This document shows, piece by piece, positions 1 through 51,802 of a stretch of DNA of 51,802 nucleotides. Every line of letters begins with the position of its first letter. The first letter of the stretch is position 1. Origin of the DNA: Acidimicrobiales bacterium. GTDB lineage: Bacteria; Actinomycetota; Acidimicrobiia; Acidimicrobiales; JACCXE01. The stretch spans positions 1 to 51,802 of the forward strand of contig DASZWD010000065.1 of the NCBI GenBank assembly GCA_035546775.1. The letters are read 5' to 3'. A program made the translations under genes and the position numbers. The notes under the pieces were generated by a model. That model saw only the letters and a program-made list of their open reading frames with translations. It did not search any database and was not told where the DNA came from.

Positions 1-143
1 AGGGCGTCGAACTCGTCGGGGATCTGAGGCACCCAGATCGTGGAGAAGCCCGCGCCTTCCGCCCAGCGGGCGTCGCGGCGCAGCCGTTCGACCTTGGTTG
101 CGTAGCGCCCGCGCTCGGGGCCGACCATCACACCGATCCGCAC
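1..143 (-). CDS. LLM-class (luciferase-like) F420-dependent oxidoreductase, N-terminal fragment
   Basis: Only the first 47 codons are in the window; the gene runs off the left edge. Read leftward from GTG at 143 the product starts VRIGVMVGPERGRYATKVER and continues to a stretch ending IWVPQIPDEFDA. This matches the first beta strand and helix of luciferase-like monooxygenases, which in actinobacteria usually use F420. The start is supported by AGGAGG six bases upstream. It is divergent from the P450 at 196, with only 52 bases between them. The family is clear from the N-terminus; the substrate cannot be told. Confidence 0.75.
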   Translation of the reverse strand, partial: MRIGVMVGPERGRYATKVERLRRDARWAEGAGFSTIWVPQIPDEFDA

Positions 144-178
144 GGCACGCCTCCTGAGAACGCGGTTCTCCGACAATG

Positions 179-184
179 TAACGT
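179..184 (+). promoter_or_regulatory. Candidate -10 element for the P450 gene
   Basis: TAACGT fits the actinobacterial -10 pattern TANNNT and ends 11 bases before the ATG at 196, so the transcript would have a leader of only a few bases. No Shine-Dalgarno is visible before that ATG. The same hexamer occurs before the CoA transferase at 40783. This is inference from sequence alone. Confidence 0.35.
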
Positions 185-195
185 TCAGTTCCGTC

Positions 196-1389
196 ATGCC
201 AGCCGCCGACGTCTACTACGACCCCTACGACTTCGAGATCGACACCGATCCCTATCCGGTGTGGAAGCGGTTGCGTGACGAGCACCCGCTGTACTGGAAC
301 GACAAGCACGAGTTCTTCGCCCTCAGCCGGTTCGAGGACGTGCGTACCGCGCTGATCGACGCCAAGACGTATTCGTCGGCCAAGGGCAGCCTGCTCGAAC
401 TCATCAAGGCCGACATCGAGATGCCGCCGGGTGTGTTCATCTTCGAAGACCCGCCCGAGCACGATCTGCATCGCGGCCTGCTCGGCCGCGTCTTCACCCC
501 CCGCCGGATGGCCGAGCTCGAGCCGAAGATCCGCGAGTTCTGCGCCCGAAGTCTCGACCCGCTCGTCGGGGCCGGGGGTTTCGACTTCATCGCCGACATC
601 GGCGCCACCATGCCGATGCGCACGATCGGCATGCTCCTCGGCATTCCGGAAGACGACCAGCAGGCGATCCGCGACACCATCGACGCCGGCCTGCGCATCG
701 AGGAAGACGGCGGCCGCCCGAGCTTCGACGGCGCGTCCTACGGCAGCGACTCCCAGTTCTCGGACTACATCGACTGGCGCGCCGAGCATCCCTCTGACGA
801 CCTCATGACGGACTTGCTCAACGCCGAGTTCGTCGACCGCGACGGCACCCTGCGCAAACTCACGCGTGAGGAGATCCTCGGCTACATCACCCTGATCGCC
901 GGCGCGGGCAACGAGACGACGACGCGCCTCATCGGCTGGACGGGCAAGGTGCTCGCCGAGCACCCTGACCAGCGCGCCGAAGTCGTCGCCGACCGCAGCC
1001 TGCTCGGCGGGGCGATCGAAGAACTGTTGCGCTACGAGCCGCCGTCGCCGGTGCAGGCGCGCTACGTCACCGCCGACGTCGAGCACTACGGCCAGGTCGT
1101 GCCCCAGGGCAGCGCCATCCTGTTGCTCAACGCATCGGCCAACCGCGACGAGCGCAAGTTCCCCGACCCCGACCGCTTCGACATCCACCGCGCCGCCGAG
1201 CAGCACCTGTCGTTCGGCTTCGGCATCCACTTCTGCCTCGGCGCCGCGCTGGCGCGCCTCGAAGGCCGCATCGCCCTCGACGAGATCCTCACGCGCTTCC
1301 CCGAGTGGGAAGTCGACTGGGACAACGCCGTGCAGGCGCGCACGTCGACCGTGCGGGGCTGGGAAAAGCTGCCGGTGATCGTCGGCTAG
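196..1389 (+). CDS. Cytochrome P450 (397 aa)
   Basis: A heme-thiolate monooxygenase of normal bacterial length (397 aa), soluble, with no membrane anchor. The I-helix oxygen-activation motif AGAGNETTT is at about residues 235-243, the ExxR motif (EELLR) at about 275-279, and the heme-binding loop FGFGIHFCLG at about 340-349 with the axial Cys near 347. These are the defining P450 features and all are intact. Such actinobacterial enzymes need a ferredoxin and reductase, neither of which is adjacent. A second P450 lies nearby on the other strand (4648-5880), but the two differ in the heme loop (FGFGIHFCLG against FGRGIHLCVG), so they are not a recent duplication. Substrate unknown; the neighbourhood suggests lipid, terpenoid or steroid oxidation. 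Confidence 0.95.
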   Translation: MPAADVYYDPYDFEIDTDPYPVWKRLRDEHPLYWNDKHEFFALSRFEDVRTALIDAKTYSSAKGSLLELIKADIEMPPGVFIFEDPPEHDLHRGLLGRVFTPRRMAELEPKIREFCARSLDPLVGAGGFDFIADIGATMPMRTIGMLLGIPEDDQQAIRDTIDAGLRIEEDGGRPSFDGASYGSDSQFSDYIDWRAEHPSDDLMTDLLNAEFVDRDGTLRKLTREEILGYITLIAGAGNETTTRLIGWTGKVLAEHPDQRAEVVADRSLLGGAIEELLRYEPPSPVQARYVTADVEHYGQVVPQGSAILLLNASANRDERKFPDPDRFDIHRAAEQHLSFGFGIHFCLGAALARLEGRIALDEILTRFPEWEVDWDNAVQARTSTVRGWEKLPVIVG

Positions 1390-1401
1390 CGCCGGCATCG
1401 G

Positions 1402-2097
1402 ATGACCAAAGTCTCCGAACATCGTGCCGCTCTCGCCGGACTATCCGACTGGATGCCGTATCTCACGGCGCACAGTGGGTTGCCGGGGCCACGCGGCAAC
1501 CTCGAGCTGGTGGCCGCCTGCGGCGAGGAAGCCGACGCCATCCGGGCGACCGAGCTCATCGCGACGGGCGACGAGTTCGCCACCGTGTGTGGCCTCGTGG
1601 CCCTCGGCCGCCACGTCGGTGCCGGAGAACTTCGACACGTGCGCGTGCTGCACGAGTCCGCCTCCGACGAGCGGTGGCGCGTGCGCGAGGGTGTCGCCAT
1701 GGCGCTGCAACGCGCCGGCGACGACGATCTCGAGCGCGCCTTTTCGATCGCGGAGACGTGGGCCGGAGATGCTGATCCGCTCGTTCGTCGCGCCGCCGTT
1801 GCGGCCGTGTGCGAACCGCGCCTGCTACGTCGCCGCGCCTACGCGCGCCGCGCGCTGAGGTTGCTGCGCCGCGTCACGACGGACCTGGCGCGCTCGCCGT
1901 CGACCACCCGCAAGAGCGCCGCGACCCGAACGCTGCGCCAAGCATTGGGATACGGCTGGAGCGTTGCCGTCGCGGCGTCGCCCGACGACGGGCTGGCGGC
2001 GTTCGACAAGCTGGCGCAGAGCGAAGACGCCGATGTCGCGTGGATCGTGCGCGAGAACCGGAAGAAGGCGCGGCTGGCGCGACTGCTCGGCGGGTGA
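1402..2097 (+). CDS. HEAT-repeat-like protein (231 aa)
   Basis: A helical repeat protein without catalytic motifs. It contains repeated units such as ERWRVREGVAMALQRAG and DPLVRRAAVAAVCEP, spaced about 40 residues apart, typical of HEAT or armadillo-type repeats. The C-terminal third is very rich in Arg and Lys. There is no signal peptide or membrane segment, so it is probably cytoplasmic and acts by binding a protein or nucleic acid. The start at ATG 1402 lies 12 bases after the P450 stop, so the two are probably co-transcribed. It converges on the thiolase gene ending at 2128. The partner is unknown. Confidence 0.75.
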   Translation: MTKVSEHRAALAGLSDWMPYLTAHSGLPGPRGNLELVAACGEEADAIRATELIATGDEFATVCGLVALGRHVGAGELRHVRVLHESASDERWRVREGVAMALQRAGDDDLERAFSIAETWAGDADPLVRRAAVAAVCEPRLLRRRAYARRALRLLRRVTTDLARSPSTTRKSAATRTLRQALGYGWSVAVAASPDDGLAAFDKLAQSEDADVAWIVRENRKKARLARLLGG

Positions 2098-2127
2098 GCA
2101 ACGGCCGATTGCGTGCTGGTGCGGGGT

Positions 2128-3759
2128 TTAGCGCGTCAGCAACATGACGCCCGACGGGGTGCCACCGCCGCTGGTGACCACGGCGACTTCGGCCCCACTG
2201 ACCTGGCGTTCTCCGGCGTCGTGGCGGAGCTGGGCAACGGCTTCGTAGATCAGGCCGAAGCCGTGGGTGCGGCCCTCGGAGAGCTGGCCGCCGTGGGGGT
2301 TGACGGGCACGTCGCCGTCGAGGGCGATGCGCCGGCCGCCGTCGAGCCAGTCCTGCGCGCCGCCGAGTTCGCAGAAGCCGAGCGCCTCGATCCACGTCAC
2401 GGCGTTGAACGTGAAGCCGTCGTAGATGAGCGCGAGGTCGACGTCGGCGGGCGTGAGCGACGCCCGTGACCACAAGTGGGCGCACTGGCCGATGACCTGC
2501 GGCTCGTGGGTGACCGTGTCCTGCTCCCACGAAACGCGCTCGAGGATCTGCGATCCGATGGCGTCGACGCGGATCGGTTGCGACGCGAGGTCAGCGACGG
2601 TGTCGGTCGCCGACACTACGACGGCGACGGACCCGTCCATCGGGACGTCGCAGTCGAACAACCCGAACGGTGTCGTGATCATGCGGGCGTTGAAGTAGTC
2701 GTCGGGCGTCATCGGGTCGCGGTAGACGGCGTGCGGATTGCGGCCGGCGTTCGTACGGCCGTTGATGGCGATCCACGACAGCAACTCGCGCGTCGCGCCG
2801 TAGCGGTGCATGTACTGCGACGCGTTCATCGCCAGCCAGTTCGCCGCCGAGGTCGCGCCGAACGGGGCGCGCCACTCGCCGTTGATGCCCGAGACGCGGC
2901 CACCGCCGACGCCACTGGCGCGGACCTGCCCGAGCGCGGCGTTCGTGGCTTCCCAGACGGTGCGGAAGCACAGCACGTGCCGGCACAGCCCGGCGTTGAT
3001 CGCCAGCATCGCCGCCATGAGCGAACCGGCGGGCCCGGGAATCTCGCCGCCACCGTTGAACCACGTCGGCCGGATGCGCAGCGCGTCCTCGACCGCGGTG
3101 ATGCCGCCTTCGCTCATGCCCATACCGGCCGCCCCCGGGTAGGTCGAGAGCCCGTCGATGTCGTCGACTGTCAGGCCGGCGTCGGCGATCGCCGCGAGGC
3201 ACGCGTCCATCGTCAGCGACAACGGGTTGACCATCAGGCGCCGGCCGTAGCGCGAGCGGCCGATCCCGGAGATGACAGAGTTGTGCTCGAAGCGTTCGGT
3301 GGTGAGCGGTGCCCGTGGCGTCCGTCGCGTCGGCGCCGGCACCGGGTTTTCGCCGTCGGGCTCGCCGGTCGGCACGAACAGCGGCAGCCACACGTCTTCG
3401 TGCTGTTCCAACTTCACGGCGACCCGCATGCCGATATGCACGTCTTCGGGGGTGCAGTCGACGATGTTCGTCGTGAGGCGGACGGAGGGGTCCTCGTCGA
3501 GGGCGACGTTGGCGATCACGTAGGGCGGCGGGAACGCCGGGAGCCACTGCTGATGGTTGACGGTGCAGCCGATCACCGTGGCGTTGCCGGACACGGCAGT
3601 TTGCGTGCGGTTGCGGCTGCGGCACACCTGGCAGATGGGCGCCGGCGGGTGGACCAGCGCGCCGCAGGCGCCGCAACTGTCGATGCGCAACACGCCGTCC
3701 TCGCCCGACGTCCAGAAGCCGCGGTTCGAGAAGTTCAGTTCAGGCAGCGGACGCATCAT
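2128..3759 (-). CDS. DUF35 (OB-fold/zinc ribbon) fused to Ltp2-like thiolase (543 aa)
   Basis: Two domains in one chain. Residues 1 to about 150 are a DUF35 module: a rubredoxin-like zinc ribbon with Cys 29, 32, 43 and 46 (CGAC...CQVC), then an OB fold. Residues from about 170 are an SCP2/lipid-transfer thiolase, beginning VISGIGRSRYGRR and including the late motif VNPHGGQLSEG. In actinobacterial steroid breakdown, Ltp2-type thiolases pair with the DUF35 domain of ChsH2 to act as a retro-aldolase on side-chain CoA thioesters, so a fused version could be a self-contained aldolase or acyl-CoA thiolase. The start is taken at ATG 3759; a longer frame goes to 3795. It overlaps the hydrolase 3' end by 20 bases and is last in the leftward P450-hydrolase operon. 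Confidence 0.85.
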   Translation of the reverse strand: MMRPLPELNFSNRGFWTSGEDGVLRIDSCGACGALVHPPAPICQVCRSRNRTQTAVSGNATVIGCTVNHQQWLPAFPPPYVIANVALDEDPSVRLTTNIVDCTPEDVHIGMRVAVKLEQHEDVWLPLFVPTGEPDGENPVPAPTRRTPRAPLTTERFEHNSVISGIGRSRYGRRLMVNPLSLTMDACLAAIADAGLTVDDIDGLSTYPGAAGMGMSEGGITAVEDALRIRPTWFNGGGEIPGPAGSLMAAMLAINAGLCRHVLCFRTVWEATNAALGQVRASGVGGGRVSGINGEWRAPFGATSAANWLAMNASQYMHRYGATRELLSWIAINGRTNAGRNPHAVYRDPMTPDDYFNARMITTPFGLFDCDVPMDGSVAVVVSATDTVADLASQPIRVDAIGSQILERVSWEQDTVTHEPQVIGQCAHLWSRASLTPADVDLALIYDGFTFNAVTWIEALGFCELGGAQDWLDGGRRIALDGDVPVNPHGGQLSEGRTHGFGLIYEAVAQLRHDAGERQVSGAEVAVVTSGGGTPSGVMLLTR

Positions 3760-4651
3760 CAAAGGCTTTCTGCAGAGCGCGCGCTTGCGCGTCACGGAAG
3801 CGCTGCGTGATCGCCGATCGTGGGCTCACGCTGTCGAAACCGTGAAACGCTCCGTCGACGACGAGCACCTCGCACTTCACGCCGGCAGTGTTGAGTCGAG
3901 CGGCGTAGGTGCAGTCCTCTTCGCGAAGAATGTCGAGCGAGCCCACGCCGATCCACGCGGGGGCAACGCCGCCGAGATCGGGGTGACGGGCCGGCGCCGC
4001 GAGGCCGTTGACGGAGGGCGAGCCGGGGTCCGTTCCCAGGTACGCCGACCACGCGAAGCGATTGCTGCGGTTGCTCCACAAGCGGGCATCACGGTCGTCG
4101 ACGTCGGCGCGCGCGGCGACGCGATCGTCGAGCATCGGATACGACAGCAGTTGGAACACGGGCCGGACGACGCCGCGATCGCGGGCCAGGAGCGCGAGTG
4201 CTGCGGCGAGCGCGCCACCGGCGCTCGCACCACCGATGGCGATGCGGTCGGCGTCGACGTCGTCGCGCTTAGCCAACCACTCGAGCGCGTCGTGACAGTC
4301 CTGGAGCGGCACGGGGAACGGGTGTTCCGGCGCGAGTCGGTAGTCGACGGCGGCAACGAGCAGCCCGAGGCGCGCCGCGATGACACGGCAGAACGCGTCG
4401 TCCTGCGCCGCGGTGCCCATCACGAAGCCACCGCCGTGCATCCACAGCAGCGCGCCCCGCGGTTCGGTGGCCGGGCGATGGAGCCGGAAGGACAGATCAC
4501 CATCAGTTGTCGTCTCGACGCCGGCACACGTGCGACCGCGCACACGCGCGTCGGCGCGTCGTAAGACGGGCAGCGTGCGCGGGCCGATCACCGCACGCGG
4601 CAGCACTCGGGCCAGGAGGCGGAGTTCGGGGTCGAAGTCCTTGACGCTCAC
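3740..4651 (-). CDS. Alpha/beta hydrolase, hormone-sensitive-lipase family (303 aa)
   Basis: A serine esterase of the HSL group (family IV). It shows the oxyanion-hole motif HGGGF at residues 72-76, the nucleophile elbow GASAG with Ser143, and plausible acid and base residues Asp240 (GSLD) and His270 (DGAFH). The length is usual for the family and there is no signal peptide, so it works inside the cell. The GTG start at 4651 overlaps the upstream P450 stop in a GTGA, implying translational coupling; a longer reading upstream would lie inside the P450. Expected role: hydrolysis of an ester or lactone made or taken up by this locus. The actual substrate is not deducible. Confidence 0.92.
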   Translation of the reverse strand: MSVKDFDPELRLLARVLPRAVIGPRTLPVLRRADARVRGRTCAGVETTTDGDLSFRLHRPATEPRGALLWMHGGGFVMGTAAQDDAFCRVIAARLGLLVAAVDYRLAPEHPFPVPLQDCHDALEWLAKRDDVDADRIAIGGASAGGALAAALALLARDRGVVRPVFQLLSYPMLDDRVAARADVDDRDARLWSNRSNRFAWSAYLGTDPGSPSVNGLAAPARHPDLGGVAPAWIGVGSLDILREEDCTYAARLNTAGVKCEVLVVDGAFHGFDSVSPRSAITQRFRDAQARALQKAFDDASAA

Positions 4652-5880
4652 GCCGCCGAAACCACGAGGGGCAGGCGGCGGAAGCGCCGCACCATGAGGC
4701 TGCTCTCGCGCTCCGGTGGATCCGACGGGTCCAGTGCGAAGCTCGCGGTCCTGGCCAGCACGCATCGCAGGACGACGTCGGCTTCGAGGCGAGCCAGCGG
4801 GGCGCCAACGCACAGGTGGATGCCACGACCGAACCCCAAATGGTGCCGGGGCGACGCACGGTCGAGTACGACTTCGTCGGGGTGCTCGTACACCGCCGGA
4901 TCGCGGTTCGCTGCGCCCCACATGAGCAGCACCGTCGCGCCCGCGGGCACTGGCGTTCCGAGCAGTTCCGTGTCCTGCGTTGCGTGGCGGAGGTGGTAGC
5001 GGAACGGCGACTCGAGACGCAGCATTTCTTCGACGAACGGCGTCACGAGTTCTGGTTTCTCGCGCAGTTGCGTCTGGAAGGCCTCATCGGTTGCCAGCTG
5101 CGCGACCGCGTTGCCGAGCAAGCTCGTGGTTGACTCGCCCCCGGCGCTCAGCAGCGTCTGGATGATCACGATCGCCTCGAGTTCCGTGAGGTCGCCGCTG
5201 GCGATGGCGGTGGCCGTCGCGCCGAGCAGTCCCGGAGTGTCAGGAGTGCTGGCGGACACTTGGTCGGTGATCCAGCCCAGGCTCAGCATCGAGTTCCCCA
5301 TGCGGACGCCGACTTCGTCGCGCGTCTGGGTTCCCGCCATCGTGGCGGTCGACTCGAAGGCGGCCGTGAGCAACATGTCGGGGTCGGCGTTCGCGAAGCC
5401 GATCAGGTCGGTGACCACGCGAATCGGAACCGCGTTGGCGACGTCGTGCATGAACTCCACGTGGCCTCGAGCGAGGCATGCGTCGATGTGGTTCTCCGCG
5501 AGCTGCTCGACGTCGGGCCGCATGGTCGCCATGCGACGAGCGACGAGTTCGGGGAACACCGCGCCGCGGTGGCGCGAGTGCACCGGGGGATCCGCGGTGG
5601 CGAGGGCGTCCATGCCCCCGGTGTCGAACGGCATCACCGCGGGCGTACCGTCGTCGGCGCGGTACACAATCCCGTGCAGGGTGGAGGAGAAGTCGGCCAC
5701 GCGATTCGCGGCTTCGGTGACGGCCGCAAACGACGTCACGAGAACGATGTCGGTGCCCGGTATGCGCCATACGGGCGTCTCCGCCACCAGCCGTCGGTAG
5801 AACGCATACGGGTCGGCGACGACGGCTGGGTCGAGCAGCAGGCTCGCCGACAGCTCTTTACTCAGCGCGGATTGGCTCAA
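4648..5880 (-). CDS. Cytochrome P450 (410 aa)
   Basis: First gene of a three-gene leftward operon. I-helix motif LSAGGESTTSLLG at about residue 240, ExxR as EEMLRLE, and heme loop FGRGIHLCVG near 348 with the axial Cys. All essential P450 signatures are present. The start is TTG at 5880, chosen because GGAAGGAG stands five bases upstream, and no ATG or GTG in frame has such a site. It is coupled to the hydrolase by a GTGA overlap. An inverted repeat at 5915-5944 sits upstream, shared with the divergent importer operon. Likely reaction: oxygenation of a hydrophobic substrate, possibly imported by the neighbouring ABC system (inference). Confidence 0.95.
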   Translation of the reverse strand: MSQSALSKELSASLLLDPAVVADPYAFYRRLVAETPVWRIPGTDIVLVTSFAAVTEAANRVADFSSTLHGIVYRADDGTPAVMPFDTGGMDALATADPPVHSRHRGAVFPELVARRMATMRPDVEQLAENHIDACLARGHVEFMHDVANAVPIRVVTDLIGFANADPDMLLTAAFESTATMAGTQTRDEVGVRMGNSMLSLGWITDQVSASTPDTPGLLGATATAIASGDLTELEAIVIIQTLLSAGGESTTSLLGNAVAQLATDEAFQTQLREKPELVTPFVEEMLRLESPFRYHLRHATQDTELLGTPVPAGATVLLMWGAANRDPAVYEHPDEVVLDRASPRHHLGFGRGIHLCVGAPLARLEADVVLRCVLARTASFALDPSDPPERESSLMVRRFRRLPLVVSAA

Positions 5881-5914
5881 CCCGAACTCCTTCCGAGGGC
5901 GGGCGGGACGCGGG

Positions 5915-5944
5915 GCAAACTATTACGATGTCAAAGTAGTTTGC
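5915..5944. promoter_or_regulatory. Inverted repeat, candidate operator between divergent operons
   Basis: GCAAACTA at 5915-5922 and its exact reverse complement TAGTTTGC at 5937-5944, separated by 14 bases, giving half-site centres 22 bp apart (about two helical turns). The spacer carries TGTCAA, which is a perfect -35 hexamer (TTGACA) on the minus strand. Position and symmetry fit a dimeric repressor controlling the P450 operon, the ABC importer operon, or both. No regulator gene is adjacent, so the cognate protein is unknown. Confidence 0.55.
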
Positions 5945-5959
5945 GCGTGGAAATGGCAT

Positions 5960-5990
5960 TCTACTGATTGTAGAGTGCGACTCTTATCGT
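5960..5990 (+). promoter_or_regulatory. Two small dyads and a candidate -10 before the importer operon
   Basis: TCTAC-tgatt-GTAGA (5960-5974) overlaps AGAGT-gcg-ACTCT (5972-5984), and the second abuts TATCGT (5985-5990), a TANNNT-type -10. Transcription would begin near 5997, after which GGGAGGG (5994-6000) could serve as a distant ribosome site for GTG 6012. The dyads would overlap RNA polymerase contacts, so they are candidate operators. Confidence 0.4.
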
Positions 5991-6011
5991 CGCGGGAGGG
6001 AATACAGGCTG

Positions 6012-7406
6012 GTGCAGCGGAGGCTTTCGATCGTTGTCGTCGTTGCGCTCCTGCCGCTGACGGCGTGTGGCGCCCGGTGGAACGACGCCCAGCGCGCCGA
6101 CATGCGCCGCCGCGTGTCGACGCTCGCTCAGTCGGGGCCCGCGGCCAGCGACGGCGGGTCCTCCGCCGGAGCGGGAAACGACAGCGTTGATGGAGGAACC
6201 GGCACCGACACCGGAAGCGGCAGCACCGGTTCGGGACCGGCGTCTTCCGGCACCGGGAGCAACGGCGTCTCCGCGGTGTCGAAGAAACTGCCGTGCGCTG
6301 CTCCTTCGACGGCGCCTGGCGTCACCGACACCGAGATCCGCATCGGTTCGATCTCGTCGCTCACCGGCCCGTCTCCTGGAATCGGCACCTCGGCCGCAGG
6401 CGCAGCGCGTGCCTACGTGGCGTACCGCAATGCGACCGGCGGGATATGCGGGCGCAAACTCGTCCTCAAAGAAGCCGACGACGGCACCGACAACGGCCAA
6501 TACCGCTCGATCATCACGGAGATGTCGAACTCGGTGTTCGGCGTCGCGGGTGGGTTCGCTCTCGGCGACGTGGGCGGCGTCGACGTGATTCGTCAAACCC
6601 GGATACCCGTCGTAAACGGCCCCGGCCAACAGGCCTCGGCCGATCTGCCGACGGTGTTCGACATGAACCCCAAATACGAGAACGAAAACGCGGTGATCGG
6701 CAAGTACAAGTTCCTGCACGATCACGGTGCGACGAAGGCGAGCGTCACCTATCTCGCCGTCGACCAGTCGCGTTTCGAAGCTCAGCTGCAGGAGCGGCTG
6801 ATGAAGGCCGCCGGCATCCAGATCGTGCAGGTCCAGGAGTTGCCGTTGAGCACGCTCAGCTACGACGCGCCCGCGCGCGCCGTCGCCAATAGCGGCGCCG
6901 ACTATCTCTTCTTCATCGGTACCGTCGACTCCAATCAGTCCATGGCGCGTTCGATGCAGGACACGGGCTACAAGGGCCTCAAGTGGCCCGAGTACTTCGT
7001 GTACACGTACGGCACGAACTTCATCCAAGCGACGGGCTCGGCGTCGGAAGGCGCGATCACGTGGCTGCGCAGCCTGCCGATCGAAGAGGCGAACTCGAAC
7101 AAGGAACTGGCGGCGTTCGTGCAATGGATGAATCGCGCGTCACCGAGTTTCGACAAGGACGCGTTCGCCGAAGACTCGTGGGCTGGGGCGAAAGCCTTCC
7201 TCGACAACCTTGAAGCTCTCAAAGGTCCGATCACGCGTGAGGCGTTCGTCGCACAGATGAATTCGGTCGACACCTTCGACGCCGGCGGCATGTTCGGCCC
7301 GATCCGCCTCGGCAAAGAGCTCACCAACGGCTGTTTCGTGGGCATGCAGGTCAAGAACGGCAAGTGGCAGCGGCTCGTGCCGGATTCGGGTTTCATCTGC
7401 CAATGA
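6012..7406 (+). CDS. ABC transporter substrate-binding lipoprotein, branched-chain amino acid type (464 aa)
   Basis: Solute-binding protein of the LivJ/LivK class (Peripla_BP_6 fold). The first 19 residues are a lipoprotein signal ending LTAC, with Cys19 as the lipid-modified residue. Then comes a Ser/Gly/Thr-rich linker to about residue 90 and the binding domain, starting near DTEIRIGSISSLTGP, with typical strands such as VVNGPGQQ and DYLFFIGTVDS. It should capture the substrate outside the membrane and pass it to the permease encoded next. The GTG start fits the signal peptide; the ribosome site GGGAGGG is 11 bases away, further than usual. Its stop overlaps the permease start (ATGA). In actinobacteria this family also binds aromatic, steroid-like and other carboxylic compounds, so amino acid specificity should not be assumed. 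Confidence 0.92.
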   Translation: MQRRLSIVVVVALLPLTACGARWNDAQRADMRRRVSTLAQSGPAASDGGSSAGAGNDSVDGGTGTDTGSGSTGSGPASSGTGSNGVSAVSKKLPCAAPSTAPGVTDTEIRIGSISSLTGPSPGIGTSAAGAARAYVAYRNATGGICGRKLVLKEADDGTDNGQYRSIITEMSNSVFGVAGGFALGDVGGVDVIRQTRIPVVNGPGQQASADLPTVFDMNPKYENENAVIGKYKFLHDHGATKASVTYLAVDQSRFEAQLQERLMKAAGIQIVQVQELPLSTLSYDAPARAVANSGADYLFFIGTVDSNQSMARSMQDTGYKGLKWPEYFVYTYGTNFIQATGSASEGAITWLRSLPIEEANSNKELAAFVQWMNRASPSFDKDAFAEDSWAGAKAFLDNLEALKGPITREAFVAQMNSVDTFDAGGMFGPIRLGKELTNGCFVGMQVKNGKWQRLVPDSGFICQ

Positions 7407-9304
7407 CCGAGCTGCTGCAGTTCACGCTGTTCGGTCTCATCCTGGGCTGCATTTACGCCATCGCGGCGATGGGCCTCGTACTCACCTACACGGTGACGGG
7501 CGTCTTCAACTTCGCCCACGGCGCCGTCGGCATGCTGGCGGCCTTCGGCTTCTACGAGTTGCACGTCAACGACGGCTGGCCGACACCGCTCGCGATCGTG
7601 GCGGTCGTGTTCGTGGGCGCGCCGCTCGCCGGGGTGGTCGTCGAACGGCTGCTGCGTCGTTTCCAGGGTGCGGACTACGCGACATCGCTCGTCGTGACGA
7701 TCGCGCTCACCGTCGGACTGCTCGGCATCGCGCTGCGCGCCTTCGATCCCGGTGAGGCGCGCCTGTCGCCGTACCTGTTCGGCAACCACCGCATCGTCAT
7801 CGCGTCCGTGCCGATCACGTACGACCGCATCGCGCAGGTCGTCATCGCAATCGCTGTCGCGATCGGCCTCCGCGTCCTGTTGTTCAACACACCGATCGGC
7901 GCCCGCATGCGCGCCGTCGTGGACGATCGGGAGCTGGCCAGCCTCGACGGCGTCCGCTCGCTCTTCGTGGCGCGGTTCAGCTGGATGATCGGCTTCATGC
8001 TCGCCGCCCTCGGCGGGGTGCTCTTCGCGGGTGGCCAGAACCTCAGCGCCATCGCGCTCACCCTCCTCGTGCTGAACGCGTACGGCGCGGCGATGATCGG
8101 ACGGCTCACCAGCTTTCCCATGACGATCGTCGGCGCGCTGGCACTCGGGCTGATCCAAGAATTGACCAACGTCAGCTGGCTGTATCCCGACCAGGCGTTC
8201 TTCCTCCGGCTCCGGCTTGCCATTCCCGGCCTGTTTCTCATCGTCGCCGTTTTGCTGGTCCCGTCGTTCCGCCTATCCGTTGGTCGCATCGTCGGGCGCG
8301 ACGAGCCGGCGGTACCGACGCTGCGCAAGTCCTTGCTCTCCGCTGTCGCCCTTGTCGTGTTTGTGGCGGTATTCGTCAACGCCATTCCCGCCGAGCAGCG
8401 CCGGCACGTCGTCGGCGCGCTCGTCATCGCCACGATCGCTTTGTCGCTGGTTGCGCTGACGGGGCTGTCGGGCCAGGTGTCGCTGACGCAGTACCTGTTC
8501 GTGGGCCTCGGCGCCTTCGTTACCGGATCGATCTCGCACGGACACTCCCTCACCGGGATGCTCCTCGGCGGACTGTTGTGCGCCGTCGTCGGCGCGCTGG
8601 TGGCGTTGCCTGCGGTGCGGTTGCGCGGACTGCACCTCGCGTTGAGCACGTTTGGCGTCGCGCTCGTCGGCCGCGAACTCATCCTCGGTGACGAACGCAT
8701 CCTCGGACAAGGCGGCCTCGGCGTCGGCCGGCCCAGCATCTTCGGCATCAACCTCGGGTCCGACGCCGCGTTCGCGATCTGGTGCGCCGTGATCTTCGCC
8801 GTGTTCGCCGTGCTCATCGGCGTCTTGCGGCGGAGCTGGTTCGGCCGGCGGCTGACCGCGATCCGCGACAGCGAGTTGGCAGCCGCGTCGCTGGGACTGG
8901 GCGTGCGCACGACCAAGGTTGCGGTCTTCGCGTTCTCGGCCTTCATCGCCGGATGCGCCGGTGCGCTCTTCGGTGGATGGCAGGGCGCGGCGCAGGGCTT
9001 GCAGTTCGATCCGATCAACAGCCTCGTCATCGTGTTGTTTGCGTATGTCGGCGGCATCACGACGGTGGCGGGCGCGCTGGTCGCCGGCGCGCTGTTTGCG
9101 TTGCTGAACTATGCAGAGGCGACCTTCCCGTCGATAGGTGGCGTGGTGTTCATCGGCGTCGCCGCCGCGGCGATCACGCTCGGCCGTCAGCCGAACGGGC
9201 TCGCGGGCATCGGCCTTGACGCCGTGCGTCAGATCAAGCGCCGCCTGCCGCGCACGGCGCGCCCGAACGCCGCGGTCGCACAGTCGGCGGTGGAGGCCGT
9301 ATGA
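7403..9304 (+). CDS. Fused LivH-LivM ABC permease (633 aa)
   Basis: Both permease subunits of a branched-chain-type importer in one polypeptide. The N-terminal half (about 1-300) begins LLQFTLFGLILGCIYAIAAMGLVLTYTVTGVFNFAHGAVGM, a LivH signature. The C-terminal half (about 325-620) has LivM features such as LTGLSGQVSLTQYLFVGLGAFVTG and IRDSELAAASLGL. Each half has multiple hydrophobic helices. It starts at ATG 7403, four bases overlapping the binding-protein stop, and ends overlapping the LivF start, so all are translationally linked. Fusion of LivH and LivM fixes the subunit ratio. The substrate path cannot be inferred from sequence alone. Confidence 0.93.
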   Translation: MTELLQFTLFGLILGCIYAIAAMGLVLTYTVTGVFNFAHGAVGMLAAFGFYELHVNDGWPTPLAIVAVVFVGAPLAGVVVERLLRRFQGADYATSLVVTIALTVGLLGIALRAFDPGEARLSPYLFGNHRIVIASVPITYDRIAQVVIAIAVAIGLRVLLFNTPIGARMRAVVDDRELASLDGVRSLFVARFSWMIGFMLAALGGVLFAGGQNLSAIALTLLVLNAYGAAMIGRLTSFPMTIVGALALGLIQELTNVSWLYPDQAFFLRLRLAIPGLFLIVAVLLVPSFRLSVGRIVGRDEPAVPTLRKSLLSAVALVVFVAVFVNAIPAEQRRHVVGALVIATIALSLVALTGLSGQVSLTQYLFVGLGAFVTGSISHGHSLTGMLLGGLLCAVVGALVALPAVRLRGLHLALSTFGVALVGRELILGDERILGQGGLGVGRPSIFGINLGSDAAFAIWCAVIFAVFAVLIGVLRRSWFGRRLTAIRDSELAAASLGLGVRTTKVAVFAFSAFIAGCAGALFGGWQGAAQGLQFDPINSLVIVLFAYVGGITTVAGALVAGALFALLNYAEATFPSIGGVVFIGVAAAAITLGRQPNGLAGIGLDAVRQIKRRLPRTARPNAAVAQSAVEAV

Positions 9305-10026
9305 CGACGGCGGTGGCGGCCGAGGTTTCGCCGCTGGCGTTGCTGGGAGTCGGGGCGGCGTACGGGCGCATCGAGGTTCTGCACGGCGTCGACATCGCCG
9401 TGCCGCGTCACCGCGTCGCCGCGCTGCTTGGCCCCAACGGCGCCGGCAAGACGACGGCGCTCGCGGTGATGAGCGGGCTGATGCAGCCGACGCGCGGTTG
9501 CCGTCATGTCGATGGCCGGCACGTCAACCGTGCGCGCGCCGACGAACTCACGCGCATCGGTATCCGCCATATTCGCGAAGGTCGTTCCGTGTACCCGAAC
9601 CTGAGTGTGCGCGACAACCTCATCGTCGCCGCGTCGGCGGGCGCATCCGCCGCGGCGATCGAAGAGGTGGCGTTCACGTTGTTCCCGCAGCTGAAGGCGC
9701 GCCACGCGCAACTGGCGGGCAATCTGTCGGGCGGTGAGAAGCAGATGTTGGCGCTCGCGCGCGGGCTCGGTGCACAGCCGTCGGTGCTGCTCATCGACGA
9801 GCTGTCGATGGGGCTGGCCCCGCTCGTGGTCGCCGAGCTGTACGAGACCGTCGCCAACGTCGCGGCGCAAGGTGTCTCGGTGCTCGTCGTCGAACAGTTC
9901 GCGCGCGTCGGTCTGCGGTACGCGTCGGAGGCCTACGTGATGGCGCACGGGACCGTGACCTACGCCGGGCCGAGCGCCGGCGCCGAAGACGCGGTGTACC
10001 GCGCCTACCTGGGGGCCGACAAGTGA
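9301..10026 (+). CDS. ABC importer ATPase, LivF type (241 aa)
   Basis: Nucleotide-binding subunit for the adjacent permease. Walker A GPNGAGKTT is at residues 44-52, the signature NLSGGEKQML near 141-150 and Walker B VLLIDELSMGL near 163. The text IRHIREGRSVYPNLSVRDNL is typical of LivF (Q-loop region). Length is normal for the family. It starts with an ATGA overlap with the permease and ends with a GTGA overlap with the secreted protein gene. The partner ATPase (LivG) is encoded two genes downstream at 11763. Confidence 0.93.
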   Translation: MTTAVAAEVSPLALLGVGAAYGRIEVLHGVDIAVPRHRVAALLGPNGAGKTTALAVMSGLMQPTRGCRHVDGRHVNRARADELTRIGIRHIREGRSVYPNLSVRDNLIVAASAGASAAAIEEVAFTLFPQLKARHAQLAGNLSGGEKQMLALARGLGAQPSVLLIDELSMGLAPLVVAELYETVANVAAQGVSVLVVEQFARVGLRYASEAYVMAHGTVTYAGPSAGAEDAVYRAYLGADK

Positions 10027-11378
10027 AGCTTCGGCTCTTTGGCGCGCTCCTCGTGGGCGCTGTCGCCCTTGCCCCGACCGCTTCGGTGGGCGCACAAACC
10101 TCCGACACTGCGCTCGGTGGCTACCAGGGCACGGCGGCCGGCTCGGCGTTACAGGTCGACTACACACCACAGGGGCTGCTGCCGCTGCCGTCGCTGATCG
10201 ACATCGGTTCGCCCGATGCCGTGGCGACGATCTCGAGCGGTCCTTCGACGTTCGCGCAGTCTTCGGTGCTAGATCCGGGCGACCTCCTCTACAACCCCGA
10301 CGCCCTGCTCACGCTGTTCTCGTCGCAGTACCCGTCGGGAACGTTGCCGACCTATCCGTTCCGCGTGTCGGCGAACTCCGGCTTCGGGGAGCCGTCAGCG
10401 GAGTCCAATCCGGCGCCGGGTCTCAACGCCACGGTCCGCGCCGAGCCCGACGGGTCACGTGCGAGCGCGTCGGCGCCGGCGGTGCAAGCGCCGCCGCTCG
10501 TCAATCTCGGGACCGCGTCGGCACTGGCCACGACGAAGATCAGCGGGGACACCGTGATCACGCATTCGCTCACCAAGGTGAGCGGCATTGACGTGTTCAA
10601 CCTCCTGACGATCGACTCCGTGGTGACCGATCTCACAGCCACGTCGCAGGGCGCGGGCAAGACACCGAAGCTCGAGGGCGGCACGAAGATCGTGGGCGCC
10701 AAGATCGCCGGGCGGCCCGTCACCATCGACGGCGACGGCGTGCACGTCCCGAAGAGTGCCCTGCCCGTGCCGAAGAGCCTCGGCGCCAGCCTCAACGACG
10801 CGCTCAAGCGTGCCGGCCTGCACATCACGGTCTCGGCGCCGATTCCGCTGTCGGACTCGTCGCACGGGCGGTTGGCTTCCGGCGGACTGCGCATCGACTT
10901 CGACAACTCGACGCGGTCGATCTCGGCGCTCGCCCAACTGTTCGACGCCATTCCGTCGATCGCCAGCCCGGTGCCGATGGTGCCGTCGGTCGACGACATC
11001 AAGGTCGCGCTGCAGGCGCGCAACGTCGCGGCCATCGAGCTGGCGCGCGGTGACGTCTCGCTGGCGACGACGAGCGCCGCCATCTTCGACGACGACACGG
11101 CGCTACCCGTGGCCGACCTGGGTGCGGACCTCGGCAACTACGACATCCCGTCGTCGCCCGACGTGGGCGCGCTGGTGCCGCGTCAGCCTGCGGCGGTGCT
11201 GCCGCGCACCACCACAGCGGCGACCACGAATCCGGTGTCGCCCTTCGGCGCCGGCATCGGCGGGCTGTTGCTGATCGCGTTGTTGCTGCAACCGTTCTTC
11301 GGCCAAGCGCTGGCGCGACTGTCCAACGGCGTACTGGCGCCCACCGGCGCCGAATCGTGTGATCGTGAGGAGCTATGA
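10023..11378 (+). CDS. Secreted, membrane-anchored protein of unknown function within the importer operon (451 aa)
   Basis: Not a recognised enzyme. Residues 1-25 form a Sec signal peptide (cleavage likely after SVGAQ). The middle is a Ser/Thr/Ala/Val-rich, beta-prone region lacking cysteine, and residues about 408-430 (GIGGLLLIALLLQPFFG) form a C-terminal membrane span followed by a short polar tail that holds the only Cys. That layout puts the body outside the cell, tethered by its C-terminus. It starts in a GTGA overlap with LivF and ends in an ATGA overlap with the next gene, so it is made together with the transporter. It may help present a hydrophobic substrate or organise the importer, but this is inference. 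It loosely resembles the beta-rich 'choice-of-anchor' surface proteins of actinobacteria. Confidence 0.85.
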   Translation: MKLRLFGALLVGAVALAPTASVGAQTSDTALGGYQGTAAGSALQVDYTPQGLLPLPSLIDIGSPDAVATISSGPSTFAQSSVLDPGDLLYNPDALLTLFSSQYPSGTLPTYPFRVSANSGFGEPSAESNPAPGLNATVRAEPDGSRASASAPAVQAPPLVNLGTASALATTKISGDTVITHSLTKVSGIDVFNLLTIDSVVTDLTATSQGAGKTPKLEGGTKIVGAKIAGRPVTIDGDGVHVPKSALPVPKSLGASLNDALKRAGLHITVSAPIPLSDSSHGRLASGGLRIDFDNSTRSISALAQLFDAIPSIASPVPMVPSVDDIKVALQARNVAAIELARGDVSLATTSAAIFDDDTALPVADLGADLGNYDIPSSPDVGALVPRQPAAVLPRTTTAATTNPVSPFGAGIGGLLLIALLLQPFFGQALARLSNGVLAPTGAESCDREEL

Positions 11379-11821
11379 CCGATATCGCAGACCGCGACGA
11401 GCGGTTGGCCGCCGGCGCGGAGGAACTTGCGGCGCGCGGCGACGGCTCGATCGTCAGCCAGCGCCAGTTCCTGCTCGTCGCGTCGGGGGCGCTGATGACC
11501 CTCGGGTTGACCGCCATCGTCCTCGGCTGGATCGGCGCCAGTCGCTCCACCCTGGTCGAAGAGCAGGTGCCGTACCTCATCTCGGGCGGCCTGCTCGGCG
11601 TCGCGCTGAGCATCATCGGCGCGCTCAGCTTCTTCAGTCACTGGTTCGTCACCGGCATCCGCGAGGCGCGCGTGCACGAAGCGGCGCGCCAGCGCGACCA
11701 CGCCGAACTCGTCGCCGCCATTTCGTCGCTGACCGACGCGCTCACGCCAAAGGAGGAGACGAATGGCACTGCTCGAAGCCCGCGGAGTTCGCGTTCGGTT
11801 CGGCGGACTCCAAGCCGTTGA
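11375..11821 (+). CDS. Two-TM membrane protein of unknown function in the importer operon (148 aa)
   Basis: A small integral membrane protein. Two hydrophobic segments are visible: about residues 32-53 (FLLVASGALMTLGLTAIVLGWIGA) and about 66-90 (LISGGLLGVALSIIGALSFFSHWF). A polar N-terminus precedes them and a helical, charged tail with a likely coiled coil (EARVHEAARQRDHAELVAAISSLTDAL) follows. It starts in an ATGA overlap with the secreted protein and overlaps the LivG gene by 59 bases, so its last 19 residues, a basic tail, are read from the LivG coding region in another frame. It is not a standard Liv subunit. Co-translation suggests an accessory of the importer. Confidence 0.8.
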   Translation: MTDIADRDERLAAGAEELAARGDGSIVSQRQFLLVASGALMTLGLTAIVLGWIGASRSTLVEEQVPYLISGGLLGVALSIIGALSFFSHWFVTGIREARVHEAARQRDHAELVAAISSLTDALTPKEETNGTARSPRSSRSVRRTPSR

Positions 11822-12488
11822 CGACGTAAGCCTCGACGTCGAGGCCGGCACCATCGTCGGCCTCATCGGACCGAACGGCGCGGGCAAGACGACCACGTTC
11901 AACGCGCTGTCGGGCGTGCAGGCGTGCAGCGGCAAAGTGGTGCTCGACGGGGCCGACGTGTCGCACGAGCCGGTGCACAAGCGCGCCACGCGCGGCATGG
12001 CGCGCACGTTCCAGCGCCTCGAGGTGTTCGGCTCGATGTCGGCGTTCGACAACATCCGCACCGCGGCCGAGATCGCCGGGCGCGCCCAGCGCCGCGGCAT
12101 CGGCGAAGCCGCGGCCACGGCGCGTGAAATCGTCGACCGCCTCGGCCTCGTGCCCGTCGCCGACCGGCGCGCCGACGCCCTGCCCACCGGCCAGGGCCGT
12201 CTTGTCGAGCTCGGCCGGGCGCTGGCGACGCGTCCCAAGATCGTGTTGCTCGACGAGCCGGCGTCGGGGTTGAACGAATCCGAAACCGAACGCTTGTCGA
12301 CGGTGCTCGAAGCGGTGCGCGACGACGGCATCGGCGTGCTGCTCGTGGAGCACGACATGGACCTCGTCATGCAGCTGTGCTCGACGATCTACGCCCTCAA
12401 CTTCGGCACCGTCATCGCCAGCGGCACGCCGGCGCAGATCCGCAAGGACCCGGCCGTCCAGGACGCGTACCTCGGCAGCGCCGTCTGA
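11763..12488 (+). CDS. ABC importer ATPase, LivG type (241 aa)
   Basis: Second nucleotide-binding subunit. Walker A GPNGAGKTT at residues 36-44, Walker B IVLLDEPASGLNE near 160, and the LivG-like text GMARTFQRLEVFGSMSAFDNI. The signature loop reads LPTGQGRLVELGRAL, where the usual LSGGQ is replaced; LivG proteins often deviate here (LSYGQQR), but the Pro-Thr is still unusual. The start at ATG 11763 has AAGGAGGAG just upstream and lies inside the 3' end of the two-TM gene. It closes the importer operon, ending 8 bases before the convergent SDR. Confidence 0.93.
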   Translation: MALLEARGVRVRFGGLQAVDDVSLDVEAGTIVGLIGPNGAGKTTTFNALSGVQACSGKVVLDGADVSHEPVHKRATRGMARTFQRLEVFGSMSAFDNIRTAAEIAGRAQRRGIGEAAATAREIVDRLGLVPVADRRADALPTGQGRLVELGRALATRPKIVLLDEPASGLNESETERLSTVLEAVRDDGIGVLLVEHDMDLVMQLCSTIYALNFGTVIASGTPAQIRKDPAVQDAYLGSAV

Positions 12489-12496
12489 CTCGCGGG

Positions 12497-13243
12497 TCAG
12501 GCGGGGGGTCGGGGAGCGACGATCAGGGAGTGGATGGCGTCGGTGGCGCCGGCGTGCAGGACCAGGTCGACGGCGTCGACGAGGCGCTGCACCGGCATGA
12601 GCGTGCCGCTCATGTAGCCGCGGGCGAACCACTGCGGCATGAGTTCCGAGACCAGCTCGCCGTCCCAGCCGTTGGCGAACTCGGTCATGGCGTCGCCCTC
12701 GCCGCCGGCGCATTCGCCCACGACGAGACGGGTGAAGCCGACGGTCGGGTGCTCGGCGCGCCAGGCGTCGACCAGCTTGTCGAGCGCCGCCTTGGTGACG
12801 GCGTAGGACGCCAGGCCGGGCCACGGCGGCGTCAACGACGCGCTGACCGACGACAGGTACACGGCGGTGCCATTCGACGCCCTGAGATGCGGGAGTGCGG
12901 CCCCGGTGGCGAGTGCCGCGCCCACGACGTTGGTGTCGAACGTGCGGTGCCACGTGTCGGCGTCGATGTCCTCGATGCGGGTGAGCGGGCCGACGGCGGG
13001 GGTGTACACGAGGCCGTCGATACCGCCCATCGCGGTGGCCGCTTCGTCGATCGCGGCGGCACACGACGCGGCGTCGGTGGCGTCACAGGCGATGGCGAGT
13101 GCGCCGTTGCCGGCTTCGGCGGCGGCGTCGGCGATGCGGTCCTTGCGGCGCGCCATGAGAGCGACTTGCGCCCCCTTGTGTGCCAATCCGACACCGATGC
13201 AGCGGCCCAGTCCGCCCGACGCTCCGATCACGACCACTCGCAT
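12497..13243 (-). CDS. Short-chain dehydrogenase/reductase (248 aa)
   Basis: NAD(P)-dependent oxidoreductase with a Rossmann fold. The cofactor motif GASGGLG is at residues 8-14, the active-site Ser in SSVSAS near 145, and the YxxxK motif as YAVTK near 158. The start at ATG 13243 is chosen because the protein begins MRVVVIGASGG. The longer reading upstream lies over the divergent promoter, and a -10-like TACTGT sits seven bases before this ATG. No Shine-Dalgarno is visible, which fits leaderless translation. It is divergent from the aldehyde dehydrogenase. Substrate unknown. Confidence 0.92.
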   Translation of the reverse strand: MRVVVIGASGGLGRCIGVGLAHKGAQVALMARRKDRIADAAAEAGNGALAIACDATDAASCAAAIDEAATAMGGIDGLVYTPAVGPLTRIEDIDADTWHRTFDTNVVGAALATGAALPHLRASNGTAVYLSSVSASLTPPWPGLASYAVTKAALDKLVDAWRAEHPTVGFTRLVVGECAGGEGDAMTEFANGWDGELVSELMPQWFARGYMSGTLMPVQRLVDAVDLVLHAGATDAIHSLIVAPRPPA

Positions 13244-13245
13244 CA

Positions 13246-13274
13246 CGCCGACAGTAAACGAACTACCGTCGGCG
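13246..13274. promoter_or_regulatory. Inverted repeat over divergent SDR/aldehyde dehydrogenase promoters
   Basis: CGCCGAC (13246-13252) and GTCGGCG (13268-13274) form a 7-bp-arm dyad with a 15-base spacer. The minus-strand -10 candidate TACTGT is at 13251-13256 and the plus-strand candidate TACCGT at 13264-13269, so a protein bound here would touch both promoters. The arms are GC-rich, so chance pairing is a real alternative. Confidence 0.35.
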
Positions 13275-13298
13275 GAACGAAGCCACCAGGAGGGTCCG

Positions 13299-14783
13299 AT
13301 GTCCGTACAAGACGAGCTGCGTTTGCTGGCCAACCCCGACCACTTTTTCATCGGCGGTGAATGGGTGGCGCCGTCGTCGGGCTCGGCTTTCGAGGTGATC
13401 GACTCGGCGACCGAGCAGGTCTTCATGCGCGTCGCCGAAGCGCAGGCACCCGACATGGACCGCGCCATCAGCGCGGCGCGCACCGCCTTCGACGAAGGTC
13501 CGTGGCCACGTATGACCCACGCCGAGCGCGCCAGTTACCTCGAGGCGCTCGGGGCCGGCATCGCGGCGCGCAACGACGACCTCGGCCAGATCTGGCCACG
13601 CCAGTCGGGCGCGCTGCACAAGGTGGCGCAGTACGCCGGCCTCGGTGCGCAGGCGACGTTCAACTACTACGCCGGGCTGGCCAACACGTTTGCGTGGGAA
13701 GAGCGCGCCACGCCGAGCGCCGGGGGCAAGTTCGGTCTGCTGGTCCGCGAGCCCGTCGGCGTCGTCGGCGCGATCATCCCGTGGAACGCGCCGCTCGGCC
13801 TTATCGCCAACAAGGTGGCACCGGCGCTGATCGCCGGTTGCACCGTCGTGCTCAAGGCGTCGCCCGAGGCGCCGGGCGAGGCCTACGTCGTCGCCGAAGC
13901 GGCCGAGGCGATCGGGCTGCCGCCCGGCGTGCTCAACGTGCTGACCGCCGATCGCGAAGTGTCGGAACTGTTGGTGCGCGACCCGCGCGTCGACAAGATC
14001 ACGTTCACCGGGTCGACGGCCGCCGGCCGGCGCATCGCGTCGATCTGCGGTGAGCGCATCGCCCGCTGCACGCTCGAACTCGGCGGCAAGTCCGCGGCGG
14101 TGATCCTCGACGACATGGACCTCGGGGTCGCCGCCAAGACGCTGTCGCGCGCCGAGTGCTTCCTCGCCGGGCAGGTGTGCTCGTCGCTGACGCGCATCGT
14201 GGTGTCGCGTTCGCGTCACGACGAACTGGTCGAGGCGCTGGCGGCGACGTTCTCGCAGGTGCGCGTGGGCGATCCCTTCGACGCCGAGACGCAAATGGGT
14301 CCGCTCGTGGCCGAGCGCCAGCGCGACCGCGTCCTCGACTACATCGCCAAGGGCGTCGATGCCGGCGCGCAGCTGGCCACCGGCGGTGGCCGCCCGGCGC
14401 ACCTGGAGCGCGGCTACTTCGTCGAGCCGACGGTGTTCGGCAACGTCGACAACGGCTCGGTGATCGCGCAGGAGGAGATCTTCGGCCCAGTGTTGTCGGT
14501 CATCCCGGCGGCCGACGAGCGCGACGCGGTGCGCATCGCCAACGACACCATCTACGGCCTCAACGCGTCGGTGTTCACCAACGACGTCGACCGGGCGCGC
14601 GAGGTGGCAGGCCAGTTGCGTTCGGGCACCGTCGGGCACAACGCGTTCCGTACCGATTTCGGCATCGCCTTCGGCGGGTTCAAGCAGTCGGGCATCGGCC
14701 GCGAGGGCGGCATCGAGGGTCTGCTGCCGTTCCTCGAGACCAAGACGGTCATCCTCGAGGACACGCCGAGCAACTACTCGTAA
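13299..14783 (+). CDS. Aldehyde dehydrogenase, NAD(P)-dependent (494 aa)
   Basis: Oxidises an aldehyde to the carboxylate. The catalytic Cys294 lies in GQVCSSLTR and the general base Glu260 in LELGGKS. The motifs VVGAIIPWNAPLG and ITFTGSTAAGRRI (cofactor region) and EEIFGPVLSVIPAADE are family typical. Length is standard. The start at ATG 13299 has AGGAGGG six bases upstream and gives the expected N-terminus (HFFIGGEWVAP near residue 16). It faces an SDR across a shared promoter region, so an alcohol-aldehyde-acid oxidation pair is plausible. It ends 6 bases from a convergent SDR. Exact substrate unknown. Confidence 0.95.
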   Translation: MSVQDELRLLANPDHFFIGGEWVAPSSGSAFEVIDSATEQVFMRVAEAQAPDMDRAISAARTAFDEGPWPRMTHAERASYLEALGAGIAARNDDLGQIWPRQSGALHKVAQYAGLGAQATFNYYAGLANTFAWEERATPSAGGKFGLLVREPVGVVGAIIPWNAPLGLIANKVAPALIAGCTVVLKASPEAPGEAYVVAEAAEAIGLPPGVLNVLTADREVSELLVRDPRVDKITFTGSTAAGRRIASICGERIARCTLELGGKSAAVILDDMDLGVAAKTLSRAECFLAGQVCSSLTRIVVSRSRHDELVEALAATFSQVRVGDPFDAETQMGPLVAERQRDRVLDYIAKGVDAGAQLATGGGRPAHLERGYFVEPTVFGNVDNGSVIAQEEIFGPVLSVIPAADERDAVRIANDTIYGLNASVFTNDVDRAREVAGQLRSGTVGHNAFRTDFGIAFGGFKQSGIGREGGIEGLLPFLETKTVILEDTPSNYS

Positions 14784-14789
14784 CGCGGT

Positions 14790-15623
14790 CTACAGATCGA
14801 GGCCGCGCCGGAGGAAGAAGTCCTTGATCGGCGTCGGCGTCAACGTGTCGGCCAGCAGCAGGGCGCGAGCGTCCGCTCCCACGAGGTAGCGGGCGCGCGG
14901 CAGGCGCGTCGTCAGCGCGGTGGCGATCGTCCTGGCGCACTGCGTCGGATCGCCCATCAAGCGTTCGAGCACCCGCTGGCCGCTCATCGAGCGGCGGTAC
15001 GCCGCGATGAAGCGCGACCCGGCCTGTTCGCGGTTGGCGATGTCGCGCTCCATGTCGTCCCAGATGTTGGTCTTGAAGCCGCCGGGTTCGACGAGGGCGA
15101 CGTGCACGCCGCGGGACGCGACCTCGATGCGCAGCGCGTCCGACAAGGCTTCGAGGGCGTGCTTGGCCGCGGTGTAGTGACCGGCGAGCGGCGACGTGGT
15201 GCGCCCGGCGATCGACGACACGTTCACGATGCGGCCGCCGCCGTTGCGGACCATCTCGGGGATGGCCAGGCGCGCCAGGCGGACCGGGGCGTGCACCATC
15301 GTCTCGAACAGCAGGTGGGCTTCGTCGTCGGAAACGTCCTCGACGGCGCCCGTGAGTCCGAACCCGGCGTTGTTGACGAGCCCCGACAGCGGCGGCAGCG
15401 ACTCGATCACCGACGCGCATGCGTCGGCGTCGGTGACGTCGAGGATGATCGTGTCGACCTTGCCGGCGACGCCGGCGTCAGCCGCGGCCTTGATCACGAC
15501 GTCGGACTTCTCTTGGGAGCGCACGCTGCCAACCGAGTGGAAGCCGACTTTGGCTAACTCGACGACGGTGGCGAGGCCGATGCCCGAGTTCGCGCCGGTG
15601 GTGAGGACGGTGCCGCGTTCCAT
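14790..15623 (-). CDS. Short-chain dehydrogenase/reductase (277 aa)
   Basis: SDR with TGANSGIG at residues 9-16, NNAGFG, active-site Ser in VSSIAG and YTAAK. The C-terminal part (VEPGGFKTNIWDDMERDI) resembles the group that includes retinol-dehydrogenase-like enzymes. The start at ATG 15623 gives the normal N-terminus MERGTVLTTGANSG. It has no Shine-Dalgarno but carries AATAAT seven bases upstream, so a leaderless transcript is likely. It is divergent from the DNA ligase gene. Substrate not determinable. Confidence 0.92.
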   Translation of the reverse strand: MERGTVLTTGANSGIGLATVVELAKVGFHSVGSVRSQEKSDVVIKAAADAGVAGKVDTIILDVTDADACASVIESLPPLSGLVNNAGFGLTGAVEDVSDDEAHLLFETMVHAPVRLARLAIPEMVRNGGGRIVNVSSIAGRTTSPLAGHYTAAKHALEALSDALRIEVASRGVHVALVEPGGFKTNIWDDMERDIANREQAGSRFIAAYRRSMSGQRVLERLMGDPTQCARTIATALTTRLPRARYLVGADARALLLADTLTPTPIKDFFLRRGLDL

Positions 15624-15630
15624 GCGACTG

Positions 15631-15650
15631 ATTATTCCCCCCAGGGGGGA
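15631..15650. promoter_or_regulatory. Leaderless-type promoter with abutting C6-A-G6 palindrome
   Basis: On the minus strand AATAAT (15636-15631) is five-sixths of the -10 consensus and lies seven bases before the SDR ATG at 15623. Directly joined to it, sharing base 15636, is TCCCCCCAGGGGGGA (15636-15650), a perfect 15-bp palindrome about a central A. It lies within the SDR core promoter and just before the ligase GTG at 15661, whose ribosome site would be the GGGGGGA half. It could be an operator or a G-quadruplex-prone tract. Confidence 0.5.
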
Positions 15651-15660
15651 TGATGCACTC

Positions 15661-16617
15661 GTGAACTGGCTCGAGGCGCTCGACCCGGACCTGCGGGTCA
15701 AGGTGACGCGCACGCCGACGCCCACGTGGATCGAGCCGATGGCGGCGACGCTGACCGACGCCCGCTTCGACGACCCCGAGTGGCAATTCGAGCGCAAGCT
15801 CGACGGCTTTCGCTTCCTCGCCTTCGTCAAGGACCGCGAGGCGCAGCTGCTGACGCGCAACAAGATCCGCCACCGCTTCCCGCTGATCGAAGCCACGCTG
15901 GTGGCGCAGGGGTTCGACGATTTCGTCGTCGACGGTGAGGTGTTGTGGGGCGATCGCCGCGCCGGCGCGCCGCGGGCGTCGGGCGACGAAGCATCGCAGT
16001 ACGCGGTGTTCGACATCCTTCGTTTCGACGGTTACGACATCACGAAGCTTCCGCTTTACGCCCGCCAGCACCTGCTGGCGACCGAATTCGGCTGGGTCGA
16101 GCCGCTCGTGCTCGTCGAGCCGCTACCTGAGAACGGCATCGCCGCTTACGAGCGCGCCTGTCGCGAGGGCTGGGAAGGGGTGATGGCCAAGCGGCGGTCG
16201 TCGGTGTACGAACACAAACGCTCCAAGCAGTGGCTGAAGATGAAATGCGACGCGTCCCAGGAACTCGTCGTCGGCGGGTTCACCGAGCCGAGCGGTCACC
16301 GCTCCGGCTTTGGGGCACTACTCGTCGGCTACTACGACGGCGACGACTTCGTCTACGCCGGCCGCATCGGCACCGGGTTCAGCAACAGACTGCTCGAAGA
16401 CATGCACGCGCAGATGCGAGCGATCGAGATCGACGCACCGCCCTTCACCGCGGGAACGGGTCTGCCGCGCAAGGACGCGCACTGGGTGCGTCCCGAGATC
16501 GTCGTCGAGGCGGCGTTCATGGAATGGACGAGCGACGGCAAGATGCGCCACCCGCGCTTCGTGCGCCTCCGCACTGACAAGAACCCGAAGGACGTCGTCC
16601 GCGAGAAGAAGAGCTAA
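15661..16617 (+). CDS. ATP-dependent DNA ligase, LigC/LigD-ligase-domain type (318 aa)
   Basis: Joins DNA nicks through a lysyl-AMP intermediate. The nucleotidyltransferase motif I is ERKLDGFR with Lys46, motif III-like DDFVVDGEVLW is near residue 90, motif IV EGVMAKRR near 175-182 and motif V QWLKMK near 193. A C-terminal OB fold follows (ELVVGGFTEPSGHRSGFGALLVGYY). The short length without polymerase or nuclease domains matches LigC or the isolated ligase domain of LigD. No Ku gene is in the window. The start is taken at GTG 15661, with GGGGGGA ten bases upstream; an in-frame ATG at 15622 is possible but overlaps the start codon of the divergent SDR. Confidence 0.9.
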   Translation: MNWLEALDPDLRVKVTRTPTPTWIEPMAATLTDARFDDPEWQFERKLDGFRFLAFVKDREAQLLTRNKIRHRFPLIEATLVAQGFDDFVVDGEVLWGDRRAGAPRASGDEASQYAVFDILRFDGYDITKLPLYARQHLLATEFGWVEPLVLVEPLPENGIAAYERACREGWEGVMAKRRSSVYEHKRSKQWLKMKCDASQELVVGGFTEPSGHRSGFGALLVGYYDGDDFVYAGRIGTGFSNRLLEDMHAQMRAIEIDAPPFTAGTGLPRKDAHWVRPEIVVEAAFMEWTSDGKMRHPRFVRLRTDKNPKDVVREKKS

Positions 16618-16621
16618 TGCC

Positions 16622-16668
16622 AACTTGTGTTCTGTGGCACACGTTTCGGGTGCCACAGAACACAAGTT
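16622..16668. repeat. Hairpin element H1: perfect 19-bp inverted repeat
   Basis: Arms 16622-16640 and 16650-16668 are exact reverse complements with a 9-base loop (acgtttcgg). The arm begins AACTTGTGTTCTGTGG. It lies between the convergent ends of the ligase (stop at 16617) and the small membrane peptide gene (stop at 16690). There is no T-run on either side, so it is not a standard intrinsic terminator. Read on the minus strand, its foot CGAACTTGTG is identical to that of the hairpin at 51742. Confidence 0.9.
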
Positions 16669-16689
16669 CGCGGGGATTAGAGGTGGCTG

Positions 16690-16800
16690 TTAGAAGTCGT
16701 CGCGTTCGATGACGGTGGTACCGCCGCGGCGGCGGTAGTAGCGCGGGCCGCCGATGCCGCCCACGAGGAGCAGCACCAAGAGCACGAGGAGCAGGATCAT
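16690..16800 (-). CDS. Small single-pass membrane peptide (36 aa)
   Basis: Not a recognised family. The product is a run of Leu/Val/Ile at residues 2-13, a GGIGGPRYYRRRGG turn and a charged end (IERDDF), so it is almost certainly a membrane peptide with a basic flank. Two starts are possible: ATG 16806 (38 aa) and ATG 16800 (36 aa). I prefer 16800 because GGAGG stands eight bases before it, against two for the other, and because it overlaps the upstream stop as TGATG. It is thus coupled to the PheRS-like gene. Its function and any link to that protein are unknown. Confidence 0.65.
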   Translation of the reverse strand: MILLLVLLVLLLVGGIGGPRYYRRRGGTTVIERDDF

Positions 16801-17921
16801 CAACATGGCCTCCCTGTACCCGCCCATTCGTGGGCGGAACCACAGTGCAGCGCGGCGTAGACGCGATCGCGCAGCGCGTTGGCGTCGGCATCGGTAAGCG
16901 AACGCTCGAGGTCGCGCAGCACGATGCGCACCAACACGTTCTTCTGCCCCGGCCGCATGCCCATGCGGGCGACGGCCGACGCCGGCAGCGCGTCGTAGGG
17001 CGTCTCGGCGCACACACTGACCGATTCGACGGCGTCGGCGTCGTCGCCCAACGCGTCGCGTACGCGGTCGCCGAGGTCCTCGACGTCGTCGTCGGCGTCC
17101 ACCGCGACCGATACGTCGCGCCGAACCGCCGGCATCGACGACACCGGCCGGTAAGGCGCGAGGTCGAGCATCTGGTCGGCGACGCGCGGGTCGCTCGAGC
17201 GCAACAGCCGGATGTCGGGGACGCCCTTGCGCAACATCAAGAACCGGTCGAGGCCGAGACCGAGGGCCAGGCCGTGCCACCCGTCGAGCCCGGCGGAGCC
17301 GAGCACGGCGGGGTGGGCGACGCCGCACTCCCACACCTCGACCCACTCGCCGCCGCGGCGGCCGTCGACTTGACGACCGTCGAGCGTGTAGGGATGCACC
17401 CGCGGCTCGGCGCGGTACTGCATGCCGGGGACGAGGGCGCCGACGAGCACCTGCGTCATCTCGTCCATCTCGGCGTTGCCCAGGGGGCGACGGGCGATTC
17501 GCCACAGGTCGAGTTGGTGCGGCGTGCCGGAGTGGAGGCGGTCGATGGCGTCGCGCCGAAACACGATGCCGGGGCACACCAGCAGCACGTCGTCGACGGG
17601 ATCAGCGGCGAGGGCCCGCAGCGCGGGTGGGACCATGGCGCTCGAGTGGCTGCGCAACATGTGGCCGTCGTCGACGTAGCGCGTGTAACGGGCGTCGCGG
17701 CTGGCGGCGTCGGGGGTGAAGTTGAGGCGGTCGTAGTTGTCGGCGATGGGCACCACGCGCGGTCCCGGCGCGTGCCGCACGTCGCAACTCCACGCGTCGC
17801 GCAGTGCGTCGACGGCGAGGTCGACGAGGTGCTGGATGGCGTGGGGGCCGGCGGAGGGATCGGTCAGGTCGCGCAACGCGAGGTCGCGCGCCAGTTGGTC
17901 AGCGGTGAGGTGGATGGGCAC
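16800..17921 (-). CDS. Stand-alone PheRS-like class II synthetase with FDX-ACB domain (373 aa)
   Basis: Related to phenylalanyl-tRNA synthetase. The class II catalytic core (about residues 55-250) shows the PheS-like substrate region HMLRSHSSAMVPPAL near 88-102 and the motif-3 region GLALGLGLDRFLMLRKGVPDIRLL near 225-248. A C-terminal FDX-ACB anticodon-binding domain runs from about 257 to 365 (YRPVSSMPAVRRDVSVAVD). That order, catalytic core plus FDX-ACB in one chain with no coiled coil and no beta-subunit editing domain, is the layout of mitochondrial PheRS rather than bacterial PheS2PheT2. The GTG start has AGGAG five bases upstream. It may aminoacylate tRNA, or activate an amino acid for another purpose; motif-2 arginines need checking by alignment. 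Confidence 0.82.
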   Translation of the reverse strand: MPIHLTADQLARDLALRDLTDPSAGPHAIQHLVDLAVDALRDAWSCDVRHAPGPRVVPIADNYDRLNFTPDAASRDARYTRYVDDGHMLRSHSSAMVPPALRALAADPVDDVLLVCPGIVFRRDAIDRLHSGTPHQLDLWRIARRPLGNAEMDEMTQVLVGALVPGMQYRAEPRVHPYTLDGRQVDGRRGGEWVEVWECGVAHPAVLGSAGLDGWHGLALGLGLDRFLMLRKGVPDIRLLRSSDPRVADQMLDLAPYRPVSSMPAVRRDVSVAVDADDDVEDLGDRVRDALGDDADAVESVSVCAETPYDALPASAVARMGMRPGQKNVLVRIVLRDLERSLTDADANALRDRVYAALHCGSAHEWAGTGRPC

Positions 17922-18164
17922 GAAGACTCCTGGGTTCGGTGGCGGGCGGGCAACCCCCCGGCCCGCGACCCGAGCGGAGTCAGGCGCTGACGCGACGACG
18001 ACCCCACGCGGCCAAAGCGGCCCGGGGGTCGGGAAATCGGCGACGACCGATCACTGCGTGCACGGGCGCAAGGTACGCGCGGCGCGCGTCCGTCACCAAC
18101 GAATTTTCAAAGTCCGCGACTTCGTGCGGTTGTGGGTCGACAGGTGTCCATAACCCGGACGAAG
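17922..18164 (-). other. Leader region of the PheRS-like gene with two candidate stem-loops
   Basis: No convincing gene. One stem-loop uses CGACCCC (17999-18005) and GGGGTCG (18025-18031) with an inner GGCC-aaagc-GGCC stem. A second, nearer the gene, pairs CGGGC with GCCCG at about 17943-17967. I see no T-box consensus and no T-run. A 38-codon frame read leftward (GTG near 18093 to TGA at 17980) is open and rich in Arg and Ala, but it has no ribosome site and I do not call it a gene. Confidence 0.35.
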
Positions 18165-19445
18165 TCAGGAGGGGACCCGGGCGTGGCGACGGTCTGCGAT
18201 GGTGCGGGTGGCGAAGGCCAGGGCCACGAGCGCGGTGATCACCAGCAGCCAAGGTGGGTGCGCACCGCCGCCCGCGTCGCCGCTCTTGCCGCCGCCGAGC
18301 CCGGGCAGATGGATGGCCCCGCCGCTGTCGGGCCACGGGGCCCAGACCGACACTTCCGGAATCGTCGCCAGCGACGCACCCGATACCGCCACGTAGCGCA
18401 TCGATTGGGCGCCGAACGTGCCGCTGGCCGGCAGGTTGAACCACGTAGCGCCGTCGCTCGACGCCTCCAGGGTGCACGTGCAGCGGGCGCGCACCTCGCC
18501 GACCGTTTCGCTGCTGCCCAGGTCGACTGTCACCTTCGTGACCGGTGGTTGGCACTGCGTGTCGGTGGCGAAGACGCACGGGTTCGGATCGACGACGCCC
18601 GGCGTGACGAGGTCACCGTCGGTGTAGCCGCAGTGTGCGCTCGCCCCGTCCGACCGCGTCGCAGTACACGCCGCGCCGCGCGACAGCGGCACGAGGGTAC
18701 CCGTACCCTCGACAGGCGCGGCGGTGAAACGCTGGTGGTAGATGGTGCCGGCGGCCCGCTCGTCTTTCGACGCGTGCGCCACGAAGGCAAAGGGCTGGTC
18801 CTCGACGGCGCGGGCGTCGATACGCCCCTGATCGTCGACGCTCACGCCGGCCGCCGCCTTACCGGCGATCAGCACCTGCCCGCCGTTCTTGCTCGACGGT
18901 CGGGCTGCGTACTCGACGCGGAAGTCGCGCTGCTCGGCTTCGAGGGTCACCGCCGGGTCCCACAGGCGCAGGTCGGGGGCGGTGTGCACGGCGTCTTTCA
19001 GTTCGAGTTCGTAGGACGCCACCACCACCTGGTCGGCGGCGTGCTTGGACGCCACCCCGATCGAGAGGATGTAGTCGGTGTCGGTCTGCTCGCCGCGGTG
19101 ATGGGCGTTGTGGAACGTGAACGCGTAGTTGCCGCGGCCGTCGGTTGTCGACGCGAAGCGCTTGCTGTTCGGGATGGGGCACACGTCGCGCGTCTCCGCG
19201 GAGAAGCACGCCAGCGTGCTCAGCCCGGCGGTGAAGAAGAAGCCAGCAATGGCGAAGCCGCTGTCGTTGACGGCGTCGACGCGCACCGGCGTGTTGACGA
19301 CGGGCGACCCGTCGCCGTTCAGCACGCGGCCGCGCAACGTGACGTCTTCGAGCGGACCGCGTGTCGCCGGCGCCTGTGCCCGCGCCGGCGCCGTCCACGC
19401 CACGAGCGCCATGACGGCGAGCGCGGCTCCGATCAACCGTCGCAT
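18165..19445 (-). CDS. Secreted, C-terminally membrane-anchored beta-domain protein (426 aa)
   Basis: Unknown function. A Sec signal peptide spans residues 1-23 (cleavage after ARA, before QAPATRG). Next is a carboxypeptidase-regulatory-like Ig fold: VTLRGRVLNGDGSPVVNTPVRVDAVNDSGF, then the STTDGRGNYAFTF motif near 100. A middle region with several Cys pairs follows, then a discoidin-like stretch (VTVDLGSSETVGEVRARCTCTLEASSDGATWFNLP). A Gly-rich linker leads to a membrane span at about 397-415 (WLLVITALVALAFATRTIA) and a basic tail. The body would face outward. It is a single gene, divergent from the SDR at 19486. Confidence 0.85.
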   Translation of the reverse strand: MRRLIGAALAVMALVAWTAPARAQAPATRGPLEDVTLRGRVLNGDGSPVVNTPVRVDAVNDSGFAIAGFFFTAGLSTLACFSAETRDVCPIPNSKRFASTTDGRGNYAFTFHNAHHRGEQTDTDYILSIGVASKHAADQVVVASYELELKDAVHTAPDLRLWDPAVTLEAEQRDFRVEYAARPSSKNGGQVLIAGKAAAGVSVDDQGRIDARAVEDQPFAFVAHASKDERAAGTIYHQRFTAAPVEGTGTLVPLSRGAACTATRSDGASAHCGYTDGDLVTPGVVDPNPCVFATDTQCQPPVTKVTVDLGSSETVGEVRARCTCTLEASSDGATWFNLPASGTFGAQSMRYVAVSGASLATIPEVSVWAPWPDSGGAIHLPGLGGGKSGDAGGGAHPPWLLVITALVALAFATRTIADRRHARVPS

Positions 19446-19485
19446 GGCGATCTAGTTAGCACGCGGAAACGGGTATCCAACTGTC

Positions 19486-20490
19486 ATGCCAGTAGCAGTC
19501 GTCACAGGAGCGTCGGGAGGTGTCGGGCGCGCCACCGCCATCGCGTTCGCACACAAGGGTTTCGACGTCGGTCTCATCGCCCGCGGCGAGGCCGGCTTGG
19601 AAGGAGCGACGGCGGATGTCACCTCTACCGGGCGGCGGGCGCACGCATGCTCCGTCGACGTGGCGGATTGGCGCGCCGTCGACATCGCTGCGAGTGAGAT
19701 CGAAGACGCGCTTGGACCCATCGACGTGTGGGTGAACGACGCCATGACGACCGTGTTCTCGCCGTTCAGCGATGTCGAGCCGGACGACTTTGCCCGGGCG
19801 GTCGAAGTCACGTTTCTCGGACAGGTCTGGGGGACGCGCGCCGCGCTGAAGCGCATGGCGCCCCGGGATCGCGGCGCCATCGTCAACGTCGGCTCGGCGC
19901 TGGCGTACGTGGGCATCCCGCTTCAGGCGCCGTACTGCGCGTCGAAGTTCGCCTGCCGCGGCTTCGTCGAGTCGGTGCAGGCCGAGTTGACGCACCAGCG
20001 CAGTCGCGTGCGCCTAGCGATGGTGCACCTGCCCGCCGTCAACACGCCACAGTTCGACTGGGGCGAGGACACGCTGCCGCATCGCCCCATGCCCGTGCCG
20101 CCGATCTACCAACCCGAGGTGGCGGCGGACGCGATTGTCGCCACGGCGCTGACGCCGCGGCGCTCGAAGGTGCTCGGTTCGTGGAACAAGTTCCTCACGA
20201 TCCTGGCGCGGGCGACGCCGCAACTCGCCGTGAATCTCGGGGCGTTCGGCGCGTGGGAGGGACAGTTCACCGACGAACTGCGACGGCCCGACGACCCCGT
20301 CAATCTGTACAAGCCCGCCGACGACGACCGCGACTTCGGCGCCCATGGTCGTTTCGACGCCATCGCCGGTGGCTTCCTCGACCCGGCGTATCTGAAGACG
20401 CTGCCGAAAAACGCCGCCACGCTGGCGCGCGCGGCCACGCACACGGCGCGGCTCAAGTGGCGGTCCGCGTCAGCGCTACTGCAGCGGTGA
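19486..20490 (+). CDS. Short-chain dehydrogenase/reductase, extended C-terminus (334 aa)
   Basis: SDR with the cofactor motif TGASGGVG at residues 7-14, active-site Ser in NVGSALAY and YCASK near 150. The motif near residue 84 is NDAMTTV where most SDRs have NNAG; this variant is seen in a known subgroup of longer SDRs. About 80 extra C-terminal residues (RPDDPVNLYKPADDDRDFGAHGRFD) fit that subgroup too. Its last 38 bases overlap the 3' end of the convergent GH15 gene. Substrate unknown. Confidence 0.9.
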   Translation: MPVAVVTGASGGVGRATAIAFAHKGFDVGLIARGEAGLEGATADVTSTGRRAHACSVDVADWRAVDIAASEIEDALGPIDVWVNDAMTTVFSPFSDVEPDDFARAVEVTFLGQVWGTRAALKRMAPRDRGAIVNVGSALAYVGIPLQAPYCASKFACRGFVESVQAELTHQRSRVRLAMVHLPAVNTPQFDWGEDTLPHRPMPVPPIYQPEVAADAIVATALTPRRSKVLGSWNKFLTILARATPQLAVNLGAFGAWEGQFTDELRRPDDPVNLYKPADDDRDFGAHGRFDAIAGGFLDPAYLKTLPKNAATLARAATHTARLKWRSASALLQR

Positions 20491-22261
20491 TATGGCTCAG
20501 GTGTGTCAGCGCCTGCGGGAAGTTGCCCAGCGCCACTTGATGCTGCTCGTCGAACTCCTCGGCGAACAGACCCACGTCATTGGTCGTGGCCAAGGCGGCG
20601 TCGAACACCTCTTGCGCGTCGGCGGTACGTCCCTGATAGGCGAGGCACTCGGCGAGCCAGAACGTGCACGGCAAGAACGTGCCTTCGTGACCCGACAGGC
20701 TGTCTTTTGTCCGGTAGCGCCGTACGAGGGGACCGTCCATGAGTTCCTCACGGATGGCGTCAACCGTGCCGATCATGCGTGGATCATCGTAGGCGACGAC
20801 GCCGAACGCGGGCAGCAGCAGCGCCGACGCGTCGAGGGCGCGGCCGCGCAACGCTTGGGTGAAGGCGTTGCGGCGCGCGTTGAAACCGTCGTCGTCGAGC
20901 ACGCGGCGTAACGCTTTGCGCTCGCGCTCCCAGCGCGAGACGGGCGCATCGCGCATGCACTCCTTCGCCAAGCGCACACCGCGGTCGAGCGCCACCCAGC
21001 ACATCGCCTTCGAGTACACGAAGTGCTTGGGCCGGCCGCGCATCTCCCAGATCCCCTTGTCCGGCTGGCGCCAGTGGTCGGCCACGAAGTTGACGACGCT
21101 GACGAGGAAGCGCCAGTAGTCGTCGTCGGGCGAGCTGCCGCGGTCGTGCCATTGCGCCGAGAGGTCGAGCAGATCGCCGAACACGTCGAACTGCATCTGG
21201 CGCGACGCGGCGTTGCCGATGCGGACCGGACGCGAGCCGCGGTAGCCGTCGAGGTCGTCGAGCAGGAGCTCGGGGATCCGGCGTTCACCGCCGACGCCGT
21301 ACATGATCTGGAGCGACTCGACCGATGCCGCCGCTGAGCGCTCGACGAAGCGACGGAAGCCGTCGGCTTCGGCGTCGTAGCCGAGCTCGGCGAGCGAGCG
21401 CACGGTGAAGTGCGAGTCACGGATCCAGCTGTAGCGGTAGTCCCAGTTGCGTTCCCCCTTGAGCGCTTCTGGCAGCGACGTGGTCGCCGCGGCCACGACC
21501 GCGCCCGTCGGCGCGTGGGTGAGACCCTTCAGCACGAGGGCGGACCGAACGGCGTCGGGAGCGTACGCACCGTGCAGCGTGGCGCGGCGCGACCATCGCT
21601 TCCACCACGCGATGGTCGCGTCGAGCCGGGCGTCGAGTTCTTCGGCCGAGGGCGGTTCGGGCGGTTCGGGGTCGATCGTCTCGGGTTGCAGGTAATGAAC
21701 GGCGAGCCGCACGCGCTCGCCGGGGCGCACCGAACACTCGGCCACGAGGTCGTGGGCGTCGACCAGTTCGAACTCGTGATCGCACCGGATCGCCAGCGCG
21801 TCGTTGCCTCCGATGGCGGTGTAGATGCCCGCGCCGTGGTGGCGCACCCACGGCCTCACCTCGGCGTAGTCGAACCGGGGCGCCAGGTGAATGCGAAACG
21901 TCACGCGCCCGCGGCGCCCTTCCACCACGCGTAGCAGCTGCCGGTAAGGCGACTGCGCCCCGCCGCGCCGGGTGGTGAAGCAGTCGATCAGCTCGACTTC
22001 ACCAGTGTCGGTCTCGAACATCGTCGACAGCACCAGCGACTGGTCGACGTAGTGACGCGTCGTCGCGAACTCCTCAACCGGCGCTATGCGGCAGAAGCCG
22101 CCGCGCTCCCAGTCGAGCAGGCGACCGAACACCGGCGACGAGTCGAACCGCGGCATGCAGCACCAGTCGATCGAACCTTGGCGCGAGACCAGCGCCGATG
22201 CGTGGCAGTCGCTGATGAACGCGTAGTCACGGATCGGCGGGTAGCGGCCGTTGGCGTGCAT
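20453..22261 (-). CDS. GH15-family glycoside hydrolase (glucoamylase/trehalase-like, 602 aa)
   Basis: Cytoplasmic alpha-glucosidase-type inverting hydrolase. The N-terminal domain starts YPPIRDYAFISDCHASALVSRQGSIDWCCMPRFDS, the hallmark of bacterial GH15 proteins, some of which are trehalases in mycobacteria. The (alpha/alpha)6 barrel contains RNWDYRYSWIRDSHF near residues 270-284 and the late motif LFAEEFDEQHQVALGNFPQALTHLSHI near 565-590, which carries the expected catalytic acid. Start at ATG 22261; longer upstream readings lie over the enolase-family gene, whose stop overlaps this start by one base (TGATG). A trehalose role is attractive because a trehalose-phosphate synthase lies at 32967, but glucan hydrolysis is equally possible. 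Confidence 0.92.
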   Translation of the reverse strand: MHANGRYPPIRDYAFISDCHASALVSRQGSIDWCCMPRFDSSPVFGRLLDWERGGFCRIAPVEEFATTRHYVDQSLVLSTMFETDTGEVELIDCFTTRRGGAQSPYRQLLRVVEGRRGRVTFRIHLAPRFDYAEVRPWVRHHGAGIYTAIGGNDALAIRCDHEFELVDAHDLVAECSVRPGERVRLAVHYLQPETIDPEPPEPPSAEELDARLDATIAWWKRWSRRATLHGAYAPDAVRSALVLKGLTHAPTGAVVAAATTSLPEALKGERNWDYRYSWIRDSHFTVRSLAELGYDAEADGFRRFVERSAAASVESLQIMYGVGGERRIPELLLDDLDGYRGSRPVRIGNAASRQMQFDVFGDLLDLSAQWHDRGSSPDDDYWRFLVSVVNFVADHWRQPDKGIWEMRGRPKHFVYSKAMCWVALDRGVRLAKECMRDAPVSRWERERKALRRVLDDDGFNARRNAFTQALRGRALDASALLLPAFGVVAYDDPRMIGTVDAIREELMDGPLVRRYRTKDSLSGHEGTFLPCTFWLAECLAYQGRTADAQEVFDAALATTNDVGLFAEEFDEQHQVALGNFPQALTHLSHITAAVALTRTAT

Positions 22262-23343
22262 CACTTGACCCGGTACTGCTCGGCGTCGCCGCGTAGTTCG
22301 AGACCGAACCCGGGCCGGTCGAGCGCGGGCCACAACCGGCCGTCGACGGGGGTGAGCACGCCGTCGAACAACAACGGGTCGACGTAAGTGTGGTCGGCGA
22401 AGTACTCGATGTGGCGGGTGTTGAGCGCAGCACACGCCGGGTGGGCGTGCAGCGACGGCGCGCAGTGGGCGGACACCTCGCGGCTGTTGGCGGCCGCCAG
22501 CGCGGCGACCCGCAGCCACTCGCTCAGGCTGCACCGTGATGCGTCGGGTTGGATGACGTCGACGGCGCGCAGCATTTCGGCGAAGTATTGCAACAGGTAG
22601 CCGTACTCGCCTGCGGTGATGTCGATGGCGGTGAGGTCGCGCAGCACGCCGAGCGACTCGAGGTCGTCGGAGGTGACCGGCTCTTCGAACCACGTCACGC
22701 CGAGATCTTCGAACGCGCGGCACTGGCGTGCTGCCTGCTTGCGGTCGTAGGCGCCGTTGGCGTCGACGAACAACTCGACGCCGTCGCCCACGACGGAGCG
22801 GGCGAAGCGGACCCGCCGCACGTCCTCGTCGACGTCCGCGCCCGCCCCCACACCGATCTTCATCTTCACCTTCGTGATGCCGTCCTTGAGCCAACCGGTG
22901 AGCTGATCGGCGAACACGTCGTCGTCGAGGTTCACGAACCCCCCGCTGCCGTACACCTCGATGCCGTCGCGCGCCGCGCCGAGCAGGCGCACGAGCGGGA
23001 CGCCGAACAGCTTCGCCTTGAGGTCCCACAGCGCGGCGTCGACCGCGGCGAGCGCCGTCGACGCGACGCCCGGCCGGCCGCGGTTGCGCAACGCGTCGGC
23101 CATGGCGCGCCACGCCCGCGGGATGTCGAAGGCGTCGCGACCCACGACGCGCGGGGCCAGCACGCCGGTGATGACGTCAACGCCGGCGACCGCGCCGTAG
23201 GTGAAGCCGATGCCGACTTCACCGGCGGCGTGTACGCGCGCGATCACCACCGTCGTCGCGTCCCAAGCGAAGGTGCCGTCGGCCTCGGGTTGGGGCAGCG
23301 GCACGGTGTAGGCCGCTGCGTCGACGGTTGTGACTTTGCTCAC
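22261..23343 (-). CDS. Enolase-superfamily enzyme, mandelate racemase/muconate lactonizing type (360 aa)
   Basis: Mg-dependent enzyme that abstracts a proton alpha to a carboxylate. The KxK base pair is Lys160/Lys162 (ITKVKMKIG), the metal ligands are Asp194 (DANGAYD), Glu220 (WFEEP) and Glu246 (TAGEYGY), and a His/Asp dyad is suggested by Asp267 (QPDASR) and His293 or His299. This places it with the mandelate racemase and sugar-acid dehydratase subgroups rather than enolase. Start GTG 23343; the longer frame overlaps the divergent gene. It is coupled by TGATG to the GH15 enzyme, suggesting a sugar or sugar-acid pathway (inference). Confidence 0.9.
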   Translation of the reverse strand: MSKVTTVDAAAYTVPLPQPEADGTFAWDATTVVIARVHAAGEVGIGFTYGAVAGVDVITGVLAPRVVGRDAFDIPRAWRAMADALRNRGRPGVASTALAAVDAALWDLKAKLFGVPLVRLLGAARDGIEVYGSGGFVNLDDDVFADQLTGWLKDGITKVKMKIGVGAGADVDEDVRRVRFARSVVGDGVELFVDANGAYDRKQAARQCRAFEDLGVTWFEEPVTSDDLESLGVLRDLTAIDITAGEYGYLLQYFAEMLRAVDVIQPDASRCSLSEWLRVAALAAANSREVSAHCAPSLHAHPACAALNTRHIEYFADHTYVDPLLFDGVLTPVDGRLWPALDRPGFGLELRGDAEQYRVK

Positions 23344-23386
23344 ATTTGTCGTGTACCCGGTGAAGCCCGGCGGGTACAACCTGAAG

Positions 23387-25150
23387 GTGAAAGAGACCGT
23401 TGGCGAATGTGTGGCGCGACGGTTGTCGGAATGGGGCGTCGACACCGTCTTTGGACTTCCCGGCGACGGGATCAACGGGTTGATGGAGGGCTTCCGTCGG
23501 CTCGAGGAGAAGGTCAGATTCGTCCTCGTCCATCACGAGGAAGCCGCGGCGTTCATGGCGACGGGATACGCCAAAGCCACGGGTCGTCTCGGCGTGTGCG
23601 TCGCCACCTCGGGTCCGGGTGCCATCCACCTCCTGAACGGTCTCTACGACGCCAAGCTCGACCACGCGCCGGTGCTCGCCATCACGGGCATGCAGGAGAC
23701 GTCGGTCCTCGGTACGGCCTATCAGCAGGAGGTCCACCTCGATCGCCTGTTCCAGGACGTCGCGGCCTACAACCTGATGGTCTCCAACCCCCAGCAGGTG
23801 CCCGGCGTCGTCGACATCGCGATCCGCAACGCCCTCACCAAGCGCACCGTCGCCCACCTCACGTTCCCCAACGACATCCAGGTCGCCGCGCTCGAAGAGG
23901 ACCCGTACCGCCACGTCGCCCCGGCGCATCCGCCGACCACCGCGCCCAACCTTGCGCGCACCCCGCTGTCGCCGGCGCCGGACGAACTCGAAGCCGCGGC
24001 GCGGGTGCTCAACCGCGGCCACAAGGTCGCCATGCTCGTCGGGGCGGGGGCGCTGCACGCCCGCGACCAGGTGATCGCGGTTGCCGAACGGCTGCACGCC
24101 CCGATCGTCAAGACGCTGCCGGGCAAGGCGGTCGTGCCCGACGACCACCCGCTCACCACCGGCGGCCTCGGCCTGCTCGGCACCGCGCCGAGCGAGCAGT
24201 TGATGGAGGAGTGCGACACGCTGCTTATGGTCGGCACGTCGTTCCCGTACACCAAGCACCTGCCGGCGCCCGGTCAAGCCACCGTCGTGCAGGTCGACAC
24301 CGACCCAGCGCTCATCGGCTTGCGCCTGCCGGTCGAGGCCGGCGTCGTCGCCGACACCAAGCGGGCGCTCACAGCGCTGTTGCCGCTACTGCACGAGGGC
24401 GACGGCGACTTCCTGTCGAAGTGCCAGGAACAGATGGAGGAGTGGCGCTCTGACATGAAGGCGCTCGAAAACGTCAAGCGCGATCCCATCGCACCGCAGT
24501 ACCTCATCGGCTGCGTGAACGATCTGGCGAACGACGATGCCATCCTCACGTGCGACTCCGGAACGATCGCCACGTGGGCGGCGCGCCACTGGACGATCCG
24601 CGGTGGCCGCGAGTTCTACCTCTCGGGCAACCTCGCCACGATGGCTCCGGGACTCCCGTACGCCATCGGCATGCAGCGCGCCTTCCCTGATCGCCAAGTG
24701 ATCGCCTTCGTGGGCGACGGCGGCCTCGCCATGCTCATGGCCGAGTTCCTCACGGCGATGCGCGAGAACCTGCCGGTGAAGGTGGTGGTCAACAACAACA
24801 ACGCCTACGGCATGATCCTGTGGGAGCAGATGGTGCTCGGCTTCCCGGAGTACGCCGTGCGCCACAAGGAGCCCGAAGCCGACTTCGCCGCCTGGGCGCA
24901 GGCGTGCGGCGGCTACGGCGTCAAGGTGAAGGATCCGGCGCGGGTGCACGACGCCATCGCCGGCCTGCTGTCGCATCCCGGTCCGGGCATCGTCGACTGC
25001 GACGTCAACCCGAACGAACCGCCGATGCCGGGCAAGGTCAAGTACGACCAGGCGAAGCACTTCACCGAAGCGTTCCTGCGCGGCCAACCCCACAAGGCCG
25101 CGACGCTGGCGTCGATCGCCCGCGACAAGATCTCCGAACTGCGTTCCTGA
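23387..25150 (+). CDS. Thiamine pyrophosphate enzyme, pyruvate oxidase (PoxB)-like (587 aa)
   Basis: Three-domain TPP enzyme of the acetolactate synthase/pyruvate oxidase family. The proton-relay Glu is at residue 51 or 52 (HHEEAAAFMATGYAKATG) and the TPP/Mg motif GDGGLAMLMAEFLTAMRENLPVKVVVNNN is near 443-472. The tail MPGKVKYDQAKHFTEAFLRGQPHKAATLAS closely resembles pyruvate:quinone oxidoreductases, in which the C-terminus mediates membrane binding. Expected reaction: oxidative decarboxylation of pyruvate to acetate with electrons to quinone. The start is uncertain; GTG 23387 aligns best with the family and has TACAAC six bases upstream. Its stop overlaps the FAD/Fe-S dehydrogenase start, so the two form an operon. 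Other 2-oxo acid substrates cannot be excluded. Confidence 0.88.
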   Translation: MKETVGECVARRLSEWGVDTVFGLPGDGINGLMEGFRRLEEKVRFVLVHHEEAAAFMATGYAKATGRLGVCVATSGPGAIHLLNGLYDAKLDHAPVLAITGMQETSVLGTAYQQEVHLDRLFQDVAAYNLMVSNPQQVPGVVDIAIRNALTKRTVAHLTFPNDIQVAALEEDPYRHVAPAHPPTTAPNLARTPLSPAPDELEAAARVLNRGHKVAMLVGAGALHARDQVIAVAERLHAPIVKTLPGKAVVPDDHPLTTGGLGLLGTAPSEQLMEECDTLLMVGTSFPYTKHLPAPGQATVVQVDTDPALIGLRLPVEAGVVADTKRALTALLPLLHEGDGDFLSKCQEQMEEWRSDMKALENVKRDPIAPQYLIGCVNDLANDDAILTCDSGTIATWAARHWTIRGGREFYLSGNLATMAPGLPYAIGMQRAFPDRQVIAFVGDGGLAMLMAEFLTAMRENLPVKVVVNNNNAYGMILWEQMVLGFPEYAVRHKEPEADFAAWAQACGGYGVKVKDPARVHDAIAGLLSHPGPGIVDCDVNPNEPPMPGKVKYDQAKHFTEAFLRGQPHKAATLASIARDKISELRS

Positions 25151-28053
25151 TGGCCGTCGACGTCGCGCGGCTCGAGGCCGAGATGGCGGCGCGCGTCGAC
25201 GGCGAGGTGCGCTTCGACGCCATGACGCGCGGCGCCTACTCGACCGACGGGTCGAACTACCGCCAGACGCCGATCGGCGTCGTCATCCCGCGCACCGTGG
25301 ACGCGGGCGCCGAAGCGATCGCCGTGTGCCGCGACTTCGACGTGCCCGTTTTCTCCCGCGGTGGCGGCACCAGCCTCGGCGGTCAGTGCACCAACGTCGC
25401 CGTGGTGATCGACTGGTCGAAGTACTGCAACCAGCTGCTGTCGGTGGATGCGTCGCGGCGTACGTGCGTCGTGGAGCCCGGCATCGTCCTCGACGAACTC
25501 AACGATCAGCTCAAGGACTACCAGCTCGAATTCGGGCCGAAGCCGGCGACGCACGACCACTGCACCATCGGCGGGATGATCGGCAACAACTCGTGCGGGT
25601 CCACGGCACAACGCACCGGCAAGGTCGTCGACAACCTGGCGCGGCTTGAAGTGCTGCTCTACGACGGCACCCGCATGTGGGTGGGTCCGACCGACGACGA
25701 GGAATACGGCCGCATTGTCGGCGACGGCGACGGCGACCGGCGGGCTGAGGTGTACCGAGCCCTGCGCGCCGTCCGTGACGAGTACGGCGAACTCATACGG
25801 CGCACCTATCCGGACATCCCGCGCCGGGTGTCGGGCTACAACCTCGACTCGTTGCTCCCCGAAAACCAGTTCGACATCGCTCGCATGCTCGTGGGCAGTG
25901 AGTCGACGCTGGTCACAGTGCTGCGCGCCGAGTTGCGCCTCGTGCCCACCCTCAAGGCGAAGACGCTCGTCATGCTGGGCTATGACGACATCGCGTCGGC
26001 GGGCGACGCGGTACCTGGGATTGTCGAGTGCGCGCCGGTGGCCCTCGAGGGCCTCGACGACGTGCTGATCAAGCTGGAGCGGCGCAAGCACCTGCACGCC
26101 GAGGCGGTGGACCTGCTGCCGAAGGGCAACGCCTGGCTGCTGGTTCAGTTCGGCGGGGATACAGCCGAGCAGGCGGACGACGCCGCGGCGAAGATGCTCG
26201 CGTCGATCGGCCGATCCCGTAACGACGACACCGTCGTGTTCTACGACGACCCGAACCACGAGGAGGAACTCTGGGCCGTGCGCGAGGCGGGACTCGGGGC
26301 GACGGCCCACGTCGACGGCGTCGACTACTGGCCCGGGTGGGAGGACTCCGCCGTCGCGCCGGAGGACGTCGGCGACTATCTCCGCGAACTCCTCCGCCTC
26401 TTCGCCAAGTACCACTACGACGGTACGTCGGTGTACGGCCATTTCGGGCAGGGCTGCGTGCACTGCTCGATTCCTTTCGACCTCGTCACCGCCAAGGGGG
26501 TCGCCGACTTCCACGATTTCACCGAGGAGGCGGCGCGCCTCGTGCATCGATTCGGTGGTTCGCTGTCGGGCGAGCACGGCGACGGGCAGGCGCGAGGCGA
26601 CTTGTTGGGAATCATGTTCGGCGACGACATCGTCGACGTCTTCCGGCACGTCAAGACGATCTTCGATCCGCACGACCGGATGAACCCCGGCAAGGTGGTC
26701 GAGCCGAACCCGCGTGACGGTCAGCTACGCCTCGGCGTCGACTACCGCCACGTCGCCGGCCGGACGTACTTCGCGTTCGCGGAGGACGAGGGCGACTTCG
26801 CGCGCGCCGCACTGCGCTGTGCCGGCGTGGGCAAGTGCCGCCACGCCGACGGTGGCGTCATGTGTCCGAGCTACATGGTGACCAAGGACGAGGTCCACTC
26901 GACGCGCGGGCGCTCGCGCCTGCTGTTCGAGATGCTCGACGGCGGTGGTCGCGGCGGCGCCATCAGCGACGGCTGGCGCTCGACCGAAGTACGCGACGCC
27001 CTCGACCTGTGCCTGTCGTGCAAGGGATGCAAGCGCGACTGTCCCGTGAGTGTCGACATGGCGACGTACAAGGCCGAGTTCTTGGCGCACCACTACGCGC
27101 GGCGGTTGCGTCCGGCCTCGCACTACTCGATGGGGTGGCTGCCGCTGTGGGCGCAGCTGGCGAGTGGCGCGCCGCGCGCCGTCAACGCCGCGGTGGGGCC
27201 GCGGCCCGTCGCCGACCTCGCCAAGCGCGTGGGTGGCATCGCACCCGAACGGCAGATCCCGCGCTTCGCCCCCGAGTCGCTGCGGCGCTGGGCCAAGCGG
27301 CGCGCGCCGTCGCCGCCCGGCGCGCGCGGCCGCGTGTTGCTGTGGCCCGACACGTTCACCAACGCTTTCAGCCCCGAGATCGGCCGCGCCGCGGTCGCCG
27401 TGCTCGAAGCCGCCGGTTGGGCCGTCGACATCCCGACGGCGCCGCTGTGCTGCGGATTGACCTGGATCTCCACGGGGCAACTCGGCGTCGCTCGACGCGT
27501 CCTGCGCCGCACAGTGCGCGCGCTGTCGGGCCACGTGCGCACCGGGGGGCTCGTGCTCGGCCTCGAACCGAGCTGCACCGCGGTGTTCCGCAGCGACGCC
27601 GCCGAACTGCTCCCGGGCGACAACGACGTGTCCCGCCTAGCGCAGGCCACCGTCACCTTCGCCGAGTTGCTGCACGACCACTCGCCCGGGTGGGAGCCGC
27701 CGCCGCTCGACGGGACGCGGGTGCGCGTGCAGACGCATTGCCATCAACACGCCATCCTCGGGAACCAGGCCGACGTCTCGATCCTCCAATCCGCCGGCGC
27801 CGACCTCGAGGTGCTCGACAGCGGGTGCTGCGGCCTCGCCGGCAACTTCGGCTTCGAGCGCGGCCACTACGACGTGTCGATGGCGTGCGCCGAGCGCGTG
27901 CTGCTGCCCGAACTGCGCGAGGCGGCGCCCGGCGACGTGGCGCTGGCCGACGGATTCAGCTGCCGCACCCAGATCGAGCAGTCGGGCGTGGACGCAACGC
28001 CGCTCCATCTGGCGCAGCTGCTGTGGGCTAGTGGCGGCGTCGGCGGTCGGTGA
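25150..28053 (+). CDS. FAD-linked oxidase fused to Fe-S/CCG electron-transfer module, YdiJ/GlcD-GlcF type (967 aa)
   Basis: Membrane-associated 2-hydroxyacid dehydrogenase candidate. The N-terminal FAD_binding_4 domain (about 40-230) has SRGGGTSLGGQCTN and GGMIGNNSCGS. The FAD-oxidase C-terminal domain extends to about 535 (GSLSGEHGDGQARG). A ferredoxin-like segment has CAGVGKCRHADGGVMCP near 557 and CLSCKGCKRDCP near 620. Two CCG units follow (LCCGLTW near 767, SGCCGLAGNFGFE near 892). This order matches YdiJ-type D-2-hydroxyacid or D-lactate dehydrogenases and GlcDF fusions. Start ATG 25150 overlaps the PoxB-like stop (TGATG). Together they could oxidise lactate to pyruvate and pyruvate to acetate, feeding quinone. 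Its end overlaps the convergent ClC gene by 26 bases. Confidence 0.92.
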   Translation: MAVDVARLEAEMAARVDGEVRFDAMTRGAYSTDGSNYRQTPIGVVIPRTVDAGAEAIAVCRDFDVPVFSRGGGTSLGGQCTNVAVVIDWSKYCNQLLSVDASRRTCVVEPGIVLDELNDQLKDYQLEFGPKPATHDHCTIGGMIGNNSCGSTAQRTGKVVDNLARLEVLLYDGTRMWVGPTDDEEYGRIVGDGDGDRRAEVYRALRAVRDEYGELIRRTYPDIPRRVSGYNLDSLLPENQFDIARMLVGSESTLVTVLRAELRLVPTLKAKTLVMLGYDDIASAGDAVPGIVECAPVALEGLDDVLIKLERRKHLHAEAVDLLPKGNAWLLVQFGGDTAEQADDAAAKMLASIGRSRNDDTVVFYDDPNHEEELWAVREAGLGATAHVDGVDYWPGWEDSAVAPEDVGDYLRELLRLFAKYHYDGTSVYGHFGQGCVHCSIPFDLVTAKGVADFHDFTEEAARLVHRFGGSLSGEHGDGQARGDLLGIMFGDDIVDVFRHVKTIFDPHDRMNPGKVVEPNPRDGQLRLGVDYRHVAGRTYFAFAEDEGDFARAALRCAGVGKCRHADGGVMCPSYMVTKDEVHSTRGRSRLLFEMLDGGGRGGAISDGWRSTEVRDALDLCLSCKGCKRDCPVSVDMATYKAEFLAHHYARRLRPASHYSMGWLPLWAQLASGAPRAVNAAVGPRPVADLAKRVGGIAPERQIPRFAPESLRRWAKRRAPSPPGARGRVLLWPDTFTNAFSPEIGRAAVAVLEAAGWAVDIPTAPLCCGLTWISTGQLGVARRVLRRTVRALSGHVRTGGLVLGLEPSCTAVFRSDAAELLPGDNDVSRLAQATVTFAELLHDHSPGWEPPPLDGTRVRVQTHCHQHAILGNQADVSILQSAGADLEVLDSGCCGLAGNFGFERGHYDVSMACAERVLLPELREAAPGDVALADGFSCRTQIEQSGVDATPLHLAQLLWASGGVGGR

Positions 28054-29722
28054 CGAGTTCGCCGAGTCGGACGATGTCGGCCGCCGCCACCACGCCGATG
28101 TAGCGATCGCCGTCGCACACGGCTAAGCGGTCGACGCCCGCGTCGTCCATCGCCCTGACGGCGTCGCTGGCGGTCCACGATGGCTGGGCGGTGGGGACGT
28201 CGCAGCGCATGACGTCGGCGGCGGAGGTGGTGGCCCACTCGCCGCGGTCGAGGTGGGCCAAGTCGGTGGCCACCACCAGCCCGCAATACCGGTCACCGGC
28301 GACGACGACGACTGACTGCTGGCGCGCTTGGAGGAGTTGCGAGAACACGTCGTCCACGGTGTCGGTGGGTGCGATCACGCGCGCTTCGAGATCGAGGGCC
28401 GTCGTGACGGGCAGCCGCAGGCGCTGTTCGAGATTGCCGACGCGTCCGGGCGACTGGTAGGCCGAGATGGATGCCCGTCCCATCACCAACTGCGCGACGA
28501 CGGCGGCGATGAGGCCGGGTACGACGAAGCCCGGTCGTCCGGTGAACTCGGCGACGAAGACGACCGCCGCCAGCGGCACGCGGTAACCGGCACCGAGAAA
28601 CGCCGCCATCCCCACGACGGGGAACAGTGACGTCGTCTGGGCCTCGAACAACCCACCCACGGCGCGGCCGACCAGGGCGCCTTGAATGACGAGCGGGATG
28701 AAGAGCCCACCGGCGCCGCCACCACCGACGACGGCGGCGGTGCCGGCGACGCGCAGCGTGCCGAGCACGATGAGCGCGACGATCGCCCGGTTCGGGTTGA
28801 GCGCCCAGGTCAGGGCGCCGTACCCCGGGCCGAGGACGAGGTTCTGAGCGGAAAGGATGTGTCCGAGCAGGACCGTGCTCCCGAGCACACCGCCGGCGAT
28901 CCCGATACGGAGCGCGGGGTGGCCCCGCGACGACAAGTGCTTCGCCTCCCGGATGATGACGATGAACGCCCGCGCCAGGAGTCCACACACGAGGCCGATC
29001 ACGGCCGCCCCGCCGAGATCGACAAAGTTGAACGGCGGTCGCCCGGCGACCGGCAGGATTGGCTCTGTGCCGGCGAGGGCGGCGAACACGAGATAGCTCG
29101 TCGCCGAACTGATCGCGGCGGGCAACAACATGTGCCGCGCCACGTCGTCTTGGTACGGCACTTCGAGCGCGAAGACGAGGCCCGTCACGGGAGCCTTGAA
29201 GATCGCCGCCACGCCGGCGGCGGCGCCGCAGACGAGCAACACGTTCGGCTCGGCCAGATTGAACACCTTCGAGATGCGCCGCTCGAGCGCCGCGCCGATG
29301 GACGCGCCGGCGTACAGCGACGGACCCTCGTAACCCATCGGACCCCCGGAGCCGAGGGTGGCGATCGACGCGATGACACGTGCGATCGCCTGGCGCGGTC
29401 GCAGATCGCCGCCGTCGTCGTGGAAGGCGCGGATGTACTCGTCGGAGGTGGCGGGGGAAACCCCCTGGCCAACGGTCCGGAGCGCGGCCGCCGCGACGAC
29501 GAGTCCGAGCAGCGGCGCGACGACTTGTACCGCGAGTGGGGCGCGCACGACTGCGTCGAGCAACACGTCGGCGGTGAGGCGGTCAAAGATCGCGACCGTC
29601 AGGCCTGTCGCTGCGCCGGTCGCGCCGGCGAGCAGCAAGACCTGGCGCGTTTGGTGTGCCAACTGGCGCAGGCGGTCGCGGTGGTTGCGCCGAAACTCGG
29701 CGGCCCTTCGGGTCCAGGTCAT
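28028..29722 (-). CDS. ClC-type chloride channel/transporter with C-terminal CBS pair (564 aa)
   Basis: About ten membrane helices typical of ClC proteins, with GSGGPMGYEGPSLYAG near residues 122-137 (the gating Glu of the G-x-E-G-P motif is kept, but the usual Arg or Lys is Tyr), and AGGLFIPLVIQGALVG near 335-350 (the GxFxP motif). Residues from about 435 form two CBS domains (VIAPTDTVDDVFSQLLQARQQS... and MRCDVPTAQPSWTASDAVRAMDD), which usually sense nucleotides. It starts in an ATGA overlap with the MarR gene, so regulator and channel are one operon. Roles could be chloride or fluoride export, or acid and osmotic stress. Confidence 0.92.
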   Translation of the reverse strand: MTWTRRAAEFRRNHRDRLRQLAHQTRQVLLLAGATGAATGLTVAIFDRLTADVLLDAVVRAPLAVQVVAPLLGLVVAAAALRTVGQGVSPATSDEYIRAFHDDGGDLRPRQAIARVIASIATLGSGGPMGYEGPSLYAGASIGAALERRISKVFNLAEPNVLLVCGAAAGVAAIFKAPVTGLVFALEVPYQDDVARHMLLPAAISSATSYLVFAALAGTEPILPVAGRPPFNFVDLGGAAVIGLVCGLLARAFIVIIREAKHLSSRGHPALRIGIAGGVLGSTVLLGHILSAQNLVLGPGYGALTWALNPNRAIVALIVLGTLRVAGTAAVVGGGGAGGLFIPLVIQGALVGRAVGGLFEAQTTSLFPVVGMAAFLGAGYRVPLAAVVFVAEFTGRPGFVVPGLIAAVVAQLVMGRASISAYQSPGRVGNLEQRLRLPVTTALDLEARVIAPTDTVDDVFSQLLQARQQSVVVVAGDRYCGLVVATDLAHLDRGEWATTSAADVMRCDVPTAQPSWTASDAVRAMDDAGVDRLAVCDGDRYIGVVAAADIVRLGELVTDRRRRH

Positions 29723-30186
29723 CGAGATGACGCGTCCCAGCCAAAGACATCCGCGTGGGTCAGCGCCTCGTCGGCCGCCTCGGCGAACGCGAGCAAAGCC
29801 TCCGTCGCTGCCTGGGCGGCGGCCGGTCCCATGCGCGCCACGATGGCGTCGAAGTCGCGCCGGCGCCGGGCGGTCACCTTGTCGACGATCCGCTGGCCGG
29901 CCTCGGTGAGGTGGAGTTCGGTCTGGCGCCGATCGTCGACTGCCTCGGTGCGCCGCAGCAGCCCCTTCTGCACGAGTCGGTCACACAACCGCGTCGCCGA
30001 CGTGGGGTGAATGCCGATCGCGGCGGCGAGGTCCGACACGGTGGTGCGCGGCCGCGACGACACGAGCACGAGGGCTCGGAACTGCGGGAGCGTGACGTCG
30101 CCGATATCGGCGACGGAGCGTGCGGCGACTCCTACGAGCGCCCGTGACGCCACCAGCAGTGCCTCCGCCGGAGAAGGGTGCTTCAC
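29719..30186 (-). CDS. MarR-family transcriptional regulator (155 aa)
   Basis: Winged-helix dimeric regulator. The DNA-binding region TTVSDLAAAIGIHPTSATRLCDRLVQKGLL is at about residues 48-77, followed by the wing RTEAVDDRRQTELHLTEAG (the DxR motif is intact). Length is normal. Start GTG 30186 has no ribosome site, but TACACT lies seven bases upstream, so a leaderless mRNA is likely. A short dyad overlaps that -10 (see 30194-30207), suggesting autoregulation of the MarR-ClC operon. Confidence 0.92.
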   Translation of the reverse strand: MKHPSPAEALLVASRALVGVAARSVADIGDVTLPQFRALVLVSSRPRTTVSDLAAAIGIHPTSATRLCDRLVQKGLLRRTEAVDDRRQTELHLTEAGQRIVDKVTARRRRDFDAIVARMGPAAAQAATEALLAFAEAADEALTHADVFGWDASSR

Positions 30187-30193
30187 AGCATTA

Positions 30194-30207
30194 AGTGTAG
30201 AGATACA
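30194..30207. promoter_or_regulatory. MarR-ClC promoter -10 with overlapping dyad
   Basis: On the minus strand TACACT (30199-30194) is a good -10 seven bases before the GTG at 30186. TGTAGAGATACA (30196-30207) overlaps it and has inverted TGTA/TACA ends, a possible MarR site. On the plus strand TACGGT (30213-30218) may be the -10 of the divergent kinase operon, so one bound dimer could affect both. Confidence 0.4.
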
Positions 30208-30255
30208 AGTGATACGGTGGCGAAGTCGGATGTCACAAAGGTTTGGAGTGACGGC

Positions 30256-30273
30256 ATGCGACCTCCCCGTTGA
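30256..30273 (+). other. Five-codon leader frame whose stop overlaps the kinase start
   Basis: ATG CGA CCT CCC CGT TGA encodes MRPPR and has a good ribosome site (GGAG at 30245-30248, seven bases away). Its stop overlaps the TTG start of the histidine kinase (TTGA at 30270-30273). The kinase TTG has no ribosome site of its own, so ribosomes finishing the mini-frame may restart there. It could instead be chance. Confidence 0.4.
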
Positions 30274-31652
30274 GGATTCGACCGCGGCTCGGCCTGCGCC
30301 GTCGGGCGGCGGCGGCGTTCGCCGTCACGGCGCTCTGCGTCGCGATCGCGATGGCGGCGTCGACGTACTTCGTCGCGCGCCGATACCTGATCGCCGAGCG
30401 TGAGTCCGCCGCCGAGCGTCAGGCGTATGTCAACGCACGCCTCGTACGAACCGTTTTGCGGGGCGACAATCCCGACCTGTCGACGTTCCTCAACGGCCTC
30501 GGCGGGGGTGCTGCGTCGAATCAGGTGGTGCACTACCGCGGCGAGTGGTTCTCCAACTCGGTCGCGGTCGGAGCGAATTCCCTCCCGGCTGCGCTCATCG
30601 CCAAGGTCGACGGAGGTGCCGCGGCGCATCAGCGCGTGCGCTCGGGCAACTCGACGCTCCAACTCGTCGTCGGCGTGCACCTCGCTGCAGTGGACGCCTC
30701 GTATTTCGAGGTGTTCCCGCTCGCGGACCTCGACCGCACGCTGTCGCTGGTGGGCCGCGTGCTCCTCGGCGCCGCTGCCCTTTCGGCCGTGGTCGCGGCC
30801 CTGCTCGGGCGAGCATCGGCGCGCCAGCTCGTGAAGCCGCTCGTGCCCGTCGAAGACGCGGCGGAGCGGATCGCCAACGGCGCGCTCGACACGCGTCTGG
30901 ACGAGGCGGCAGATCCGGATTTCCGCCGATTGTTCCGCGCCTTCAACTCGATGGCCGAGGCGCTGGAGACGCGCATCGACCGTGAGGCACGCTTCGCCGC
31001 CGACGTAAGCCACGAACTGCGGTCCCCGCTCACGGCCGTAGCGGCCGCGGTCGAGATCATCGAACGACGGCGAGAACAACTGCCACCCCAAGTCATCGAG
31101 GCCTTCACCGTTCTGTCACAAAAGATCGAGGGGTTCCAACGGATGGTGCTGGACCTCCTCGAGATCTCGCGCATGGACGCTGGCACTGCGGTCCTCGACC
31201 TCGAGCCGATTCCCATCGAGCCATTCGTGACGCGGCTGGCAACGTCGCACGGACTCGCGGCCGACGTAGTCACCGTCGCGCCCGGCGCACCCCGAACCAT
31301 GGTGGCGGACCGGCGACGCGCCGCGCAGGCGATCGGCAACATCATCGACAACGCCGCCCGCTACGCCGGCGGAACCTCCGCGATATCGGTCGAGTGTGGC
31401 CAAGCAGGGATGGTCCGCATCCAGTTCGACGATCGCGGGCCCGGCGTCGATCCGGCCGAGCGACAGGCGATCTTCGGCCGCTTCGCGCGCGGCGCCGCGG
31501 GACTCGACGCGGGTACGGGATCGGGCACCGGCCTCGGCTTGGCACTCGTGGCGGAGCACGTCGCGTTGCAGGCAGGTTCTGTGTGGGTCGAGGACGCGCC
31601 TGGCGGTGGCTCCCGCTTCGTCGTCGAACTCCCGGTGAGCGCCGATGCCTAA
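30270..31652 (+). CDS. Sensor histidine kinase, MtrB-like (460 aa)
   Basis: Membrane sensor kinase. TM1 is at about residues 13-35, an extracytoplasmic loop runs to about 155, TM2 is at about 160-183 (LLGAAALSAVVAALLG), and a HAMP domain ends near 235. The HisKA domain has phospho-acceptor His248 in ADVSHELRSPL. The ATPase domain has the N box IGNIIDNAARYAG, G1 DDRGPGVD and G2 GTGSGTGLGLAL. The start TTG 30270 gives a sensible N-terminus (basic residues, then TM1). It overlaps the GerMN lipoprotein gene by 8 bases and is followed by a response regulator. That set matches MtrB-LpqB-MtrA of actinobacteria, but in reversed order. Confidence 0.92.
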   Translation: MRIRPRLGLRRRAAAAFAVTALCVAIAMAASTYFVARRYLIAERESAAERQAYVNARLVRTVLRGDNPDLSTFLNGLGGGAASNQVVHYRGEWFSNSVAVGANSLPAALIAKVDGGAAAHQRVRSGNSTLQLVVGVHLAAVDASYFEVFPLADLDRTLSLVGRVLLGAAALSAVVAALLGRASARQLVKPLVPVEDAAERIANGALDTRLDEAADPDFRRLFRAFNSMAEALETRIDREARFAADVSHELRSPLTAVAAAVEIIERRREQLPPQVIEAFTVLSQKIEGFQRMVLDLLEISRMDAGTAVLDLEPIPIEPFVTRLATSHGLAADVVTVAPGAPRTMVADRRRAAQAIGNIIDNAARYAGGTSAISVECGQAGMVRIQFDDRGPGVDPAERQAIFGRFARGAAGLDAGTGSGTGLGLALVAEHVALQAGSVWVEDAPGGGSRFVVELPVSADA

Positions 31653-32208
31653 GCCCCTGCGCCTGTGCGTCGTCATGTTCGCCGCGGCTTTCGCCGCCTG
31701 CGGCGTGACGACGCAGGCAAGCCCGCGAGTCGTCGACCGCCGCTCCGTTCCATTCGACTTGCTCAAGAAGAACGCGCGCCCGCTCGTCGCCACCACGACG
31801 CCGCAGGCGGCAGAGCCGGTCGCACTCTGTTTCGTGCAAGATCAACGACTCGTGACCGTCGAGCGTTCGCTCGAGTCCCCGGTCGCCCTGCGCGACGTGG
31901 TGAACGCGCTGGCCGAGTCACCCGCCGACGTGCCCCGGCTGCGCACCGCCTTCGGCGGCCCGGACCTCGTGGACCGGGTCGAGCTGCGCGGCGGGGTTGT
32001 GGCGGTCGACTTGACTCCGGAGGTGTCGACCTTGGGTGGCAACGATCAGTTGCTGGCGATCGCGCAGGTGGTTTGCTCGCTGACCGCCCGGCCGGGAGTG
32101 GGCCAGGTCACCTTCACCCTCGGCGGCGCGCCTGTCGACGTGCCGCGCGCGGACGGCACCGTCACGTCCGAGCCCGTGTCCCGCGACGACTACGCGTCGC
32201 TGCTCTAG
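31645..32208 (+). CDS. GerMN-domain lipoprotein, LpqB-like (187 aa)
   Basis: Predicted lipoprotein: signal peptide MPKPLRLCVVMFAAAFAAC with the lipobox FAAC and Cys19. After a short linker, residues about 55-170 form a GerMN fold (LRDVVNALAESPADVPRLRTAFGG... VVAVDLTPEVSTLGGNDQLLAIAQVVCSLTARPGVGQVTFTLGGAPVDVPRADGT). LpqB of actinobacteria has GerMN domains and modulates the MtrB kinase, but it is about three times longer and carries a beta-propeller; this one lacks the propeller. It overlaps the kinase by 8 bases and precedes the regulator by 4, so all three are co-translated. Likely an outside modulator of the kinase (inference). Confidence 0.88.
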   Translation: MPKPLRLCVVMFAAAFAACGVTTQASPRVVDRRSVPFDLLKKNARPLVATTTPQAAEPVALCFVQDQRLVTVERSLESPVALRDVVNALAESPADVPRLRTAFGGPDLVDRVELRGGVVAVDLTPEVSTLGGNDQLLAIAQVVCSLTARPGVGQVTFTLGGAPVDVPRADGTVTSEPVSRDDYASLL

Positions 32209-32212
32209 GCCC

Positions 32213-32893
32213 ATGCGATCCATTCTTCTCGTAGACGACGACCCCGACATCCGCTCGCAAACGCGCCACCTGCTCGAAGACGAGGGCTACGACGTCGACG
32301 TCGCCGCCAACGGCGAGCAGGCCCTGGCTGTGTTCGCGAGCCGGGCGTACGGATGCGTACTGCTCGACGTGATGCTGCCTGACTTCGACGGGTTCGAGGT
32401 GTGTCGGCGACTCCGGGCCACCAGCGACGTCCCGATCATCATGGTCACCGCGCGTACCGACAGTTTCGACATCGTCGCCGGTCTCGAAGCCGGTGCCGAC
32501 GACTATGTGTGCAAGCCGTTCGAGCCGAAAGAGCTTTCGGCGCGCATCCGAGCCATGCTGCGGCGCGTCAACGGCTTCGGGGTCAACCCCGTCGTTGTGC
32601 GCCTCGGCGACCGCATCGACGTGATCCCGGACGAGGGGGTCGTGCGCGTCGACGGCGAGCCGGTGCATCTCACCCGTACCGAGTTCCGGCTGCTGTGCGA
32701 ACTGGTGGCCGCGCCGGGGCGGGTCTTCTCGCGCGATCAGCTGCTCGAGGCGGTGTGGGGGTACGAGTCGATCGGCGACACGAAGCTCGTCGACGTACAC
32801 GTGTACCGGCTGCGCGCCAAGATCGAGCCCAATCCGGCGAAGCCCCGCTTCGTGCTCACCGTTCGGGGTCTGGGATACAAGGCCAGCCTGTAG
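32213..32893 (+). CDS. OmpR-family response regulator, MtrA-like (226 aa)
   Basis: Receiver domain with acidic pocket Asp8/Asp9, phospho-acceptor Asp52 (LLDVMLPDFDG), Thr79 and Lys101 (CKPFEP), all in place. The C-terminal winged helix (about 128-226) has HLTRTEFRLLCELVAAPGRVFSRDQLLEAVWGY and a final VRGLGYKAS. It is the usual length. It should be phosphorylated by the kinase encoded two genes upstream. A tandem GTCACC/GTTACC repeat lies 14 bases after its stop, before the trehalose-phosphate synthase gene, and is a candidate target. Confidence 0.94.
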   Translation: MRSILLVDDDPDIRSQTRHLLEDEGYDVDVAANGEQALAVFASRAYGCVLLDVMLPDFDGFEVCRRLRATSDVPIIMVTARTDSFDIVAGLEAGADDYVCKPFEPKELSARIRAMLRRVNGFGVNPVVVRLGDRIDVIPDEGVVRVDGEPVHLTRTEFRLLCELVAAPGRVFSRDQLLEAVWGYESIGDTKLVDVHVYRLRAKIEPNPAKPRFVLTVRGLGYKASL

Positions 32894-32906
32894 GCCACCG
32901 AGAAAC

Positions 32907-32938
32907 GTCACCAAACCGTTACCCGACCGCGAGGTGAC
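32907..32938 (+). promoter_or_regulatory. Tandem hexamers, candidate OmpR-type regulator site before otsA
   Basis: GTCACC (32907-32912) and GTTACC (32918-32923) are direct repeats 11 bases apart, one helical turn, as expected for OmpR-family dimers. An inverted copy GGTGAC follows at 32933-32938. The block lies between the response regulator and otsA and resembles the GT(C/T)AC-type repeats reported for MtrA, though I cannot score it. Confidence 0.45.
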
Positions 32939-32966
32939 CGCGAGCTGATGTTGGCACGGTTCACGT

Positions 32967-34439
32967 ATGCCCTCGGACCTGGACGCGAGCTCGTTTGATT
33001 CGGTCACGGACCGCGAGCCGCCGTCATCTCCGCCCGATGCGTTGTCCAGGTCCGGGGGCGGCCAAGCCCATCAGGCACCGGCAGTCGTGGCCGTCACCAG
33101 TCGACCGCCGGTGTCGTTCTCGTCCGGCGGCTGGTCGCGTTCGCCGGGTGGTCTCGCCCCCATCGTCAGCAAGGCGCTCGACGCGCGCGGCGGTGCCTGG
33201 GTGAGCTGGGACGGTGGCGGACGCGGCAATGCTCCGCCGCGGCGTATCGACGGCCTGAACTTCGACATCTACACCTTCAGCATGTCGCGGCCCCAGGCCG
33301 ACGCCTTCTACGCCGGCTACTCGAATCGCACGCTGTGGCCGTTGTTTCACGACGGGGTGGTCCCGCCGGTGTTCAACCGGGAATGGTGGAAGCCGTATCA
33401 GGACGCCGCGAAAGCCTTCACGCTTGCCGCGACGATCGCCGGCAAACGGCTGCCCGGTCGACCGACGTACTGGATCCAGGACTACCACTTGCTGCTGACG
33501 CCTCGACTCATGCGTGAGGCCGGCGTCGACAACCCGATCTCGTTCTTCCTGCACACCCCGTTTCCGGCGCCTTCGATCTACCGCCGGTTGCCCCAGCGCG
33601 AGGAGATCCTGCTTGGGCTCGGCGGCGCCGACCTTGTCGGCTTCCATACGCGCGGTGACGCCGAGCGCTTCGGCGGCGCCTGGGCCGAATTCGGCTTCGG
33701 CGCCGCTCCCCGGACCGTCGTCGTTCCGGCCTCGATCGACTTCGACGCGTTCAGCGCCCAAGCGGCGAACCCGCACACACGCCGCATGGCCGAGATACTC
33801 AGGGGTCGGCTGGGAAACCGGATTCTGCTCTTCGGCGTCGAGCGCCTCGACTACACCAAGGGAATCCCCGAGCGCTTGGCGGCGCTTGAATACCTGCTCG
33901 ATCGACGCCCCGACTTGCGCCGGCGCATCGTCTACGTGCAGGTCGCGCCGCCGAGTCGAGAGCGGGTTCCGGAGTATCAGCAACTGCGCGCCGACGTCGA
34001 GCGCGCGGTCGGGCGGCTGAACGGACGGTTCACGTCGCCCGGCCACGACGTACCGTTCCGTTACATCCATCGCGCCGTGAGCCAGTCGCAGTTGATGGCG
34101 TATTACGTCGCGGCCGACGTGGCGCTGGTGACGCCGTTGCGCGACGGGATGAATCTGGTCGCCAAGGAGTACGTCGTGTCGCAGGCGGCGGTGAAAGGCG
34201 CCGGCGCGCTGGTACTGAGCGAGTTCGCCGGAGCGGCTGACGAGTTGACTGATGCGTTCCTCTGCAATCCCTACGACGTTCCGGCGGCGGCGACGGCCAT
34301 CGAAACGGCGATCGAGTCGGCGGAGGAGGATCGGCGAAAGCGACTGTCGGTGATGGCGGTGCAGATCCAGAACAACGACATCCTCCAATGGTCCGACCAG
34401 CTCTTGCGCACTGCCGAACGGGACTGCAGTCGTCACTGA
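32967..34439 (+). CDS. otsA: Trehalose-6-phosphate synthase, GT20 (490 aa)
   Basis: Transfers glucose from a nucleotide sugar to glucose-6-phosphate. After a low-complexity N-terminus of about 40 residues, the GT20 fold begins [24 protein letters not shown]. Family motifs include [15 protein letters not shown] near 170, [19 protein letters not shown] near 190-208, [23 protein letters not shown] near 288-310 and the nucleotide-sugar region [15 protein letters not shown] near 388-402. No phosphatase domain (OtsB) is fused, and no otsB is in the window. It lies 73 bases after the regulator gene and may be under its control, linking the two-component system to osmoprotection (inference). Confidence 0.93.
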
Positions 34440-34459
34440 GGGGGCCGCTTGCGTCGGCA

Positions 34460-34486
34460 TTGGTCATTGACTAAACCAGTGACCAA
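34460..34486 (+). promoter_or_regulatory. Inverted-repeat operator overlapping the TetR start codon
   Basis: TTGGTCATTG (34460-34469) and CAGTGACCAA (34477-34486) are inverted repeats matching at 9 of 10 positions, with a 7-base spacer. The last base of the right arm is the A of the TetR ATG. No ribosome site precedes that ATG, so transcription probably starts at or near it, and a bound repressor would block initiation. Typical of TetR autoregulation. Confidence 0.65.
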
Positions 34487-35076
34487 TGTCGACCAAGCCG
34501 AAGGTAGCGACGCGTGAGCGGCTTCTCGCCGCGGCGGGTGAATTGCTGGCGGAGCGCGGGTTCCGGAAGGTCTCAACCCGCTCCATTGCGGAACGTGCCG
34601 GCGTCAACAACGCGCTCGTCCACTACCACTTCGGGACCAAGTCGAAGCTGCTCGCCGAAGCGGCGCTGGGCATGCTCGGCGCCGACCTGGACGTGCCGAT
34701 GACCCTCGTGCGCGACGCCGAATCCGTCAGCGCCGGCATCGGCGACGTCCTGCGCTGGCTGGACGCCCTTGACCTCGGCGACCCGGCGGTGCGCGTCCTG
34801 TTCGAGCTGACGATCGAGGCGTTCGGTGATTCCGACGTGCGGCCGCTGGTGGCGGCGGCGATGGAGGCGGCCCGCGCCGCGATGACCGAAGCACTTGCAT
34901 CGCGGCGGGACGTCGCCGCTGCCGACACGGCTGCGCTGGCGGGGTTGCTGATCGCCCTCTTCGACGGTGTCATGTTGCATCGGATGATCGATCCCGACCT
35001 CGCCGTCGACGGGTGGGCAATCGGTGCGGCGTCGATGAGTCCACGGCGCCGCGCCGATTGGCGGTCACGGCGATGA
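34486..35076 (+). CDS. TetR-family regulator (196 aa)
   Basis: N-terminal helix-turn-helix: ERLLAAAGELLAERGFRKVSTRSIAERAGVNNALVHYHFGTKSKLLAEA at about residues 11-59, a textbook TetR DNA-binding domain. The C-terminal ligand domain is not assignable. The last 20 residues become Arg-rich. It is the first gene of an operon with an ABC ATPase (ATGA overlap) and an FtsX-type permease, and its start codon sits in a strong dyad. It therefore probably represses its own exporter operon until a toxic or signal compound binds. Confidence 0.93.
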   Translation: MSTKPKVATRERLLAAAGELLAERGFRKVSTRSIAERAGVNNALVHYHFGTKSKLLAEAALGMLGADLDVPMTLVRDAESVSAGIGDVLRWLDALDLGDPAVRVLFELTIEAFGDSDVRPLVAAAMEAARAAMTEALASRRDVAAADTAALAGLLIALFDGVMLHRMIDPDLAVDGWAIGAASMSPRRRADWRSRR

Positions 35077-35786
35077 GCTCGGGTGGGGCCGCGGTCGAAC
35101 TGTCCGGACTGCGCCGCCGCTTCGGCTCGGGCGCGGTTGCCGTGGACGCGCTCGCCGGTGTCGACCTCACGATCAACGCCGGTGAATTCGTGGTGTTGCT
35201 CGGACCAAGCGGGTCGGGAAAGACGACGCTGCTCAACGTGGTGGGCGGTATCGAAGTCGCAACGGCCGGCACCGTACGCGTCGACGGCACCGACCTGACA
35301 CAGCTGGACAGCGAAGGCTTGTCCGAGTACCGGCGGACCACCGTGGGGTTCGTGTTCCAGTTCTTCAACCTCGTCCCGACCCTCACCGCGGTCGAGAATG
35401 TCGCCCTCATCGCCGAACTCGTCGGTGCGCAGGACCGCGCCGCGGCCCTGCTCGACTCCGTCGGGCTCGGCGACCGCGTTGACCACTTCCCGGCCGCCCT
35501 GTCGGGCGGGGAACAGCAGCGCGTCGCCGTCGCCCGGGCCTTGGCCAAGGATCCGCCGATCCTGCTGTGTGACGAGCCGACCGGCGCGCTCGACCTTGCG
35601 ACCGGTCGCCAGGTGCTGTCGGTGCTGCGCCGCGTCAACCAGGACGACGGACGTACCGTGGTGGTCGTTACCCACAACCAGGCGATCGCCCGGATGGCCG
35701 ATCGCGTCGTGTCCCTGCACGGCGGCCTCATCCGGCGCAACGAGAAGGTGAGCGATCCGCTGCCGGCCGAGGAACTGGAGTGGTGA
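35073..35786 (+). CDS. ABC exporter ATPase, LolD/MacB type (237 aa)
   Basis: Walker A GPSGSGKTTLLN near residues 41-52, signature LSGGEQQRVAVARALA near 140-153, and Walker B ILLCDEPTGALD near 162-173. The segment GFVFQFFNLVPTLTAVENV is the LolD/MacB hallmark. Start ATG 35073 overlaps the TetR stop; a longer reading from 35013 lies inside TetR. It pairs with the permease that follows (GTGA overlap). Exports lipids, peptides or drugs, or works mechanically in cell-envelope remodelling, as known for the family. Confidence 0.94.
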   Translation: MSSGGAAVELSGLRRRFGSGAVAVDALAGVDLTINAGEFVVLLGPSGSGKTTLLNVVGGIEVATAGTVRVDGTDLTQLDSEGLSEYRRTTVGFVFQFFNLVPTLTAVENVALIAELVGAQDRAAALLDSVGLGDRVDHFPAALSGGEQQRVAVARALAKDPPILLCDEPTGALDLATGRQVLSVLRRVNQDDGRTVVVVTHNQAIARMADRVVSLHGGLIRRNEKVSDPLPAEELEW

Positions 35787-38116
35787 GCCTCCTGGCCCGC
35801 AAGCTGGTGCGCGACACGCGCCGGCAGTGGTTGCAGTTCTGCGCGGTCGCGCTCACGTTGGGTCTGGGTATCGCGGTGTTCGGCGCTGCCTATGACAGCT
35901 ACGGGAACCTCAAGTCGTCGTACGCGGCGATCTACGCGCGACTCAACTTCGCCGACGCCACGATTTCGGGTGCCAACACCGATGCGGTCGCGGCACGGCT
36001 TCGGCGCGCACCAGGGATAGGTGCGGTTGCCACCCGCGTCCAAGCCGACGTCCCCTTTCGCATCGGCAGCGGCGCATCGGCGCACTCTCTGATCGGTCGG
36101 CTCGTCGGCCCATCGGTGGGTCCGAGAACCATCGACGCCCTCCAGCTGAAGAGCGGGACGAGGTTGCGTCGCGGTGACGCTGATTCGGTCGTCCTCGAAC
36201 GGCACATGGCCGAGCACTTCCACCTTGCCGTGGGTGACAGCATCGAGGTCTACGGGTCCTCGTGGCGCCGGCTGTCGATCGTGGGCATCGCGACGTCGCC
36301 GGAGTACCTGTGGCCGGCGCGCGACCGCGAGGACCTGCTTACCTCGTCGGACGAGTTCGGGGTCGCGTTCGCCAACCCGCAGCTGATCGCGGCGGTGGCC
36401 GGTCCGTTCGTCACCCCGCAGGTGCTCGTGCGGGCCTCGGGCGCCGCGGGACCGCAGTTCGCGCGCACCGTGCACGCGGCGGCCGCCACCAAAGGCGCCG
36501 ACGTGGTCTTGCGTGATCAGCAGCCGTCCAACGCCGCGCTCCAACAGGACGTGGCGGGGTTCGGCCAACTCGCGCTGCTGTTCCCGCTGCTTTTCCTCGC
36601 GGCCGCCGGACTCGCCACCTACGTGCTGCTCGGGCGCTTGGTCAGGGGTCAACGGAGCCAGATCGGCATGCTGCGCGCCAACGGCTATCCGCGTCGGCGC
36701 CTGCTGCGGCACTACGTCGCCTACGGCGCCGTGGCCGGAGGCGTCGGGTCGCTCGTCGGCGCAGTCGGAGGGCTGGCGCTCGCGGTCTGGCTCACCCACA
36801 GCTACACCTCCGCGCTCGGCATTCCCCTGACGATCGCGACCTTCCACCCGGCAACGCCGGTGATCGGCCTGCTCTTCGGCACGGCGGCGGCGACGTTGGC
36901 GGCTCTCGGGCCGGCGCACTCGGCAACGCGCGTGCCTCCCGCCGAGGCCATGCGGGGCGTGGCGCCTTCGGGAACGGGTCATCGCGTGGCGGCCGAGCGG
37001 CTCCCGGGTTTACGCGACCTTCCGGTCCGCGCCCGGCTGGCGTTGCGGAACCTCGCCCGCAGCCCGCGCCGCGGCTTCTCCACCGGCATCGGTGTCGCGC
37101 TGGCGGCGGTGCTCGTCCTCTCGTCGCTCGGTCTGCTCGACACGGTGTCGCTCGTGCTCCACGACGAGTTCCACCGCATCCAGCGTCAAGACGCCCAACT
37201 GTTCTTCGCCAGCCCGCCGACCCCGGCGACGTTGTCGGCGATCGCCTCCGTGCCGGGGGTTGCGGCGGTGGAGCAAGCAGTTGAGGCGCCGGTCGTGCTC
37301 AGCCATGCCGGCCATCGGTACCAGACGGTGCTCACCGGGCTGTCGCCGCACACCACCATGCACGCCTTCGCCTCGGCGCTGCCGTCGACGTCGCTTCTCC
37401 TGGGTGACGGGCTGCGCTCGACGCTCGGATTGCGGGCGGGCGACGCGGTCGACATCGCGACACCCAACGGCGCCCCCACCCGATTGCGCGTCGATGGCTT
37501 CGTGAACGAACCCATTGGTGGCCCCGCCTACGCGACGGTGGCGACGACGCGCATGGTCGCCGGCGACGTGGCGGTCGCATCGGCACTGGTGCGCTACAAG
37601 GCGGGAGCGAACCGGGTGGAGATGCGTCGCGGACTGACGGCGCTCCCCGAGGTCGTGGCGTTCCGCGATGCCCGGGCGTCGGAGGAAGCGGTGAGCCGAC
37701 TCCTCGGGCTCTTCTACGCCATCGTCGGCGTCATGCTCGTGTTCGGATCGGTGCTGGCGTTCGTAGTCCTGTTCAACACGCTGTCGGTCAACCTGTCGGA
37801 ACGCACGGTGGAGCTGGCGACGCTGCGCGCCGCCGGTGGGCGGGTCGTCACGCTCGCCCGCATGATGACCGGCGAAAACGTGCTGCTCGTCCTGGCGGCG
37901 ATCCCGGCGGGTCTCCTTGCCGGCTGGCTCACGGCGGGCTGGCTCATGGCATCGCTCGACAGTGACCTGTACCACTTCAGCTTGAAGTTGCGGCCGGCGA
38001 CGCCGCCACTCCTCGCGGCCGCGCTGATCGTCATTGCACTGGCGATGCAGGTGCCCGCTCGCCGGACGATCCGGCGCCTCGACGTCGCCGCCATCGTGCG
38101 CGAGCGCGCCCTGTGA
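35783..38116 (+). CDS. FtsX/MacB-type ABC permease, two-domain (777 aa)
   Basis: A large permease with eight or so membrane helices. An N-terminal TM (about 15-35) is followed by an extracytoplasmic MacB_PCD-like domain, a first FtsX domain near 260-370 (LFPLLFLAAAGLATYVLLGRLVRGQRSQIGMLRANG), a central TM near 430, a second periplasmic domain, and a second FtsX domain near 635-770 (LVFGSVLAFVVLFNTLSVNLSERTVELATLRAAGG). The start is taken at GTG 35783 (GTGA overlap with the ATPase); GTG 35780 is equally possible. Its stop shares the palindrome TGATCA with the stop of the convergent SDR. Confidence 0.92.
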   Translation: MSLLARKLVRDTRRQWLQFCAVALTLGLGIAVFGAAYDSYGNLKSSYAAIYARLNFADATISGANTDAVAARLRRAPGIGAVATRVQADVPFRIGSGASAHSLIGRLVGPSVGPRTIDALQLKSGTRLRRGDADSVVLERHMAEHFHLAVGDSIEVYGSSWRRLSIVGIATSPEYLWPARDREDLLTSSDEFGVAFANPQLIAAVAGPFVTPQVLVRASGAAGPQFARTVHAAAATKGADVVLRDQQPSNAALQQDVAGFGQLALLFPLLFLAAAGLATYVLLGRLVRGQRSQIGMLRANGYPRRRLLRHYVAYGAVAGGVGSLVGAVGGLALAVWLTHSYTSALGIPLTIATFHPATPVIGLLFGTAAATLAALGPAHSATRVPPAEAMRGVAPSGTGHRVAAERLPGLRDLPVRARLALRNLARSPRRGFSTGIGVALAAVLVLSSLGLLDTVSLVLHDEFHRIQRQDAQLFFASPPTPATLSAIASVPGVAAVEQAVEAPVVLSHAGHRYQTVLTGLSPHTTMHAFASALPSTSLLLGDGLRSTLGLRAGDAVDIATPNGAPTRLRVDGFVNEPIGGPAYATVATTRMVAGDVAVASALVRYKAGANRVEMRRGLTALPEVVAFRDARASEEAVSRLLGLFYAIVGVMLVFGSVLAFVVLFNTLSVNLSERTVELATLRAAGGRVVTLARMMTGENVLLVLAAIPAGLLAGWLTAGWLMASLDSDLYHFSLKLRPATPPLLAAALIVIALAMQVPARRTIRRLDVAAIVRERAL

Positions 38117-38851
38117 TCAGGCGCGACGGTGCACGACGCTGGCCGACGCCTGATCCCGCGGCATGACGAGCATGGTGTCGATGTTCACGTGGCTCGGCCG
38201 CGTGACGGCGAAGGCGACGCAGTCGGCGACGTCGTCGGCCGACAGCGGCGTCATACCGGCGTAGACCGCGGCGGCCTTGTCTTCGTCGCCGTGGAAGCGC
38301 ACGATGCTGAACTCGGTCTCCACCATGCCGGGGTCGATCGAGGTGACCCGCACCGGCGTGCCGACAAGTTCGAGGCGAAGCGCCTTTGTCACCGCGCGCA
38401 GGCCGAACTTCGCCGCGTTATATCCGGCGCCGCCTACGTATGCCTCGTGGCCGGCGATCGAGTTGATCATGACGACGTGGCCGTCGCCGCTGCCTTCGAG
38501 TTTCGACAGCAGCGCCCGCGTCATGCGCATCGTGCCGAGCACGTTGGTCTGGTACATCGTCTCCCACTCGTCGGCGTTCGCTTCCGACACGTGGTCGCGT
38601 CCGAGGGCGCCGCCGGCGTTGTTGACGAGCACGCGGCACTCGGGGATCTGCTCGCAGAAGGCGCACACGCTGTCTTCGTCGGTGACGTCGAGCGCGATGG
38701 CGCGCCCACCGATGTCGGCCGCAATCGCGTCGAGCCGGTCCTTTCGGCGCGCGCCGATGACGACGTCGAACCCTTCGGCCGCGAGCCGTCGCGCCGTCGC
38801 TTCACCGATGCCGCTGCTCGCCCCCGTCACCACTGCCATGCCGCGTGTCAT
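38117..38851 (-). CDS. Short-chain dehydrogenase/reductase (244 aa)
   Basis: Classical SDR: TGASSGIG at residues 9-16, VNNAGGALG near 80, MINSIAG with the catalytic Ser near 132, and YNAAK near 145. The C-terminal region (SIDPGMVETEFSIVRFHGDEDKA) resembles the YdfG/serine dehydrogenase-like group that acts on 3-hydroxy acids and related substrates. Start ATG 38851; an inner ATG at 38839 is possible. It stands alone, end to end with the permease gene. Confidence 0.93.
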   Translation of the reverse strand: MTRGMAVVTGASSGIGEATARRLAAEGFDVVIGARRKDRLDAIAADIGGRAIALDVTDEDSVCAFCEQIPECRVLVNNAGGALGRDHVSEANADEWETMYQTNVLGTMRMTRALLSKLEGSGDGHVVMINSIAGHEAYVGGAGYNAAKFGLRAVTKALRLELVGTPVRVTSIDPGMVETEFSIVRFHGDEDKAAAVYAGMTPLSADDVADCVAFAVTRPSHVNIDTMLVMPRDQASASVVHRRA

Positions 38852-38918
38852 GGCGACACGGTTTAGCGACTCGGGCGCTCCGAGGTCGACCAGCTCTACG
38901 CGGCGGCGTCACCTACAG

Positions 38919-39584
38919 CTAGCGGCGCCAGAACAGCAGGTGGGTCACGCCGCTGACGCTGGGCACCGACTCGATGTTGAAACGGTCGCGCAGCTCGTCG
39001 GGTGACTCCCACAGCCGTTCGCCCGCGCCTATCTCGACGGGTGCGACGGCGACGTGCATGGTGTCGATGAGGTCGGCGTCGACGAACTGGCGCACGGTGT
39101 TGACGCCGCCGCCGATGCGTACGTCCTTTCCGTTCGCCGCTTCCTTGGCTTGGGCCAGCGCCTCCGCGGGCGTGGCGTCGACGAAGTGGAACGTCGTGTC
39201 GGCGAGGGTGAAGCTCGGGCGCGGGTGATGGGTGAGGACGAACACCGGCGTGTGGAACGGCGGCTCGTCGCCCCACCAGCCCTCCCAGTCGAAGTCCTCC
39301 CACGGGCCGCGCTGGGGACCGAACTTGTGGCGCCCCATGATCTCGGCGCCGATGTTGAAGGGGAAGTCGCGGGTGAAGTAGTCGTCGAGACCGAGCGTCC
39401 CGTTCGGGTTCGTTCCGCCTCCCCAATGCGCGGTGGCGAAGGCCCACGCGCCGAGGTCGCCGGGGAGCTTGACGTCGGGGGATGACGCGTCGCCGAACGG
39501 GGCGTCGAGGCGTTGGTTGGTGCCGGCGCCGAACCCGTCCTGCGACAACATGAAGTTCTGCACGCGCACGAGTTGCGGCGTCAC
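38919..39584 (-). CDS. Dihydrofolate reductase/RibD C-terminal domain protein (221 aa)
   Basis: Member of the RibD_C/DHFR-like reductase superfamily: an N-terminal strand (VRVQNFMLSQDGFGAG), the motif IMGRHKFGPQRGPW near residue 85, VFVLTHHPRPS near 115 and GKDVRIGGGVNTVRQFVDADLIDTMHVAVAPV near 152-183 (the cofactor GGG loop). These stand-alone proteins reduce small substrates with NADPH, but few have assigned roles. The GTG start overlaps the stop of the CoA transferase (GTGA), so it is co-translated with it. Confidence 0.88.
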   Translation of the reverse strand: MTPQLVRVQNFMLSQDGFGAGTNQRLDAPFGDASSPDVKLPGDLGAWAFATAHWGGGTNPNGTLGLDDYFTRDFPFNIGAEIMGRHKFGPQRGPWEDFDWEGWWGDEPPFHTPVFVLTHHPRPSFTLADTTFHFVDATPAEALAQAKEAANGKDVRIGGGVNTVRQFVDADLIDTMHVAVAPVEIGAGERLWESPDELRDRFNIESVPSVSGVTHLLFWRR

Positions 39585-40783
39585 GGGATCGCGCCTCCTT
39601 CCTTCAGTCCGATGATCTGATCCCAGTCATACCCGAGTTCGAGCAACACCTCTTCGGTGTGCTGTGCGAACTCCGGCGGCGTGGCGCGCGGGCCCGCCGG
39701 CGTGCCGAAGAAGTCGACGGGGGAGGCGACGCCCTTGATCGGCTCACCACCGTTGGCGTCGGGCACGTCGACGAAGCCGCCCGCCGACAGCGCGACCGGG
39801 TCGTTGACGACGTCGTGGCCTTCCTGCACCGGCGCCCACCACACGTTCTCGCGGTCGAAGATCTCGCCCCACTCGGCGAGCGTCTTGGTGGCGAGCACGT
39901 CGCTCATCGCCTTGACCAGTTCCGCGGAGTTGAGGGCGCGGGCGACGATGTTGTCGAAGCGCGGGTCGTCGGCCCACTCGGGTCGATCCAGCGCGCGCAC
40001 GACGTCGGGCCAGTGGCGGTCGCCCTGGAGGCCGAGCATCCAGAAGCGCTTGCCGTCGCCGGTGGTGTAGCCGTTGATCAGCGGGTTGGGCGGCGACTTC
40101 ACCGACATCGGCGTGGTTGGCACGCCGAGACGCAGCGACATGCTGATGTCCCAGCCGATCATGTACATGCCGATGCGCATGAGCGACGTGGAGACGAGTT
40201 GGCCTTCGCCGGTGCGCTCGCGGGCCAGCAACGCGGCGGCGATGCCGCCGGCCGCCGCCATGCCCGCCATGTGGTCGCCCATGCCGCCGCGTTGGTACGG
40301 CAGATCGGTGCCCTCAGGTGCGAGGGCGGCGGCCACGCCGGCGCGGGACCAGAACGCGCCCACGTCATACGCGGCGCGGTCGCGGTCCTCGCCTTCCATG
40401 CCGTAGCCGTTGACCTGCGCGTACACGAGGCGCGGGTTGAGGGCGTGCAGCGCGTCGTAGTCGAGCCCGGCGCGTTCGAGGGCGACGGGGCGGGCATTGG
40501 TGACGAACACGTCGGCGTCGGCGACCAGCTTCTGGGCGATGGCGCGGCCCTCTTGGGTCGACAGGTTGAGCGCCACGCTGCGCTTGTTGCGGTTGTCGAG
40601 CTCGAACGGCGGGCTCGACCCGTCGCCACCAAACGCCGACATCAACCCGCGGAACGGGTCGCCGTCAGGCGGCTCGATCTTGATGACGTCCGCGCCCCAG
40701 TCGCCCAGGATCGCCGCGGCCGCCGGCCCCGCCACCCACATGCCGACCTCGACGACCTTCATCCCCTCCATCGGACCTTGCAT
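39581..40783 (-). CDS. CaiB/BaiF family III CoA transferase (400 aa)
   Basis: Transfers CoA between carboxylic acids, or acts as an acyl-CoA racemase-like enzyme. Family motifs: VVEVGMWVAGPAAAAILGDWGADVIKIE near residues 10-37, NRNKRSVALNLSTQEGR near 64-80, and the catalytic Asp140 in AAYDVGAFW. Length normal. The start at ATG 40783 is supported by TAACGT six bases upstream (leaderless); inner ATGs at 40771 and 40762 have poor spacing to purine-rich tracts. First gene of a two-gene operon with the RibD-like reductase. Likely in activation of fatty or cyclic acids. Confidence 0.94.
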   Translation of the reverse strand: MQGPMEGMKVVEVGMWVAGPAAAAILGDWGADVIKIEPPDGDPFRGLMSAFGGDGSSPPFELDNRNKRSVALNLSTQEGRAIAQKLVADADVFVTNARPVALERAGLDYDALHALNPRLVYAQVNGYGMEGEDRDRAAYDVGAFWSRAGVAAALAPEGTDLPYQRGGMGDHMAGMAAAGGIAAALLARERTGEGQLVSTSLMRIGMYMIGWDISMSLRLGVPTTPMSVKSPPNPLINGYTTGDGKRFWMLGLQGDRHWPDVVRALDRPEWADDPRFDNIVARALNSAELVKAMSDVLATKTLAEWGEIFDRENVWWAPVQEGHDVVNDPVALSAGGFVDVPDANGGEPIKGVASPVDFFGTPAGPRATPPEFAQHTEEVLLELGYDWDQIIGLKEGGAIP

Positions 40784-40789
40784 GCCCGC

Positions 40790-40795
40790 ACGTTA
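40790..40795 (-). promoter_or_regulatory. Leaderless -10 element for the CoA transferase
   Basis: TAACGT on the minus strand, ending six bases before ATG 40783, with no Shine-Dalgarno at proper distance. It fits the TANNNT rule and would start transcription at the start codon. Confidence 0.45.
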
Positions 40796-40871
40796 TGACG
40801 ACCGACCCGCCCCGTACTCCGAGTCACGCGCGTCACGCTTCGGCGTCCCCGACGCTTCCGCCGCTTTCGAG

Positions 40872-40887
40872 CACCCCTAGCGGGGTG
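40872..40887. promoter_or_regulatory. CACCCC-TAGC-GGGGTG dyad in a divergent region
   Basis: Perfect 6-bp arms (40872-40877 and 40882-40887) with a 4-base loop, in the 192-base region between the CoA transferase and the luciferase-like gene. No T-run follows. It could be an operator or a transcription-blocking stem. The rest of this gap shows a TTGATTCAA palindrome near 40908 and the promoter at 40963. Confidence 0.35.
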
Positions 40888-40962
40888 ATCGTCCGGCATC
40901 GGCGCTTGATTCAACCCGGTAACGGTGCTTGAAAGCCGCAGCTGCCGCGGCCATACACCGCG

Positions 40963-40968
40963 TAGCGT
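40963..40968 (+). promoter_or_regulatory. Leaderless -10 element for the luciferase-like gene
   Basis: TAGCGT (TANNNT) lies seven bases before ATG 40976. No ribosome site is present before that ATG, which supports a leaderless transcript. Confidence 0.45.
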
Positions 40969-40975
40969 GCGGCGC

Positions 40976-41800
40976 ATGAGATTTGGACTCGATGTCGCGC
41001 AACAGCGGATGCCGTTCGACGAGATCGTCAGCCGCACGAAGTTCGCCGAGGACCTCGGCTTCGACGGCGTGTGGGGCTTCGACCACTTCCAGCCGATGTA
41101 CGGCGACGGGCCGGGGGAGACGTTCGAGGGCATGACGACGCTCGCCGCGCTCGCCGGCGTCACGTCGCGCATCCGCCTCGGCCTGCTGGTGGCCGGCATG
41201 ACGTACCGCCATCCGTCGGTGTTCGCCGCCGAAGCGGTCACGATCGACCACGCGTCGCACGGCCGGCTCGAGTTGTCCTTCGGCGCCGCCTGGTTCGACA
41301 AGGAGCACCACGAGTTGGGCATCCCGTTCCCGGCGACGGGCAAGCGTTTCGACCTGCTCGAAGACAGCCTGGAGATCGCCAAGCGCCTCTTCACCGGCGA
41401 GACGGTCTCGTACGACGGCAAGGTCGTGTCGCTGTCGAACGCTCGCATCAATCCGAAACCGGTGCAGCAGCCGGGGCCGCCGATCTGGATCGGTGGCGCG
41501 GGTCCCAAGCGCACGCTGCCGCTCGTGGCGAAGTACGCCGACGTGTGGCACTCGTTCGGATCGCCGAACCAGCTGGCGGACGCCAGCGCGCGGGTCGACG
41601 AGCTGGCCGAGCAGGCGGGCCGCGACCCGCGCTCGATCATGCGCGCCGGGTCGCTCTCGCTCGACGACCTCGACACGGCGCGCAAACACGCCGGCAAGTG
41701 GCGCGACTTCGGCGCCGGCTACCTCGTCTGCGGCTGGCCGGGCGAGGGCCGCAAGCAGGTCGAGGCCTTCGCCCGCGACGTGATGCCGGAGTTCTCCTGA
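40976..41800 (+). CDS. LLM-class F420-dependent oxidoreductase (274 aa)
   Basis: Luciferase-like TIM-barrel oxidoreductase. Motifs: MRFGLDVAQQRMPFDEIVSRTKFAEDLGFDGVWGFDHFQPM at 1-41, the strand IRLGLLVAGMTYRHPSVFAAEAVTIDHASHGRLELSFGAAWFDKEHHELGIPFP at about 65-118, and PPIWIGGAGPKRTLPLVAKYADVWH near 165-190. All are typical of actinobacterial F420-binding enzymes; cofactor identity is inferred from the family. The start at ATG 40976 fits the family N-terminus and the promoter spacing. It is followed directly by a kinase-like gene. Confidence 0.92.
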   Translation: MRFGLDVAQQRMPFDEIVSRTKFAEDLGFDGVWGFDHFQPMYGDGPGETFEGMTTLAALAGVTSRIRLGLLVAGMTYRHPSVFAAEAVTIDHASHGRLELSFGAAWFDKEHHELGIPFPATGKRFDLLEDSLEIAKRLFTGETVSYDGKVVSLSNARINPKPVQQPGPPIWIGGAGPKRTLPLVAKYADVWHSFGSPNQLADASARVDELAEQAGRDPRSIMRAGSLSLDDLDTARKHAGKWRDFGAGYLVCGWPGEGRKQVEAFARDVMPEFS

Positions 41801-41811
41801 CGGACCACGTC

Positions 41812-42291
41812 GTGGTCGTCGGCCTGATGGCGGCGGGTAAGTCAAAAGTCGGTCAGGCGCTGGCGGCGAGCGCCGGCCGTCGCTTTGTGGACAGCGACCG
41901 CCAGCTCGAGGACGAGACCGGAATGACGGCGGCGCAGATCGCGCGGCGCGACGGGATCGACGCTCTGCACGAGCGCGAGCGGCACCTCTTGCTTGAAGCG
42001 CTGCGCGCTGCGGAGCCGTCTGTGATCGCCGCCGCCTCGTCGACCATCGAGTTCGCCGACTGCCGGACGGCGCTGGCATCGGCGTTCGTGGTGTGGATGC
42101 GCGCCGACGCCGACGTGTTGGCCCAGCGCGTGCGCGCCGAGTCGTATCGCCCGCTCGACGACGACGTCGCGGCGCAACTCCGCGAGCAAGCGGCGCGCCG
42201 CGACCCGCTGTTCGCCTCGGTCGCCGACGTGACGATCGACGCCAACTCCTTCGACCCCAACGAGGTAGCCGCCCGCATCGTGCTAAGTTGA
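41812..42291 (+). CDS. Shikimate-kinase-like P-loop protein with degenerate substrate site (159 aa)
   Basis: Small P-loop kinase fold. Walker A GLMAAGKSKVGQALA is near residues 4-18, and FVDSDRQLEDETGM near 24-37 matches the DxD region of AroK. AAQIARRDGIDALHERERHLLLEAL also resembles AroK (shikimate kinase has FRxxE here). The GGG substrate-binding motif that should follow is replaced by AAASS (PSVIAAASSTIEF), and the lid is short, so shikimate kinase activity is doubtful. Start: GTG 41812; a CTG at 41797 would overlap the oxidoreductase stop as CTGA and gives five more residues. Its stop lies inside the palindrome at 42287-42304. Confidence 0.78.
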   Translation: MVVGLMAAGKSKVGQALAASAGRRFVDSDRQLEDETGMTAAQIARRDGIDALHERERHLLLEALRAAEPSVIAAASSTIEFADCRTALASAFVVWMRADADVLAQRVRAESYRPLDDDVAAQLREQAARRDPLFASVADVTIDANSFDPNEVAARIVLS

Positions 42292-42304
42292 CGTGCACGT
42301 CAAC
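42287..42304 (+). promoter_or_regulatory. Perfect 18-bp palindrome before the MFS-MerR operon
   Basis: GTTGACGTGCACGTCAAC reads the same on both strands. It matches the TTGACGTnnACGTCAA type of operator known for some MerR-family regulators (LiuR-like). It is 16 bases before the MFS transporter ATG, and a MerR gene is second in that operon, so autoregulation is likely. Confidence 0.7.
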
Positions 42305-42319
42305 GTAAGGAGTTGCAGG

Positions 42320-44026
42320 ATGACGGCGGTGGAAACCCGGCCGGACCGCTACAAGTGGACGGCCCTGTCGAATACGACGCTCGGGATGTTCATGGCGGCG
42401 CTCGACTCGTCGATCGTGCTGATCTCACTGCCGGCGATCTTCCGCGGCATCAAGCTCGACCCGCTCCAGCCGTCGAACATCAGCTACCTGCTGTGGATGC
42501 TGATGGGATACCTCGTGGTGACGGCGGTGCTGGTGGTCACCTTCGGCCGCCTGGGCGACATCTTCGGTCGGGTCCGCATGTACAACGCCGGGTTTCTCGT
42601 GTTCACCATCGCGTCGATCGCGCTGTCGCTGACACCCGGGACGGGCAGTACCGGCGCCATCGAGCTGATCGTGCTGCGCGTCGTGCAAGGCATCGGCGGC
42701 GCCTTGCTCATGGCGAACTCCACGGCGATCCTCACCGACGCCTTTCCCGTCGACCAGCGCGGCATGGCGATGGGCGTCAACATGATCGCGGCGATCGCCG
42801 GTTCGTTCATCGGGCTCGTGGTCGGCGGCATCCTCGCCGACATCCAGTGGCGCCTCGTGTTCTGGATCAACGTGCCCTTCGGGCTGTTCGGCACCGTGTG
42901 GGCGTACATGAAGCTGAAGGAAGTCGGCACCACGTCGACGGCCAAGCTCGACTGGTGGGGCAACATCACTTTCGCCGCCGGGCTCATCGCCGTGCTCGTC
43001 GGCATCACCTACGGCATCCAACCCTACGGCGGCCACACCATGGGTTGGACGAGCCCGACGGTGCTGGCTGAGCTCATCGGCGGCGTGGCGCTGCTGATCG
43101 CCTTCTGCATCATCGAGACCAAGGTCGACGACCCGATGTTCAACCTCGACCTGTTCAAGATCCGGGCGTTCTCGATGGGCAACGCGGCGAGCCTGTTGAG
43201 TTCGATCGGTCGCGGCGGTTTGCAGTTCATGCTCATCATCTGGCTCCAGGGCATCTGGCTGCCGTTGCACGGCTACAGCTTCGAGCGCACACCGCTGTGG
43301 GCCGGCATCTTCATGCTGCCAATCACCGTCGGCTTCCTGCTCGCCGGGCCTGTGTCGGGGTGGCTCTCGGACCGCTACGGCGCCCGCCCGTTCTCGACGG
43401 GTGGCATGGCGCTCGCCGCGGTCACCTTCGCCGCACTGATGGCGCTGCCGGCGAACTTCTCGTATCCCGTCTTCGCCTTCCTGCTGCTGCTCAACGGCAT
43501 CGGCTTCGGCCTGTTCGCGGCGCCCAACACGACGGGCATCATGAACAGCGTGCCCGCCGCGCAGCGCGGGGCGGCGTCGGGCATGCGCGCCACATTTATG
43601 AACTGCGGCCAGGTCCTGTCCATCGGCGTGTTCTTCTCGCTGATGATCATCGGCCTCGCCAGCGTGTTGCCCCACACGATGTACAACGGCCTCGTCAGCA
43701 GCGGGCTGCCACCGGCCCAGGCACACGCCATCGCCAGCCTGCCGCCTGTCGGCAGCCTGTTCGCCGCCTTCCTCGGCTACAACCCGATGCAGAAGTTGCT
43801 CGGCGCGCAGACGCTGCACTCCCTGCCAGCCGCGAGCGCGGCGCATCTCACGGGCAAGACGTTCTTCCCGCAGCTCATCTCGGGGCCGTTCATCCATGGC
43901 CTGCGGATCGCGTTCACCGCGTCGCTGATCATGTGCATCATCGCGGCGGCGGCGTCGTGGCTGCGCGGCGGCAAGTACGTCCACGTCGAAGAGGAACCGG
44001 TGGGCGACGAGTTCGTGCTGGCATGA
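42320..44026 (+). CDS. MFS drug/multidrug transporter, DHA2 (14-TM) family (568 aa)
   Basis: Proton-driven exporter of the EmrB/QacA type. The first helix has LGMFMAALDSSIVLISLPAIF (DHA2 motif with the acidic Asp), followed by WMLMGYLVVTAVLVVTFGRLGDIFGRVRMYN (MFS motif A, with GRLGDIFGR). Length and hydrophobic pattern fit 14 helices with a long final loop (about 450-520). Start ATG 42320 has AAGGAG seven bases upstream. Its stop overlaps the MerR start (ATGA). It is predicted to be controlled by that MerR through the palindrome just upstream. Substrate unknown. Confidence 0.94.
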   Translation: MTAVETRPDRYKWTALSNTTLGMFMAALDSSIVLISLPAIFRGIKLDPLQPSNISYLLWMLMGYLVVTAVLVVTFGRLGDIFGRVRMYNAGFLVFTIASIALSLTPGTGSTGAIELIVLRVVQGIGGALLMANSTAILTDAFPVDQRGMAMGVNMIAAIAGSFIGLVVGGILADIQWRLVFWINVPFGLFGTVWAYMKLKEVGTTSTAKLDWWGNITFAAGLIAVLVGITYGIQPYGGHTMGWTSPTVLAELIGGVALLIAFCIIETKVDDPMFNLDLFKIRAFSMGNAASLLSSIGRGGLQFMLIIWLQGIWLPLHGYSFERTPLWAGIFMLPITVGFLLAGPVSGWLSDRYGARPFSTGGMALAAVTFAALMALPANFSYPVFAFLLLLNGIGFGLFAAPNTTGIMNSVPAAQRGAASGMRATFMNCGQVLSIGVFFSLMIIGLASVLPHTMYNGLVSSGLPPAQAHAIASLPPVGSLFAAFLGYNPMQKLLGAQTLHSLPAASAAHLTGKTFFPQLISGPFIHGLRIAFTASLIMCIIAAAASWLRGGKYVHVEEEPVGDEFVLA

Positions 44027-44439
44027 GTACGCCGATCAGTCGTGTCGCCCGCGACCTCGGGATCTCGAGCCGCACGCTGCGCTACTACGAGGAGCGTGGC
44101 CTCGTGCGCGCCCAACCGCGCGACGGCGGCAGCCGGCACTACAGCGACGACGAGATCGCCCGCGTCGTTCGCATCCGCGAGCTCCAGTCGGTGATGGGCT
44201 TCAACCTCGACGAGATCGCCGAAGTCCTGACGGCCGAAGACGAACTGGCGGCGTTGCGGGCCGAGTGGACGGCCGGCCAGCCCGACGGTCGCCGTTCGGA
44301 AATCGTCGCCGAGGCCATCGCCATCAACCAGCGACTCCAGCGTCAAGTGCGCGACAAGGTGGCGCGCCTGTCCAAGTTCCTCGACGAACTCGAAGGCAAC
44401 GCCCGGCGCTACAAGCGCATCCGCCGCACGCTGCGCTAG
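44023..44439 (+). CDS. MerR-family regulator (138 aa)
   Basis: N-terminal MerR winged helix: ISRVARDLGISSRTLRYYEERGLVRAQPRDGGSRHYSDDEIARVVRIRELQSVMGFNLDEIAEVL at about residues 5-70. A dimerising coiled coil follows (AIAINQRLQRQVRDKVARLSKFLDELEGNAR). There are no metal-binding Cys residues and no large ligand domain, so it is of the short type. Co-translated with the MFS exporter (ATGA), and a MerR-like palindrome stands before that operon. It ends 11 bases before a stem-loop and converges on the 2TM gene. Confidence 0.93.
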   Translation: MSTPISRVARDLGISSRTLRYYEERGLVRAQPRDGGSRHYSDDEIARVVRIRELQSVMGFNLDEIAEVLTAEDELAALRAEWTAGQPDGRRSEIVAEAIAINQRLQRQVRDKVARLSKFLDELEGNARRYKRIRRTLR

Positions 44440-44449
44440 ATGTGACGAG

Positions 44450-44478
44450 AGCGCGACAACACCACGTTGTCGTGCGCT
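44450..44478. terminator. Stem-loop between convergent genes
   Basis: AGCGC-GACAAC pairs with GTTGTC-(GT)-GCGCT around an ACCAC loop: 11 base pairs with a 2-base bulge. It lies between the MerR stop (44439) and the convergent 2TM gene stop (44484). No T-run follows, so any terminator function would be of the non-canonical actinobacterial kind. Confidence 0.4.
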
Positions 44479-44483
44479 GAACG

Positions 44484-44759
44484 TCAGTCGTGGCGGCGGC
44501 GGAGTTCGGCTTCGATGTCGGAGTCGGTGACCGGGCGACGGAGGAACACGTCCCAGGCGTGCAGGACGAGGCCCATGCCCCACCCGGCGAGGATCCACAC
44601 GGGCCAGAAGTAGCCGTGCCCCGTGATGGACCACACGACGACGAGGAAGGCGTTCACGACGACGTAGGTGACGACGTGCGCGCCGAAGTCGCGCCGTTCG
44701 GTGACTCGCTTACGCGCCTGTTGCCACTCGTCTGACTCGTGATTGGCTGCGTAGGTCAT
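44484..44759 (-). CDS. 2TM-domain membrane protein (91 aa)
   Basis: Short membrane protein with an N-terminal polar helix (EWQQARKRVTERRDFGAHVVTYVVVN), TM spans at about residues 28-46 and 52-72 (YFWPVWILAGWGMGLVLHAWDVF), and a charged tail. This matches the bacterial 2TM domain family (PF13239-like), sometimes fused to kinases or LytTR proteins but often alone. Function unknown. It is a single gene in the gap between the MFS-MerR operon and a TetR gene. Confidence 0.85.
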   Translation of the reverse strand: MTYAANHESDEWQQARKRVTERRDFGAHVVTYVVVNAFLVVVWSITGHGYFWPVWILAGWGMGLVLHAWDVFLRRPVTDSDIEAELRRRHD

Positions 44760-44823
44760 GCCGCCAGCCTGCGGCGGGCGCGGGACCCGGACCAGAGTCG
44801 AAAGTCAGTCCGTTGGACCCGAG

Positions 44824-45441
44824 TTACGTGGTCAGCTTGAGCGCGTACTCGGTGTAAGCGGTGACGATCTGCTCAGGCGTGCGCGGCCCGTCGGGCGTCC
44901 ACCACTCGGGGAGGCGCACGCCCATGGCACCGATGGCCTTGGCCGCCAGGAAGGTGTCATCGCAGTGGAAGGCGCCGAGGCGGACGCCGCGGTCGAGCAC
45001 GTCGATGAAGATCTGCTCGGTCTGCGTGCGGATGTCGAGGACGGTCTTGAGCTCGTCGGGCGGCAGGGCGCGCATCTCGCGATTGGTGAGGCGCGCCATC
45101 GACGGGTAGGTGAGGTGACCGCGCACGTGGGCCGCGACGACCGAACGCAGCTGGTCGTGCGGATCGGCGCCGGCGTCGAGCAGCGCGTTGCGGATCGTCT
45201 CGAAGTGCGAGCGGTGGCCCATCAGCGCCAGTTCGAAGAGAAGTTCCTGCTTGCTCGTGACGTGGAAGTAGATGGCGCTGGGTTGCTGGCCCAGGGCGGT
45301 GGCGATGTCGCGGATCGACACGGCGTGGTAGCCGTCGCGCCCGAACAGCTCCATCGCCGTCTCGTAGAGACGGCGCTTCGCCGGTGGCAGGTCGATGCCC
45401 GGCGGCAGGAGCGTGGCGGTTTCGGTGGAGTCCAGGGCCAT
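44824..45441 (-). CDS. TetR-family regulator (205 aa)
   Basis: DNA-binding helix-turn-helix AKRRLYETAMELFGRDGYHAVSIRDIATALGQQPSAIYFHVTSKQELLFEL at about residues 21-70. The C-terminal domain (HLTYPSMARLTNREMRALPPDELKTVLDIRTQTEQIFIDVLDRGVRLGAF) resembles regulators of lipid or acyl-CoA metabolism (KstR2/FadR-like). The gene is divergent from the fused ABC importer, and the shared region has AACGATCGTT and related half-sites, so the importer is its likely target along with itself. Confidence 0.92.
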   Translation of the reverse strand: MALDSTETATLLPPGIDLPPAKRRLYETAMELFGRDGYHAVSIRDIATALGQQPSAIYFHVTSKQELLFELALMGHRSHFETIRNALLDAGADPHDQLRSVVAAHVRGHLTYPSMARLTNREMRALPPDELKTVLDIRTQTEQIFIDVLDRGVRLGAFHCDDTFLAAKAIGAMGVRLPEWWTPDGPRTPEQIVTAYTEYALKLTT

Positions 45442-45533
45442 AACTTAACGATCGTTCCGACGACTTCTCGCGAGAATATTGACAGTTCCGAGCAAGCAAG
45501 GCAATGTACGACTTCTGACCGAACGATTGATCA
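45442..45533. promoter_or_regulatory. Divergent TetR/ABC control region with three symmetric elements
   Basis: AACGATCGTT (45447-45456) is a perfect 10-bp palindrome six bases from the TetR ATG. TTCTCGCGAGAA (45465-45476) is a perfect 12-bp palindrome. TTGACA (45479-45484) is a perfect -35 box for the importer, with CAATGT 17 bases further as a weak -10. GAACGATTGATC (45521-45532) repeats the first element's AACGAT half and overlaps TTG 45527. The two AACGAT sites flank the promoter and are candidate TetR operators. Confidence 0.55.
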
Positions 45534-48500
45534 GTAAGGTACGGGGGCGGCCTGAGCTGCTGCTAGTCGGAGGACTGATTGGTCTCGTCGCGCTCGGACC
45601 GCAGGGGCTGCCGCTCGGAATTGCGGGGCTCGGCGTCGTCACCGGTTGCGTGCTGGGCCTCCATGCGATGGGCATCTCGCTGCTCTACTCGCGCACCCGC
45701 GTCCTGAGCTTCGCGCAGTTCGGTCTCGGCGCGTTCGCCGCCACGCTGTTCTACGCCTGGGTCCTCTACAACCAGTGGCCCGTCCTCGGCAACGGCCTGT
45801 GCCACTGCCTCGGCCCGCACGGGGCGTCGATGTCGCAGCTGCAGCACAACCCCGACCTCTTTCGCGCGTACCTGCTGCACCACCACCCGTGGGCGCTGGC
45901 GCTCAACATCGTCATCAGCGGCGCGCTGGCGCTGGTGCTGGCCCGGGGCGCCGGGCGCCTCGCCTTCGTGCAGATCGCGGCGCGATTCGCCCGCGCCCCG
46001 CGCATCGTGCCGACGGTGGCGACGCTCGCCCTCGCGGTGTGGCTCGGCGGCGCACCGGGACTGCTCACGACGCGGCCGACGAAGTTCTTCGGCCACCACA
46101 TCTGGTCGTGGCTGCCCTACGGTCCGCGGCCGGGGACGGGCATCAACGGCAAGCCGCCCGTGCCCGAAGCGTCGCGGTTCCTGGCGCCGGGCCACACACT
46201 GCTCGGCTTCACGCTCAGCGGTGGGGCGCGCTTCCACCTCTACGAGATCCTCGCGGTCGTCGTCGCCGTCGGTGCGTTCGGCGCGTTGACGCTGCGCTTC
46301 CGTGTCGGGCGCCGCGGCCTCGTGAGTCGCGCCACCGCGGCCAACGCCGAGCGCGCCGCCACCCTCGGCGTCGACATCGTGCGCGAGACGGCGTCGCCGT
46401 GGGTCGTCGCCGCGTTGCTCAGCGGCGCCGCCGGCGTGCTCGGCGTGGTGCTCGCATCGAGCGCGCCGGTCGTCGGCCTCGACATGGGTTCGCTAACCCT
46501 GGTGCTCGCCGCGGTGGTGCTGGCGCGGCTCACCAGCATCGGTCTGTCGCTCGTCGCCACCGTGCTGCTGTGCGTGCTCGACCAGGCGATGTTCTGGAAC
46601 TTCCACTCGCACGTGCAGTTCGCCGGATCCCTCGTCGTCATCATCGGCGTGGCGCTGTTCATCCAGCGCGGCCGCGCCAGCCGCGCCGAGCGCGACGCCG
46701 AATCGGTGTTCACCTCCGCGCCTGAACCGGCACCGGTGCCTGACGACGTCCGCATCACGCCGGGCGTGCACGGGCTCTTGCGCGGCTCGTCGTTCGTCGT
46801 GGGCATGGCGTTCCTCAGCTATCCGCTGGTGGCCACGCCGCGACAGCTGAGTCTCGGCATCGTCGTCGTTGCCGAGATCGTGATCGGCCTGAGCCTGCTC
46901 GTGCTCTCCGGTTGGGGTGGCCAGGTGTCGCTCGGCCAACTCGGTTTCGCTGCCGTCGGTGGTTACGTGGCGACCCTCGCCGGCGCCTCGTGGCACGTGC
47001 CCATGCCGATCGCGTTGGTGCTCGGCGCCCTCGCCGCCGCGGCGATCGCGCCGCTCGTCGGGCTGCCGGCATTGCGCCTGCCCGGTCCGTTCGTGGCGAT
47101 CATGACCCTCGCCTTCGCCCTCGCGGTCCCGGCGGTGCTGCTGAGCGACGGACAATTGCTCGGGCGCGCCCTGCCGACCGACCTCCCGCGGCCCGTCATG
47201 CTCGGCCTCGACTTCGGCAGCGACCGCTACTTCTACTGGTTCGCCGTGGCGGTCTTGCTCGGCGCGCTGGCGATCGTGCTCGGCCTCCGACGCTCCCGCT
47301 TGCGGCGAGCGTTGATCGCGTCGCGCGACAACGCGCGCACCGCGGCGTCCTTTGGCGTCGACGTGACGCGCTTGCGCCTCGAAGGCTTCGCCGTCGCCGG
47401 CCTGCTCGCCGGCCTCGGCGGCGGATTGCTGGCGTACTCGCTCGGGGGTGCGCAACCCAACGCGTTCTCCGCCGTCGGCAGCGCCGGGCTGTTTCTCGTG
47501 GTCGTCATCGGCGGTTTGAGCGCGGTCTCGGGTCCGGTGCTCGGCGCCACGGTCAACGGTGTGCTGGCGATGGTGAGCGCCGGGCTCGTCGGCTTCCTCA
47601 ACGGCCCGGGCGCCCTCATCGTCTTGTCGGTCCGTCCGGGCGGTCTGGCTGGCATGGTGGCGGGACTGCGCGACGCCGCGGTGCGCGTCGTCATGCACCT
47701 GCAGGGCAACGACCAGCTGCGCCTGCGCGGCGTCGACGGGCGCGAACGCATCCCCGTCGCCGATCGCGGCGCCCAGGCCCCGGTCGTGCCCGTTCGCTAC
47801 CGCATCGTTGGCGACGGGTACGGCCCCGTCGAAGGCACGCGCCTGCGTCCCGTCGACGGCGTCACCGCCGCCGCGGCCCGAACTGGTCCTGTGGGCGACC
47901 GAGACCCGGTCGCCCACAGGACCAGTTCGGAGGATGGGGCGGTGATTGCGTGTCATCGGCTGGACGTGGCGTACGGGGGGGCGGTGGCGCTCGCCGGGGT
48001 TTCGGTCGCAGTGGCGGCGGGCGAGGTGCTCGCCGTGGTCGGGTTGAACGGCGCCGGCAAGACGTCGTTGCTGCGGGCGCTTGCCGGACTCGAACCGGCG
48101 GCGCACGGCACGGTCGAAGTCGGCGGGGTCGACGTGACGACGTGGTTCCCGCAGGCGCGGGCGGCCGCAGGCGTGGCGTACGTGCCGGGCGACGACGCCG
48201 TGCTGCCGACGCTGTCCGTGCGCGACAACCTCTCCGTCGCCGCCGGTGATGCGTCGATCGACGACGTGCTCACGCGCTTTCCGGTGCTGGCGGCGCGCCT
48301 CGACACCGCGGCGGGAAATCTGTCGGGCGGCGAGCAGCACGTGCTGGCGCTGGCGCAAGCGCTGCTGTGCCCGCAGCTGCGGGTGCTGCTCATCGACGAG
48401 TTGTCGCTCGGGCTGTCGGCCGAAGTGCTAGACACCGTGCTCGCCACCCTCGCGGAGTTGCGGGCTGCAGGGGTGGCGATCGTGGTGGTGGAACAGTCGA

Positions 48501-49468
48501 TCAGCACGGCGATGGACCTCGCCGATAACGCGCTGTTTCTCGAAAGCGGGCGCGTGCGCTACTCGGGGCCCGCGGCCGCGTTGCGCGAGCACCCGGAGTT
48601 GTTCGCCAGCGTGGCCTTCGGCGCCGGCGGCGCGGCCACGGGCGGCGGCTCGGAGATCGCCCGGGCGCAGCGGCTGTTGCACGGCGAGCGCGACGCCGTC
48701 CTCGAGGTCGACCACGTGAGCGCGGCCTACGGCGACGTGCGCGTCGTCGACGACGTCGCCTTCGACGTGACCGCCGGTGAAGTCGTCGGCATTCTCGGCC
48801 CGAACGGGGCGGGCAAGACGAGCCTGTTCGACTGCCTGACCGGCGAGCTGCCGCTGGCCGGCGGGGCGGTGCGGTTGCTCGGTACCGACATCACAACACT
48901 GGCTCCGCATCGTCGCGCCGCCCTCGGCCTGATGCGGTCGTATCAGAACGTGCGGCTGTTCCCGTCGCTGACCGTGCGCGACTGCATCGCCGTCGCCCTC
49001 GAGACGCGCCTTACCACGAAGAGCTCGGTGTTCGCCGGCCTGTGGCTGCCGCCGGCGCGCGCCGAGGAGCGCCGCGTCGACGAGCGCGTCGACGGCCTCC
49101 TCGAGTTGCTCGGCCTCGAATCCTCGGCCGACACGCCGGTGGGCGCGCTGTCGCTCGGCGCCCGGCGCATGGTCGACCTCGCATGCCAGCTGGCAGCGCG
49201 CCCCAAGGTGCTGCTGCTCGACGAGCCGGCGTCGGGCCTCGCCCACGGCGAGATCGACGTGCTCGGCCCGCTCGTCACGCGCATCTCGAGCGACCTCGAC
49301 TGCGCGGTGCTGATCATCGAACACAACGTCAACGTGCTGGCGTCCGTCGCCCACCGCCTCGTCGCCATGCGCGCCGGCGCGGTGATCGCGCAGGGCCCGC
49401 CGGCCGACGTGCTCGCCGACCCCGACGTACGCGGCGCGTACTTCGGCAAAGAACTGCAGTCCGCATGA
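45527..49468 (+). CDS. Four-domain fused ABC importer: LivH-LivM-LivF-LivG in one chain (1,313 aa)
   Basis: All membrane and ATPase parts of a branched-chain-type importer in one frame. LivH-like TM region about 20-320 (LHAMGISLLYSRTRVLSFAQFGLGAFAA); LivM-like about 420-730 (LSGWGGQVSLGQLGFAAVGGYVATLAG, SRDNARTAASFGVDVTRLRLEGFA). After a linker, an LivF-like ATPase has Walker A GLNGAGKTS near 839, signature NLSGGEQHV near 930 and LLIDELSLGL near 954. An LivG-like ATPase has GPNGAGKTS near 1092, signature LSLGARRMVDL near 1209 and VLLLDEPASGL near 1228. Start: TTG 45527 is preferred because the earlier TTG 45479 is part of a -35 box. A hairpin and an internal ribosome site at 47878-47944 raise the possibility that the ATPase half (from GTG 47942, 508 aa) is also made alone. 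No binding protein is adjacent. Confidence 0.85.
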   Translation: MISKVRGRPELLLVGGLIGLVALGPQGLPLGIAGLGVVTGCVLGLHAMGISLLYSRTRVLSFAQFGLGAFAATLFYAWVLYNQWPVLGNGLCHCLGPHGASMSQLQHNPDLFRAYLLHHHPWALALNIVISGALALVLARGAGRLAFVQIAARFARAPRIVPTVATLALAVWLGGAPGLLTTRPTKFFGHHIWSWLPYGPRPGTGINGKPPVPEASRFLAPGHTLLGFTLSGGARFHLYEILAVVVAVGAFGALTLRFRVGRRGLVSRATAANAERAATLGVDIVRETASPWVVAALLSGAAGVLGVVLASSAPVVGLDMGSLTLVLAAVVLARLTSIGLSLVATVLLCVLDQAMFWNFHSHVQFAGSLVVIIGVALFIQRGRASRAERDAESVFTSAPEPAPVPDDVRITPGVHGLLRGSSFVVGMAFLSYPLVATPRQLSLGIVVVAEIVIGLSLLVLSGWGGQVSLGQLGFAAVGGYVATLAGASWHVPMPIALVLGALAAAAIAPLVGLPALRLPGPFVAIMTLAFALAVPAVLLSDGQLLGRALPTDLPRPVMLGLDFGSDRYFYWFAVAVLLGALAIVLGLRRSRLRRALIASRDNARTAASFGVDVTRLRLEGFAVAGLLAGLGGGLLAYSLGGAQPNAFSAVGSAGLFLVVVIGGLSAVSGPVLGATVNGVLAMVSAGLVGFLNGPGALIVLSVRPGGLAGMVAGLRDAAVRVVMHLQGNDQLRLRGVDGRERIPVADRGAQAPVVPVRYRIVGDGYGPVEGTRLRPVDGVTAAAARTGPVGDRDPVAHRTSSEDGAVIACHRLDVAYGGAVALAGVSVAVAAGEVLAVVGLNGAGKTSLLRALAGLEPAAHGTVEVGGVDVTTWFPQARAAAGVAYVPGDDAVLPTLSVRDNLSVAAGDASIDDVLTRFPVLAARLDTAAGNLSGGEQHVLALAQALLCPQLRVLLIDELSLGLSAEVLDTVLATLAELRAAGVAIVVVEQSISTAMDLADNALFLESGRVRYSGPAAALREHPELFASVAFGAGGAATGGGSEIARAQRLLHGERDAVLEVDHVSAAYGDVRVVDDVAFDVTAGEVVGILGPNGAGKTSLFDCLTGELPLAGGAVRLLGTDITTLAPHRRAALGLMRSYQNVRLFPSLTVRDCIAVALETRLTTKSSVFAGLWLPPARAEERRVDERVDGLLELLGLESSADTPVGALSLGARRMVDLACQLAARPKVLLLDEPASGLAHGEIDVLGPLVTRISSDLDCAVLIIEHNVNVLASVAHRLVAMRAGAVIAQGPPADVLADPDVRGAYFGKELQSA
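47878..47930. repeat. Hairpin element H2: perfect 24-bp inverted repeat inside the ABC frame
   Basis: Arms 47878-47901 and 47907-47930 are exact reverse complements with a 5-base loop (agacc). The arm starts CCGAACTGGTCCTGTGGGC. It falls in the linker between the permease and ATPase halves (residues about 784-802) and keeps the frame open, coding ARTGPVGDRDPVAHRTSSED. The right arm ends in CGG, which is part of the following CGGAGG. Confidence 0.92.
47929..47944 (+). promoter_or_regulatory. Internal ribosome-binding site and GTG start for the ATPase half
   Basis: GGAGG (47929-47933), eight bases, then in-frame GTG 47942, followed by VIACHRLDVAYGG, the normal beginning of a LivF-type ATPase. 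The first two bases of the SD are paired in the H2 stem, so folding could modulate access. Confidence 0.55.
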
Positions 49469-50484
49469 AAGGAACCCCGAAGAAGATGGCTACGACCGCT
49501 CGGGCGCTGCGCAGTACGCGCCGCGCCACCATGAACGCGCAGGCATTCCAGGAGGCGTTCGAGCGCATCGTCGACAACGCCTCGCTCGTCATCAAGGGCA
49601 AGGAAGCGGCGCTGCGCCTCGTGCTGACGGCCATGCTCGCCGACGGCCACTGCCTGCTCGAGGACATGCCCGGTACGGGCAAGACGATGATGGCCCGCGC
49701 CCTGTCGACTTCCATCGACGCCCGGGTCAGTCGCATCCAGTGCACGCCCGACTTGCTGCCCTCCGACGTGACGGGTGCCCCCGTGCTCGACGCCCGCACC
49801 GGCACCTTCACGTTCCGGGAAGGCCCGGTGTTCGCCAACGTGCTGCTCGTCGACGAGATCAACCGCGCCACGCCCAAGACGCAGTCGGCGCTGCTCGAAG
49901 CGATGCAGGAGCGCAACGTCACCATCGACGGCCACACGCATCCGCTGCCCACGCCGTTCCTCATCCTCGCCACGCAGAACCCTCTCGAGATGGCGGGCAC
50001 GTTCCCGCTGCCCGAAGCGCAGCTGGACCGCTTCCTGTTGAAGCTGTCGGTCGGTTATCCCGACCGCGAGGCAGAGGGCGAGTTGCTCGACGCCAACGCG
50101 TCGAGCGAGGCGATCACGCGCCTGGGTCCGGTCTCGGCGACCGAAGAGATCATCGCCATGCAGCGCTTCACCCACGACGTCGAGCTGCCCGAGCCGGTGA
50201 AGATGTACATCGTCGACGTGTGCCAGGCGACGCGCACCGATCCGTCGCTGCTCATGGGCGCGAGCTCGCGGGCGTCGATCAGCCTGGTGAAGGCGTGCAA
50301 GGTGCGCGCCGCGTCGCAGGGCCGCGGCGTGGTGCTGCCCGACGACGTGCGCGCCCTCGTCAACGCCGTGGTCGAGCACCGTTTGATCCTCACCCCCGAC
50401 GCGCAGCTGCGCGACGAGACGGTGGGCGCCGTGCTCGAGCGCATCCTCGCCCGCATCCCCGTCCCCCTCGGCGTCGTTTCGTAA
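49465..50484 (+). CDS. MoxR-family AAA+ ATPase (339 aa)
   Basis: AAA+ chaperone-like ATPase. Walker A is DMPGTGKTMMARAL with GTGKT near residue 71, Walker B FANVLLVDEINRATPKTQSALLEAMQE near 126-152, and sensor 1 ILATQNPLEMAGTFPLPEAQLDRFL near 170-195, the MoxR hallmark. The C-terminal lid follows. Start: ATG 49465 overlaps the ABC stop (ATGA); an inner ATG at 49486 gives MATTARALRS and is possible. The next gene is DUF58, its usual partner; such pairs assist assembly or metal loading of other proteins, often with VWA or transglutaminase proteins. Confidence 0.94.
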   Translation: MKGTPKKMATTARALRSTRRATMNAQAFQEAFERIVDNASLVIKGKEAALRLVLTAMLADGHCLLEDMPGTGKTMMARALSTSIDARVSRIQCTPDLLPSDVTGAPVLDARTGTFTFREGPVFANVLLVDEINRATPKTQSALLEAMQERNVTIDGHTHPLPTPFLILATQNPLEMAGTFPLPEAQLDRFLLKLSVGYPDREAEGELLDANASSEAITRLGPVSATEEIIAMQRFTHDVELPEPVKMYIVDVCQATRTDPSLLMGASSRASISLVKACKVRAASQGRGVVLPDDVRALVNAVVEHRLILTPDAQLRDETVGAVLERILARIPVPLGVVS

Positions 50485-50493
50485 GCCGTCGCA

Positions 50494-51708
50494 GTGGGCG
50501 CATTCGTCGAGCGATACACGGGGCTGACCCCGACGGGCGCGGTCGTGCTCGTCGGCAGCTGCGCCGGCTTCTTGCTGGCGCGCGCCCTCGGCGGTCGCGC
50601 CCTGTTCCTGCTCGTCTACGCCGGGGTCGCCATGGTGATCGCGGCGACGGCGACGTCGCGCCGCAAGCGCCGCCTGGTCGCCGAGCGCTCCGCTCTGCCG
50701 ACGCGCATGCGCGTCGGGCAGTTCGCCGAGGTCGAGGTGACGCTGCGCGCCCCGCGGGCGCTGCGGGCCTTCGTGCTCGAAGAGCACCTGTCGCCGTTCC
50801 TCGCCGACGCGGTGCGCGTGCCCGTACCCGTCGTCGGCCCGAGCAACGAGTTCGTGCACACCTACGCCATCCGCCCCGCGTTGCGCGGTGTGTACCAACT
50901 CGGTCCGCTCTCGGCGGAATGGACCGACCCGTTCGGCCTCGCCCGTCACCAGCAGCCGCTGACCGAGCCCGTCGAGGTCATCGTGCACCCGACGACCGAC
51001 GCCATCTTCGACCGCCCCCTCACCCGTATGTGGGAAGACCCGCCGTTCCGGCCGCCGGTGAGCAAGCCGTGGCCGCAGGGCTTCGAGTTCTACGGCATGC
51101 GCGACTACGTCCCCGGCGACGACCCGCGCCGCATCGTGTGGACGGCGGCGGCGCGCACCGGTCGCTACCTCGTGCGCGAGTCCGAGCAGGGCATCACCGA
51201 CCGCGTCACCCTCGTCATCGACAACCAGCGCAAGGCGCATAGCCCCGGCGACCCGTCGGAAACCTTCGAACTCGCCGTGCGCGCCACTGCGTCGCTCGGG
51301 GCGTACAACATCAAGCAGGGCTTCTCGGTGCGCTTGGCCAGCAACGACGCGGTGCTGGCGCCCGAGCTGCGCGGCGGCCGCGCCCGCATCGCGATGCTCG
51401 ACGAGCTGGCGCGCCTGCAACTGAGCGACGCGTCGGTGCACGACGCCGTCGAGCGCGTCATCACCGAGCGCCGCGGCGACATGCACATGGTGATCGTGTC
51501 GACGGGCTTCGACCGTCAGACGGCGTCGCGCGTGCGGTTGCTGATCGAGAAGGGGACGTCGCTGGTCGTCGCCCTCGTGCGGTGGGAGGACGCCGATCCG
51601 AACGCGGCGCGCCGCGCCCGCGAGATCGGCGCTCAGGTCGTGCAGGTCAGCCCCGGCCAGCAACTCGAAGCCGCCTTCGCCCACGCCCTCGGACTGGCCC
51701 TGCGATGA
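50494..51708 (+). CDS. DUF58 domain protein (404 aa)
   Basis: Two N-terminal membrane spans at about residues 13-30 and 36-53, then a beta domain (VGQFAEVEVTLRAPRALRAFVLEEHLSP) and a DUF58/VWA-like C-terminus. The DUF58 signature GFEFYGMRDYVPGDDPRRIVWTAAARTGRYLVRE is at about residues 191-224, and DRVTLVIDNQRKAH suggests a degenerate metal site. Start GTG 50494, nine bases after the MoxR stop. The MoxR-DUF58 pair commonly continues with a transglutaminase-like membrane protein. Function in most bacteria is unproven. Confidence 0.93.
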   Translation: MGAFVERYTGLTPTGAVVLVGSCAGFLLARALGGRALFLLVYAGVAMVIAATATSRRKRRLVAERSALPTRMRVGQFAEVEVTLRAPRALRAFVLEEHLSPFLADAVRVPVPVVGPSNEFVHTYAIRPALRGVYQLGPLSAEWTDPFGLARHQQPLTEPVEVIVHPTTDAIFDRPLTRMWEDPPFRPPVSKPWPQGFEFYGMRDYVPGDDPRRIVWTAAARTGRYLVRESEQGITDRVTLVIDNQRKAHSPGDPSETFELAVRATASLGAYNIKQGFSVRLASNDAVLAPELRGGRARIAMLDELARLQLSDASVHDAVERVITERRGDMHMVIVSTGFDRQTASRVRLLIEKGTSLVVALVRWEDADPNAARRAREIGAQVVQVSPGQQLEAAFAHALGLALR

Positions 51709-51802
51709 CGCTGCTCGACGACCGCCCCGACCTCGAAACCCCCGAACTTGTGATGTTGGAAGGCAAAGACCCTCCTTCAACATCACAAGAATCGGAGGAG
51801 GG
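51705..51802 (+). CDS. Possible start of the next gene in the MoxR-DUF58 operon (partial)
   Basis: ATG 51705 overlaps the DUF58 stop (ATGA) and opens a frame MTLLDDRPDLETPELVMLEG... that runs off the right edge after 32 full codons. It has no recognisable domain yet. A hairpin (51742-51795) fills most of it and is followed by GGAGGAGGG, so the true gene may start beyond the window and this frame may be accidental. By gene order a transglutaminase-like protein is expected next. Confidence 0.4.
   Translation, partial: MTLLDDRPDLETPELVMLEGKDPPSTSQESEE
51742..51795. repeat. Hairpin element H3, imperfect inverted repeat
   Basis: CCGA-a-CTTGTGATGTTG-g-AAGG (51742-51763) pairs with CCTT-CAACATCACAAG-aa-TCGG (51774-51795), with one bulged G, one small interior loop and a 10-base terminal loop. 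The foot CGAACTTGTG is identical to that of H1. The right foot TCGG overlaps the Shine-Dalgarno-like GGAGGAGGG that ends the window. Confidence 0.82.

Follow-up and report, generated by a model that had tools for sequence, protein, structure and literature searches.

We assign a probability of roughly one half to the reading that the locus described here is an island of catabolic genes whose core is a Liv-type (HAAT) importer from a distinct branch of actinobacterial transporters, with a steroid or steroid-like carboxylate or ester as its most likely cargo. The locus lies in a window of 51,802 nucleotides (the whole stretch of DNA that was analysed), a contig of a draft Acidimicrobiales genome that comprises 75 contigs. 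Elsewhere, members of the importer branch are found in operons with steroid side-chain genes (Ltp2, ChsH1, ChsH2, and two acyl-CoA dehydrogenases) or near KstR-like operators, whereas here the importer is accompanied by different oxidising and carbon-cutting enzymes; thus, the importer and enzymes of the window probably serve the uptake and degradation of a bulky acid that is steroid-like or similar.

We infer a pathway, including its substrate, reaction order, and transport direction, in which the lipid-anchored binding protein, the envelope-anchored beta protein, and the two-TM protein would capture an amphipathic ring acid, most likely a carboxylate of steroid or steroid-like (polycyclic isoprenoid) structure or an ester of it, for import through the fused permease and the two ATPases. 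Inside the cell, the esterase would free ester groups, the P450s, the short-chain dehydrogenase (SDR), and the aldehyde dehydrogenase (ALDH) would carry out oxidation, and the DUF35-Ltp2-like enzyme, whose active site is rebuilt, would shorten the CoA ester in a retro-aldolase or lyase reaction.

Gene content and control region

The genes named in a preliminary description of this DNA, a P450/HSL-type esterase/DUF35-Ltp2-like operon and, diverging from it, a full Liv importer with two extra proteins, are real and tightly coupled (Table 1). On the minus strand, P450b overlaps the esterase gene by 4 bp and the latter overlaps the DUF35-Ltp2 gene by about 20 bp, while successive importer genes on the plus strand overlap by 4, 4, 4, 4, and 59 bp. 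The gene set extends past positions 2128–12488, as P450a, the SDR, and the ALDH belong to it too, and its composition is even.

Table 1. Features of the locus, with positions in the window.
Feature	Positions	Strand	Family or remark
Cytochrome P450 (P450a)	196..1389	+	PF00067; conserved partner, outside range 2128–12488
HEAT-repeat protein	1402..2097	+	PF13646; starts 12 bp past P450a
DUF35 (Zn ribbon + OB fold)-Ltp2-like thiolase-fold fusion	2128..3759, open to 3795	-	PF01796, PF12172, PF22691
HSL-type alpha/beta esterase	3740..4651	-	PF07859
Cytochrome P450 (P450b)	4648..5880	-	PF00067
Divergent control region	5881..6011	no strand	131 bp
Operator-like palindrome GCAAACTA-N14-TAGTTTGC	5915..5944 (arms 5915–5922 / 5937–5944)		
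Substrate-binding lipoprotein	6012..7406	+	PF13458
Permease, fused LivH-LivM in single chain	7403..9304	+	PF02653 twice
ATPase, LivF type	9301..10026	+	
Choice-of-anchor-P protein, secreted, beta-rich, C-terminal membrane anchor	10023..11378	+	NF040603
Small two-TM protein	11375..11821	+	two hydrophobic stretches read as TM helices
ATPase, LivG type with BCA_ABC_TP_C	11763..12488	+	
Short-chain dehydrogenase (SDR)	12497..13243	-	PF00106; start placed at MRVVVIGASGG; conserved partner
Aldehyde dehydrogenase (ALDH)	13299..14783	+	PF00171

The shared control region with its repeat of 8-bp arms also stands as first described. Its G+C content is 0.557, compared with 0.69 for the whole window, and the palindrome, which may serve as an operator, is exact and occurs once in the window when up to three mismatches are allowed (0.01 expected). 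The pattern AAACTAN{10,18}TAGTTT has two sites genome-wide, namely this palindrome and the promoter of a paralogous importer/steroid operon in the same genome. Since the spacing is 14 in the window and 10 at the steroid operon, the two regulators need not be the same. The arms of the window palindrome are like those of a KstR site, but the core and spacing differ, and we do not claim it as one. The sequence CTAGAACAGATTCTAG is a candidate target of the TetR regulator encoded in the paralogous operon.

The importer and its steroid-linked relatives

The importer consists of a type I binding protein (Peripla_BP_6), BPD_transp_2 permeases, and LivF and LivG ATPases, and hence belongs to the HAAT/Liv ABC importers. 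It resembles LivKHMGF in its binding-protein fold, two permease domains, and LivG- and LivF-type ATPases, but the permease halves are fused, the binding lipoprotein lacks the acidic amino-acid-binding residue, and two extra envelope proteins are present. The fused permease, the choice-of-anchor-P surface protein, and the two-TM protein are features of its branch, and both extra proteins are found in many branch loci. The anchor-P annotation comes from NF040603 (34.3 bits; cut-off 27). Naming this protein by fold was abandoned: Foldseek on the model (pLDDT 72) gave no match with a useful score, and the best VIA matches were outer-membrane beta proteins with Z 7.0. The two-TM protein matches no family, and its homologues are present in many loci of the branch.

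The binding protein carries a lipobox cysteine (Cys19), a Ser/Gly/Thr-rich linker, and two cysteines that are invariant in the alignment (Cys441 and Cys463). Among solved structures, 4N03, whose title names a fatty-acid ABC transporter binding protein of Thermomonospora curvata, is the closest both by sequence (profile E 5e-29) and by fold. The fold match to our structure model (pLDDT 84) has Z 34.0 and rmsd 3.4 over 357 aligned residues at 18% identity, and the ligand is not transferable from it. In the amino-acid binder Atu2422 (3IP5), the acidic residue for the amino group is the Asp of the GDG stretch. The profile column aligned with this residue is not acidic in the window protein, and an invariant Tyr333 lies close by. 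As judged from its sequence, the protein does not appear to be a plain binder of amino acids, the case that the preliminary description had set against its own proposal of a hydrophobic substrate. That proposal holds insofar as 4N03, the missing acidic residue, and the steroid genes of the branch all point to a bulky hydrophobic acid, with a steroid-like compound as the best guess for the ligand.

The association of the branch with steroid genes is seen in the importer paralogue of the same genome (L061, on G000:C24). There, the steroid and importer genes all lie on one strand, in the order KstR-like TetR, SDR, acyl-CoA dehydrogenase, ChsH2-like, acyl-CoA dehydrogenase, ChsH1-like, and Ltp2, followed by binding protein, permease, ATPase, anchor-P, ATPase, and two-TM protein. 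The Ltp2 of this locus scores 693.6 bits (cut-off 469) and keeps the YDHF and GEAYIHG motifs, and an orthologous arrangement is seen in L062, from the same genus, and in L067. Within the permease clade of the window itself (support 1.0 in the tree), the importer of L059 is accompanied by a true Ltp2 (74% identical) and by a KstR-like regulator. Searches of 80 related loci (1.41 Mb) yielded 32 KstR-like sites, compared with 0, 0, 0, 0, and 1 for five control palindromes; 43 of 45 sites are intergenic, and such an operator is present at the L061 paralogue and in 30 of the 80 loci. Elsewhere in the genome, FadA5 (622 bits; cut-off 515) and an EchA19-like gene adjoin KstR-like sites. We did not take the single HsaC homologue as evidence of steroid ring cleavage, as it scores 219 bits (cut-off 366) and lies beside an MhpA-like hydroxylase.

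The window itself contains no KstR-like site, and none was seen near relatives of P450b. The binding protein carries substitutions at residues that the branch conserves (S183A, F125G, D200V, and A177G), which are also changed in its orthologue, so that it may bind something other than a steroid. Overall, the window copy looks like the paralogue of a steroid importer that has been re-targeted and does not belong to the KstR regulon.

Known actinobacterial uptake systems for steroids or their metabolites, with a role like the one proposed here, are Mce4 and CamABCD/CamM; CamABCD is an ABC transporter (PMC8399759, PMC6498646), and Mce4 is a transporter of a different type from the window importer. 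No MCE (MlaD) protein is encoded among the window's importer genes; the six MCE matches of the genome all lie on one other contig (C55) in a single Mce operon, which is unlinked to the importer. In Nocardioides simplex, the gene most strongly induced by phytosterol (59-fold) carries just the annotation "ABC amino acid transporter" (PMC7807495). Our literature search, which covered few subscription papers, returned no paper joining KstR with branched-chain amino acid transporters. We put the branch forward as a candidate for the missing uptake route of Mce4-less steroid degraders among the actinobacteria, and this can be tested, also in cultured Nocardioides such as N. halotolerans DSM 19273 (L243), in which the branch is present. 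Tentatively, and with less confidence than in our main reading, we propose that such bacteria import steroids by a KstR-controlled Liv-type transporter with anchor-P and two-TM proteins, and that the window holds a copy now directed at another polycyclic acid, along with a lyase family (YDGF...SEGR) whose catalytic residues form a third, hitherto undescribed set.

The DUF35-Ltp2-like enzyme and the nature of the acid

The best PDB match of this lyase candidate is 6OK1 (Ltp2/ChsH2), the cholesterol side-chain aldolase of the igr operon, with which it shares the thiolase fold, a DUF35 partner, the catalytic Tyr294 base (YDxF), and a nearby P450. The window enzyme differs in being a fused chain, in scoring below the NCBIfam cut-off for Ltp2 (NF005892; 262.7 bits vs 469), and in its active site, where only one of three tested residues is kept: its YDGF and SEGRTHG motifs retain Tyr294 but carry Gly for His296 and Arg for Tyr344, the acid in Ltp2 (catalytic roles from PMC12329534). 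This Tyr, Gly, Arg state is invariant in 20 of 20 sequences compared, and the earlier label "Ltp2" calls for caution. The ChsE pair and ChsH1 of the igr-type set are likewise absent from the window region, whereas the full set accompanies the L061 importer. Sal, the bile-acid aldolase of Comamonas (PMC12329534), is similar in its thiolase fold, DUF35 partner, and lack of the Ltp2 Tyr344 acid, but has Cys304 in a YDCY motif where the window enzyme has Gly. This family would represent a third active-site solution alongside Ltp2 and Sal.

Orthologues of the enzyme are flanked by genes for CoA-transferase III, APH-type kinase, acyl-CoA dehydrogenase, enoyl-CoA hydratase, and SDR, and no KstR-like site was found in 324 kb of these neighbourhoods, which, by their gene content, look like a general acyl-CoA pathway. 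We therefore consider it possible, if doubtful, that the same importer and enzymes handle a non-steroid hydrophobic acid (terpenoid- or hopanoid-derived, cyclic, or a branched or long-chain fatty acid), with the DUF35-Ltp2-like enzyme acting in such a pathway. The title of 4N03 and the altered binding-protein positions fit this explanation as well, whereas the ties of the importer branch, the clade-mate L059, and the same-genome paralogue to true Ltp2 or igr genes favour a steroid-like acid.

Linkage of the genes in related genomes

The preliminary description had treated the two divergent operons as one conserved locus, and had named their separation in relatives as evidence against it. This part of it is not borne out for the pairing of P450b, esterase, and DUF35-Ltp2 with the importer, because these are unlinked in relatives: no conserved divergent unit of this kind was found in 397 genomes of the order, where no P450b homologue exceeds 53% identity and P450b was not seen elsewhere with this esterase. 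The sole clear importer orthologue (G055, locus L058; permease 69% identical) is instead neighboured by co-oriented SDR and P450a genes, 61% (likewise 248 aa) and 73% identical to those of the window, respectively. The DUF35-Ltp2 orthologue of G055 lies on a separate contig with other neighbours, and the window-type repeat was not seen in L058.

P450a, DUF35-Ltp2, the SDR, and the ALDH, which flank the importer on both sides, nevertheless belong together and recur as a cluster in other genomes. P450a relatives lie near DUF35-Ltp2 orthologues in L178, L184, L189, and L191, SDR relatives (63–67%) beside DUF35-Ltp2 in L178 and L185, and the ALDH family (cluster c10) recurs near DUF35-Ltp2 and P450a. 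P450a is present in 27 of 48 genomes with DUF35-Ltp2 and in 14 of 349 without it (p 6e-19, not corrected for phylogeny). Among the remaining genes, no homologue of the HEAT-repeat protein was seen in the related loci. The esterase retains intact HGGG and GGASAGG motifs, matches the LipP1 family below cut-off, and has 7WOL as its PDB match, and P450b is closest among solved structures to CYP144 (5HDI; E 1e-79, 271 bits; next 154).

The genome has 26 Liv permease matches (about 20 Liv systems), so a general amino-acid-type importer could lie by chance between catabolic genes, leaving the divergent units functionally unrelated, as their unconserved pairing would allow. We consider this improbable, given the L058 arrangement, the DUF35-Ltp2 partners elsewhere, the missing amino-acid-binding residue, and the recurrence of both extra envelope proteins. 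An assembly accident or recent gene mixture without functional unity is very improbable: although the contig is from a draft genome, the exact gene set was found in no other genome searched, and, at our thresholds, P450a, P450b, DUF35-Ltp2, and the importer orthologue are all missing from the single other genome of the genus (77% complete), the 4-bp overlaps, the even composition, and the clustering of genes from both importer flanks in other genomes speak against such an accident or mixture.

Organization and conservation of the divergent locus

The preliminary description had combined a P450 (P450b), an HSL-type esterase and a DUF35-Ltp2 thiolase on one strand with a divergent Liv-type importer on the other, as a single locus for a steroid-, terpenoid- or cyclic-acid-like substrate. 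All of these genes were found in the window, which is contig C65 of a draft genome (3.75 Mb, 97.5% complete; its relatives in the named collection are mainly Acidimicrobiia and Acidimicrobiales MAGs), and they are tightly coupled. On the minus strand, P450b overlaps the HSL gene by 4 bp, which in turn overlaps the DUF35-Ltp2 gene by about 20 bp. On the plus strand, every importer gene overlaps its successor, in the order binding protein, fused LivH-LivM permease, LivF-type ATPase, choice-of-anchor-P surface protein (NF040603, 34.3 bits; cut-off 27), a small protein with two predicted transmembrane helices (two-TM) and LivG-type ATPase; the two extra proteins are thus present as described.

Features of the window discussed in the text
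Feature	Positions	Strand
P450a	196-1389	+
DUF35-Ltp2-like fusion	2128-3759	-
HSL-type esterase	3740-4651	-
P450b	4648-5880	-
Imperfect palindrome, control region	5956-5978	
Importer genes	6012-12488	+
Choice-of-anchor-P protein	10023-11378	+
SDR	12497-13243	-
ALDH	13299-14783	+
PheRS-like protein	16800-17921	-
Further Liv permease gene	45479-49468	+

The shared control region also proved to be as proposed, with 131 bp and an exact 8-bp-arm repeat, GCAAACTA-N14-TAGTTTGC, which occurs once in the window at up to three mismatches (0.01 expected). An imperfect palindrome, GCATTCTAC-TGATT-GTAGAGTGC, lies 11 bp past it. The AAACTA/TAGTTT arms recur at only one other site in the genome (spacings of 10-18 searched), the promoter of a paralogous importer operon (L061); we do not claim a common regulator, because spacing and core differ.

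Linkage in relatives does not support the two operons as one conserved locus: the importer orthologue lies with the SDR and a second P450 (P450a), and DUF35-Ltp2 orthologues with SDR, P450a or ALDH genes. In the only clear importer orthologue (L058; permease 69% identical), the genes for anchor-P, permease, ATPase and binding protein share a strand with SDR (61%) and P450a (73%); the window counterparts of the latter two lie outside the locus as originally drawn. DUF35-Ltp2 orthologues, 66-71% identical and present in 17 other genomes, adjoin SDR and P450a in L178 and SDR in L185, have a P450a family member within 20 kb in L184, L189 and L191, and recurrently lie near the ALDH family. Among 397 genomes, P450a is present in 27 of the 48 with DUF35-Ltp2 vs 14 of the 349 without it (p 6e-19, shared ancestry not corrected for); the likewise uncorrected correlation of DUF35-Ltp2 with P450b (p 1e-12) falls largely inside two families. 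No P450b homologue above 53% identity, and no P450b beside HSL and DUF35-Ltp2 genes of the window type, was seen in these genomes, and the pairing of P450b with HSL is most readily understood as a local addition. At the thresholds applied, the same-genus genome G001 (77% complete) contains neither P450, no DUF35-Ltp2 and no importer orthologue. The preliminary observation is correct and its interpretation partly so: the proposed substrate class is plausible, the conserved unit differs from the one drawn, and the importer branch at large is of more interest than the window locus alone.

The window also encodes a single-chain phenylalanyl-tRNA synthetase-like protein (373 aa; PheRS alpha core plus FDX-ACB domain), similar in architecture to the mitochondrial enzyme. 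Bacterial PheRS normally has two subunits.

Steroid genes and KstR-like operators around the importer branch

The genome contains 26 Liv permease matches. One is another gene of the window, a 1329-aa open frame matching at G000:C65:46247-47659 with 32% identity. The closest paralogue of the importer (45%) lies in L061 (G000:C24:1-17500; genes 3549-16308), accompanied by anchor-P and two-TM genes resembling those of the window. The same strand encodes an SDR, two acyl-CoA dehydrogenases, a ChsH2-like MaoC-DUF35 protein, a ChsH1-like MaoC protein and Ltp2 (NF005892, 693.6 bits; cut-off 469), which retains YDHF and GEAYIHG. These side-chain genes are a complete igr-type steroid set with a KstR-like regulator beside it, a TetR protein scoring highest against the KstR family (140.6 bits, under the cut-off of 280); the ChsE/ChsH names follow gene order, length and domain type, with no family above cut-off. 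The arrangement recurs within the genus, in L062, and in a different family, in L067. The permease tree groups the window with L058, L059, L223, L302 and L060 as a clade of six at support 1.0. Within this clade, L059 carries a KstR-like gene adjoining the importer and an Ltp2 that shares 74% identity with the L061 protein; therefore, the steroid link extends into the window's own clade.

We searched for KstR-like sites as T[AG]GAACNNRTTC[TC]A; the KstR consensus from mycobacterial work we take to be TNNAACNNGTTNNA. The 80 importer-branch loci collected by permease profile (L222-L301; 1.41 Mb from Acidimicrobiia, Nocardioides, Frankiales and others) contain 32 sites, which are not independent events because one genus supplies many loci; five control palindromes of similar composition gave 0, 0, 0, 0 and 1. 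The strict form, TAGAACNNRTTCTA, occurs 20 times there vs four times in the window's entire 3.75-Mb genome. KstR-like operators are thus strongly enriched around the branch in Nocardioides, Frankiales and Acidimicrobiia. Nearly all sites are intergenic (43/45, some loci being present twice), mostly 11-135 bp upstream of, for example, ChsE, SDR, P450, KstR-like and binding-protein genes. A site directly precedes the binding-protein gene, by 41-248 bp, in L069, L238, L282 and L284; in several Nocardioides loci it lies kilobases from the importer. Two further sites in the window's genome flank genes for FadA5 (622 bits; cut-off 515) and for an EchA19-like protein (NF005864, 412 bits; cut-off 316). 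The window has no such site, nor do the DUF35-Ltp2 and P450b neighbourhoods (0.67 Mb).

The C-terminal tail of the L061 two-TM protein (3549-4079) is rich in Cys (TLYHRPDCASVKG...PCGMCNP), has the look of a metal-binding segment and is absent from the window copy. The anchor-P protein and its homologues are predicted to consist of long beta strands in antiparallel arrangement and a membrane helix at the C terminus; the model has no clear counterpart among known folds (best Z 7.0), and a lipid-binding surface or conduit is possible.

Binding protein, lyase and candidate substrates

The predicted binding-protein model (pLDDT 84) is nearest in fold to 4N03 (Z 34.0, rmsd 3.4 A, 357 aligned; lead over the next 1.6), by title the fatty-acid ABC transporter binding protein of Thermomonospora curvata, which is also the top match of a profile of 34 relatives (E 5e-29). 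At the Asp position of the amino-acid binder Atu2422, this profile has no acidic residue, which argues against ordinary amino acids, yet names no ligand. The branch conserves Ser183 (32/32 relatives), Phe125, Asp200 and Ala177, all of which are altered in the window protein and its orthologue. By alignment, Ser183 adjoins Phe77 of Atu2422; 3IPC is, by its entry title, a crystal structure of the F77A mutant with leucine. We read these changes as a probable change of ligand, the importer copy having been re-targeted.

In TcLtp2, Tyr294 (in YDHF) is the base, Tyr344 the acid and His296 part of the oxyanion hole, and the Sal motif is YDCY (PMC12329534). The window enzyme instead has YDGF, and Arg in place of Tyr344. 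Both are invariant across the 20 sequences compared; the family is therefore Ltp2-like with the base kept and two other residues replaced, and retro-aldol activity would be a reasonable guess. Another DUF35 and Ltp2-like pair in the same genome (L196, G000:C17), about 50% identical and encoded by separate genes, likewise has YDGF.

A steroid-like substrate is plausible, given the ties of the importer branch to steroid genes, but the window lacks a KstR-like site and its binding protein is altered. A non-steroid hydrophobic acid is a strong rival, mainly because the DUF35-Ltp2 orthologues, with no KstR-like sites around them, lie in a setting of general acyl-CoA degradation, among genes for CoA-transferase III, an APH-type kinase adjoining an acyl-CoA dehydrogenase, ECH, SDR and others. 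The kinase-dehydrogenase pair is found in L178, L180, L181, L183, L185, L186 and L190, and is reminiscent of ACAD11/LvaA-type 4-hydroxyacyl-CoA breakdown.

No proposal of Liv-type steroid importers was found in the literature searched. A genome survey describes mce4 as limited to mycolic-acid bacteria and steroid uptake in other bacteria as not identified (PMC4810484). In Nocardioides simplex, the top phytosterol-induced gene (59-fold) is KR76_25195, an "ABC amino acid transporter" in cluster C with kstR2 (PMC7807495). Mce and Liv-type steroid uptake may coexist, since later work found the N. simplex Mce operon to be induced by cholesterol and lithocholate (PMC7593942).
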